Assembly: GCA_021209875.1 (NCBI GenBank)
Contig: JAGYVD010000006.1
Span: forward strand, 3,224,001 to 3,288,000
Direction: 5' to 3'
Length of the DNA stretch: 64,000 nucleotides
Source: Rosellinia necatrix
Taxonomy: Eukaryota > Ascomycota > Sordariomycetes > Xylariales > Xylariaceae
The notes under the pieces are model-generated. The model was given only the letters and a program-made list of their open reading frames with translations, did not search any database and had not been told where the DNA came from. This document shows positions 1-64,000 of this stretch, in pieces (within the stretch, counting starts at the first letter, position 1; every line of letters begins with the position of its first letter). The translations under genes were made by a program, and so were the position numbers.

Positions 1-38
1 TATAATATATATTTTATATTTTTATAATATATTTTTTA
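1..38 (-). repeat. Inner 38 bp of left LTR, M copy 1 (fully RIPed)
   Basis: Aligns without gaps to 7153-7190, the end of the right LTR. The two differ at 11 positions: 8 C-to-T and 3 G-to-A, all toward A/T on this side, with no transversion. The rest of this LTR lies upstream of the window. Confidence 0.85.
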
Positions 39-3000
39 AATTAATGCTTTTATAACGTTTTTTTATAAAAACTAAACTAAATTATTAAACTTTATTTTTT
101 TAAAAACAAAATTATTTCTAACTGTTTTTATAAGCGTAAAAACGCGTGCCTGCTGTTAAAAATATATACTGTTTAAAAAAGCTAAACAGAAGCTTTTTTT
201 TATATTTAATATATTTATTAAAGTTAAATATTATTTTTATTAGCGATCTGTTTTAAAAATTAAAAAATCGCTTAAATAATATAGCTGGCTAAAAATATTA
301 AAAAAAACTTTATAAACACGTAGTAAAAATAAACAATAAGCTTAATATATATTTTTATATTTTAGCTAGCAATAAAATAAACGTTATAAATATTTAAACT
401 AGTTGTTTAATATAGATTATTTATTTTATTTATTTTTTATATTATAGTTTATTTTATTAATTTATTAAGTTTGCTAATAGTTATAAAAAAAAACATTTAT
501 ATGTTTAAAATAATATTTTAAAACAAAATAACTAAATAATAAATTAATAAAAAAATAATTAAATATTTAAAACTTAAAACAAAGCTGCTAATTAAACTTA
601 AAACTAAAAATAGCAACTGTTTAAAATAATAAGTTAAAAAAACTTTAAAAAGCTTTTTAAAAAAAAATATTAATATTTTTAAAAATAAGCCTAAACTAAT
701 ATATTATTATTTATTTTTTATTTAAAATAACAAATAAATAAAAGCTTTAAAAAATGCAAGCTATTATATTAAATATATTTAAAATAATAAAATAAAGTTT
801 AAACTTAAAAAACAGAATTATATTATAATTTATTATAAAAAAAAAAACGTAACAAAAAAAAAAAAATAACTTATATAAAAAAGCTTATATTAATAAATAA
901 TTAAATAATAAATTAAAAGCAATAAAATAACGTATTAACAGACTATTTATTATTTATACAGCTTAAAAACTTTAAAACTTTTAAAAAATATAAAAATAAA
1001 AGCACCTGCTGATTTAAACTTATTTAATTATTTATTAAACTTTAATTATAATATAAATAAAGCAAATAAATAAAAAGAATATAAATAAAAAGTTCTAACC
1101 TGTTAAATATTTAATTTATAAATATTTATAGCAAAAATATTAAGTTAAAAAAAAAATCAGCATATTTAATTTATTATATAATAACCCCGACGATTTTAAT
1201 ATAATAATAAAAAAAAATATTATTTTTATTAATATATATTTTTTATAAACTGTTTATTTTATTTTTAAAAACAAAAAACACGATATAAAATAAAACAATA
1301 AATTTTGTTTTTATTTTAAATATTTTTTATAAAACTAGTAGTTTTATAATAAAACAACAAGCTAAGCTTTATTATATATATAAAGCTATATCGTAAAAAT
1401 ATAAGCTAAATAATTAAAATAATATAATAACGTTTTATAATAAACGCTAGCATAACTATATATAAATTTAAAATTAATTATTTAATGTTTTATAATATAT
1501 ATTAAAATTTATATGTTTTATTTTAATATATATAAAAGCAACTAAAATATATATATACTATAGGTATTTTAAATATTAATAATAGCAACTAGCGCAAAAT
1601 AATAATATAAATTTATAACAGTATAAAATTAAAAATTAAGCAGTTTTAAAACTATTTTCTTAAGATTAATAAATAAAAAATATATGTTTAAAATTAAAAA
1701 GTTAAAAAATCTATAAAATTTAGCTAAAAAATAATCGGCAAATAAAAAATATAGTATATTTTGCACGATTAATAATTTTAATATTTAAAAAACATATATT
1801 AACTTAAGTTTTTTAAAAATAATCGCTATTATAAAAATTAATTAAAAATCGCTTATATAATTAATTAAAAAACAGTATTAAAAAATAATAATAAAACTAA
1901 CAATGTTATAATAACAGTAAATATAATCGTAATAATTAATATAATTAAAACTAATAAAATAATTAATCACCTAGTTTTTATAAAAATATAAAATTATAAA
2001 AACTATAACTTTAATAAAAATAATCGCCGGTTAAAAAACAACGATTAATATAGCAGAAATAATTATAATAATAAAATTATATTAATAATCGGGATAATTA
2101 AGTTTATTTTTTAAAAAGCCGATAAAAGTTAATTAAACTATTATTTATTAAAAATAAAAAAAAATAATATATTTAAAACGTTGTATTAACTAGTAGCAGA
2201 CTTAACATATTATTAATGCTATAAAAATTTATTATTAATAATAAAAAATTTAATATTTACGTAAATATAAACTTAACATCTGCTTTAAAAATTAAATATA
2301 CTGTTTTTATTTAACTTAAAAAACATATATATAAATATTATACTGTATTAATACTATTTTATAATTTATTTTTAAATATTTATAATATTATAAGCAAGCT
2401 AAAAAAATATAATAAAAAACGCAACAGTATATTTTAAGCAAAAAATAACTAAATAAATAAAAACTGCTAATTATTTATAAAATGCTAAAAAATAAAATAT
2501 ATTAAAAAAGCTTTTATATATAATATAAAAAAAAACCAAAAATATATACGTTATATTTAGTTGTAATTTAAAATATAAAACTTTAAAACAAATAATAAAA
2601 TAAAAATATGCGCTAACTTAGGCATAAATATAATATATATTAACAAAGCTTTTTAAATATTTTAAAATATATAATAAAAAATAACGCGGATTTTTTAAAA
2701 TATTAAATTAAAGCCGATTAAGCTTAAAAATAAGCTAAGTTTTTGTTTATTTATAAAAAATTAACGATAAAAAAACTAATAAAAGAAAAATTTTATAAGA
2801 AAAACTAAATAATAAAAAATTAAAACTTAACTTATTTTTTAAAATAATTTTTTTTTATATTAAACAATTATAAGCTATAAAACTAATATAATTTAATTTT
2901 TAATTTTAAATAAATTTTAATTAAAATTTAATATTTAAGCCTAAAAATATAAATACGTAAAAAAATAATAAAAAAAAAAATAAACTTTAAAACAAGAAAA

Positions 3001-6000
3001 AAAGCTTATATAGCCGTTAAATATAAAGTTTTATTTATTAACAATAATTTTAGCTTTTTTATATTAAAAATTACTCTAGCAGTTATAAATATAACTATTA
3101 ACGTAAAAATATCACGTGTTATATTAATAATTAACGCGTTTAAAAAACGTGTTATAATTACTAAAAGCGTTAAAATAAGCATAATATAAAAAAATAAAAA
3201 TTAAAGCTATTTTATTATAACTATAAAAAAAGCTTTAAACGTATTAATAATTGCTGCTGCAGCTGTAATCGCTAATATAAACAATAGTATAAAGCTATTT
3301 TTAATAATACTTTTATATTTATAAAAAAAAGCTTTTATAAGTATTTAATTAAATTAAAATATTAATATATATAAATACGTAGTTTAAAATAACTTTAATA
3401 ATTACAGCAGTAGCAATAAACAATGTATTTTTATATAATACGCTAATATTAAATAAAATCGCTGATTTTATAAAAGCTTACCTAGGTATGTTTTTTTAAA
3501 ACGCCGCTTATAAATATTATAAAAATATAATAAACTTTTTTAAATAAAAAACAAAAGTATATTAATATTAAAAACAGCGCGTTTTAAAATTTCTAAAGTT
3601 ATATTTATATTAGAAATTAAACAACTTATAAATATATTAAAAATAATTATTTTTATAAGCATATATATATATGTTAAAAAAAACGTTTTTAGCTAAAAAA
3701 TTTAAAAAAATAGCCAGAGCTTTTAATATTTAGCAAAACAAAAAAACAGTTAATATATTAGTTAAATAATAATTAAAAGCTTTTTTAATAAAAAGTTAAC
3801 AAAATTAAAACATTAAGCTTATAAGTTATATATATTTATTTAGTTATAAAAATATAGATTTTTTTAATAAATTTTATAACAACTTTTATAAAAAAAAACA
3901 TATAAAATAAGTTAACAAACTAACTCTGTTTATATATTTTATATTTATAATATAATAATTAATACTAAATAAAACAGAACTTTTAAATATAATAATATAA
4001 AAAGCTAAGTAGTTATAAACTTAAAAATTTTAATAAAATAGCTGTATTAAATAACTATTTATTATTATTATAAGTAGAAATAATTAAATTTTTAAAAAAA
4101 AAGCATTTTATAACTATTATTAATATAGTAATATTTTTTTATTAGTTTTTAATACACTTAAATTTTAAAAACCAGTTTATAATAATAAGCCTAAAAAAAA
4201 TTAAAAAATACCGCGTTGCAATAATAAAATTTTATAATTTTTTAGCTTATATATAATATTATATAAACAATTTTTTAAAATATATTAAAAATACTGCAAA
4301 ACATTTATAAATAATATAATAATATTTTTAAACACTGCTAAACAGTATAAAAAATATTTAAAAACTATATTTAAGCTATTTAAAAATAAATATATAGCTA
4401 TATTATTAACAAAATCTTTTATTAGCTATTTTTTAATAAATTTATTTAGATTTAAAGTAAACATATTTAAAATAGCAATACTAAAAAACTATGTTGTAAT
4501 AATTTATAACCTAGTTTTTTTAAATTAACTAAAAACTTTTAAATAATATATAAGCGCAACAAAATTTTTATATAGCCTGATTTTATATTATATAAAGCTA
4601 ATTAAGCTGCTATAAAAAAAAAAAACTGTTTTACTAGCTAAAAATAAGCAAATAAAACATATTAAAACAAAAAAACTAAATAAGCGTAAAATATATATAA
4701 AAACTAAGTATTATAAACTAACCGCTTTAAAAATAGCTTTATTTAAAGCTATATAAAATATTATATATAAAAAACTACTTTGTTTTATTATAACTTATAT
4801 AAAAATTATTTTTATAAATCGATAAATTAATATAAAAAGTTTTAAAGTAATAGTTTTTATTTAAAGCTAAAAATATATAAAACTAAAAGAAATAATCTTT
4901 AATATTAACGTTTAATTAATAATATATTTAAATAAATTATTAATTAACGTAAAATAAACTATAAACCTTTAGAACTAAAAATAACATGTTTAATTTAAAC
5001 AGCTAAAAGTTGTATATAATAATATAAGCTAATAAAAACTAGTAATTATATTAACAGATTATTTAGCTATTAAAAGCATTATTAAATAAACAACTTTAAA
5101 AACTGCAGCTATTAAACATATTAATTATAAATTAATTAATTTATTTATTTATTTATTATAATATAGATTATATATATATTATTTACTAAATAGGCTAAAC
5201 TATATATTAAACGCTTTTAGCTGTTTATAAATAGTATTAAATATTTAAAAAGCAGACAAAAAACTAATAAAAATAAATAATAAACTTATGCTAAATATAA
5301 TATAAAAAGAATTAAAAGCTGCGTTTTATATGTTTATATTAAAAATAATTATAAATAAAACTTTAAAAATAAATTTTTAGCAGCATATATAAAAACTATA
5401 AATATATATAAATATTAAAAGATTTAAAAACATTTTAAAAAAAAAAAAACAATAAAAACGTCGCAGTTTATTTTAAGCCTAGATATTTTTTTAATATTAC
5501 TATAAATAGACTAATATATAACATATATATAAACATAAAACGTTTATATATTTTAATCGGCATAGTTAAAAAAATTTTAAAATAAATATATAATAAAAAA
5601 CAGTATTATAATATTTAATAAATAATATAAACATTAAAATTATTTATAATAGCTAATAAAACATAAATAATAAAAGATTATATTAAATATTATAATATAT
5701 ATAATTTAAACTAAATTAATAAACAGCTATTTATAAAAAATTAAAACTAATTAAATTTAAAACTTTTATTTATATATATTATAAATATAAACTTTATTTT
5801 AGCATTTTTAAAAATTAAAATTAAAAGTATTTTTTAGCAGCTAAACAAAAAAAAACTATATTTTAACACGTATAACGTTATAATAACAGTTTTATGTTTT
5901 GTTTTAAAATATATATTATTAATTTTTAAACATAAGAAATATATAGCAGAAAAATAAAGCATTGTTTTAATTAAACAACTTTTATTAAATAACTAAAGCA

Positions 6001-6987
6001 TTTTTAAAAAATTATTTTTAATAAAAACTAAAAGTTTATATTTAATTTTTAATAAAATATATAAAAGTTATTTAATATTAAATTAATAATAACAGCTATA
6101 TATTATTTATAAGCAGACAGCTTATTAAAACATAAAAATTAAACAATTAAAATAATAATATAATATTATATATTTATTAAACTAAAACAGATTAAATAAA
6201 CATTATATTTTTTATAATAAAATTTAAACGCCGCATATAATAATACTATATATTTAACTTTTTATAAACAGTTATTTAAGTTTAAATTGCTTAATATATT
6301 AAAAATATTAATTAATTTTAATAATATTAAAAGATTTTTAAATATATGTTTTTTTGCAAGTATTTACGTTAAAACGTTTATTTAGCGATAAATTTTGTTT
6401 AAGCTGCAGCAAAACATATTTATAACGTTAAATACCGCTTGTTAAAATTTAACAAAAAATCAAATTTATTTACGCTTATATAAAAATATTATTTGTTTAA
6501 TCGACTATTAAAAAATATTTTTAATAAAAATTAAAACTTTAAACAGTTAAACAATAAATAAAAACCTAGCTTATAAATTAAACTTTTTAATAATTTTATA
6601 TTTATTTAATAATTTTTATAAAACATTTATATATAATTTTTAAAAACTTAACTTTTTAAGCAATAAATACTGCTGCTTAAACTTATAAAAACTAAATAAA
6701 ATTTTAGCAAAAAAATATATATAAAATAGAAATTATTTTTAAATATTATTTTAATTAAAAATATAACAGCTTTAATTATTTTATTAAATAAAAAAAAAGT
6801 TATAAATATAATTAATAAATAATAAAAAAACAACTTTAATACAGCAGAAAGCTTATAAAAAAATATTAAAACTAACATAGTTTATGTTTTATAGTATAAA
6901 TAAACGTTAAAAAAAAAAGCCGACTATAATAAATTATGTAATAAACTCTGCTAAAATTAGCAGAATTTTTTAATTAGCGCGGCTTTT

Positions 6988-7190
6988 TAATACGCGCGTA
7001 TAAAAAAAACGCTTATATAAGCTTTTTGTTTAAAATGCTATAGCTTGTAGTTATAAGCACAACTTAATTAAGCTTAGCTTTATATATATAAGCTTTAGCT
7101 TATATTTAAATAAAACTTTAGCTTAGCCTAGATTTACTAGATTTTTATTTTTTATAATATATATTTTATACCCCTATGGTGCACCTCTTA
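6988..7190 (-). repeat. Right LTR of M copy 1
   Basis: A 203-bp sequence homologous to 45,133-45,335 (same strand), and to 12,492-12,693 and 38,443-38,643 (opposite strand). The outer end keeps G and C (CCCCTATGGTGCACCTCTTA at 7171-7190), whereas the equivalent inner end at 1-38 has lost them. The ends correspond to TG...CA after allowing for RIP. Confidence 0.88.
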
Positions 7191-10100
7191 TATATATAAT
7201 AAATATAAGTTATATATAAATATAAATATATTTAATTATTTTTAATAGTATTAATAATAAGCTTTAAACTAATAAAGTTTTAACTTTGTTAATTTATATA
7301 ATAATTATACGATTTTTAAAATTATTTTTTAAAATATTTTAGCTTAAGTTTATTAAATAGTTATATAAAGTTTTTACTAGTTTATTTTTAATTATATATA
7401 TATTTATATAATATTTTAAAGTTTATTTAAACTATTATAATTATAAATTAGCAAAAGTTTAAATATTAGTAGCAGTTTTTAGCTTATTTATTAAATAATT
7501 AAAGATTATATAAATACTGTTTTTTTTTCAGCGTTATTATATTTTTATATAACAAGTTTTAATTTTTATATAGTTAAGTTGTTTTTTATTTATTTTTATA
7601 TAAGTTTAGACTTAAAATTTAAGCTTTATTATGCTGAGATTTAATATATCTAATAAATTAAAACATTTTTTATATAATAAAATTATTAATTTTAATTACG
7701 TCAGATTTTTAAATAATATTTTTAATATAATAATTATATTATTTTTCTAAAATTTTACTATTAAAACGTACGCCTGTTATTTTTTATAGTTATAAAAATA
7801 TTGTCTAGCTTTTATATAAATATAGCTTATATATTAATATTTATAATAGCGTTTTTTTAAGCTGCTATGCTTTTATATAATAAATAATTAAACAGTTTAA
7901 AATATTTTTTTTATTAATTTATAGTTTATTTGTTATATAATAATATAATTTAATTTAAATATATTAAAATTATATCAGGCTATTAATTAAATTAATAATT
8001 ATATTAAATATTTTAATTCATTAAATTGTGTACAGCTTTTACTAACTTTTTTTTTTATATTAAAACTTCGTTTTTTAAAAATAATAAAAATATGTTGTAT
8101 ATAATTAAGCTATTGCGTTTATTAATCGCACGGTTAATTTTAATTTTAGCCTGTTTTTCCCGCCATATTTTTATAGCTTTTTTTATTGCTTTTATTTTTT
8201 ATACGATATTTAATCAAAAAAGTAAATTTTAGTTAATTTTAAAATATATTTTAAATATTAACAGAATAAATATTAATCTGTTTAAACCTGTAATATTATT
8301 TAAAGCTTTAACTGCTATTTATAAAATTAATTTTTATTTTTAATATATTATATATACAGCAAAATAATTTATATGCTTGTTTAATTTTGCTTATTGCTTA
8401 ATAAGCTTTAATAAATATTATATAATATTATATATTAACTATTTTAATTTAATTTTAGAATTTTTTAATGCAAACTTTATATTTAAGTTATATATAGAAT
8501 AATTAAAAGTTTTAATATATATTAATTTAATATTTATATAATATTTTTAAGCGTTATATATAAATATAAATTTTAAAATATTATAGCTTAAAATAATATT
8601 ATAATATTAATAATATAAAATATTTGTTTATTGTTTATTTATATAGTATTAATTATAATTTTATAGTTAAAATTATAATTATTTTTAATTAAAACTTAAA
8701 ACGTTTTAATATTTAATTATATAATTAACAGTAATAATAAAACTTTTAGATTTTTTTAACATTAAATAGTTTATATTATATTTTATATAATTTAACAGCT
8801 TATATAGTTTTTTATATAAAAATATTTAAAGCAGCAGTATAAATATTTTAATTTTATTTTAATAAAATATATTTTAGTTTTTAAAAACTTATATTATAAA
8901 ATAAATATTTTATTTATATATAATAAATATAATTTTTTATTTTATTATATAATAACGTTTTTATATTATTAAAATAAACTTATAAATAGTTTATATTTTA
9001 AAAAAAATAAAAACAGTATTAAAATATTTAAAAATAATATATTATTATATTAAAAACGTTTTTATTTTAACTGTTTTAATTAATATAATAGTTTTTTATT
9101 TTTAAATTATATAAAAACAGTTTTTTTATTTATTTAGCTTATATATAAAAGTTTATTTAAATATATATTTTAATTATACTTTATTTATTATTAAATAATT
9201 AAAAATGTTTATATTTTATAATTTATTTTAATATTTTATATAATATTAATTGTTTAATATTATTTAATTAAATAAAACATTTGTTTTTAATTTTAAATAT
9301 TTTTTTTATTATATAATATATAAATATATTATTTATTATTAATTTTTTTATTATAGTTTAAGTTTAATTTAAAATATTTTTTATATTTTATAAAATATGC
9401 TAAAGAATTATTAAATAATAAAAAATAAGCAAAATTATTTTATATAAGTTAAAATATATATTTTTACACAGGTTTTTTTAAAATATATAATTTATTAATT
9501 AACAGGTTGTTTTTATATATAAAACATTTTTATTTATATAAGCGTTATAATTAAGCTGTTTTTAAATTATAAAAGTTTTATTATATATTAAACTAGCTTA
9601 AAAGTTTATATATACTTTTAAATTAAAAGTTTTTATATAATTACTTTAGTTATACTTTTACTCGATAAAATAAACATTATTTATTTTTATATAAAATATT
9701 TTATTTTATTTTTGTTTATAACTTATAAACATGCTTTTAAGTCGGCAAAAAAGCTTTTATATATAAGTTTTTAAAATATAAAAGCTGTTGCTAATTTTAG
9801 TATGCTTTAGCATGCTTATTTAACAGTTATATTTAGCTAGATTTTATTTTAATAGCTTGCTTTTAAAGCTTGCTATATTTTTATTAATTTAATAATTATT
9901 AGATTTAATATTTTATATATATCTAAATTTAAATTGTTTTGTTTTATTTATATAAAAATAATATTAATTTAATTAATTTAATATTAGCTATAGTTTATAT
10001 TTATATTAAAATAAATATTTATTATATAATAAATTTTATTATAAAGTTTATTTAGTTTAATATTACATATATAAAAATCTTTAGTTAAACTTTTAATATA

Positions 10101-11395
10101 ATTAAAAATACAGCGTAACATTAGTTTTTATTATTTTAAATCGTTAATATAAGCTAATAAACAGCCGTACTTTATTATATAATAAATTATATAGCTTGTT
10201 AAAATAGTTTTTTTTTTTATATTTTTAAAAATAACGTATTTATTAAAAAATATATCTGTTTTATATATTTTACCAAAAAAAATTAAATAACATGTTTGTT
10301 ATAATTAAATTAAATATTATATATATATATAATAATTATTTAAAATCTATAAAAATAATATATAATAAAATATTTCTAAACTAGTTAAAAATTTAATTTA
10401 TATTTTATAAATATTATATGTTTGTTTATTAAATTAAAAATATCTTTATATTTAATTATTACCTATATAAATAATTTATTAGTTTTTTTTAAAGTTTAAA
10501 AACATATATTAAATATTAGTTTTAATTATAATATATTTAATAATATTTTAAGCTATAAAATGCTTATATTATTTATATTTATATAAATATTAATATAAAT
10601 ATAAACAAAAACGTTTTAATTTATTTAATATATATTATTTTTATATAATTTATATAAGTTTAACTATTTATATAAAGCTGTTGTTGCTGCTAAATTATAT
10701 GTTTTTTTATTTAATATATTAAATAGTTTTTATTAAATAAACTTAAAAATTAGTTTAATATTTTATATGTTTATAATTTAAAGTTTTAACGCATAACTTT
10801 TATAATAGCTGGCGGGTTATATTTAAATATTTATATTTTAAAATATAACAGGCTGCTTATATATTAAACATAATTAAAATTATAGTTATAATATTAAGCT
10901 TTTATATTTAATATTATATATTAATAATATTTTATATAATATATTTATTAATCTTATAGTTTATTATAATTTTATTATATTATTTAATATTATTACATGT
11001 AATAAAAGATTTTTTTTATTATATAATTATTTTAAAGTTATTATAAAATATATTAAAAATAAATAAATAAGTTTTAACATTAAATTAATAAATAAGTTTT
11101 TAAAAGTTTATTTATATATTGTTTAGCTTTTATATAACAAACAGTTTTATATAATTATATATTATCGCTTTTTAATATTTAATTTTTATATTATAACTTT
11201 AAAATATAATAAAACATATAAAAATATAAATATTTAAAATTAATTTTTTAAGCTTTTATTATATAAAAATAATTTTTTATATAAAATAAAATTTTCGAAA
11301 TATAATATAAAAACTTGTTCAAGTTTATCAGACTTTAGACGTGCTTTATTTTTATTTTTAGTAATTTATAGTTATGTTTTACAACTATTAATTAA
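7191..11395. other. Unassigned AT-rich RIPed sequence, possibly F-family internal DNA
   Basis: No gene and no long open frame. A short frame at 8026-8232 has only the Phe/Ile/Lys/Leu composition expected of AT-rich DNA. The right edge abuts an F-family LTR (11,396-11,707). The sequence left of that LTR does not match the M element that resumes to its right, so this segment is probably the internal part of a truncated F retrotransposon. No partner LTR was found. Confidence 0.45.
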
Positions 11396-11707
11396 TATTA
11401 AATAAGCTTTATATATATAATATATATACTATTTATATATAAAATAAAATATAACTTTTATTATACGATATTTATTATATTTAATAATTTTATTTAAATA
11501 ACTATTATATGTAATATTATTTTAAGTTTTATATAATAATTCTGCTAGCGTACAACCTATTAAAATAACAGCAATAATACAGCTTATTTTATATATAAAG
11601 CATACATGCTGTATATATATATATAACATGTACGTTATATGCTTATATAAAATATATGCACGTATAACAGCTGTAAGTAATTATAACTAATTGCCATAGT
11701 TCTAACA
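11396..11707 (-). repeat. F-family LTR, RIPed, without partner
   Basis: This 312-bp sequence is the reverse complement of the F solo LTR at 30,497-30,809, with RIP-type differences. It sits inside the M-family copy that resumes at 11,708. The right flank is ATTAT and the left flank ATTAA, so there is no exact target duplication. The left side is not M sequence. It is therefore most likely one end of a truncated element extending left, not a solo LTR. Confidence 0.75.
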
Positions 11708-12491
11708 ATTATTATATTATTTATAAACATTTTGCAGTATTTTTAATATATTTTAAGAAAATTATTTATATAGTATTATATATAAGGTAAAAATTATAGA
11801 ATTTTATTACTATAACGCAGTATTTTTTATTTTTTAAGCTTAATATTATAAACTAGTTTTTAAAATCTAAATATATTAAAAACTAATAAAAAATGTTATT
11901 ATATCAATAATAGTTATAAAATGTTTTTTTTAAAAATTTAATTATTTCTGCTTATAATAATAATAAATAGTTATTTAACACAGCTATTTTATTAAAATCT
12001 TTTAAGTTTATAATTATTTAGTTTTTTATATTATTATATTTAAAAGTTCTGTTTTATTTAATATTAATTATTATATTATAAATATAAAATATATTAATAA
12101 AGTTAATTTATTAACTTATTTTAGAAGTTTTTTATAAATATTATTATAAAATTTATTAAAAAATCTATATATTTATAACTAAATAAATATATGTAATTTA
12201 TAAGCTTAATGCTTTAGTTTTATTAATTTTTATTAAGAAAGCTTTTATTTACTGTTTAATTAATATATTAATTATTTTCTTATTTTTTAAATAATAAAAG
12301 CTTTAGTTATTTTTTAAAATTTTTAATTATACCCGTTTTTTAATATATATATATATCTTTATAAAAATAATTATTTTTAATATATTTATAAATTGTTTAA
12401 TTTTTAATATAAATATAACTTTAAAAAATTTAAACCGTGCTATTTTTAATATTACTATATTTTTATTTTTTTGTTTAAAAGAATTTATTAT

Positions 12492-12693
12492 TGAGAGGTG
12501 CACCATGGGGGGGTGAAAAGTGTATTGTAGAAGATGAAGATCTAACTATTCTGATCTAACTTGTGGATCTAGCTAGGTGCGTGGGCCAGGGCCCACTTAT
12601 TAGGCTAGTCCCAAGTGGTGGGGTGGTGGCTTTGCCACGCTACAGGTGGGGCTACAGCGCTTATATAAGCGACTCCCCCGTCGGCGCGTATCA
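12492..12693 (+). repeat. M-family solo LTR with TSD ATTAT
   Basis: A 202-bp GC-rich island starting TGAGAGGTGCACC and ending GCGCGTATCA, flanked by ATTAT at 12,487-12,491 and 12,694-12,698. Host M sequence reads through on both sides when compared with copy 1 near 3526. It contains perfect inverted repeats: GTGGGCC-AG-GGCCCAC at 12,581-12,596 and CGCTTATATAAGCG at 12,658-12,671. It is essentially free of RIP, unlike the element it sits in, and serves as the least mutated reference for this LTR. An M-family LTR has thus landed inside another M-family member. Confidence 0.92.
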
Positions 12694-13648
12694 ATTATGT
12701 TTTTTATAGCATTTATAAACAGCGTTTTAAAAAAAAATATAGCTAAATAAACTTTCATAAAATCAGTAATTTTATTTAATATTAGCATATTATATAAAAA
12801 TATATTATTTATTATTACTGCTGTAATTACTAATATTATTTTAAACTATATATTTATATATATTAATATTTTAATTTAATTAAATATTTATAAAAGCTTT
12901 TTTTTATATATAAAAAATATTATTAAAAAATCGCTTTATATTATTATTTATTTTAATAATTACAGCTATAGCAGCAACTATAAATACGTTTAAAGCTTTT
13001 TTATACTTATAATAAAATAATTTTAATTTTAATTCTTTTATATTATATTTATTTTAACGCTGTTAATAATTATAGCATGTTTTTACACGCGTCAATTATT
13101 AATACAATATATAATGTTTTACATTAATAATTATATTTATAACCGCCAGAATAATTTCTAACGTAAAAAAATAAAACTATAATTAATAAATAAAAGTTTT
13201 TATTTAACAGCTATATAAGTTTTTTTTATTTTAAAGTTTATTTTTTTATTTGTTATTTTTTATATATTTATATTTTTAATCTTAAATATTAAATTTTATT
13301 TAAAACTTATTTATAGTTAAAAATTACATTATATTTGCTTTATAACTTATAATTATTTAATGTAAAAAAAATTTATTTTTAAAAAATAAATTATGTTTCA
13401 ATTTTTTATTACCTAGTTTTTTTGAAAAAATTTTATTTTATTAGTTTTTTTATTATTAGTTTTTTATGAATAAATAAAAACTTAGCTTATTTTAAGCTTA
13501 ATCAGCTTTAGTTTAATATTTTAAAAAATCTGCGTTATTTTTTATTATATATTTTAAAATATTTAAAATTTCTTTATTAATATATTTTATATTAATGCTT
13601 AAGTTAGCATATATTTTTATTTTATTGTTTATTTTAAAGTCTTATATT

Positions 13649-13907
13649 TATAATAGGCTATGCCTGAAAATGCATTTATTAGAGTAGCAAATAAAGTTTA
13701 TTTTCTAGCTAAATAGCAGAAGTTATAAACAATATATATATAGCTTGTAAAACATAGTTTTATAAAGCTGGTTAGTTTTAGTTATATTAGTTTAAGTTTA
13801 ATAGTTAGTTTATAAACTATTTAATAATTATTTAAAATAAAAATATATAATAGTTTATTTATATTAGCTAATACGTTAATATTTTTTTATAAGCATTACT
13901 TATAATA
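13649..13907 (-). repeat. Left LTR of E element
   Basis: 259 bp, homologous to 35,684-35,942 and to the reverse complement of 48,506-48,764 (strand is relative to that solo copy). The outer (left) end keeps sequence such as AGGCTATGCCTGAAAATGCA. The inner (right) end is strongly RIPed. Confidence 0.9.
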
Positions 13908-16310
13908 TTATTTTTTTTTTATATTTTTTTAAAACAGTTGCAGGCCGGTTATAAGCTGTTTTATAGTTTTTATGCTTATATTTTAAGTTTATAAATAAAG
14001 TTTTTTTTTAGCTAAAAAAAAATTTTTTTTTATTAGGTTTTTTTTTTATTTATAAGTTCTAATTTATATATAAATATATATTTTATTGATTTAGTTTATT
14101 AAAATATTTTAACGCTGTTTATAAGCGTTTTATAATATTATTTTTTTTATTTATTATTTGCTAGTTTTTGCGTGCTTTTTACATGCTTTAAATATTTACA
14201 TGCAATTATTTTTTAAAATTTTGCTAAGCTTTATTTTAAATTGTTTTATATACAGCTATATAAAGCTTTTAAGCCGCTTGTTTTTTTGTTTTTTTTTTTT
14301 TTTAATAATAATTAGTTTTATAAATTATTTTTATTTCTGCTATGTTTTAATTTATTTTTTAAGCTGTTTATAAGTTAATTTTGTTTTATTTTATAAGCTT
14401 TTTAGCGTTTTATTATTAATATTATATCTGTTTTTTATTATTGCAGCCAGGCTTTATTTTTATTTATATTTTAGCCGGCTTATTAGTTTAGTCTGTTAGC
14501 GCAGCTGTATTTTTTTATTTATTAAAAATTAGTTTTAAACTGTTTGCTATTTTTTTATTACTTAATTAAATAATCATTTTTTATTATTTTAAAACCAGCT
14601 GTTTTTAGCTGTTGTTTTTATATTAACTTTATTAATAAAAAACAGAAGTAATATTTTTTTAGTTTTATTTGCTAATTTTTTATTTTTTAATTTTTAGCGC
14701 CTAGCGCTGCTTTTATTTGTTTATAAGCTTTATTAACCGAGTTTTAATGTTATTTATGCATTTTTTTTTGCTTTTTATTTAGCTTTTTTTTTATTTTTTT
14801 TTTATTTATTTTTAAAAGTTTTTTTTTTTTTTTATTTTTAAGCTGTTTATATGCTATTTATAATAGCTTTAAAAGCTTTTTTTATCTGTTTTATTATAAG
14901 CTAGCTTTTTATTAATGTTTTATACAGCTTTTTTTTTTATTTTATTTATAAACATATTATATTATATATATATTATATTAATAAGCTTATAAATAATAAT
15001 TTTTAGTTTTTATATTAATTAAATTAATAATACGTTTTTTATAACCTTGTTATAAATTAATTATAAAAAACGTGCTGTTATTTATTATATATATTATATA
15101 AACAAAAAAATGTTTTAAAATAATCTAGCTGCTATTATAGCTATTTATACCCTGTGTTAATGTTATTTATAAATAAATTTTAATAATTTTAAGCTGTATT
15201 AAATATTTTATATTTTATTAAAAATATTTATATATATAATAAATATATTTTTATAAGTTTTTTTTTATTAGCTGCTTATTATATATTTATATGCTTTTTA
15301 AATAATTAAAACAAATTTACTAAAGTTTATTTAAATTTTTAAAACGTTTAACTTATATTAATAAAATGTTAAAAATAAATTATAATTTTAATAATTATAA
15401 TTTATATTTAATTTATATATTATATAAACAAAATTATTATTATTATTTAAAGCTGTATTAAATAGTTTTTAAATAATAAAAAATTAAAATTTATTATATA
15501 AATATTTTGTCTGCTGTTTATATTTTTTTTATATACTGCTTATATTTAATTAAAATAAAATAATAAAATGTTTTAAAAATAAATAATAATTTATATATTT
15601 TATTATAGTTTATAAAACTATTTATAAATTTTTAAAAGCTGTTAATTCTTTTATAAAAAGTGTTTTTTAAGTTTATATAAACCGCGTTAAAAACGCAAGC
15701 TTTATTTTAATATTAATTATAAACAGCTTAAAAAATAAATAAAAGTTAGTTAAATTTTAAAATAATATAACAAGCAGCGCAGCTACAGCTGCTACTAATA
15801 AAACTTTAGCAGCTGCGGCCGTGTTTTTTATTAAATATATTAATTATTTTTATGTTAATTATAAATAAAGCTTAAAAAATTAAAGCTTAATAATAAAAAT
15901 TAAAATAAACTAAATTATTTAAGGGCTGCTTATGTAGCATTTATTATTATTTTGTTTAAAGCTTATATAAAAAATATAAAAATTAGCTAGTTTTATTTAA
16001 TAGTTTTTTATAAGTTTTAAATTATTTATAATATATTTACAAGCTAATTTTATTTTTAATTAAAAAATATAATGTTTTATATTATTTATTTATTTTATTT
16101 ATTGTTTTTTTATATTTTATTTTTAAGCTATATTTTTTTATTTTTATGTTTAATCTGTTATTATTTTATATATTTTTATATTTTTTTTAAAACGGTTTAT
16201 TGTTTAAATTTTTAAAAGTTTTTATAAATTTTTAATAAGTTTAGCATATTTTTTATTTTATAATTAGTTTATAATTTTTTATGTTTTTTTAGTTTAATAA
16301 GCTTTTAATA

Positions 16311-16341
<31 letters not shown>

Positions 16342-16404
16342 TTGCTTATATAAAAAAAGTTAGCTGTTATTTAATATTTAAAAAACTAAAAATATGTTTT
16401 TATA
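13908..16404. other. E element internal segment 1, RIPed
   Basis: About 2.5 kb of AT-rich sequence between the left E LTR and the nested A element. It is rich in T homopolymers on the plus strand. Frames such as 14,158-14,373 are Phe/Leu/Ile/Cys low-complexity artefacts. No domain is recognisable. Confidence 0.75.
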
Positions 16405-16409
16405 TAATA

Positions 16410-16679
16410 TGTAATAGCTGTAATAATAGCAGTTGGAACAATGCCTAACTATACCTATATATTAAAAAAAAAAACTAAAGTTAAAAAAAAAAAAAAACTA
16501 TATATAGGGCTAACGGCTGGAATTTCTACTTATATATATTATTAGCTATTTATTATATAACTAGCCTATTTATTACATTTATTATTTTATACCTGTACTT
16601 GTTTAGCTAAGTAGCTAATTAAAAATTAACTAGTTAGCCGGCTAATTAAAAATCGCTATTATAGCTGTAAGCTATAACA
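16410..16679 (-). repeat. 3' LTR of A element
   Basis: 270 bp. Its outer (left) end keeps AGTTGGAACAATGCCTAACT, while its inner (right) end is AT-converted relative to the partner LTR. It is homologous to the isolated LTR at 42,232-42,504 on the other strand. Confidence 0.9.
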
Positions 16680-16690
16680 ATCCCCCTTCT
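16680..16690 (-). other. Polypurine tract of A element
   Basis: On the minus strand the 11 bases preceding the 3' LTR read AGAAGGGGGAT. This matches the polypurine tract that primes plus-strand DNA synthesis in LTR elements. It kept five consecutive G residues despite RIP around it. Confidence 0.6.
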
Positions 16691-19600
16691 GTAAAAAAAT
16701 TTAGCTTAAGTTTTTAGCCGCGCGTAAAACTAAAAACATGTTAAACTAATTTTTAAGTTGTTTATGCTATATATAAAGCTTAAACTAGCGATTTTTAAAT
16801 TAATATTTTTAAGCAGTAAAAAAATACTTTTAATATATATAATTAATTAAAATTTAAAAGTTTTTAATTTTTAGTTTTTATTTATTACGTTAATTAGTTA
16901 ATTTTTATTTAATTTATTTTTAATTAAATTATTTATTATATTATTTACGCTGCATTTATAACTTTAGCTATATTTTATTTTATAATATATTATTATTATT
17001 ATATATTTTAGCAAATATATTTTTTTAGCTGCTTTAATTTATTTTTATAATTATTTTAACAGCTTTGCTTTTTAAATATTTTTATAATATTTTTTAGTTT
17101 AATTAAAACGTTTTTAAATTAGCTGCTAAATATTAATTATTATTATATTTTTAGCTTGTTTATAATATTTTATAAAATAATTTTTTTTTAAATTTTTAAT
17201 AACAAGATTTTTTTTTTTTATTTTTTTTTTTAGCGTTTTATTAACTATTTTTTTTTAGTTAAAATATTTTTTATTTAAACAGCAGGTCGTTTATATATTT
17301 TATAATTATTTAATATAAAACTAGTAGTTTTTATTATATTATTAATAGTTTTAGTTTAAATATATTAAAACAATTAGTTTAAATATTAATAATTTTATAA
17401 GCTTGTTATATTATTAAATAGTTTAATTTATTATTAAAATAATTAGTTTATTTTTTTTTTTTTATATAAACATCTAGTTTTTAATTATAAAATCTAAGTT
17501 TTATTAATATTTATTAATTTATATAATTATTTGTTTTTATATTTTTATATTTATATTTTTGTTTTTTAATATAATTGTAAACTTTTTATAAATACTTATA
17601 TTTTTTTTAAAATAGTTTTTTTAATTAGTTTTTTATAATTATTTTATTTTTATTTAAGCTTTTAATTAAACGTTATATTTATCGGCTTTTTATTAGCATT
17701 TTTTTAAAATAGTTTTTTAAAGCTTTATAAAATAAAAATGCTTAAATTATGTTTAAAGCTAGCAGTATTTTTAACTAGTTTTTTAAAAATAATTAATATA
17801 TAATTACAGCTTTTAATTTATTTATTAATATATTATTTTTATTTATTTTATTAATTAATAATATTTTATTATAAAAAGTCTAGTTTTATATTATATATTT
17901 TTAATAATTTATTTATAAAATTAGCAACAAATTATTTTTTTATTATTAACTACTATTTTTAGCTATTTATATATTTAATAAAAACTTTTATAATATATTT
18001 TAGCAGTATTTTTACTGTTATAGATTTTTATATATAGTTGTTTATATTAGTTTTAATAATTTATTAATTATATAAAAATTATATTATTTTTATATTTATT
18101 TTTAAAAAACTTTTAAAGTTAATTATTATATATTATTAAATATATTCTAGCATTAATAATAAAATTAGTTTTTTAATATTTTATTATAAAAACTTTTATA
18201 AAGCAGCAAAAATAGTTTGCTATATATTAGTTAATTTTATAATATAGCTTTAACTATTAATAATGTTAAAATATTAAATGTTTTATTTTTTATAATTTAA
18301 ATATACTGTTGTTAATTTTATATAAATTTTTTAATTATTTAAGTTTATAAATTATTTAATTTAAAAACAACTAGTTTTTTTATATAATAACAAGTTTTTT
18401 AATATTAATTAATTAAAGTTTTTATTAACTTAAGCTTTTTTAATATTTGTTTAAACTAATATTATATTAATTTATTTTAATATTACGTTTATAAATACTA
18501 TTTTTAATAATAATAAAAATATAATATTTTTATAATATATATTTTATATATATTTTTTTTATTTTAAAGTTGCCGGCTTAAAAAAGCTATAGTTTTTATT
18601 TATTTTTCTGTTGTTTTTATATTTTTAAGTTTTTATTAATTTAAAAAATATCTGCTATTATATTTTTTAATTTTAAATAATATATAATATTAAAATTATA
18701 ATATATAATTAGCTTAGTTTATTAAGCTTATTTCAAATTGAAAATTTTTTACGCTAAAATATTTTAATATAATATAATTTATAATAACTAAAACAGCTGT
18801 AATTATTATAAGCTTATTAACTTTGTTTTTAATATAATAGTTTTTAATAACAGCTAATATTTTTTATTATAAATACTATAGTTTAATTTTATATTATAAA
18901 AGTTTTTAAATAAAATATAACTAGTTATTATAAGTTGTTTATTATTTTTGTTATAACAGCATGCTAGCTATTATTTTGTTAAATATATTTATTTTTATTT
19001 ATATTTTATTTTTATAATTAAAATATTTTAATACTAGTATATTAATTAGCCTGTTTTTAATATTTTAAATATATTTTAACAAACTTTTAATTATATTAAG
19101 TTAATTTTTATATAAATTAAGTTATTTAATAGTTTTATTATTTAATTATATTTTTAAATAAATTTTTATAAAAGTTATAAAATTTAAAAATAAATATATT
19201 TTTTAATAACGTTTTTTTTTTTTTTAGGCGTTTTTAATTAAAAATAATTTTAATTTTATTAAAATTAACTTTTATTTTTAGTTCTAATAATAAATTTAAA
19301 AACTTAGTTTTTTTATATAAAATTTATATTTTTTAAATTAGTTTATAGTTTTATTTTTTAAAACGTTATAATATTTTATTAATATAATATTAATATTTTA
19401 GTTTATTATTTAAATAAATTAAAATATTATTAATATAAGCTATATAAAAATATTTAAATATTTTTATAATATATTATTAATATATTTTTAAAAATAGCTA
19501 GCTTATTAATTAATTTAAAAATAGTATTTTAAACTAATAAGCTTTATACTAAGTTTAAAAATAATTAATTTTTATTTTTTTATAATATAAATATAATAAA

Positions 19601-22600
19601 ACGTTTATTTAATATTAATTTTTATAAATATTTTAATTTATATTATATAAGCTAATATTTTTTAATTAATAGTAATAAATAATAGTTTTTTAAATTAAAA
19701 TATTTAATTTTTATAATTAACGTATAAATATAAAAACCTGTTGCTTTTATATATAAAAATATAAAAGCTGCTTAAAAAGCTAGTATAAGTTTTATAAATC
19801 TTTTGCTAAATTATTATAAATATATTATTAATATATTTTAGCTTTTTAAATAATATTTTATATAAAAAGCTATATTTTAATAATTTTAGGTCTTAGTTTA
19901 ATATTAAATAATAATTAATTTTTAGTTTATATAAAAGCAGGTTGTTTAAAACAGTTTTTAAAAAATATTTTAATATTTATAATAAGCTTTTAAAATAATT
20001 TATAATAAGTTTTTTTTAGTTCTGCTTTATTTTTATTTAATAGTTTATTTTAAATTTTTATTTTTATATTTTATTATTTTGTTAATTTTATATAACGTAG
20101 TTATACTATAATATATTATATTGTTTTATTATAACATTATATTAAAAGCTATAGCTTTAATAGTTATAATTTTTATAAATTAATGCTTATATTATTTAAT
20201 AACGTTTTGCTAAAATTAATACAATTTTTAAATATTTTTTTAAACGGAGTTTTTATTTTTAATTTAGTTTTATTATTTTTAAAATTAAGTCGGTATTTTT
20301 GTTTTTGCTTAATATTTTTTTATTTTATATATTTTTATATAGTTTTATTTTTTATTTAAAATAACCGTTAATTTTAAAGCTTTAAAATAATTATTAAAAT
20401 AAGTTTAAAAAGCTTTTAAGTTTATATTATTTATAGTTGGCTTAATTTTTAGCTAAATAATTTTTGCTATATTTAGCTTAAAATGTTTTATTTTTGCAGT
20501 TTTTTTTTTGCTGCTTTTAATTAAATCGTTTATTTTTACGTTTTTTATTTTTGCGGTTTATTAGCTTTTTTTTTTAAGCAACGTTTTTTAATATTTAAAA
20601 TATTTTAATAAATCGCCTGCTTTATTTATTAAAATTTTAAAACTTAATATTTTAGTTTTTAATTATTTAAAATAAAAGTTGTTTATATAAAAATTTATTA
20701 ATACGTTATAATAATTATAATATTTTTTTAATAATTACGTTATATTTTATATTAATTATAATTAAAAAGCTTTTTATATTGTTTTTTTATATTTTAAAAT
20801 ATGCTTTTAAAGCTAGGTTTATTAATTAAATTAAATTACTGTTATATTTAGTAATAATAGCTGGTTTAAAGCTTGTTATAGTTTTAAATTTTAAATATTT
20901 TATTATTTAAGCAGTAAAATTATATTTATTAAAATATATATATTTATTTTTATATCGGCTAAAGCTTTAATAAATAATATAAATTTATTATTTATTATAA
21001 TATAATTTATAAAAATAGGTTTTTTTAAAATATTTTTAAAAAATTAAATAAAATTTTTTATATTATATTATATTAAATATTAATATTTTCTGCTTAAAAA
21101 AAAGTTTATTTATTTTAAACTGTTTTTTTTTTTTTTTGTTTATATTTTTATTTTATATAGTTTATTTTTATAGTTTTTATAAAAATAATGCTAATATATA
21201 TATTATTTAATTAATTAAAATTATTTTTATAAAAATAATTATTGCTATAATATTTTTATTTATAATAAATAAAACATTTGTTTTTAAAATAAAAGCTTTA
21301 AACTAGTTTAATTTTAATTTAGCGTAAATTTTTGTTTTATTTTTATTTATTTAATAATAATAACGCTTTTATTATTATTTTTAATATATAAGCGCTTTTA
21401 AGTCGGAAACTATTTTAAGCGGCTTAAATTAAAGTTTTTTAGCTTTTTTTTTGATTTTTTTTTTATAAAGCTTTATTTTAAATAAAATTTTTTGTTATTA
21501 ATAGTTATATAATTATATATATTTATAATAAACAGTAAAATTTATTATATTATTATATAGTTTGTTTATATAAAGCTTATTTAAACGTTTAAATAATTTA
21601 TTATATATATTCTATTTAAAATTTTTAAGTTAATTTATATTATATTAGCTTATTAAATAAATTTAATATAAAATAAAATAAACTTATTATTTATAGCTAT
21701 TTTAAATTTTAATATTTAATTTTAGTTTTTTATATTTATTAAAGTTATTATAAAATAAAAAAATAGTTTAAAACTTTTAACTAGTTTTTAGTATTAGTTT
21801 ATTATAATTATTAATAATAAATAATATAAAGTTTTTAAAGCTTTATTTTTATATAGCTGGCAATATAAGCAATTTTTTAATTTATATTAAAATAATCGCT
21901 ATTTTTAATAAGTTTGTTTTTAAAACATAAACTAATGCTTAAATTTTATTTTTAATTTATTGTTTATTAACTTTTGCTTATAAAACTAATAGTTTTACAG
22001 CTTTGAAAATTAATTTTAATTTTTTTAATATATTATAAGTTAAAAATACTTAAGTTTAGCTTAAATATAATTTTTAATAATTATTAAATGTTCTGTTTAT
22101 TTAAATAAATATTATAATAATTTAGTTTTTAAAATTTTAATTTTTTATTTATTTTAATTAAAATATAATTTAAGTTAGCTTTAACTTTTTGTTTTATATG
22201 CTAAACTAATTTATTTAATATAATATTTATATAAAATTATTATTTATTTTATTTATTAAATTAATAATATTTTTAAAATATTTTAAGCAGTATTAATAAA
22301 TAATAAATAATATTTAAATTTATAATATATTTTTAAAATAATTATAAACTAGTTTTATAAACTGCTAAAAGTTTATAAAGCTATTTTATAATAAAATACA
22401 TGTTTTTTTAAATATTATTATTATAAATATTATTTTAGTTGTTTATTAATAATAAAATAAACTATATTAATTTTTATTTGTTTTATAAAGTTTTTATAAA
22501 ATTTTATAAAAGCCAGCTCTATGTAAGCTTTAATTATTATTTTAAATAATATAATTTTAATATAAAAATATTAATTCGTTTTTTTTTGTTTTTATTTTTG

Positions 22601-22888
22601 TTATAACTATTATTTTTATTTTTAAAATGTTCTGCTGTATTAATATTATTTATTTATAACGCTAACTTTATAAACTTTAAAAACTAGCAATAAAGTTTAT
22701 AATAATTATATTAACTAACGTTTTAAAATATTAGTTTATTTAAATCGTTTTTTTTAAAACGTATTTATCGCTTAATTTTTATTAAAAAATTAAATTATTT
22801 TTTTGCTATAATATTTTTAATATATTAATTAATTAGTTGTTTAAAAAATTTAACGTTTTTTTAAACAATAAAAAATAAACTTTAATTT

Positions 22889-23177
22889 TATAATAGCTGT
22901 AATAACAGCAGTTAAAATAATGTTTAACTATATTTATATATTAAAAAAAAAAACTAAAATTAAAAAAAAAAACTAAAATTAAAAAAAAAAAAAAACTATA
23001 TATAGGGCCGACGGCCGGAATTCTTACTTATATATACTACTAGCTATTCACTACATGACTGGCCTACTTACTACATTTACTATTCTATACCTGTACCTGC
23101 TTAACTAGATAGCTAATCAGGGATCGACTGGCCAGCCGGCCAATCAGAGATCGCCATTATAGCTGTGGGCCATAACA
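22889..23177 (-). repeat. 5' LTR of A element
   Basis: 289 bp. It is longer than the partner mainly through one extra copy of an A-rich 19-bp unit near 22,955-22,990. Its outer (right) end is well preserved (GACTGGCCAGCCGGCCAATC region), whereas the equivalent inner part of 16,410-16,679 is RIPed. Confidence 0.9.
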
Positions 23178-26100
23178 TAATATATAAACTTAATATAAAA
23201 ATAATTATAAATACTTTTTAAAATATTTAATTTTATTATATAAAAGCTAATTATTTTAATAATATAATATTTAATATATAAGTATATTAATTTTTAAAAT
23301 AGCAGCAACATTTATATATTTTTTAAAAATAACTAAATAAAATTTTTAGTTTTAAATTTATTAGCTATTACATACTGTTTATTAGCAGCTTTTTTTTAGT
23401 TCTGCTGCATTATAGCTATAGCTGTTTAAATAAATTTTATGCTGTTTTTTAGCTTTTATATAAATATTTTAACTAAAGTTTATAAGTTATAACCTAGTCG
23501 TGTTAAATCTTTAATTATTAATATAATAATTATATAGTATTTATAAATTATAAAAAAAAGTTTAATTTAATAATTATAATATTTTAATTATTTATCGCAA
23601 ATATAGCTTTTAAAAATAATATAAGCTAGTTATATTAAATATATATAATATATATTTATAAAAATATTAATATTTTATAGTTTGCCTGTTTTATAGCTTT
23701 ATTTATTTTTAAATAATAAATAATAAATAAACGCTATTTAATATTTATTAATAAATATATTTCGCGTTAAAAACAGCGGGTTTAATTTATATTTTTATTG
23801 CGTGTTATAATTATAAAAAATTTATAATAACGCTAATAATATTATATAAACTATTTAATATAAGCTTTTATATTTATTAAAACTATTATTTTTAATATAA
23901 CAGCTTTATTAAGCTTATTAATAATTATTATTAAATAAATAAAATCGCTTTATTTTTTTATTAGCAAGTTTATTATAAAATTTATTAAAAGTTTATGTTA
24001 ATATTATTTAAAAACTAATAATAAACGTAGCAAGCTTTATTTTTAATTTTTTTATATTGTTTTTTTGCCGCAGATATTATAGTTATATATAAAATATTTT
24101 ATGTTTTTTAAAAACGCCGGCTAAAAAAAGTTCTTAAATATTATTATAATAATTTTTTTTTAACCGGAGTGTTTTACTAAGTATAAATTATAAATGTTTT
24201 ATATTATTTTTGTTTAAAAAAGTTTTTAATTAAAAATCTAAAGCTGGTTGTAAAATTTTAATACGTTACGCAGGTTTAAATTATATTTAATAATTAATAT
24301 TTTAAAATTTAACTCCGGAGAAAAAACACGTGCGTTTTTTTATATAACACAGGTAATATATACATAGCTTAAGTTTTTTTTAAAAGCAGTATTTTAAACA
24401 TTAGTTAAATTTTATAATTAAATTTTTTTTTTTAAAAATTAGTACGTTTTTAATTTATTTATTTATATAATTTATAATTAGCTTAAAAAAACTTTATAAG
24501 CAGCTATTTATTTTTTAAAAACTGTTTATTTTATTTTATATATTTTTATTTTAAGCTTTTTTAAAAATTTTAATCGCGTTTTAATAGCATGTTTATTTAG
24601 CTGTTTAAACGTTTTTTATAAAACTTTAATTTAAATCTATATTTAATGAATTTTATAGCTTAATAAACCTGGTTTTTAATTAATTTTTAATAGTTATAAA
24701 ATAAATAAAGTTTTTATAATTAAATATTATAATAAAAAACACGTTTATATTTTTAAGTTTAATATATTAAGCTTATAAACAGCTTATAATTATAAAAAGT
24801 TTTTAATATAAATTTTATAGTTAATTTTGCAGCTATAAAAAAGCATAAATAATATATAACAAGCTATAATTTCCTGTTTTTTTTTAACTACGTTAAATAT
24901 TTTTATAAAACTATTTTAAATAATCTATTTTTATAAAAATTCTTTTATTAAAATTAAAATAAGCTAATATAAGTTTATTTATAAAAGCATTTTTAAATAT
25001 TTTAAAACCGCGTTTTTATAAGTTTTTATTTAAAAAACGTTTTTTTATTAGCGCGGTTAATAAAACTGTTTTTTAAATAACTATTTATAAAGTTTTTATA
25101 AAAGTTTTTAAAGCTTAAAAATTTTTGCACACTTTTAAACGTTATAAAAGCTTTTTATTTATAAATTATACGTAATTTTTTAAAGTTTATGCCGATTTTT
25201 TATTTGTTTTTATAATAAATTTTAAATATTTGATTATAAAAACTTTAAATTTATTTTATTAATATTTAAATAAAAGCTCACGTTTATAAAATATTTTAAA
25301 ACTTGTTTAATTTTATAATAATAGTTTATTTAAAAGCTTGAAAAAAATATCAGCACGTTATTAATATATATAATATAAAAATAATTTAAAAGTTCTAAAA
25401 CATATTATTAATATAGTGTTAAAATATTGCAAAAGCTTTATATAAGCTAAAAAACATTACTAGTTATTTAAACAGTTTAAACCTGGTTTAAAAAACTGTT
25501 TTTTATTTATGTTTTTTTTATATTTTAATTTTATAAAAAGCTGATTTAACGTTTAATTTAATAAATTATTTAGCTTATAAAAACATTTTAAACGTTTTTA
25601 AATTAAAAAAAAGTATTAATTTTTTTAATAATATTATTAAACGTTTTATAATTATAATAAAAATAAAACTTATTATTAAGCTTATATATAAAAATATTAA
25701 TATATTTATTAACAAGCTGTTTATATATATATATTTTTATTTAATAGTTTAATAAAAGTTTTTTTAAAATAAAAGTTTATTTTTAATATATTATATTAAA
25801 AGCTTTATAAAACTAGTTTTTATACTTTTACGTATTTATATTTAAATATATTTTATAATTTATTTTTAAGCGGTTAAAAAATAAAGCTTATATTTTATAT
25901 TTATTAAACAAGTCGGCTTATTTTTTAGCTTGCTTAAAAGCTTTTTAAGTTATGCTTAAGGTTTTAAGTTAAAAGCTTGGTTTATTTAAACAATTATTAA
26001 AGAAAAAGCTTTAAATAGTTTTTATTTAAGCTTTTTAGCTTTATATATTTTTTGCTTTTAATAAAAATAACAGCGTTAATTATAAATATAATCTAAGCTG

Positions 26101-26458
26101 TTTTAATAGTTATTATTTAACTTATATATTTTTTATAACTATTATATTATTTATTTTTTCATATTTATATAATATTTATAAACAATATATATTATTTTTT
26201 ATATTTTAATTAAAGTTTTTTAAGTATTAATAAATACTATGACTTTTTATTATATATATATATATTTATTTTATATATTTATTTATATTTATATTTAAAT
26301 AAATTATTTTATTTCTTTTTAAAGCTGTTTATAAGCTTTTTTTTAGCGGCTAGCTTAAAAAGCTGTTTTTTTATTTTTATATGCAATAACCTGTATTTTT
26401 TAATAATGTTTTTATTAATAGCTGCGTAATATTTGCATTTTTAATTAATTAAAGCTTT
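23178..26458. other. E element internal segment 2, RIPed
   Basis: About 3.3 kb of AT-rich sequence between the nested A and D elements, read as E internal DNA from its position. It holds no open frame and no recognisable motif. Confidence 0.7.
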
Positions 26459-26670
26459 TGAGAAGATTAGTATAAGAGTAGAAAGAAAGATGCTTTTATT
26501 AATTTCTGCTAGGTAGGGAATTTTAATAAGTTTAGAATTAACTTCTGCAGAGGTGGCCGTGGGCTATTTGTTGCCAGCCGTAGCTTATGCAACTTATTTT
26601 TAGCTTATTTAATTTAATAATATATAAGCTAATAGCTTAATTAATACGGTTTTTTTTAAAGATTTTATTA
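26459..26670 (+). repeat. Left LTR of D element
   Basis: 212 bp, starting TGAGAAGATTAGTATAAGAG and ending TTTATTA. Compared with the right LTR its first 39 bases are preserved (eight G here are A in the partner). Its last 24 bases are RIPed (ten C/T or G/A changes). Confidence 0.9.
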
Positions 26671-29600
26671 AAATTCTAGCTGACAGAAAAACAGCTATTG
26701 TTTTTAATAATATGTTATATTGTTTTATAAAGCTGTTTTTATGTTTAATTTTTTTTTTTAAAGCAGAAGCTGTTTTTTTTAATAATTATTTATAATTTTT
26801 TTAAATAATATAGTTAATTTTAATATATTATTAGTTATATTTATATTTTTAGTTTTATTATTTAATTAAATACTTAAATTTGTTTTTTATTATTATAATG
26901 TTTAAAAATCTGTTTAATTTTATATATTTTTTATTATTGCTATTTAAATATTTATATTAATTAGTTTTTATTAGTTTAAATATTAGTTTAGTTTATTTAA
27001 AAAATTATTTTAGCTATATATATATTTTAAATAAGCTATTAATATTATTAAATAAATTTTATAACGCTTTAAAAGTTTAATTTATAAGCTAAATTTTTAA
27101 CGTTTTTTTTATTGTTTAAAGTTTTATTTATTATTAAAAATATTTTTTAAAAATTTATTAAATAAATAATATTTATTATATAAACATAATAATATTTTTT
27201 ATTAAAAATAAATTATAATATATAATATTTGCTGTTATAATATTTTTAGTTTATGCTGCAGCAAGATTTATTATTAGCTTAGTGTTTTATTTAAAATAGT
27301 TTTTAAAGCTTTTATTTATTTTATATTTAATTAATTAAATTAATTAATAATAAAGTTTAAAAGTTTAAAAATTTAAATTAAAATAATTATTTATATAAAA
27401 TAAACTATATAACTTATAACTATATAGTGTTAAAATTTTATTATAATATTAAATATAAATTAACTTAATTAAATTTAAAGTTTTTATAATTATAAAAATA
27501 TATTATTAGTTTAATAGTTTAGTTTTTTTTTTAATAATTTATTATTTTATAAATAATAAGCTATAGTTATTAATAGTTTTATATTTAAAGTTTTTATATT
27601 TTTTTAAAATTAAATATAAATTTTAGTTTTAATTAAAAATAATATTTTTAAAAGTTTTTAATTATTTATTAATAATTATTTTATAAATATATTAGTTTAG
27701 TTTTTAGTTATATATTTTTATTTTTAAAATAAATAAGCTTTATTTAAATATATAATATAATATAATTATTATATAATTATATATATTATAATATTTTTAT
27801 TTATTTATTGTTATAAAATATTTTTAATATTTATTAAAAATAGTTTTAATATAAAATTAATTATTATTATTTATATAAATAATATATTTTTAAATATATT
27901 AATTTAAAACTTTTATTAGTTAAGATCTGTTTATACAATTAATATTACAACTTAAATAATATTTAACGTATTTTTAATTAATTAAAACTTATAATAAATA
28001 AAAAATCTTTAAGATTTTTATTATGTTTTTAAACCTGCATAATATTTATTATTATATATAGTTTTAAATATTTATTTAATTATATTATATAAAACGTATA
28101 ATTATTTTATTTTTTAATATTAGTTATAAATTAAATTATTTATAATAAAAAAAAAGCTTAAGTTTAAAAAATGTTATAACGTTTTTATTGTTTTAATAAA
28201 ATTTTAAAATATTTAGCTTGTTTAATATTTTATTATATTATATATTAGTTTAATAAATTTTTTTAAATTCTGTTTTTATTTATTATTTAACACTGCTTTT
28301 ATTATATATTTTATTATGTTTTATATTAAGTTTAATAGTATTAGTTTTTTAATTTTTATAACTTGTTTATTTTATTTATAACGTTTTATATTAATTTAAG
28401 TTTGTTTAATATATTTAATATATAATTTAATTTTTTAATAAATAATATATTTAATATCTATATTAAAAAATATATTAAAAGTTAATTAATTAAATATTTA
28501 CATTATTTGTAGCTGCTGTATTTAATAATATTTAATCGATTATATTTTTAATTGTTAAATTATTTATAAATATAATTATATTATTTTTATTAAATTAAAC
28601 TATTATTTATAGTTTTTAGCCGCTTAAATAAAATAAGCTATTTTTAATTTAATTAGTTTATATTTAGTTTTAACTTATAATAAACTATAATTTAAACATA
28701 TAATTAGTTTTATTTATATTAATAAAATTAAGCTTTTAAACTTTTAGTTATATTTTTATTTATATAAAATAATATAACTTTAAAACTATATTTTTAGTTT
28801 TATTTATTTATAAAAAAGCAGCTTTTTAAATCATAATATTATAATATTATTTTATAACAAATAATATTTTAAATAGCTTTAAATAAAACTATTTTTATTT
28901 TTATTAGTTTATAATATATATTATAAATATAATAAATATGTTTTTTTTATTTATAAATTTTTTTTTACGTTTTTTAATTTTAAAGTAGTTCTGCTAATTA
29001 AATATAATATAAAATCAGGTTATAAAAAATCTGCTTATTTTAAAATATTTTTAAAAGCTTATAATATTTCTAGAAAAACTAATTATTAAAATGCTTATAT
29101 TTGTTTAGCTGTAGTTAATAGTTTTAAAACGTTTACGCGGAATTTTAAAAGCTTTATAAATAAATAGCCGATAAAAACTTTATAAAAAACATTATAATAT
29201 TTTTTTATAATAATATAAAATTATTTTAAAATATTTAAAATAATTTTATAACTATTAAAGTTTATAATAATATTATTAATAATATATTAATAATAATATT
29301 TATATTTATATAATAGTTAGTTTATATATTTTTATATATATGCTATAAAATTATTATATTTTATTAATACTACGTTAAATTGTTTTAAACTATAAAAACT
29401 AATTGTTATAAATATATTTTTAAATTTAAAATATATTAAAATTAATAAGAAAATCCTGTTGCATTAATAATTATTATATATTTTTGTTTAACAAGCTTTT
29501 AATTATTTTATTTTATAAAAATAATAAATAACTGTTTAAAATTACTATTTTATTAATTTTATATATTTTTGCTATATAATAAAAACAAAATAAATAAAAA

Positions 29601-30496
29601 TATTAATTTGTTTATTTATTATAACTAATTTATTTTATACAGCTTGTTATAAATATTGTTTAATATTTTTATATTATGTTTATTAAAAAATACTGTTTTA
29701 AATTTGATTTAATTTTTTATTAATTATTAATAAAAAATATTTTAAGTTGTTTTTTTAAAAATATTTATTTTTCGGTGATTTATTAAAATATTATAAAATT
29801 CGATTATTTTAATAAATTAAAAGCTTTAAACGTTTTTTAGTATATATATAAATATTTTTTTAATAATAGTTTTAAAAAGTCGCCTGGTTTTTAATACTTA
29901 AAAAAATATATATATATTTTAATTTTAAGTTTATTTTTAATATTAAAAGTTTAGCTTAAAGTTTTTAAAGCTTTTAAATTAATTATTATATTAAATATAG
30001 CGTTTATAAAAAAAATACTTTTTGTTGCTACGTTTAAACGTACTGTTTTATACTTAGTATTTTTTTATATAATATTAAATATATTAATTATTTGCGCGTT
30101 TAACGTAAAAATTACTATAAAGTTTAATATATAATTTATTTTATTTAAATACACGATTATTTTTATGTTTAATATTATATTAGTTATTACTACAGTTAGC
30201 AAAAAATTTAGCTTAAACTTTATATTAGTTGCAATAATTATATTTATTAAAAGTTATTTATTAGTTTTAGTTAAAACTGTTTTTGTTAATAATAAAATAG
30301 TAGCTGCAACTATAAAAGTTATTATTATTAATTTTTAAAAGCTTATATATATTTTATTATTTTTGTTTTTTTAAATTTAATTTAGCTTAATATTTTTATA
30401 AATTTTAACAGTTTTTATTAAAATATTTTTTATTAGTATTATTTTAAAAGTTCTGGCGTTAATTATGCTATATATACTGTTTTTATATATAGCTAT

Positions 30497-30809
30497 TGTT
30501 AGAACTATGGCAATTGGTCATAGTTATTTACAGCTGTTGTATGTGCATATGCTTTATATAAGCATATGGCGTATATGTTACATATATGCATACAGCATGT
30601 ATGCTTTGTACGTAAGACAAGCTGTATTATCGCTGTTATTTTAATAGGTTGTACGCTAGCAGAATTTGCGTGTAAGACTTGAAATAATGCTACGCTCGAT
30701 AGTTATTTAAACAGAATTATTAAGCATAATAAACATTGTCTAACAAGAAGTTGTATTCTGTTTCATGCGTGAACAGTACATGCATCGCATGTACAAAGCC
30801 CATTTAACA
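30497..30809 (+). repeat. F-family solo LTR with TSD GCTAT
   Basis: A 313-bp sequence starting TGTTAGAACTATGGCAATTG and ending CCCATTTAACA, flanked by GCTAT at 30,492-30,496 and 30,810-30,814. It carries perfect inverted repeats, including GTACATGC-ATC-GCATGTAC at 30,776-30,794 and one centred near 30,560 (CATATGCTT...AAGCATATG). It is far less RIPed than the D element around it and than its sister copy at 11,396-11,707. No internal retrotransposon DNA is left, so LTR-LTR recombination removed the body. Confidence 0.93.
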
Positions 30810-33800
30810 GCTATAAAATAAAAGCTTTTATTATTTAATAAAAGTTTATATTTAATCATAAAATAAACTTTTTTTTTGCTTTATAGTTTTATGTTTTTTA
30901 ATTAATAGTTTTTATATATATTTATAACTATAAATAAATATTTTAAAAAACCATAAATTTATTTATTTTTTAGCTTAATAAATAAATATTTCCGCTTTAT
31001 AGTTAATTATAGTTTTATATAAATATTAAAAATTGTTATTAAATAATATTTTTAGTTTTAAATAGTTTTTATTATTTTTTTTTTATATGTTTAAATATTT
31101 TAAATCTTTTAATTTTATTTATTTTTTAATATAAAAATAAATTTAGCTTTTTTTAAGTTCGACTAATTTATTTTTTAAACGATAAATTTAATTTTATTAA
31201 AAGCTGTTTTATATATTAAAATATTTAAAAGAAATTTGCTAATAATAGTTTTTTTAATATTTAGGTCGTTATAAATTTATTAGTTTTATTTAATTAAAAA
31301 AGCTTAATATTAATCTGTAGATATATATAATTTAATTAGAGTGTTTTATTATATTTATTATTAATATTTAGCGCTTTAATTATTAAAATTTTGCCGTTAA
31401 AAATATTGTTAGCTGTTTTATATATTATGTTAAAACATATTTTTAACGTGTTATAATTTATTTATTTTTTTATTTAATAGTTTTATTTTTAGCTTTAATA
31501 TAATTTTGCAAGTGCTTAAAAATAAGTTATATAAAAATAGTTCTTAAAAATAATACTTATATATACGTTTTTATATATAAATAAAAAAATATTTTAATTT
31601 TTTTAATTTAATATAAAAGTTATATTTTTTATATATAATTTTAAAATAATTTTTAATTTATAAATTTAATAATATTAATAACAAGTAAAAGCTAAGTTTA
31701 GTATTAAATAAAAAAAGTGCGTTTTTGCTATTATTTTGTTTAGTTTTTATTTATTTATATTATTGTTTGCAAAATATATATAAAATAAACGTTGATCGTT
31801 TTTTTTTTAATTTTAGCTATAATTTTTATTATTTAAATATTTGTAATTTTAATTTTAATTATAACTATAGTTATATTTTTGGTTACGTTTTTAATTGTAA
31901 CTTTTTAGTTTTTAATTATAATATTTTGTTTTTTGATCGTTTTTTTTGGTTTTTTAATAGTTGTTATAATTTTAGTTCTAACGCTTACGGCTTTTTTTAT
32001 AGCTGCTATTTTAATTGTTGCAACTTTTATTCCAGCTTTAGTACTGTTTATAGCTACGTTTACAGCTGTTTTAGTTTTAATTTTTAAAATATTTATTATT
32101 TAATTAACGTTTTTTTTAATTAAGTCGATAATTATAGCTTTTTTAATAAGTTGTTTTAACAGCTAGTATTAAATTTGCTAATATTATTTTTAGTTTAATG
32201 TTAAAATATATTTTTTTAGCTTTATGTTTTAGTTTATATCAGCTGTTTTTTATTTTATATATATAATCGGCTAAAAAATTTTTTAATTTGAAAAGTCGTA
32301 TATAGTTTAAAATTATGTTTTTTTATTAGTTGTAAATATTTTTTATAATTTCGTGCTAGTTTTTATTGTTTTTTTATAGCGTTTTTATAGTGTTAATATA
32401 TTATATTTAACGTTAAATAAATTAAAAAAACGTGTTTTAATTTTCTGTAATATTTTTTTAAAATAAGTTTTTTTTTTATAAACTTTTAAAACGTTTTATT
32501 AGCTTATGTTTTAAATTTTTTTTATAGATTTTTAAATAGTATATTTAAGCCTGTTTTTTTTTATATATAATAATTGCTTATATAAACTTTGCTGTTTAAT
32601 TATAATAAAGCTAATTTAGCTAATAAATAATTAAATAAATTAATTATTTATTAAACGTTTAATATTTAAATGCTTTTGTTTTTAATAATAATTTAATATA
32701 ATTAATAAATAAATAAACGTTTATATAAATTATGTTTTTTATTAGTTATATTTTTATTATTAAAGTTTTTTATTTTAAATTAAAAATATTAATATTATTT
32801 CGTTTAATTTTATATATGTTTTTTTTATTTTAGCTGCTATGCTTAATATAAACTATTTTTATTAATTTAATATAGTATAACTATATTTGCTATTATTAAA
32901 ATTATTTAAGCTAAAAAGTTTAATAAATTATTATTGTTATAATTTTTATTATAATAATAATTATTGTTTTTGTTTTTATTATTATAACGTTTATAAAAAT
33001 CGTTTTAATATTTAATAAAAGTTCTAAGTTATTATTGTTTTTAAAAATTTTTATTTAATAAAATATATAAAAAAATATAATAGTTGCAGCATTTAATTTA
33101 TTTAAAATATTTATAATTATATGTTATATATTAGCTAAAGCATTAGTTAATATAGCTGTTTTATTTTCGCTTTGTCGGCGGGCTTTATTTTAAATAACTA
33201 ATTTACAGCTTTATTAGCTTTAATATTATTTTTAATCGGCTGCAGTTTTAAATTTTATATCGCTGGAGATTTAATATTAATATTTTTAAAAGTTTAAAAA
33301 CTTTTAAACCTGTTTAATTAATATTAAAACTAAATTAAAAATATTTTTATAGTTTTTATATTTTTATATAAAATATTAATTAAAACGTTGGTTTATTTTT
33401 AATGTTTTAAAAAATAATTAATAGTTTTTTGGTTTAAGCTAAATTGTTTTAGCAGCAGTATATTTTTAAATAAAAATCGTACTGATTTAAAATATTCTGC
33501 CGAAGTTTTTTTAAAATTGTTTATATTTAAGTTTAATATATATAATAAAATATAATAATATAATATTATTACAAGCTTAAAAAATTAAACGTATTATTAA
33601 AAAATATTTAAGTATATATATAATATATTTAAATAAATGTTTTTATATATAAATATTATTAAGTATTATTTTTAGTTTGTTAGCTTATAATTTAAAAGCT
33701 ATAAAAATAAAATAAAATAAATTACGCTTATAAAAAATAAAATAATAAAGCTATTTTTTAAAAAATTTTAGTTTTTAATTATAATATATATACTTGTAGT

Positions 33801-34187
33801 TATTTAATAAATATATTTATTAACGTTTTTTTAATACTAAATAAAAATAAATAATTTGCTACGTTTATAAATTTAAATAAATTTTAATTGTTAAGCATGT
33901 TTAAATATATAATTTTAATAATAATAACTTTTAAAATATAAAAATAAACTACTAAGTATTTTTTAACAACTATTTATTTATAAGTTTTAATAAAATATAT
34001 AATTTATATAAAAAAATAATTATTAAAATAATATTTTATTTATATTAATTATTTAGTTATAGCTAAATTAAAACGCGCGCGTTTAAATTTTCAGCTATAA
34101 ACAAAATTTTTTAACTTTAAAAGATTTAAAAAATAGTATTAGTTTAGTTTAATAACAAAATCTGTTAGTTGCGTAAATATATTACTT

Positions 34188-34399
34188 TAAAAAGATTAGT
34201 ATAAAAATAAAAAAAAAAATACTTTTATTAATTTCTGCTAAGTGGGAAATTCTAGTAAGTTTAGAATTAACCCCTGCAAAAGTGGCCGTAGGCCACCTGT
34301 TGCCAGCCGTAGCCTATGCAACCTATTTTTAGCTTATCTAATCTAACAATATACAAGCCAGTAGCTCAATTGATACGGTCCCCTTCGGGGACTTTATCA
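34188..34399 (+). repeat. Right LTR of D element
   Basis: 212 bp. The outer (right) half is well preserved and ends with a hairpin GTCCCC-TTC-GGGGAC (34,378-34,392), seven bases before the terminal CA. The inner (left) end is RIPed relative to 26,459. The hairpin may act in transcript termination or 3' end formation of the element; that is inference. Confidence 0.9.
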
Positions 34400-35683
34400 G
34401 CTTTTTAAAATTATATTTTTTTTATAAATATATTAATTATAAAAAACAAGCTGTTTATAAACTGTTTAATAGTAGTTATTTTTTTTTAAGTTAATTTTAA
34501 TTTTTAAAAGCGTTTTTTTTTTAAAATTATTTATTTTTTAATTTTTTTTTGTTGTTTAAGCCTAACGTTTTTTTTGTTTTTATGTTGCTTATATAAATAT
34601 TTAGCCTGTTTGCCGGCTTTATAAAATATAACTTAATAAAATAGCCTGGTTTTTTATATCGTAAGCAGTTTTTTTTTATTTTTTTGCAGTATTTTTTTTT
34701 TTTTATAGCTTAAGCAGCTAAAGCTTTTTTTAAAAAATCTTGTTAAACAGTAAATTTAAAAAAAACAACTTTAGTTATTTTAGTTTTTTTTTTTTAATTT
34801 ATTGCTGGACTTTTATAAGTCGTGCTATATTTACGTTTATTTTAAGCGCTGTTTTTAATATAATAGTTTAATAGTTTTTTAGTTTGCTTATTATTTTAAA
34901 ACTTAATTAAAATAATTTTAAAATTATTAAATAATTATATATTTATAAAAGCTTTTTAAGCTTGTTATTTATAGCTTTTATAAAAGTAATAATTTAATAT
35001 TATTTGTTTAACTTATTTTATTTAATTTTAATAATAGCTGTTTAAACCAGGGGAAAAATATAAAAAAATATTAATTAATTTTTTAATAAAGCATGCACAG
35101 CTTATAAATAAAAAATACAGCTTTATTTAAGTTATTATAAATAGTTCTAATATATTATAAAAATGTTTTTAAATTAGTTTTTATATTAAAGCTGCTTATA
35201 ATATAAAATATTTTAACGATAATTTATATATTATTTTTAAGCTGTTTTTAAATGCTATATTATTTTAACTTATTATTATTTATAAATTTTCTGTTTATTT
35301 ATAGTTTATATAATATAGACTTTTTTATATAGTTTATTTAAAACAGTTTTTATAAACTTTTAAGTTTAGCTAAAAATTTCCGTTTAAACTTTTTATAACT
35401 AAGTTTAAAAAGTTTTAATATAATTTAGCAAATAAATATAAAAATAATACTAAAAGTTAATATATTAGCTGTTTAAAAGTTGTTTTTAAGCTGTTTATAT
35501 ATAGCTTTAATTTATTTTTATTAATAAAATATTATTTTTTGTTTTAAATATACTAAATTATTATTGTTGTATTTTATAGCTTATATTAAAATAAATTCTG
35601 TTTAATTATTTAAAAGTAGCTTTTAAAAAGCTTTTAATTAATTTATTATAAATCTATTAAAAGCTTTAATAAGCTAGAAAATA
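34400..35683. other. E element internal segment 3, RIPed
   Basis: About 1.3 kb between the nested D element and the right E LTR, AT-rich and without open frames. It includes T-rich runs around 34,500-34,800. Confidence 0.7.
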
Positions 35684-35942
35684 TATAATAAGCTATGTTT
35701 AAAAGTATATTTATTAAAATAATAAATAAAGTTTATTTTTTAGCTAAGTAGTAAAAATTATAAACAATATATACGTAGCTTATAAAACATAGTTTTATAA
35801 AGCTGGTTAGTTTTAATTATATTAGTTTAAGTTTAATAGTTAGTTCATGAGCTATTTAGCAATTGTTTGGGATAAAAGTGTATAACAGTTTGCTTATATT
35901 AGCCCGTGCGCTAATACTTTTTTATAGGCACTGCTTATAATA
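35684..35942 (-). repeat. Right LTR of E element
   Basis: 259 bp, the same length as the left LTR. The inner end is RIPed; the outer end (about 35,840-35,935) keeps blocks such as TTAGCCCGTGCGCTAATAC. It is followed directly by the target duplication ATATT and then M copy 3 sequence. Confidence 0.9.
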
Positions 35943-38442
35943 ATATTTTAAATTATAACCAAGTATAATATATATATTTTTTGTTTTTTTTTATATCGTA
36001 TATAAAAGCTTTTTTAATACGTTTTATTTTTTTAGCATTTTATAAATAATTAGCAGTTTTTATTTATTTAATTATTTTTTGCTTAAAATATACTGTTACG
36101 TTTTTTATTATATTTCTTTTAGCTTGTTTATAATATTATAAATATTTAAAAAATAAATTGCCAAATAGTATTAATACAGTACAATATCTATATATATATT
36201 TTTTTAAATTAAATAAAAACTATATATTTAATTTTTTAAAACAGATGTTAGGTTTATATTTACGCAGGTGTTAAATTTTTTTATTATTAAAAACAAATTT
36301 TTTATAGCATTAATAATACGTTAGGTCTGCTACTAACTAAAGCAACGTTTTAAATATATTATTTTTTTTTTATTTTTTAGTAAGTAATAGTTTAATTAAT
36401 TTTTGTCGGTTTTTTTAAAAAAAATAAACCTGATTATTAATACGATTTCTGTTATTACGATTATTTTTGCCACGTTAATCGTTGTTTTTTAACCGTTGAT
36501 TATTTTTATTAAAGTTATAGTTTTTATAACTTCTGCGTTTTTGCAAAAAGCTAAGTAATCGGTTATTTTATTAGGTTTAGTTGTATTAATTATTATAGTT
36601 ATATTTACTATTGTTATAACGTTGTTACTTTCTGCTATTGTTTTTTTAATACTGTTTTTTTAATTAGTCGCGCAAGCGATTTTTTAATTAGTTTTTAAAA
36701 TAGTAATTATTTCTAAAAAAAAACCTAAGTTAATATATATCTTTTAAATATTAAAAATTATTAATTATATAAAATATATTATGTTTTTTATCGGCTTATT
36801 ATTTTTTAATAAACTTTTATAAATTCTTTTTAATTTTTTAATTTTAAATATATATTTTTTATTTGCTGATTCTAAAAAATAGTTTTAAAACTGCTTAATA
36901 TATAATTTTATACTGTTATAAATTTATGTTATTATTTTACGTTAGTTGTTATTATTAATACTTAAAATATTTATAATATGTATATATTTTAGTTATTTTT
37001 ATATATATTAAAATAAAATATATAAATTTTACTAAATATTACAAAATATTAAATAATTAGCTTTAAATTTATAAACAGTTATATTAGCGTTTATTATAAA
37101 ACGTTGCTATATTATTTTAATTATTTAGTTTATGTTTTTATAATATAGTTTTATATATATAATAAAGCTTAGCTTATTATTTTATTATAAAACTGCTAGT
37201 TTTATAAAAATATTTAAAATAAAAACAAAATTTATTAGTTTATTTTATATTATATTTTTTGTTTGTTAAAATAAAATAAACAATTTATAAAAATATATAT
37301 TAATAAAAACAATGTTTTTTTTATTATTATATTAAAATTGTTCACGTTATTATATAATAAATTAAATATGCTGATTTTTTTTTTAGCTAAATATTTTTAT
37401 TATGAATATTTATAAATTAAATACTTAATAAATTAAAACTTTTTATTTATATTATAATTAAAGTCTAATAAATAATTAAATAAGTTTAAATGAGCAGATA
37501 TTTTTATTTTTATATTTTTTAAAAGTTTTAAAGTTTATAAGCTGCGTAAATAATAATTAATTTAATAATGCCCTAATTTATTATTTCTAGCTTATTATTT
37601 AATTATTTATTAATATAAGCTTTTTTATTACGTTTTTTTTTATAATAAATTATAATATAGTTTTATTTTTTAAGTTTAAACTTTATTTTATTATTTTTAA
37701 TATATTTAATATAAAAACTTATATTTTGTTTAAAGCTTTTATTTATTTATTATTTTAAATAAAAAATAAACAATAATATATTAGTTTAGGCCTATTTTTA
37801 AAAAATATTAATATTTTCTTTTAAAAAAACGTTGTTGTAGTTTTTTTTAATTTATTATTTTAAACAGGTATTATTTTTAGTTTTAAGTTTAGCTAGCAGC
37901 TTTATTTTAAGTTTTAAATATTTAATTATTTTTTTTATTAATTTATTATTTAGGTATTTTTGCTTTAAAACATTATTTTAAGCATATAAATATTTTTTTT
38001 ATAACTGTCGCCAAGCTTAATAAATTAATAAAATAAACTATAATATAAAAAATAAATAAAATAAATAACGTATATTAAATAATTAGTTTAAATATTTATA
38101 ATATTTATTTTGTTATTAACTAAAACATAAAAATATATAATATACTTATTATTTATTTTTATTGCGTATTTATAAAGTTTTTTTTAAAGTTTTTAACCAG
38201 CTGTACTATTTAAACAACTTCTTAATTCTTAAAACAGATCGCTAATAAAAATAGTGTTTAGTTTTAATAAATATATTAAATATAAAAAAGCTTTGATTTA
38301 GCTTATTTAAATAAAATATATTTTTAATAATAAATATTTGTTTTTATATTTATAAAAATAATTAAAAATAGTTTTATTTTTAAAAAATAAAATTTAATAA
38401 TTTAATTTAGTTTTTATAAAAAATATTATAAAAATATTAATT

Positions 38443-38643
38443 TAAAAATATATTATAAAAATATAAAATATATATTATAAAAATATAAAACTAGTAAATA
38501 TAAGCTAAGCTAAAATTTTATTAAAATATAAGCTAAAGCTTATATATATAGGGCTAGGCTTAATTAAGTTATATGTGTAGCCACGGGCTATAGCACCCCA
38601 AGCAAAGGGCTTATATTAACGCTCCTTCTACGCGCGCGTATCA
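38443..38643 (+). repeat. Right LTR of M copy 3
   Basis: 201 bp. The inner (left) ~35 bases have every C and G of the reference LTR replaced by T and A. The outer ~100 bases keep GC-rich sequence such as GCCACGGGCTATAGCACCCC and the end CGCGCGTATCA. It is equivalent to the truncated LTR at 1-38. Confidence 0.85.
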
Positions 38644-41600
38644 CATATATTATTAAATAAATCCATGCTTTATAAAAATTAAATTATTTATTAGCATTAA
38701 TTATAAACGTATTAATTTTACTAGCTTATAAAGCTGTTTATATTTAATTAAATAAAAAATAAAAACATATTAGTACTATAAAGTTTGTTATTTTTGCCCC
38801 AGCTTATTTATATTAACAAAAAAAATAAAAAACTTTTATATTTATTAAAATTAAAATTTCTGTAATTTAGATTTAAAAAAAACTATAAACAAATATATTT
38901 ATAAAAAAACTTGCACAACATAAAAATAAGCTAAACGCTACTATTAAACTTATTTAATTCATATATAAAAATACTGCATTAACTAAAATAAAAACTATAG
39001 CTAAAACAATAATATTAAGCAATATTATAAAAAAAAAGTTGATTTTTTATTAATATTTAACTAATTTTAATAATAAATATATAAAATATTATAACATTAC
39101 AGCTTTTCTAGCAATATAACATCTGTTTAATCGTATTAATAGCAAAAACGCTGCAAAAAGCGCAAACTTTACTGCAGCTATTTAAAAAGTTAGCATAGTC
39201 TAGAACGAACAAGTTAATACTATTAAAAAATTACAAATAAATAAACAGATTAAAAAACAAAAAAACCTTGATAAAAACACTAATAAAAAAAAAAGTATAT
39301 AAAGCACTAGATAACGATATTTAAATTAATATCGACACGCAGAAAAAAAAATAGCAAAAGCAAGATTAATATTAACACATTTTAATATATAACAGGATAT
39401 AATATTAATGTTATAGAAATATTAAAACAATAAAATATTATAAAAAATAAATCTAATCGCTTTTTTATAAAATATTTATAATTAAACAAGAAATAAAAAA
39501 AGTGTATTATAAACAATCTTTAAATTATATTATATAGCTGCAAACTATTAATAAAATATTTAAGAAGCAAAAAATCAGCTTTAAAATATTTTTTTTTTAA
39601 ATTGCTACTATAAAACGCAACAGACCAGCATAAATTTAAAATAATATAATTAATATTAATTATTAAATAATAAATAATTTATCCGTTATATTTTTGTAAT
39701 ATATTAGACGATTAGTTATTATTTTAATATTAAAGCTGCGATTTTATAGCCAGACCGCCACTTAATTATATATATATTACAGCTGTTGTGCTTAATTAAA
39801 ACAATAATCAGCTTAATAATATTGCAGCTTTTTTATATACAATATTTATAAAATTATAACTAATAAAACTATTTTATATTATACGCGCTTTAATTATAAT
39901 AATAGCAACAGAAAAAATATATGCAGACTTTATTAATATATATAATAATAAAAACTTTGCTACTTTATTCAAGCTAAAAAAACTGCTAATAAAAATTATA
40001 TAATACAGTTAAACAACGTTATATAAAAAAAATATTATTTAAAGTTTGCTTAAATTAATTAAAGCTGTTATAATAAAGTATTTAAAACAACTAACAAGGA
40101 TATATTGGGGTCCTGTATGGTGATCTAGTGAAAATAGCGAATTACAGGTAGAAGGAAGGACTGGCCATGCCAGCCAGCCGAAGGCTGGCTAGAAATAGCC
40201 AGTGGGCTACCCTTATCTAATCTATTGCGGGTCGGCTAGGCCCTGCGGGCCTAGCCTAGCCGGCCTAGCCTATCCTAGGGTGGGTCCTCTGGACACCCCC
40301 TACCTGTCTGTATTAACAACGTTGCATACACCCAGCCATATAACATATTTTAACTAATTTATAAATCTATAAATAAAACGTAGCGTTATAAAAAAAAACA
40401 GGCAAAAAATTATATAAAAAATTATTAAAGCAGTTAATTAAAACGTTATATTAACAAGCTAACATCATAGTTTATACTTTTTTTATTATATTAATTTTAA
40501 GTATTACTATTAACCTGACAATAATCTAAATTAATAAAATATTTTATATTACTAAACTAAATATATTTATTTTTTAATTAAATAGCTTAAAATATTTATA
40601 TAAATATTCTTAAGTAATTTTAAACAAATATAATTATTAATTTTTTAATATTATTTTATATAAAAAAACAAAAACTAAACTTTTTAATTTATTTATTTAA
40701 TAAATAAAGCTTTTATTAACATTTAAAATAAAACAAGCTAAAGCAGTACTAGTTTATAGCTTAATTATTAATTATAAACCTAAAAAAGTTTTTTATTTAT
40801 TTTATAAACATTTTATAATAAATAAATAAAAAATTTAATATTGACTATAAAAATCTTATAATATTACAAGCTTAAAAATTCTTTTATAAATTAGCCGTAT
40901 TAAATATAAAAAATTATTAATTTTTTTAATTTTAAAATAATTAGAACAAAGCTTTAAATAATATTAGTATTTATAATACAGTTTATATAAACTATATTTA
41001 AAATATTATTACATTTATTTTTACTTTTAATTTAGCACATTTATTAAAATAATAATTAAATATTATAGTTATTACTTTATATAAAACATAAATTATAGTT
41101 TTGCAGCAAAAATAAATAAACTATTTAAATCTGAAATATATTATAATTTTATTTAAATATATACAGTTTAAAAAGCTTAAAATAATAAATCTAACATTTT
41201 TATCGCCGATTTTACCTGATCTAGCAAAACAGGATTTATTAAAAATAAATATTTAGAAACTATTATATTAACTTATAAATTACATATAAATATTTAAATA
41301 GGTAATACTGCTATATAAAATAAAAAAAATTAAAAAACAGATCTATTAAATAGCTAATTAAATTAAAATTATATTATTTTAAGCAGGCCACGATTTAAAC
41401 ATTTTTAAAAAATAAATAAAACAATAAATATTATTATTATAAAAAAACATATAAAAAGCAATAAAAATATTACGCCAGATTTTAATACGTTAATTATTAA
41501 GCAGTTTATTATATTTAAAATTACATAAAAATAATTAAAACTTTAATAACATTATTTATTATGTTAAAACAACTTTAAACTATATAAAAATAAAGCCGGA

Positions 41601-42231
41601 AAGCTATTTTATTAAATATTTATTTATATATTATTAAAAGTTATAAAACATTATAAAAACTTTAAAAAATTAAAAATAAAAAATTAAATAATAATAGGTT
41701 TTATAAAGCTTAATTTTATTAAGCTAGTTTAAACATAAGCTTGATTTAAAACTTAATTAATTATAGAACAGGAAAAAATTAAACAAATAAAAACTATTAC
41801 ATAAAAATACAAAATTAAATATATTTTATAAAATATTTAAATATTTTTTAACTTTTATAATAATATACTATAAGCTTTAATAATTAAACTAATTAAAAAC
41901 TAATCACGAAATTCTTAATTTAAAAATTAACTAATAATACTTTGTTAAAAATAAAACAGAAAATAATTAATTATATTATTAAATAATATTTAGCAGTAAA
42001 ACATATTATTAAGTTTTTATTATATAACATTTAAATATTAATAATCCGACCCGCGTATAAAATATATTATATTTATAATAAAAACAATAAAATATTATTA
42101 TATATTTTTTATAATAAATAGAATATAAAACATAAAAAATAACCGGTTATTAATATAAAATATATTATACTGCTTATAAAACATAAATTCTAGTTTATAT
42201 ATTAAAAAATAATAAATGTTTCTGTTATAAA
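38644..42231. other. Unassigned AT-rich RIPed sequence
   Basis: Lies between M copy 3 and the isolated A LTR. It does not match the start of the M element internal region. It holds one GC-rich island (listed separately). Around 39,100-39,400 the plus strand is Lys/Asn/Ile-rich with a few short open stretches, suggesting a decayed coding region of unknown type. No gene can be called. Confidence 0.55.
40106..40338. repeat. GC-rich island, probable solo LTR of a further family
   Basis: About 233 bp of normal-composition DNA inside AT-rich sequence. It starts TGGGGTCCTG and ends CCCAGCCA. Flanks are TATAT (40,101-40,105) and TATAA (40,339-40,343), matching at four of five bases. It contains perfect hairpins: AGCCAGCC-GAA-GGCTGGCT (40,172-40,190) and a 10-bp stem with TGC loop (40,234-40,256). 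Size, TG/CA ends, hairpins and lack of RIP all resemble the proven solo LTRs here. No second copy was seen in the window, so the family and exact ends are unproven. Confidence 0.5.
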
Positions 42232-42504
42232 TGTCATGGCCCAAGGCCATGGTGGCGATCTCTGATTGGCTGACTGGCCGTCCGGCCAGCCGATCCCTGA
42301 TTGGCTCCCTAGCTAGGGCAGGTACAGGCATGGAGTGGTAAATGTGGTAGGCCAGTCACGTAGTGAATGGCCAGTAGTATATACAAGTAGGAATTCTGGC
42401 CGTCGGCCCTGTATGTAGTTTTCTCTTTTCTTCAACCTTAGTTTTTCTTCCCAATACATAGGTATAGTTGAATCTCTTCAACTGCTGTTATTGCAGCCAT
42501 TACA
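42232..42504 (+). repeat. Isolated A-family LTR at a truncated M copy
   Basis: 273 bp, starting TGTCATGGCCCAAGGCCATG and ending GCAGCCATTACA. It is the best-preserved copy of the A LTR and is read in that element's sense orientation. A hairpin CATGGCC-CAA-GGCCATG lies at 42,235-42,251. Flanks ATAAA and ATTAA are not identical. M-family sequence starts right after it, but the sequence to its left is not the expected M continuation. It may be a solo LTR at a later deletion or rearrangement junction. A frame of about 60 codons here on the minus strand is an artefact of its GC content. Confidence 0.8.
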
Positions 42505-45335
42505 ATTAAACAAGATAAAAAAACATTTAAAAATTATATTTAAACTATTTAAAAATAAATATGTAGTTATATTATTAATAAAATCTTTTATTGGTTATTT
42601 TTAATAAACTTATTTAAATTTAAAATAAACATATTTAAAATAATAATACTAAAAAGCTGCGTTATAGCAATTTATAACTTAGCTTTTTTAAATTAACTAA
42701 AAGCTTTTAAATAATATATAAATTTAATAGAATTTTTATATAGCTTAGTTTTATGTTATATAAAGCTAATCGAGCTGCTGCAAAAAAAAAAAGCCGCTTT
42801 ATTAGCTAAAAATAAGTAAATAAAACATATTAAAACAAAAAAACGAAATAAACATAAAACATATATAAAAACTAAATATTATAAACTAACCGTTTTAAAA
42901 ATAGCTTTATTTAAAGCTATATAAAATTTTATATATAAAAACTATTTAATTTTATTATAACTTATATAAAGAATTATTTTTATAAATTAATAAATTAATA
43001 TAAAAAGTTTTTAAGTAATAATATTTTATTTAAAGCTAAAAATATATAAAAACTAAAAACAACAATCTTTAGTATTAACGTTTAATTAATAATATTTTAA
43101 ATAAATTATTAATTCAAATAAAATAAACTATAAATTTTAAAACTAAAAATTATATGTTGAATTTAAACAGCTAAAAGCTGTATATAATAATATAATTTAA
43201 TAAAAATTAATAATTATATTAATAAATTATTTAGTAATTAAAAATATGATTAAATAAACAATTTTAAAAACTGCAGCTATTAAGCGTGCTAATTATAAAC
43301 TAATTAATTTATTTATTTATTTATTATAATATAAACTATACGTATATTATTTATTAACTAAGCTAAATTATATATCAGCCGCTTTTAATTATTTATAAAT
43401 AATATTAAATATTTAAAAAGCTAATAACAAACTAGTAAAATAAATAATAAACTTATATTAAATATAATATAAAAAAATTAAAAACCACGATTTATATATT
43501 TATGTTAGAAGTAATTATAAACAAAACTTTAAAAATCATATTTTTAGCGGCATATATAAAAACAATAAAATATATAAATATTAAAAGATTTAAAAATAGT
43601 TTTAAAAAAAGCAATAAAAACGTTATAATTTATTTTAAGCTTAAATATTTTTTAATATTACTATAAACAGATTAAAATATAATATATATATAAATATAAA
43701 ACGTTTATATATTTTAATTAATATAATAAAAAAATTTAAAATAAATATATAATAAAAATAAGATTATAATATTTAATAAATAATATAAATATTAAAATTA
43801 TTTATAATAACTAATAAAATATAAATAATAAAAGTTATATTAAATATTATAAAATATATAATTTAAACCAAATTAATAAACAGTTATTTATAAAAAACTA
43901 AAATTAATTAAACTTAAAACTTATTATTTATATATATTATAAATATAAACTTTATTTTAATATTTTTAAAAATTAAAATTAAATGTATTTTTAATAGTTA
44001 AACAAAAAAACTATATTTTAATATATATAATGTTATAATAATAGTTTTATATTTTATTTTAAAATATATATTATTAATTTTAAATATAAAAATATATAAC
44101 AGAAAAATAAAACAATTTTTAATTAAACAATTTTTATTAAAAACTAAAACATTTTTAAAAATTTATTTTTAATAAAAACTAAAAGTTTATATCTAATTTT
44201 TAATAAAATATATAAAATTATTTAATATTAAGCTAATAATAATAGTTATATATTATTTATAAGCAGACAGTTTATTAAAATATAAAAACTAAATAATTAA
44301 AATAATAATATTATATTATATATTTATTAAACTAAAAATAAATTAAATAAATATTATTTTTTTTATAATAAAATTTAAACATTATATATAATAATATTAT
44401 ATATTTAACTTTTTATAAATGGTTTTTAAGTTTAAATTATTTAATATATTAAAAATATTAGTTAATTTTAATAATATTAAAAAATTTTAAATATATGTTT
44501 TTTACAAATATTTATTTTAAAACGTTTAGTTTGCAATAAACTTTGCTTAAGCTGTAATAAAATATATTTATAACATTAAACACTGCTTATTAAAATTTAA
44601 TAAAAAATCAAGTTTATTTATATTTATATAAAAATATTATTTATTTAAATAATTATTAAAAAATATTTTTAATAAAAATTAAAATTTTAAATAATTAAAT
44701 AATAAATAAAAATTTAGTTTATAAATTAAATTTTTTAATAATTTTATATTTATTTAATAATTTTTAAAAATATTTATAAATAATATTTAAAAACTTAACT
44801 TTTTAAATAATAAATGCTGTTATTTAAATTTATAAAAATTAAATAAAATCTCGGTAAAAAAATATATATAAAATAAAAATTGTTTTTAAATATTATTTTA
44901 ATTAAAAACGCCATAGTTTTAATTATTTTATTAAATAAAAAATAAAATTATAAATATAATAAATAAATAATAAAAAGCAACTTTAATACAGCAAAAACTT
45001 ATTAAAAATATTAAAACTAATATAATTTACGTTTTATTATATAAATAAATATTAAAAAAAAAAGCTGACTATAATAAATTATATAATAAACTTTGCTAAA
45101 ATTAACGGAACTTTTTAATCAGCGCGGCTTTTTAATACGCGCGCGTAAAAAAAACGCTTATATAAGCTTTTTGCTTAAAATACTATAGCCCGTAGCTATA
45201 TACACAACTTAATTAAGCTTAGCTTTATATATATAAGCTTTAGCCTACACCTAGGTAAAATTTTAGCTTAGATTAGATTTGCTAGTTCTATATCTTTTAT
45301 AATACATACTTGACACCCTTATAATGCACCTCTTA
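42505..45335 (-). mobile_element. M-family LTR retrotransposon, copy 2, 3'-side fragment
   Basis: About 2.8 kb matching 4350-7190 of copy 1 in the same orientation, including the terminal LTR. The remainder of the element is missing at the A-family LTR. It is RIPed with a partly different set of mutations from copy 1, so the pair shows which sites once held C or G. Near 42,760-42,900 both copies show a Lys/Arg/Ala-rich frame interrupted by stops. It is vaguely like the basic C-terminal tail of pogo-type transposases, but too degraded to assign. Confidence 0.82.
45133..45335 (-). repeat. LTR of M copy 2
   Basis: 203 bp, homologous to 6988-7190 in the same orientation. The outer end (45,240-45,335) retains more G and C than the inner end. 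Flanking bases 45,336-45,340 are ATATG; no partner LTR remains. Confidence 0.85.
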
Positions 45336-48300
45336 ATATGCTTTATAATCTAACTAGCTTTTTTTTTTGCTGCTTATTTTATATAATAGCATTTATACTG
45401 CTTAAGTATTAATAAATTTTATTTTTTCTGTTTTTTTTAAAAAAGAAATAATAATATTTAAATATTATATAATATAAGCTTATTAATATATTTATAACTT
45501 ATTATTAATATTATGTTTTATATATATAGCTTTTATTATATTATAAATAAAAATCTGTTTAGTTTTTATATTATTAAAAATAGTTTTGAAAAGTTGTAAT
45601 AATATATATTTAACCTTTTAAAATTTTATTTTTAAAACGTTATTAAATTAAAAAAATATAAAAAAATCGCAGGGATTAAATAATATAATTAGCTACATAG
45701 TTATATATTTTTGTTTAATTACGTTAAATATTAAGATAGCTATTATATATATAAGTTAGCAAGAAATAAGTTCTGTTATTTTTTTAAAATATAAGTTTAT
45801 AAGTAGTATTATATAATAAACAAACGGATTTTTAATAACTTTTAAATATATGTTAGCTTTTTTTATTGTTTAAAATACATGTTAAAATAATTAATAAGAT
45901 TGTTTAATATTTTAAAATGCTATTTTTAGCGTTTTAAAACAAAGTTTTATATAAATTAACGTTATAAAGTTTTTATTTTTAATAAAAATATTTACAATTT
46001 ATTTAAGTTTATTATATTAAATAAATAACGTTATTAAAAACAGCTGAAGTAAATTTAATATAGTTATAGCTATATTAATACTTTTTAAAATATTTATAAA
46101 ATTTTGCTATAGAAGTTAATAAGCTTAATTACTGCTAAATTATAATAAATATAATAAATATTATCAGTATTAGCTGTTATATTAATTAGCATTTTTATTA
46201 ATAATATTAAATATAAAAATATTTTAGCTATATTATTATAGTTTTTATTTTTAGCTTATTAATAAATTTTTGTTTATTAATTTTAATAATAGTTAGTTAT
46301 TGCTTAAAAACAAAATATTTAATTTTTATATTTATAAATATAATATAACTGTTAATAGCGTTAATATAAAATTAATATTTATGCTTAATATAAAATTTAT
46401 AGCAACTATATTAAACGTTATTAATTTTAATAATAATATAATAACTATTTATTATGTTTATATTAATAGAACATATATAATTCATTTTATATAATATAAT
46501 ATATTTAAATATATTTTATTTAATGTTAATAAAATTAATAATAAAGTTTTATAAAGTTATAAAACTAATAATATAATCTATAGTTGCTAATATATATAAT
46601 ATTTTAATCTGTTTTATTTTATTAATATATAAAACGTTTTAAATATAATAATAAGCGCGTTTATTAATAATATTAATATTTTATAAAATATTTAAAATAA
46701 TCTAGTTTAAATTTAAAGCATTAATTTTATTAAAAATGTTTTTATTAGAATATATAAAATAAAAGCATTTTTTTGCTTATAATTTTTCTTTTTATATATT
46801 ATATAAATATTTAACTTTTAAAACTATAATTAATTTTATAATAATTAAAAACGTTATAATTAAAATATAAATTAATTGTTTTATAATATTAATATTATAT
46901 ATAATTATAATTAATATTAAAACATTTAATATAAAAATATCAAAATAAACAAAAAACTAAAATATTACTACAAGCTTAATTTAATATATTTAAATATAAT
47001 TTAATAATTGTTTTGAAAATATTATAAGTAAAGCCTAGTCAATATTTGTTGTTAATTTTTAATGCGGGCTTATTATTAAACTTGTTTTATTATATTTATA
47101 TAATATTATTTATATTATAATCTAAAGTTGTTTTTAAAACAAGTTTTTAATAAATAATATTAACGTTAATATTACTAAAATCAGGTAAAAATTAATAAAT
47201 ATTTTTTTATTAATACTAAATAATTAAATATAATTAATATAATTTATAAAGAATATATAAATAATATAAACAGTTATATATATTTTTTCTACTGCATATA
47301 TATTTTAATATATAGCTAATATAATATTATATGCTACTTTGTTAGTTTAAAATATTAATAATTATTAATAAAAATAATTTTATATTTTTATTTATAATAA
47401 TTATAATAATCTTTTTTTAAATTTTTGATTTTGTTAATAATAATTAATATAGAATTAACTTTTATGCTAATTAGCGCTAAAAATCGTATGCTAGTATTTT
47501 AATAATAAATCTTTTAATATATAATAAACAAAAAATAACTTAATAAAAAACGCTGTGCTTTTTAATAATTATAAATAAGCTGTATATTTATAATATATAA
47601 ACAATAAAACTTATAATAAAATAAAATTATATAATAAGCTATATAAATAAGTAGCAGAAATAAAAAGTTTTTTTTATTTTAAACAAAGTTATTTTAATTT
47701 ATAATTTATATATTATTTTTATTAATTTATTTTAAAAAAATATTATTAATATAAGTTAGCAGGTATAATTATAAGTTATATATAATACTTGCTTTGAATA
47801 TAAAAAATATATAATATTTATTTAATATTAAAGTATTTTTATTATTAAGTGCGTATATACTATAAACTAAAAATAATAAAAAATAATTTATATTATTAAA
47901 AATATATTAAAAAGTTTTATAAATTTTTTATATGTTTATATAAACGTAATATATTTATCTTAGTATTATTTTTATTTTAGTTTTTCAGCTGATTAAATAT
48001 AGCTTATAAAAACTTATTATTTTTAGTTACGTTAAACTTTTTAATATTATGTTTAAAACCGTTATATTTTTAATATTATATTAAAACAATAACAAAAAAT
48101 AAATATTAAATATTAAACGTTTATTTTTAAATATTTTGTTATAATATATAATGATTTTAATAATTTTTTATTTTTAAGTTAATATATAAATGCTTTAGTT
48201 TTAGTTTGCTTATAATATTATTATAATAAGTTAAAAATATTTTATTTAAAGTTTATAACTAGTTTTTATATTTTTTTATATATTTAAACTATTTAATTTT

Positions 48301-48505
48301 ATAGCATGGTTATACTTTAGCTATTAAAAATAAAATTAAACATGTTTTTATATAATTAATAATATTTTTAATAATTTATTTATTAATACTATTTATATTT
48401 AAGCTGTTTAGTTTTAATGTTTTATAATTATAAATATTTTTTTTTACTAATTTAAAATATTTAACCAAAACATTTTTTTATTAACATAACTATTTAAATA
48501 ATTTA
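45336..48505. other. Unassigned AT-rich RIPed sequence
   Basis: 3.2 kb without genes. The 64-codon frame at 46,300-46,494 is composed of Asn, Ile, Lys and Tyr codons and has no recognisable feature. I saw no match to the LTR families described here. Confidence 0.6.
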
Positions 48506-48764
48506 TGTTATGGGCAGTGCCCATAAGGAAGTATCAGCGCCCGGGCCGATACAGGCAAACTGCCATACACCCCTATCCCGAGCAATTGCTGAATAGCTCG
48601 TGAACTAACCACCAAACCTGGACTAGTACAACTAGAACTGACCAGCCTTATAAAACTACGTCTTAAAAGCTACGCATATACTGTTTATAACTTCTGCTAC
48701 TTAGCTAGAAAATAGACCTTATTTGCTACTCTAATAAGTGTACCTTCAGGCGTAGCCTATTATA
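48506..48764 (+). repeat. E-family isolated LTR, almost free of RIP
   Basis: 259 bp, the same length as the two LTRs of the E element, in the opposite orientation. It begins TGTTATGGGCAGTGCCCATA and ends GTAGCCTATTATA. A perfect inverted repeat (9-bp arms, 1-nt loop) lies at 48,508-48,526, at the terminus. Neither flank matches the internal ends of the E element, so it is a solo LTR. The 5-bp flanks (ATTTA, TTTAA) are not identical, and the duplication may be eroded. Confidence 0.85.
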
Positions 48765-51700
48765 TTTAATACTGTATTTAAAATCGCTAAGTTTTTTTTT
48801 AACTATAAATAAACCGATTTTAAAAAAAATAAGCTTAGTCTGGTTTTATAAATAATATTTAAGCTGTTCAAGCTTTATTAGTTTAATATATACTAAATTA
48901 TGCTTATTAATAATTAATAGTTTATTATGTTTATTATTATAATATATTTTTATTTTTGTTTATATGATTATTACAGCATCTGCTGCTTTTTATTGCAGTA
49001 TTTATTATATTTATATATAATTATTATTAATTTTAAAACTAACTAATAAAAAGTTTTAAATTTTTTTTATATAATAACTTATACAGCGTTTATTTAATAA
49101 TAGCAGATTTTAATATATTTAAATAATATATAACATATTTAACAAAGTTTTTTATTTATTAACTTTAAGCTTTTTTTAATATAATAATTAATAAAGTTTA
49201 TAATATTTAAATAATATTTTTAATTTATTTATTAGCTGCTTAATAATATAATCCTGTTATTTTAATATTAATATTATTTGTTTTATATAAAACTGTTTAT
49301 AGTTTATTTATTAGTTTAAAATTAGCATTTAATATAAAAACGTTTAGTAATTTTTAATTAAAATATATATAAAATATATATAATTAAGCTTAGTTTTTAT
49401 AATATATAAATTTTTGCTAATAATATATTTAATAAATTTAAATAATTTATATACTACTATTAATACTATATTATTTTTATTTATAAAATCTAGCAGTTTA
49501 ATAATAAAGTTAAAATATAATATAAAAAAAGTATATGTAAAGTATTAATTAGTTAAAAATCTTTATATAATTAATGCTTAGTTTTTTTGCTAATATATAT
49601 ATAAGACAAGCTTTAATGTATTTTATAACATATTTTTAATATTTAAAAAATAATATAGATTATAGATAATCGGCTATTTATTATATTTTAAAATAAGCTT
49701 AATTGTTATATATTATTTATAATATTTTAGTTTAAATAATAGCAAAAATAACTAGTTTATTTTTATTATTGTTTATATAATATATTAGTTTAGATTTTAA
49801 ATTATAATAGAATATATATAAAATAATAATAAGCTTTTTTTTATTTATTTTAGTGTTTTTATATAGTTTTATTAAACGTTTATATTTTATATAAAATATA
49901 CGGTTAGTTTATATAGCTTTTATTATATTTTTTATATTTTAAATGCTATATATATTATTAATATTATTATATTTTATATATTTTATTATATAATTTTTAT
50001 TTTAGTATAGCTAGTCTTATTATAATTTATTATAGTATAAATATTAGTTATATATTTTAATATTTAAGTTTTAACGTTTTAATTAACATGTTAATATTTT
50101 TTGTACTGCAGTAATTTAATCTGTTTTAATTTTTTAATTGTAGGCTGTTTTTTTAGCTTGCTATTAAGTTATTATTAAAAATAATATAGCTTTAAAAAGC
50201 TTTAAAAGCTGTATAAGCAGAGTAATAATATTATTTATTTAAAATAGTTTAAAAATATATTAGTATTTATAAATATTTTATTTAATATATAATATATTTA
50301 AATATTTTTATTATATTTAGCTAAAAATATTTTTAATTAATTAAACAACTAAATTTTTTAAACGTTTAATAATTAATTAAAAAGCTTATGCTATTTTAAT
50401 ATAATTTATATATATATATATTTTATTATAATTAAAATATTAAATAAGTTTTTTAATATTTATATTAAGCTATAAGTTTTAATTTTATAAATATTATATT
50501 ATTTTTTAATAAGTATTAATATATAAAATAAAAATAATATAAAATATAATTTATTATATTTCTGCTTTTAATATAATTTTGTTTTAATATTGTTTAATTT
50601 ATTTAAATTAATTTATAAAATAAAAGTTTATTATAATTAAAAACACTAAGCTAATAATTTTATAAATATAGTTTTTAAAAATATTTTATGCTTTTTATAT
50701 TTATTTTTATATTTTATTTTTATAAGCTATTATATTATTATATTATTTTTATATTTAAATTAATATTATATTTATTTTAAAATCTAGTTTAAAAGCAGTA
50801 TTTTAAATAGTAATTAATAATTATATATTTATTTACTTTTAATAAAATTAGCTTTTTTAAACAGATTTTAAATTTTAATATTTTAAATTTATTTAATAGC
50901 GCGGTAATATTTATAAACTGATAAATATAATATTATTAAAAACTTATAAGTTTTAATTTATTTTTAAGTTTTTAAAGATTTTTAAGCATTATTAAGTTTT
51001 TTATAGCTTTATTTTTTTTTTGTTTATAAACAGTTTTAATTTAAACATATCTTGTTTTAGCGCTTTAAGTCTATGCTATATAAAAAATATTTTTTAAACG
51101 TTATAATATAACCTGATTTTATAAAAATATCGAAAATAATGTTTAAATAACAAATATAATTTATTATTATTTTAAAAAATTATAATATTATTAATATATA
51201 TTAAGATAAATTTTACAAGTAAAATTTTATTAAATTTTTATTTTATATTAAAAAATCTAAAAATAATTTTAGTTTTATTATTATAATTATAAGTTATTTT
51301 TATTTATAATATAAAATAATAAAAACTGTTTTATATTTATTTTTTTTTTATAAGTTATTAATAATATTTTTTATAATATTTATAACTATAAATATTATAA
51401 CGTTATATATAGCTTTTAATATATTATTTTATTTAATAAAAAATATTACTTATAATTTTATATTTATTTTTTAAAATTTATTATAAGCTTTAGTTTATTT
51501 TTTGCTATATTACTAAAGCTGGTAATATAATTAAATAAAGTTGGCTTAGCAGCATTAGTTTTATTACTTCAGCATTTTTAATAATTATAAAATTATTTTA
51601 ATTACTTATATATTTTTTAAAACTGCTAATATAATTACTGGCTTAAATTATTTATATTTATATTAGTTTTAAAATAAATAAACATTTTAATACTATTGTT

Positions 51701-54700
51701 AAATTTATTAAGGTTTAGGCAAAATAAATAAAAATATTTTTATATTATTTCTTTAATCTGTTTATATATTTTTAAATTTTAATTTAAAAATATATTAATT
51801 TTAATTTATTAAGCTAAAATTATAATGTTTTATTTATAAAATTATAAAATTATAAAAATAATTATACTTATATTTGTTTTTTTTTATTATTAACATTTTT
51901 TTTTATATATTTAATAAGTTTTTAATTAATACCGCATATAGCTTTAATTACTACTTTTAAAAATTATTAATATATGTTTTATATTTTATTTATTTATATA
52001 TATTTTAAATATTTTAAAAGATTTTTTTATATATATTATTAATAACGTTTTAAAATTAATAAATTTTATAACTTAATTATATTTATTTGTTGCGTTATTT
52101 TATATAATATTATATAAATTTTCTGCAGGATTTATAATAAGTTTAAAATTATTATATAACTTTAGTTTATAACTAGACTTTTAAATATTTTATTATAATT
52201 GTTGTTTTTAATATTAATATAATTATAATAATATTTTTGTTTAAATAAAAATTATTTTATAATAAAGCTTTAATTTATTTATTTTTATTACTAATAAAAT
52301 AATATATTAATTTAAATTAGTTATTTAAAACTTATTGTTTTAATTTTTTATTTTTAAATTATATAAAGCTAGTGCTATTTAAAATATTTAATTTTTAATA
52401 ATATTTTATAAATAAATTAATTAATAATATATATATATTATATAATAGTCTAGAATTATTTATTTATATTTTTAATTAAATATATATATTAATACATTTT
52501 ATTATTTATAAACTATTTTTAATACTGTTTAGCTTAAAAGTTTAATTATTTTTATAATAATAATTAAATAATATATAATTAAATATTTTATAATATTAAA
52601 TAAAAAAAACAGCTATATTAATAAAAGCTAGAAATATATTATTATTTATATAAATAATTGTTTTAAAGTAAAAAAGCTTTTTAATTATATTTTTATTTTT
52701 ATAATTAATAATTTAATTATTTTTATTTTTGCAATCCTTAAAAACTTTAATATTATAATTTGCTTTTAATATATTAATTTATTATATTATTTTTTATAGT
52801 TTTAAAATATATTAAATTATCGATTAATTTTATTAATTTTAAATAATTTATAAATTTTATGCTTAAGTTATATTAATATATATTTTCTGCTGTTTTTTTA
52901 ATATTATATATAATAATAACTTAAAACAATATTTAAAAATTTTAAAAAAAATAATTACTGCTTGATAATAATTTTCTTTTTATTAACTATGTTATTCAAT
53001 ATAATATTAAATATTTAATTTAAAATTTATTTATAATATGCTATATTTATACTTAATAATATATAAAAAATAATATAGCGTTACTGCTTAATAAAACATT
53101 TTTTTATAGCGTTTTTTTAAATGTTTTTTAATTTAACGGCTTTTTTTTTATTATTACCGTTATTATTTTTAAAAATATTATTAAAATCAGGGTTATAATT
53201 AAGTTTAAACCTTTTTATTTGTTTAATAACGCGCTTAAATATATAAAAGTTTTTATTTTTAAATTATAATATATTAAGTTATTTATTAACATATATGTTT
53301 ATATTATTTTTACTAGTTGTTTAAATATATTTAATTAATTTTTTTATTTTAATGATAGTTTTTTTAATTATTATGTGCACAATTATTATAGTCTTTTAAA
53401 AACTTTTAATTATATTAATAATTTTTTTCAGCTTTTTATTATTTTATTTTAAAATAGTTTAAAGTTAAGTTTAAAATTAAAATAAGTTTCGCATTTTTTA
53501 AAAAATTACCAAATATAAATATTATATTTAAAAATAAAAATAACTTTATATTATTAGTTTTATTATTATATTTTTACTAACATTTTGTTTAAAATTAATT
53601 AATATTTAAGTTAATATTTTTTTTTAACCAGATTTTTAATTTTTAAATTTTTTAATTATATATTTTTATTTAATATAAATAATATATTATTATTTTATAA
53701 TAAAATATTTATAAATGTTTATTTAATTTTATAAATCAGCTATAATGTTTTTAATTTTTAAAACTTAACTAAGATTTTTAAATAATTATTTAAATTGTTA
53801 AATATATAATAAATAATATAGTTTTTATTAGCGTTTTTTTTTATTATAATATTTAATTTTATTATTAATATATTTATTAACTAACTTTTTATTTTATTAA
53901 TAAAATCATGCTTTTTATTATTTATTATTTTATAATTTTAAATCTATTTTTTAAAACTGTTTTTTAAGCTTTGTTTTAATAAAGTTTAAATTTTAAGTAA
54001 CTTAGGTTTTTAAATTCTAAGTCAGACTTTTAAACTAATACACCTTTTTAATAAAAGATTTATTATAATTTTTATACTAAATTTTTAAATATAATTAATA
54101 TTTTTAAACGTTTTTAAATAGTTTAATTTATTAATATATTATATAATTAATATTAAATTATAATATTTAAACATTTTAAGTTTAATTTATAATAAACTTT
54201 AGTTTTATAAATATTTGTTTTTAATTTTAAGCTTAAAGCATTATTAATAATTAAAACTTTTAACATTTATTTTTATTTAATAACTAATATAATAGTTTAT
54301 ATCTTAATTAAATATATTTTATTTTATATTTTATTATTTTATAAACTTAAATTATTTAGCTTATTATTTAATAAGCTTAAATAAAAAATATATAATTATA
54401 TTTTATATAATATTTAATACTTTTAAAATAATTATAATATTATTAATAAAATTAAAAATAATTATAATATAATAAATAATAATAAAAATAGTTATAATAT
54501 TATATTAAATTAAATTAATAATATAAATAAAAGGATTAAAAATAAATATTTAATAATGTTTTATAATATAAACTGTATAAAATAATATTTATTTTAAACT
54601 TAATTAATTAATTAACTTTTAAATTTATAAATAAAAATGTAAAAATAGTTAGTTTTATTTTAAATAAAACCTAGAATTTTATTATAAGCTTATATTAATT

Positions 54701-56315
54701 AATTTTTTTTTTTTTTTTTATCGCGTTATAAGCTTTTAACTAAATATTTTTGCTTATTAAACGTTATAATTTTATATATCAACTCAAGCTTATATTATTT
54801 ATAATTTTATAAATAACTATAACGTTTTATTTAGAATTTAAATTAATATATTATAATATAAAAAAAAAAAACAGTATAAGTAATAATAGTAAAAAAAATA
54901 ATAACTTTTATAAACTTTTTAATTTTTTATTTTATTTTTTATTTTATTTTTATTTTCTGTTAATAAACTATATTTAGCTTAAGCTATTTTATTTTTTGTT
55001 TTAATTTTTATTAACAAGTTTTTAAAGTTTATTTAAAAAAATAATTTAAAAGTATTAAAACTTAATATAGTTTTATAATTTTATATAATTAATTTTTATT
55101 TTTGTAAATATAAATATTATATTTATTAATACAGGTTTATTAAAAATAATACTATTTTTAAGAAAATAATATTTAAAAAATAAATATAAAAATAATGTTT
55201 TATTATTTTAATATAAAAATATTAATTATTTTTTTATTTTTAATTAATTTTTAAATAATTTTTAATTAAATTTTCTGCTGCTAAAATTAATCTAAAAATA
55301 ACTAGATTTATTATTAAAAATTTATATTATATTTTATAAAAATAATAAAAATATTTTCTTATTTTTATTTTTAATTTAATTAAAAAAATTAACTATTTGT
55401 TTTAATATTAAAAAAAATAACTAATATATTTAATAAAATATAAGTTTTAAAATTAGTTTTTTTTTAATTTATATATAAATTTTATAAATAAGTTTTATTA
55501 ACGTTTTTAATTAATTATTAATTATATTTTAAATAATTTATTAGTGCAAAATAATTTTTTTTTAACTTTAATATAAAATTTTTAAATAAAATAAATAAAA
55601 ATTAAATTTTTTCATAGTAATAATAATATTAAATTTAATAATATTAAATATTAGTTTTAATTTTTATTTTAATATTTTAAATAAAAATAAATTATTTTTA
55701 TTTTAATAAACTATTTTTAGCATTTTTAAAACAATTGTTTTTTATTGCTTATAAATAATTAATATATATAAAAAAATTTAAATATTATTTTTAAAAGTTT
55801 TTAATAAAATATAATTAAAAATCTTATAGTTTTATATTTAATATTTAAATATTATATTAATAATTAAATTTTTTCATAAAACTATAACTTATTTTATATA
55901 ATAATAATAAATTATTTTATATATATTAACTTTTAAAAATTATATATAATTTTATTATATAATATATTAATAATAAAATTAATAATAAAATTTTTATTAA
56001 AAATTTAATAAATAATTTAATTAAATAAATCAGTTAAAATTAATTATTAATTTAAAATTAAATCTTGTAATAATAAATTAAATTTATTTATTAAAAATTA
56101 TTCTAATAAACAAAAACTTTTAAAATAATTACTAGCTATTATATAAAAACTAGCAGCACATAAAATAATAATATTATATTACTAGCTATAGCTAATATAA
56201 CAAAAATTTTAAATTAAAACTAATATATAACTTTAATTTTTTAATTAATAAAAAAAAAATAAACTTAATAATACAGCAGTTTATAAATAAAAGCACAAAA
56301 AATCTAGTAGGTTAT
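48765..56315. other. Unassigned AT-rich RIPed sequence
   Basis: 7.5 kb of the most featureless AT-rich DNA in the window, with no open frame, GC island or recognised LTR. It is probably one or more RIPed elements whose relatives lie elsewhere in the genome. It ends at the compositional boundary near 56,315. Confidence 0.6.
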
Positions 56316-56346
56316 TAATAGATCCCTAAGTGGGTCTGTAAGATAA

Positions 56347-56386
56347 TGTACTTCCGTATCTTAATCTGTACTCCTGTATCTTAACA
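56347..56386. repeat. Two 20-bp tandem units at the AT-block boundary
   Basis: TGTACTTCCGTATCTTAATC (56,347-56,366) is followed directly by TGTACTCCTGTATCTTAACA (56,367-56,386), with 16 of 20 bases identical. It lies about 30 bp inside the normal-composition side of the boundary. It could be the edge of another mobile element. Confidence 0.7.
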
Positions 56387-56831
56387 AATATGCTGTGGGA
56401 CATCTTCATGCCGTCTGAGTAATATGAACAGTGCACCTACAAATAATGGAACAAATGAAACTCGACACAATGTCCACGCACAAGACACTGCTGAAAGTCC
56501 CAGACGCCGGATCTTGGTAACACCGTGAAATTACGTTAACGACGTTTTCGATTCATAAGTTGTTAACAAGGCATGTACCCCCACTAGTATAGGATTCCCC
56601 TATAACCAAACTTGGTAAATGGGGATAGGTTGACCCAGATGGCCCCTGCCTTCCGGGTTCGGTCAGCGTTATGCGCGCTGATAGTTGTTACGGGTGAAAT
56701 ACCTGATGGGTATAGTCAGGGGCTTGTTGACTTGATATCCCTAAGAGTGGCACGCCAACTATAGATGAGTTTATACGTTCTGGGAGCGCTGACAATATCA
56801 ATGGTACATACAGATCTGCCGGGGGGTAGGA

Positions 56832-57125
56832 ATGAGTTGCTTGGGCGGTACGTCCGACGATAAGTGCACCGTTGAGCTGGGATTAAAAAACCATCTGGCC
56901 CCAAACCTAGGACGTGAGTTGTTCACAGACCGGGCCAAGAGACGGCAGTTTCATGATCGTATTCCCAGGTACGAGCCCCTATCCGGCCTCCCAAGGGCAG
57001 CTTTGAGCAACGGCGGGGTCTTTAAGGCAGCATTCCTTGCTCCAAGCAACTTACAATACATCTCTATCCTTGCGTTTGATAATTATGCCCATGTTCCGAT
57101 TATATGGGGCCTAATTAGTTATTAA
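56832..57125 (+). CDS. Doubtful 97-codon reading frame
   Basis: An ATG-initiated frame in normal-composition DNA between the AT block and the glycoprotein gene. The predicted protein has no signal peptide, no membrane segment and no motif I recognise. A 62-codon frame overlaps it on the other strand. It could be a chance frame, a decayed gene fragment or one exon of an unrecognised gene. It is listed only because it is the longest frame in this interval. Confidence 0.15.
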   Translation: MSCLGGTSDDKCTVELGLKNHLAPNLGRELFTDRAKRRQFHDRIPRYEPLSGLPRAALSNGGVFKAAFLAPSNLQYISILAFDNYAHVPIIWGLISY

Positions 57126-57155
57126 ACAATATATACTCGAGTATACTCCCGTCGT

Positions 57156-58271
57156 TTACTGTAATGCTTGATTTTGTACGCTGTCACCATGCAGTTCGGC
57201 GGGAGGCGGCCTCTCCAGTTCTTCCCCGTCCAACTCCTGAGGCGGATGCCTCACCTCCAACTCCGACTTCAAAGCGGCTTCTCCGTGGAGTTCATGGCCT
57301 AGTCGCTTCCTATGTCTGCTTCTCTTTACGCGAATGAATAACCACGCAACCAAGACCAGGGCGCCTGCACCAACGACCCCTCCTATAACAGGTCCGGCCA
57401 CCCATGCTCGGCTGCGCTGCGAGCCCGTTGTCATGATCGGGTCTGTCGGGTTTATAACTATAGCTAGCGGGGATTTTGATGTCAGTGTCGATTAGAAAGT
57501 GAAGCGTTTACTTTACACATGAATTGCTTACTCTCTGATGACTGCGGTGGCGATACTGACGTATCATTTGGTGTCTGGGTTGGCGTGTCACGAAATAAGG
57601 GATTGAATGTTGTTGTATATATCCAGATGGAGAGATGTCCGCCCACTGACCTGCTGGCCGTGATAACTTTGGTCTCTGGAATAGGGTCGAAAACAGTTAT
57701 AGGCTTCGTAACAGGGACGACTGTCTTTACTCCTTCCACTTCCACTGTCAAGGTGGTCGTAATAATGACAATGTGGCTCTCAAGAGAGGTAGTGCTAAAT
57801 TGTAGTGGCAGCGCAGTCGTTTTCGTGAATATTTGCGATTCAGTAATAACTTGATCGCAATAACTGAGATATTCACCAAAGATTGGGCCCAGATCATCGT
57901 CTGATGCCCACTCTACGCAAGTAACACAAGCCTGGTAGTATTGGAGGAAAAGTGACCCCGGTTCACAGAGCGCGGACGATTTCCCTATAGATTGTGCTTC
58001 GATGTTTGCGTTGTCTGGATCACACGGATATTAGCGCCCGTTGGGTCTCGGGACCAGTTGAACGTACTGCATGCATCGTAGCAGACGGCAGGTATAGTTG
58101 GTCCTCGCAAATGAAGCTGCGATGTCCTGCGCAGTATCTCTGCTAGTGGCCTCATATTTATTGCATACATCGGGCCAGGTTGCCGAGCACGTTTACAATC
58201 ACAACCTTAAACAAGAAACGAAGGAAGAGAACGGTAGGGGAAAGGGCGGGCGCGGGGTTCAGCATATTCAT
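57156..58271 (-). CDS. Predicted cell-surface glycoprotein: signal peptide, Cys-rich ectodomain, one TM helix
   Basis: Four exons: 58,271-58,197, 58,116-58,068, 58,014-57,532 and 57,463-57,156, giving 304 residues. Introns are 80, 53 and 68 bp; introns 2 and 3 have donors GTACGT and GTAAGC, acceptors CCAG and GCTAG, and branch-like GCTAAT and CTGAC. Intron 1 is least certain. Residues 1-25 form a hydrophobic signal peptide. A Cys-rich segment follows (CYDACN near 37-42, then ALCEPGSLFLQYYQACVTC and YLSYC). It resembles the ectodomain of a common ascomycete extracellular glycoprotein family. A Thr/Ser/Val-rich stalk leads to a Gly-rich TM helix (about 223-246), a basic stop-transfer segment, and an acidic/proline tail with AELHGD. 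I infer a plasma-membrane protein with its N-terminus outside. Function unknown. Divergent from the kinase gene. Confidence 0.7.
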
Positions 58272-58877
58272 GTCGTATGCACTGCAGCTGCGACCTCGTT
58301 GAGATCGTCAAATCCATACCCAATTTAAGAGGCGATGTTGTATTATTTGCCAGACAAGTCTTGGCAGCGGCGTAGTTTGACTTTGTTATTATGGTGTGAG
58401 TAGCACATAACTCACATCTTTTGGCCTTGACTACCACGAATTGCTAAGGTTAGCAGAGACCTCTAGGGTACTAATGCTTCATTTCTAAAGGGAGCGTCGC
58501 TAGGGGCTAGTCGAGAGATCCCGCGCTGTGGCTATACGCCACCTGGAGAGAACACGATCCCCAATCGTCTATAATCATTGGGGGTGTGAGGGGGCAGAAG
58601 CAAGTTGGCCCCTAGTATTATTGATCAAGCCCCCAAGTCCAGCTGGCGGCGGCCCAACCAGAGAAATTCAAGAATGAATTCGCAGTCGTTCTCCGATAAT
58701 AACGTGCTTGCCTATTCATACACGCTATCTCGCTATCTGGGGTCGAACAGAGAGGCAGCCGTCAGCAGCCGCCAGTAGCCGTCAAATCCGCCCAAGGACA
58801 AGCGACAAGCCGCCAACAAACCCGACGACGATCCACACGTCCCGAATGGCAGACACCCAGTGCCGCCCCCAGCCCAG
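58272..58877. promoter_or_regulatory. Divergent intergenic region, shared promoter of glycoprotein and kinase genes
   Basis: About 600 bp separate two divergently oriented start codons, so it should hold both promoters. No clear TATA box or repeated operator-like motif stands out. An ATG at 58,846, upstream of and out of frame with the kinase start, opens an overlapping frame. If it lies in the transcript it could act as an inhibitory upstream ORF. Confidence 0.4.
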
Positions 58878-60305
58878 ATGCCCAGGCGTACATTTGTCGA
58901 CAGCTGGAAGCCACTCACTCTCTGCATCCTCTCCTTGTTGGTTCTCGCATGGTCGATCTCGCGAGCCCACCGAGACCTCGACCCCGCAAAGGCGCCGTTC
59001 CGGAGCCCCGTTGAGCCCGCCGGCGGCATGGGCTCCGTGGCGGAGGACGAGGCCGAGCAGGTGGCCCGCGTCATGCTGTCGTGGCATGCGCTGGAGCTCG
59101 TGTCGCTCAGGAAGGTGCAGACGCTGTGGGCCGGGTACGGCCACGTGTGCCACGTGACGGCGCGGGCCGCGAGCGCGGCGGCGGCGGGGCGGGTGCGCGA
59201 GGCCTACGGCGATATCGGCGTCGTCGTCGTGGCGGACGGGGACGGGGGTGGGACCGAGACATATGCACTCGTCCTAAAGCTGATCTCCCCGCCTTCCATC
59301 CCCGCCGGGGCCCCGGACGAGGGCCACCTGCGGAAGATCCTGAGCTACGAGGTCGAGCAGAACTTCTACGGCTCCGTGGCGCCGCGGCTCGGGCGCGACC
59401 TGCCCCTGGCCCGCTGCGTTGCCGCCACGCGCGGGAAGCCCGGGTCTGATACCCCCGAGGGCGTGACCGCCATCGTGATGACGGATCTGCGGGCCAAGTA
59501 CCCCGTTGCGGGGGAGAAGAGGGCCGCGCTGAATGAGACACAGGTCCATGCCGCGTTGGATTGGTTATCTACATTCCATAGAAAGTCGTGGGATATACTA
59601 CCTATGCCGTTGCAGGAGTTGTTGCTCCCGCCCCTCGAAGAAGCGGAGAGGAGGCGACGGGGCACCCCGTCGGAGCGCTCCTCGGTCTGGTTAAATGGGG
59701 GCTATACGTATCTCGCGACGAGGCGGAAAGAATACGCCTCTCTCGCAGCCGACTCGGACTCCGAGTGGTCCTCGAAGCTCTGTGAACCCCTTCCACCCCG
59801 CGGGCTCTCCGTTGCCGAGATGGTAGCCAGCGTTCTGACCCCGCGCGGGCGCGACCACGAAACGCTCATTCACGGCGACGTGAAGTCCGAGAACCTTTTC
59901 ACCACGAGTTCCGGTTCTGAGGTCGCGTTTTACGACTTTCAGTACGTGGGTCTTGGATTGGGGGTGTGCGACCTGGCGAAATTATTCACGTGCTCGGTCC
60001 CGTTACACATGCTCACCAACGACGACGAATCTATGATGCTACGTATGGACGACGGCGAGAGGAAGCTCTTGGAGCGGTATCGTGAGAATCTACTCGCCGG
60101 AACGGATAAGACATACGCTTGGGATACCTTGATTCGGCACTGGGAAACCGCGCTCGTTGATTGGCTCAGGTTCCAAGCTTCGTGGGGATTCTGGGGGAAT
60201 ACCGAATGGCTTGAAGCCCGAGTCCGGTTCATACTGAAAGACCCAAACTGGAGAAGCTGGCTTGATGAACAGCAAAATTTGATAGACTTAGAGGCCAGCC
60301 CATAA
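58878..60305 (+). CDS. Kinase-fold protein, APH / choline-kinase-like, with N-terminal membrane anchor
   Basis: A single-exon gene of 475 codons. I start it at the ATG at 58,878; the frame extends six codons upstream only to a GTG. Residues 12-28 are a hydrophobic helix (LTLCILSLLVLAW), a signal anchor or signal peptide. The rest follows the aminoglycoside-phosphotransferase/CHK-kinase fold. It has an ATP-binding lysine in LVLK (K134), a glutamate-containing helix (E158/E160) and a hinge MTDL near 201-204. The catalytic loop HGDVKSEN spans 332-339 (D334, N339), the metal-binding aspartate is in FYDFQ (D353), and DLAKL is at 365-369. All key residues are present, so it is probably active on a small hydroxylated substrate, which I cannot name. 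The gene is strongly GC-rich at third positions, in sharp contrast to the AT block 2.5 kb away. It converges with FMP52. Confidence 0.85.
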   Translation: MPRRTFVDSWKPLTLCILSLLVLAWSISRAHRDLDPAKAPFRSPVEPAGGMGSVAEDEAEQVARVMLSWHALELVSLRKVQTLWAGYGHVCHVTARAASAAAAGRVREAYGDIGVVVVADGDGGGTETYALVLKLISPPSIPAGAPDEGHLRKILSYEVEQNFYGSVAPRLGRDLPLARCVAATRGKPGSDTPEGVTAIVMTDLRAKYPVAGEKRAALNETQVHAALDWLSTFHRKSWDILPMPLQELLLPPLEEAERRRRGTPSERSSVWLNGGYTYLATRRKEYASLAADSDSEWSSKLCEPLPPRGLSVAEMVASVLTPRGRDHETLIHGDVKSENLFTTSSGSEVAFYDFQYVGLGLGVCDLAKLFTCSVPLHMLTNDDESMMLRMDDGERKLLERYRENLLAGTDKTYAWDTLIRHWETALVDWLRFQASWGFWGNTEWLEARVRFILKDPNWRSWLDEQQNLIDLEASP

Positions 60306-60676
60306 ACCTGCTCAATATAGATATCAAAATTAACCCGCACCTTCGCATCCTTCCAGCTTTATCCCGCATCTGGTGTTGGCATCTGTTGTCCACTTATAAC
60401 GCGTAAGGCTAAGACATGCCAAATGTCGGACAAAACACCCCGTGAGCAATGTATGATTATAATGAAGCTGGGTGTTGTTTTCGTGTCTGTATTGTGGTCC
60501 CTAGAGGTCGCAGAAATACGGTCAGGAAGGAATGACTATACCAGCTCAAAGGACATATGTTTGGGTATATGAAGCAAACGCCAGTCTGGTCATGGATCTG
60601 AGTCATTCGAACGCCCCAACACCAAACAGCTTGATTAGAAATGAATGACGAGAAGAAGCATTATCGGATGGTGACC
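60306..60676. other. Convergent 3' intergenic region
   Basis: 371 bp between two facing stop codons. It should hold the 3' UTRs and polyadenylation sites of the kinase and FMP52 genes. I saw no ORF, repeat or RNA gene. Confidence 0.6.
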
Positions 60677-61483
60677 TTAGTTGCTCCACTCGTCCCGTCC
60701 CAATCTGACGATATCATTCTGTTCAAGAACCCAGAACTTGCTCGGCGCCTTGCCCTCAGCCGCTAGCATGGCAGCCTTCACAGCAGCGCGCGCAACGACC
60801 TCATCCTCCTGCGCAAATCTGTCCTGCACGCCCTGCCCCAGATAAGTCCTGATGCCGTTGAAGAGGGAGGCGATGAGGGGGCCGCCGGTATGCGCGACCT
60901 CGCGGTTGCCGATCAGGAAGCCGGGGCGCAGGATGATGGCCTGCTTGAAGTCGAGCGACTTGATCGAGTCCTCCACGCCGACCTTCATCTTCGAGTACGG
61001 CGCCATGTTGCTCATCAGCCCCCGCGTGCCGGCGGACGACACGAACACAAAGGTCTGGGCGCCCGCGGCGTGGGCCGCCTTCGCGAGCTCGATGTTCACT
61101 ACGGGAGCGGCGCGTGTCAGCAAAATCAGCCGCCACGGTCCTCCCCCTCCCCCTTCCCCCATCCCACACGTCATGATCCGCCACGGGGGTTACCTACGGT
61201 CGTGATCGATCTTCCACTGGTTCTGTATGCCGCCGGCCTGCTGGCGCGTCGTTCCCAAGGCCGAGTATACGGCGGCGGGCGCAGGGGAGAGCGCGGCGAA
61301 TTGGGCGGCCCATTTCGTCGTGTCGGGCTCGATGGTCGCGTTGAGCTTCGCGGACGCCTCGGTCTTGGGCGCGCGGCGGGAGATGGTATAGACGGCCTTG
61401 CAGGCGTCGAGGTTGAGGAGCGTCGTGAGTATCTGGTGGCCGACGAGGCCGGTCGAGCCGATGACAGCGGCGGGATGCGTCAT
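60677..61483 (-). CDS. FMP52: FMP52-like mitochondrial outer-membrane NAD(P)-binding protein
   Basis: Two exons, 61,483-61,198 and 61,098-60,677, joined across a 99-bp intron (donor GTAGGT, acceptor CCGTAG, phase 1). Together they give 235 residues, the usual length of fungal FMP52. The splice restores HDLNIELAKAA. The dinucleotide-binding motif GSTGLVG is at 9-15. Further family features are TISRRAPK, SALGTTR (74-80), the SSAG stretch (116-119) and the short-chain-dehydrogenase-like Tyr130-xxx-Lys134 pair. ILRPG and the C-terminal RLGRDEW complete the family pattern. The ATG at 61,483 gives the expected start MTHPAAVIGSTG. Yeast Fmp52p is on the mitochondrial outer membrane and related to human HTATIP2; its substrate is unknown. 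No sign of inactivation; intact despite lying about 4.4 kb from the RIPed block. Confidence 0.92.
61099..61197 (-). other. Intron of FMP52
   Basis: 99 bp. On the coding strand the donor is GTAGGTAACC and the acceptor CCCGTAG, with the branch-like TGCTGAC about 17 bases upstream of the acceptor. Reading through the intron breaks the conserved sequence, and removing it restores an uninterrupted FMP52 frame. Confidence 0.88.
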
Positions 61484-62744
61484 CGCGGCAGATCTGTCAC
61501 TTGTTCCGTCACTTGTTTTGTCACCTGTTGAATAGGTAAAAGTAAAAGTAGCGTGGGCTGGATGTCTCCGGAGTAAATTATTGTGCTTGTCCCCTCGTCG
61601 TCGGTGTTGTAGATTAGTGAAACTATGCAAACTGCAATGGAATGGCTAATACATACACTACAAACCCTTGAGCAAGCTAGTCCCGTCTTAAGGTTCATAC
61701 CTGATACAAGTACTAGCGTGGGAACTTACGTAGTTACCTTACCTACTTAAGTAGGCATCTAAGGCGGGTGGGGCTCTCGGGGAACAAGATAACCTTGTCA
61801 ATCCGGGTAATCAGGACATATAACTACACGACAACATAATAGCAATAATTATGAGATGGTCTCACTTGGCCATCATTTTTGAATGTATCTATTTTTTTGC
61901 CGCCGCACTAAAAGGGCGTATCTCTCATGTATGAACGCCCAATGTTGTTCTCAAAGCGAGAGTAGGGCTGGCGGACTTCACATCTCATTCCACGCTGACG
62001 ATAGTGGTAGTTCAAAGGCATTATGCTATCTTAAAGATACAATCCAGTAGCGGATCCCGTGTTCTTTTAGCCTTAAATTTACAATATATCATCAATCATG
62101 GTATAGAAGATGAATGAGGATTTGAGTGCCCACCCATCATTCGTAGTTCAATGAATACTAAGATCGCCTGCTCCGGACTACGGTGGGATCGAGGGGCATA
62201 TCAGACTAAATTGGTCATTCCAATAACCTCAACAATTGAAAACACTAGTTTAAAAAATTATAAACGTTCGATCTTAGTATAATTAGCCCGAAGACATTCT
62301 ATCATATTTTCGTTTGTTAATAATATTGTTTTGTTAATAAACCGTTTTGAATGAAAATGTAGGCTAACTATAACTAATTCTACACGATTTTAAATTCATA
62401 TCTGGTGGCTAATCTCCGGCTACCAGCTGAAGCAATGTAATGTTATCCAGAGCATCCAGTGCTGTTCGTTATTATGTTTCCTCAGTAGTGTCTACATCCT
62501 CTAGTTAGTCATGATAGCCTACATCTGCCAATATGTATTCGGAGTCTGGTGCATGCAAATCCGTCGATGGTCTATCACCAGTTTTACCCCCTAATGCACA
62601 TCTGACTGACTTCCCATTTCATAGGTATCGCACCCGGGGCGTGTTCGAAAGAGATAGAGACTAACTACTTCTCCAGACAAAGTTCAAGCCCGTATTCTCA
62701 TCGAAGACGAGGCTCGATGGCAAGCTCCATCCAGACGATCTGCA
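61484..62744. other. Intergenic region upstream of FMP52
   Basis: About 1.26 kb without a supportable gene. It contains the FMP52 promoter near 61,484-61,750. A moderately AT-rich patch lies at about 62,225-62,400, with duplicated GTTAATAA motifs (GTTTGTTAATAATATTG, TTTTGTTAATAAACCG). No repeat shared with the AT block was recognised. Confidence 0.55.
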
Positions 62745-63158
62745 GGTTTGAGGAACATCACCTCGAAGCGTCTGGTCGAAATCATGAGCCGCCTAGCAGC
62801 CTCGCATGTAAAGGTTATGAAAAGTATTGATTGGGACAATGGCCAGAAGAACGTGCATCCCCTACACGGCAACATTAGCCAAAGACATGGCCTCGTTGCA
62901 TTGCATCCTGACGAGGACTCTACCGGGAGGGACAGTTTATATGCTCATGACTCTAGTTTTTGTCAGCGATAAGGATCAGCTCGGCAAAGCGTTTCAGGAG
63001 ATGGATCCTAGGACCGGATTAGGCCGGGACAGGTGCGTCCATATGAAGCCCAAACGGCTTACAACAGCATTCTATATGACGTTGAATTCTTCGAATCCAA
63101 ACTCGGCAAGATGGCTGGCTGCGACGAATACGTGACGTGTTTCTGCGCTTGCCTCTGA
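62745..63158 (+). pseudogene. VPS54 C-terminal pseudogene fragment
   Basis: Translated pieces match what I remember of the conserved C-terminus of fungal Vps54, a subunit of the GARP endosome-to-Golgi tethering complex. In order: GLRNITSK, a gap of perhaps 50 residues lost, RLVEIMSRLAASHVKVMKSI with DWDNGQKNVHP, TLAKDMASLHCILTRTLP, DKDQLGKAF, then LYDVEFFESKLGKMAG. An extra C in the run at 62,860-62,863 shifts the frame. A 35-bp intron-like gap with a GT start and AG end (62,032+1,000, i.e. about 63,032-63,066) restores the frame between GRD-S and ILYDVEFF. A stop at 63,156 follows, short of the expected C-terminus. The first two thirds of the gene are absent. It cannot make Vps54; the functional gene must be elsewhere. 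Confidence 0.72.
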
Positions 63159-63372
63159 GCGGTATGGGACTACTCAGTTCGGATTCGGCCCTGGCCACAA
63201 CATTGCTGAGCGCAGCAATGTCATCACTGCGATTCACGATAAACTGCATGAGCACAAGCCCTTTGTTGGATATGCAAAAGCCAAAACGAGTTTTGCGGCC
63301 AACGCAATACCAGAATACCCTGGCCCAGATCGGACGGCCTCAGCGCTGAAGTATTTGCGATGTGAACTTTAG
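63159..63372 (+). pseudogene. Unidentified coding-like segment 1 after the VPS54 fragment
   Basis: A stop-free plus-strand frame ending at TAG 63,370-63,372. It encodes a sequence with FGFGPGHNIAERSNV, IHDKLHEHKPFVGYAKAK and NAIPEYPGPDRTA. Composition looks protein-like, but there is no start codon of its own and I do not recognise the family. The minus strand is also open over much of this interval (63,224-63,592), so the coding strand is not certain. Confidence 0.3.
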
Positions 63373-63464
63373 GCAGGCCGACCCTATATAGCTCAACAGA
63401 GTGCTTGTGAGTGCTGCGCAACGCTGTACTGCGCAACGCTATATTGACGCAGTACATAAGAGAA

Positions 63465-64000
63465 TGGTCGAGAAAGTGTTGCAAGTTGGCCTCTACAGCG
63501 AGCACGCGGAAGGCATCGAGAAGCATGGATTTGGCGGCTGCGAAGTCGTCGTGCAGCAGGACCGAGGTGCCCAATGACGCCGAGCGAAGCATCGAGTTCG
63601 ACTATGCCTGGTTCCCCTCCGCCAGCTATCGCCTTGACTTGGGTGACGTTCTATTGCAGCTCACTTATCCACGGAATGTTGGTAAGACGCACTGCCACTG
63701 CCTTTCCTGTCCCTCACGTCCCGCTGACAGCGCCCCGACCAACAGTTGCTCATTCGGCTCGCTGCCGTCTCTGCGCTCACACCACTCGATCTCGAGAGCC
63801 AGCAGCTCCTCGCTGCTCACATCAAGGAACACCCAGGTCCCCAGCACGACGAGATGTGTCTGGGCATCCATACCATCACGACAGAACTTGCTCGTGAAAT
63901 TGCCTACTGTCTGGTCACGCGCAACAAACCCGAAAAGAGTTGCGACGTCCTCGACTCCTTTTTCGGCCATCCCGTGCCCCTACCTGATCCTACCGCATCG
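63465..64000 (+). pseudogene. Unidentified coding-like segment 2, frame-disrupted, runs off the window
   Basis: One plus-strand frame (VEKVLQVGLYSEHAEG...GGCEVVVQQD) stops at 63,575. A second starts near 63,564, offset by one base, and carries PNDAERSIEFDYAWFPSASY. An intron-like stretch follows at 63,682-63,745 (GTAAGA...CCAACAG). A third frame (LAAVSALTPLDLESQQLLAA...) then stays open from 63,746 to the window end. The frames do not join in phase across the intron-like stretch, so this is either a broken gene or a mis-modelled one. A 101-codon frame at 63,665-63,970 on the minus strand competes. Family not recognised. Confidence 0.3.

Follow-up and report, generated by a model that had tools for sequence, protein, structure and literature searches.

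Fading of RIP mutation toward the outer edges of LTRs in retrotransposons of Rosellinia necatrix

Introduction

RIP mutates C to T and G to A in repeated DNA, and the available parts of the published work describe several systems close to the one reported here. In Neurospora crassa, close repeats that share 155 bp of homology can undergo RIP, and over the range of 220 to 520 bp the number of mutations tracks the length of homology (PMC4858203). C>T/G>A changes in repeats, a need for homology length and mutation mainly confined to the shared stretch make that system similar to ours, but it was built from engineered close repeats in one species. One interspersed-homology construct had a mutation-poor distal 130 bp, and the available text does not describe natural elements as generally less mutated toward their outer edges (PMC4858203). 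For the crapaud element of Podospora, the LTRs of full copies are RIPed while solo and fragment LTRs largely are not, as we also find, and the authors credit small size; in the parts available, GC was treated for whole LTRs, and paired inner and outer ends were not compared (PMC10787394). In Zymoseptoria tritici tetrads, position along LTR elements matters as it does here, and RIP did not leak into adjacent DNA. The direction is opposite: the most distal windows, representing 5% of TE length, received 35% of the new within-TE mutations, mostly in LTR elements (PMC10294615). Leptosphaeria maculans likewise shows a distance gradient of RIP at the repeat border, but there RIP reaches single-copy DNA past the repeat (PMC2973834), whereas the fall described below begins inside the repeat. 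A fall of RIP at the outer edge of paired LTRs was not found in the literature searched, and an earlier description may exist.

A first-pass annotation of a 64-kb stretch of R. necatrix DNA (contig JAGYVD010000006.1, positions 3,224,001 to 3,288,000; hereafter the window) had stated that RIP fades out at the outer edge of every LTR. Our analysis confirmed this observation, which extends past the window, and supported its interpretation as a positional RIP gradient.

Materials and Methods

In total, 133 LTRs of the families D, E and A, located through their internal sequence, were examined in the 49 Mb host genome. Genomic copies were drawn from the best 40 matches by similarity in each search. 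For the D 5′ LTRs, 30 of the best 40 were taken and two with incomplete LTRs (L047 and L050) were removed, leaving 28 including the window copy. The D 3′ LTRs comprised the window copy plus 20 from the remaining 39 best matches, taken from the top and skipping 7 that fell short of the LTR. For E and A, the window copies and matches 2 to 21 of the best 40 were used at each end. Same-element pairs are those with both LTRs sampled, which gave 34 (12/28 D, 9/21 E and 13/21 A). Solo LTRs comprised 20 of the best 40 matches and 8 distinct ones from another list, both lists favouring little-mutated copies; E and A are represented by one solo each, both from the window.

Gap-rich columns were excluded from the site labels. 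In the permutation test, which copy is mutated was shuffled against position for each LTR pair. With two LTR classes, a model with free effects per site can identify little beyond the inner-to-outer rate ratio at each site, so we used instead a sequence-context model in which single solo LTRs stood for the unmutated sequence. The flat floor of 0.06 that the free-effect model suggested is not claimed.

Results

LTR elements and the RIP signature

The LTRs of the window are listed in Table 1. D, E and A have the terminal features of LTR retrotransposons: a pair of LTRs, TG...CA ends and a short TSD, which is an exact 5-bp repeat in all three (GCTTT on both sides of D). Their termini read TG/TA...CA/TA, the mutated ends carrying A for G and T for C. 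The M-like solo LTR was aligned to the M right LTR with a transition-tolerant score of 77, against 14.8 for a reversed control. Rfam and tRNA scans within the window returned no matches.

Table 1. Positions of LTRs in the window, counted from its first nucleotide.
Feature	Position	Strand	Remarks
Element D, left (5′) LTR	26459..26670	+	Outer end 26459; from LTR pair alignment
Element D, right (3′) LTR	34188..34399	+	Outer end 34399
Element E, left (5′) LTR	13649..13907	+	From LTR pair alignment
Element E, right (3′) LTR	35684..35942	+	TSD ATATT
Element A, left (5′) LTR	16410..16679	+	From LTR pair alignment
Element A, right (3′) LTR	22889..23177	+	TSD TAATA
Element M, left LTR, inner end only	1..38	+	Remainder upstream of window
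Element M, right (3′) LTR	6990..7190	+	Outer end 7190
LTR of second, inverted M-type element	38444..38641	-	Compared with outer end at 7190
Solo LTR, family E	48506..48764	-	GC 0.43; flanks GC 0.10 and 0.14
Solo LTR, family A	42232..42504	-	GC 0.49; flanks GC 0.12
M-like solo LTR	12492..12693	-	GC 0.53; TSD ATTAT; from alignment to M right LTR

Against one un-RIPed D solo LTR (L004), the D left LTR of the window showed 41 differences, all of them C>T (27) or G>A (14), and the D right LTR 26, again all C>T (6) or G>A (20). Both types of change were also present in the 34 pairs, so both strands are affected. CpA was preferred in the context counts of the three families, the mutated fractions for CA/CT/CG/CC being 0.41/0.35/0.41/0.22 in D, where CpA merely ties CpG, 0.63/0.46/0.56/0.39 in E and 0.61/0.38/0.29/0.24 in A. 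The targets are repeated, with at least 40 genomic copies in each of six internal-sequence searches. DNA transposons, considered as a control lacking LTRs, gave only 5 DDE_1 matches in the whole genome. The genome contains a RID-family methyltransferase gene (L181), whose listed relatives include 'RIP defective' proteins of Apiospora at 46-47% identity. A second gene (L182) has a DNA_methylase domain, and from its EQT motif we take it to be a candidate RID kin.

Reciprocal mutation in the LTR pairs of the window

In the pair alignments of D, E and A, the 5′ part is mutated in the right copy and the 3′ part in the left copy. As the first-pass annotation had described for D, the first 39 bases hold eight G>A changes in the right copy relative to the left, and the last 24 bases hold ten C>T/G>A changes in the left copy relative to the right. 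The reversal was significant in D (28 left-mutated and 13 right-mutated sites; permutation P=0.00005), and the extension of the pattern to E (26 and 16; P=0.00005) and A (36 and 10; P=0.0002) was borne out as well. Mutated sites by third, from 5′ to 3′, were 8/27, 11/42 and 22/32 in the D left LTR and 15/27, 7/42 and 4/32 in the D right LTR. The corresponding counts were 8/29, 20/35 and 38/46 (left) and 19/29, 16/35 and 19/47 (right) in E, and 17/31, 24/45 and 28/49 (left) and 20/30, 11/45 and 10/49 (right) in A. When the A pair of the window is tallied by halves, the 5′ half gives 8 vs 8.

The outer ends are preserved, as had been said, relative to the partner copy, but they are not free of mutation: against L004, 5/16 C/G sites in the first 40 bp were mutated in the D left LTR, and 13/16 in the D right LTR. 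The same reciprocity had been claimed for M, of which one half could be seen. Bases 1-38 form the inner end of the left LTR of M, and all 11 of 11 differences there from the outer end of the right LTR are inner-end mutations; the other half of the comparison lies outside the window. At 38,443-38,643, also named as an example, the inner 33 bases hold 11/11 changes relative to the outer end at 7190, counted in that stretch only, in agreement with the claim.

Gradient across the genome

The inner 60 bp were more mutated than the outer 60 bp in 129 of the 133 LTRs, so the fading edge is shown by nearly all of these copies, not by every one (4 exceptions). The gradient was present in both the 5′ and the 3′ class, as the annotation had anticipated for genomic copies. 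Transversions behaved as it had foreseen too: in D they showed no trend along the LTR and were similar in the two classes, at 0.002-0.015 per base across seven 30-bp bins. Among same-element pairs, 32 of 34 were reciprocal and 2 were not. The outermost quarters of the 34 pairs contained 45 transitions in the outer copy vs 840 in the inner copy, and the last 15 bp contained 2 vs 227. All three families showed the gradient, and it was shown by each type of change separately. For C>T alone, sites mutated in the 5′ LTR and in the 3′ LTR numbered 16:86, 57:42, 179:14 and 283:8 by quarter (34 pairs); for G>A alone, they numbered 12:251, 47:121, 105:26 and 220:9. Among the D copies classified by their flanks, no LTR was bordered by internal sequence left and right, as one shared by tandem elements would be.

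Our analysis showed that 21-24% of sites were mutated in the outer 50 bp of LTRs vs 59-69% in the inner 50 bp. In both classes the relative rate is about 0.1-0.2 at the outer edge and climbs to 1 further in. The fall is wider than the roughly 30-100 bp first proposed, with a half-height of about 120-160 bp. Adding position to the context model improved the fit by about 1000 log-likelihood units (from 8552 to 7480-7570). A term for 5′ or 3′ class contributed nothing in D (x1.01 and x1.07 in two fits) and was favoured in E and A (x0.81 and x0.62), where mirror symmetry is thus imperfect. Over the 100 bp of internal sequence nearest the LTR, GC of D is 0.25, and it drops to 0.08-0.14 beyond that.

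Alignment by outer edge, by inner junction or by relative position gave indistinguishable fits for the families. Outer-edge alignment was the best fit in none of the four binnings tried; the data therefore do not demonstrate the outer edge as the determinant. Across copies, inner and outer RIP were correlated with rho -0.55 in A (more inner, less outer) and 0.34 in D, and neither way in E. No discrete tract ends were evident within single copies, the residual correlation being 0.12-0.20 for sites up to 5 bp apart and no more than about 0.06 at greater distances.

Solo LTRs

The sampled solo LTRs were little mutated. All of the 20 further D solos kept an exact 5-bp TSD and had 1-5 RIP-type differences from one un-RIPed solo; the intact TSDs argue against strong leakage of RIP at these sites. 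The DNA flanking D copies is itself AT-rich, with a GC of about 0.13. Solo ends were about 4% mutated, though solos mostly sit in AT-rich DNA. RIP-type changes in D solos numbered 27/727 near the ends vs 5/1217 in the middle, counts that are confounded by subfamily differences, since positions 160-200 also hold a cluster of reverse-direction changes. In the window, 11/114 labelled sites of the family E solo and 14/138 of the family A solo were in the mutated state. The A solo had 6/20 sites mutated in the 40 bp adjoining an M-type element vs 8/118 elsewhere.

Discussion

We consider it probable that, in these RIP-mutated LTR retrotransposons, a base is less likely to be hit the closer it lies to where the homology between copies stops. 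What RIP would recognize is a long homologous block in a pair of copies. Many possible blocks would cover a deep base, and mutation there nears saturation. The outer hundred or so bp would have matching DNA on one side only, because the flank is unique to each insertion, and the very edge is hit at roughly 0.12-0.2 of the inner rate. Each LTR would then record, in graded form, how far its bases lie from where the duplicated tract stops. Both LTRs of an element started out identical when it inserted, which makes them a matched pair for comparison. Solo LTRs, at 202-273 bp, would be near or below the required length and so little mutated. We infer that what controls the mutation of a base is how far homology extends to either side of it. 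A more tentative suggestion is that the cold edge is the footprint of the homology test, with a match of roughly 120-160 bp perhaps needed on each side of a base for efficient mutation; the ends of natural repeats would then reveal a recognition block of about 250-300 bp without any RIP cross. If so, one rule would cover both the escape of 202-273 bp solos and the cleaner edges of full elements, and the hotspot at element ends in Zymoseptoria would reflect new mutations striking the last remaining cytosines. All three test families are LTR elements, and the cause may be specific to LTRs.

The gradient might instead arise if the long internal region alone were recognized and mutation spread outward from it in cis, with a decay across 100-200 bp of LTR regardless of LTR homology. 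We regard this as less likely, but it is a serious rival that fits the gradient equally well. Inner-junction alignment equals or slightly beats outer-edge alignment in the four binnings (the bootstrap range spans zero), and leakage into single-copy DNA has been reported, in the parts of the papers available, for L. maculans (PMC2973834) and Neurospora (PMC7296669). The slight excess of RIP-type changes at the ends of D solos and the mutated side of the A solo next to the M-type element also agree with leakage. Against it, solo ends are about 4% mutated in mostly AT-rich surroundings, vs about 59-69% for inner LTR ends, although RIP of the flanks may have ceased before the solos arrived, and the GC of D keeps falling for about 100 bp beyond the junction, into internal sequence.

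Other processes fit less well. The inner part and the transcribed part of an LTR coincide in LTR elements, and a process bounded by the transcript (R-U5 in the 5′ LTR, U3-R in the 3′ LTR) would give the same coarse pattern. We think it improbable, since it predicts that the shared R is mutated in both copies, whereas D 76-135 is low in both (0.16-0.24 and 0.07-0.22), as are E 101-120 (0.26 and 0.29) and A 81-120 (0.22-0.32), site context also lowering these bins. Restoration of outer ends after RIP by gene conversion from un-RIPed copies, which the first-pass annotation had itself named as a possible refutation, was examined in the 34 pairs and is very unlikely. Potential donors exist among the un-RIPed solo LTRs, but conversion must reach the outer end beside a non-homologous flank and yet spare the inner end, in 129/133 copies, and the 63 transversions in the pairs (29, 15, 9 and 10 by quarter) show no excess at both ends. 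The 34 pairs also contain 95 indel columns, some at the ends, and rare conversion may occur. An uneven distribution of C and G along the LTR, with each copy mutated on one strand only, could mislead in D alone, whose labelled sites in positions 1-30 are G only, with no C. This is refuted, with next to no chance left to it, by the reversal between 5′ and 3′ LTRs of C>T alone and of G>A alone.

RIP in R. necatrix strikes the interiors of elements hard and mostly spares roughly the last hundred bases of their LTRs on the outer side, which may reveal the homology needed for repeat recognition. How cells measure homology independently of recombination has been studied, in the literature consulted, with engineered Neurospora repeats. 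LTR pairs would offer a comparable measurement in any RIP-competent genome, with controls built in for sequence, age and locus between the inner and outer copies. An edge that is several-fold less mutated biases LTR dating, the building of repeat families and RIP indices based on LTRs. Some of the GC-normal islands in AT-rich deserts are solo LTRs, which can be mistaken for genes.

The AT-rich region and its LTR elements

The host genome comprises 49.1 Mb in 12 contigs. Across the first 56 kb of the window, mean GC is 0.128 and the TA/AT ratio is 1.11–1.43 per kb; low GC together with a high TA/AT ratio is the usual mark of repeat-induced point mutation (RIP). From 56 kb onward GC is 0.36–0.66, and the AT desert switches abruptly to gene-bearing DNA.

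Positions of elements, solo LTRs and other features in the window
Feature	Position	Exact 5-bp TSD	Labelled sites mutated	Remark
Element D	26459-34399	GCTTT		
Element E	13649-35942	ATATT		
Element A	16410-23177	TAATA		
Nested set around an inverted M-type element	1-38643			M-type element apparently split by E, which holds A and D
Second M-type copy	about 42507-45339			direct orientation
Solo LTR, family E	48506-48764		11/114	
Solo LTR, family A	42232-42504		14/138	
Solo LTR, M-like family	12492-12693			
GC-rich island	40041-40380			up to 0.63 GC per 100 bp
Inverted repeat pair	11448-11709 / 30495-30757			about 83% alike, moderate GC, outside studied LTRs
Gene-bearing DNA	56000-64000			
Reading frame, 481 aa	58860-60305			EcKL and APH kinase-like matches
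HIM1 match	60680-61174			weak, below cut-off

The coordinates place A and D within E, and E apparently within the inverted M-type element. The two LTRs of a retrotransposon are identical at insertion. Together with the exact TSDs, this indicates that D, E and A are each a clean insertion whose LTRs were initially identical.

Reciprocal mutation of LTR pairs

The first-pass annotation had proposed that each LTR is preserved at its outer end and mutated next to the internal region, reciprocally in the two copies. In D, the first 39 bases of the right copy indeed carry eight G>A changes, and ten C>T or G>A changes lie within the last 24 bases of the left copy. A permutation test that reassigned the mutated copy relative to position bore out the pattern in all three elements (D and E, P=0.00005 each; A, P=0.0002). 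For M, 11 of 11 changes lie at the inner end of the left LTR, as proposed, but only this half of the pattern is visible, because the left LTR runs out of the window.

Compared with an un-RIPed solo LTR on contig C1, the D left LTR showed 41 differences and the right LTR 26, all C>T or G>A, with zero reversed changes and zero transversions. By thirds from 5′ to 3′, mutated sites numbered 8/27, 11/42 and 22/32 on the left and 15/27, 7/42 and 4/32 on the right. The A left LTR was nearly flat (17/31, 24/45 and 28/49).

Genomic copies were found through the internal sequence adjoining each LTR and the neighbouring LTR was then read, so that LTRs were not picked by their own mutation state; 20–30 copies were used per search, out of the best 40 candidates. 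The mutated fraction of D at positions 1–30 was 0.29 in 28 5′-LTRs versus 0.88 in 21 3′-LTRs, and at positions 196–210 it was 0.73 versus 0.12. E and A (21 LTRs of each class) behaved likewise, so the predicted positional gradient is present in both LTR classes of all three families. The inner 60 bp were more mutated than the outer 60 bp in 48/49 D, 41/42 E and 40/42 A copies. Mutated sites amounted to 248/1039 (D), 207/975 (E) and 214/997 (A) in the outer 50 bp, and to 696/1069, 647/939 and 577/982 in the inner 50 bp. As expected from the same proposal, D showed no such gradient for transversions: their rate was level along the LTR and similar in the 5′ and 3′ classes.

Among 34 elements with both LTRs (12 D, 9 E and 13 A), the pattern was reciprocal in 32 pairs. 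One exception was a D element (L039/L079) close to the end of a contig; the other was the A element of the window, with 8 vs 8 changes in its 5′ half. The outermost quarters of the 34 pairs held 45 transitions in the outer copy vs 840 in the inner copy, and the last 15 bp held 2 vs 227. C>T alone reversed along the LTR, and so did G>A alone, which excludes uneven C/G content combined with strand bias. Transversions were rare (63; by quarter 29, 15, 9 and 10), and there were 95 indel columns.

Shape of the gradient

An exposure fit with sequence context as covariate gave a relative exposure of 0.12–0.20 in the outermost 20 bp, below 0.4 up to 100 bp from the outer edge, and half of the inner value at about 120–160 bp. 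GC of the D internal sequence is 0.25 in the first 100 bp and 0.08–0.14 beyond, still falling past the LTR. The width of 30–100 bp originally suggested is thus too short. Residual correlation between sites was limited to about 5 bp. A per-base probability that is graded and acts over many rounds fits this better than sharp-ended single tracts do. Per copy, outer and inner mutation were correlated in D (rho 0.34) and uncorrelated in E, and in the 42 LTR copies of A stronger inner RIP went with weaker outer RIP (rho -0.55, P 0.00015).

Solo LTRs

GC islands of the AT desert include solo LTRs of E, A and an M-like family. The GC-rich island matched no D, E, A or M LTR tested and is perhaps a solo LTR from another family. 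Elsewhere in the genome, a list of 20 D solos, biased toward little-mutated copies, had an exact 5-bp TSD in 20/20 and 1–5 RIP-type changes each relative to one un-RIPed solo; immediate flanks had GC of 0.07–0.26 in 19/20. Solo LTRs escaping RIP are already known in Podospora, according to the portion of PMC10787394 consulted. Three identical D-family solos on two contigs (L004:1497-1708, C1:944678-944889 and C2:3104318-3104529) suggest, by their sequence identity, recent activity.

Possible explanations: homology requirement or spill-over

The genome contains a RID-family DNA methyltransferase gene (L181:127-2097), another DNA_methylase gene built along similar lines (L182:816-2703) and a third domain match (C3:1441138-1442022) inside a 2163-aa open frame. 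For a methyltransferase gene outside the window, the best 30 listed relatives, from Nemania, Xylaria and kin, were 62–73% identical, which makes a host in the Xylariales probable.

The best-supported explanation of the gradient is a homology requirement: if RIP needs a block of sequence shared between copies, bases near the end of a tract would be covered by fewer blocks. The consulted part of PMC4858203 reports for Neurospora that repeats lying close together can undergo RIP with 155 bp of homology, and that mutation number tracks homology length from 220 to 520 bp. The half-height at 120–160 bp would correspond to a block of about 250–300 bp, and solos of 202–273 bp would sit at or below the length limit. 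The chief rival is spill-over, in which RIP would leak outward to the LTR from the internal sequence. This rival makes nearly identical predictions for these LTRs; the fits do not separate alignment by outer edge from alignment by inner junction or by relative position, and the outer edge was never the best of the three. Solo LTRs argue against it, since in 27 D solos the ends are only about 4% mutated (27/727), against 59–69% for inner LTR ends. In its favour, these ends exceed the solo middles (5/1217), a slight difference confounded by subfamily differences, and the A solo has 6/20 mutated sites on the side adjoining the M-type element vs 8/118 elsewhere. Either weak leakage or subfamily differences may account for both excesses.

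Relation to published trends

In the three families that were sampled, the outer-edge fall is both real and strong. No description of it in LTR pairs was found in the literature, as far as our incomplete coverage extends. The consulted part of a Zymoseptoria tetrad study (PMC10294615) gives the opposite trend: 35% of the new mutations within TEs fell in the most distal windows, which make up 5% of TE length, mainly in LTR elements. It is possible that the ends of old elements hold the last remaining cytosines, which would reconcile the two. The consulted sections of the RIPCAL paper (PMC2621366) describe a slight increase in RIP toward the ends of a non-LTR family of S. nodorum; in long non-tandem rDNA repeats, RIP is instead described as stronger in the centres. 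The outer-edge fall represents quantitative behaviour of a known process and not a new system; its value lies in its conflict with a published trend and in providing a natural measurement of homology sensing.
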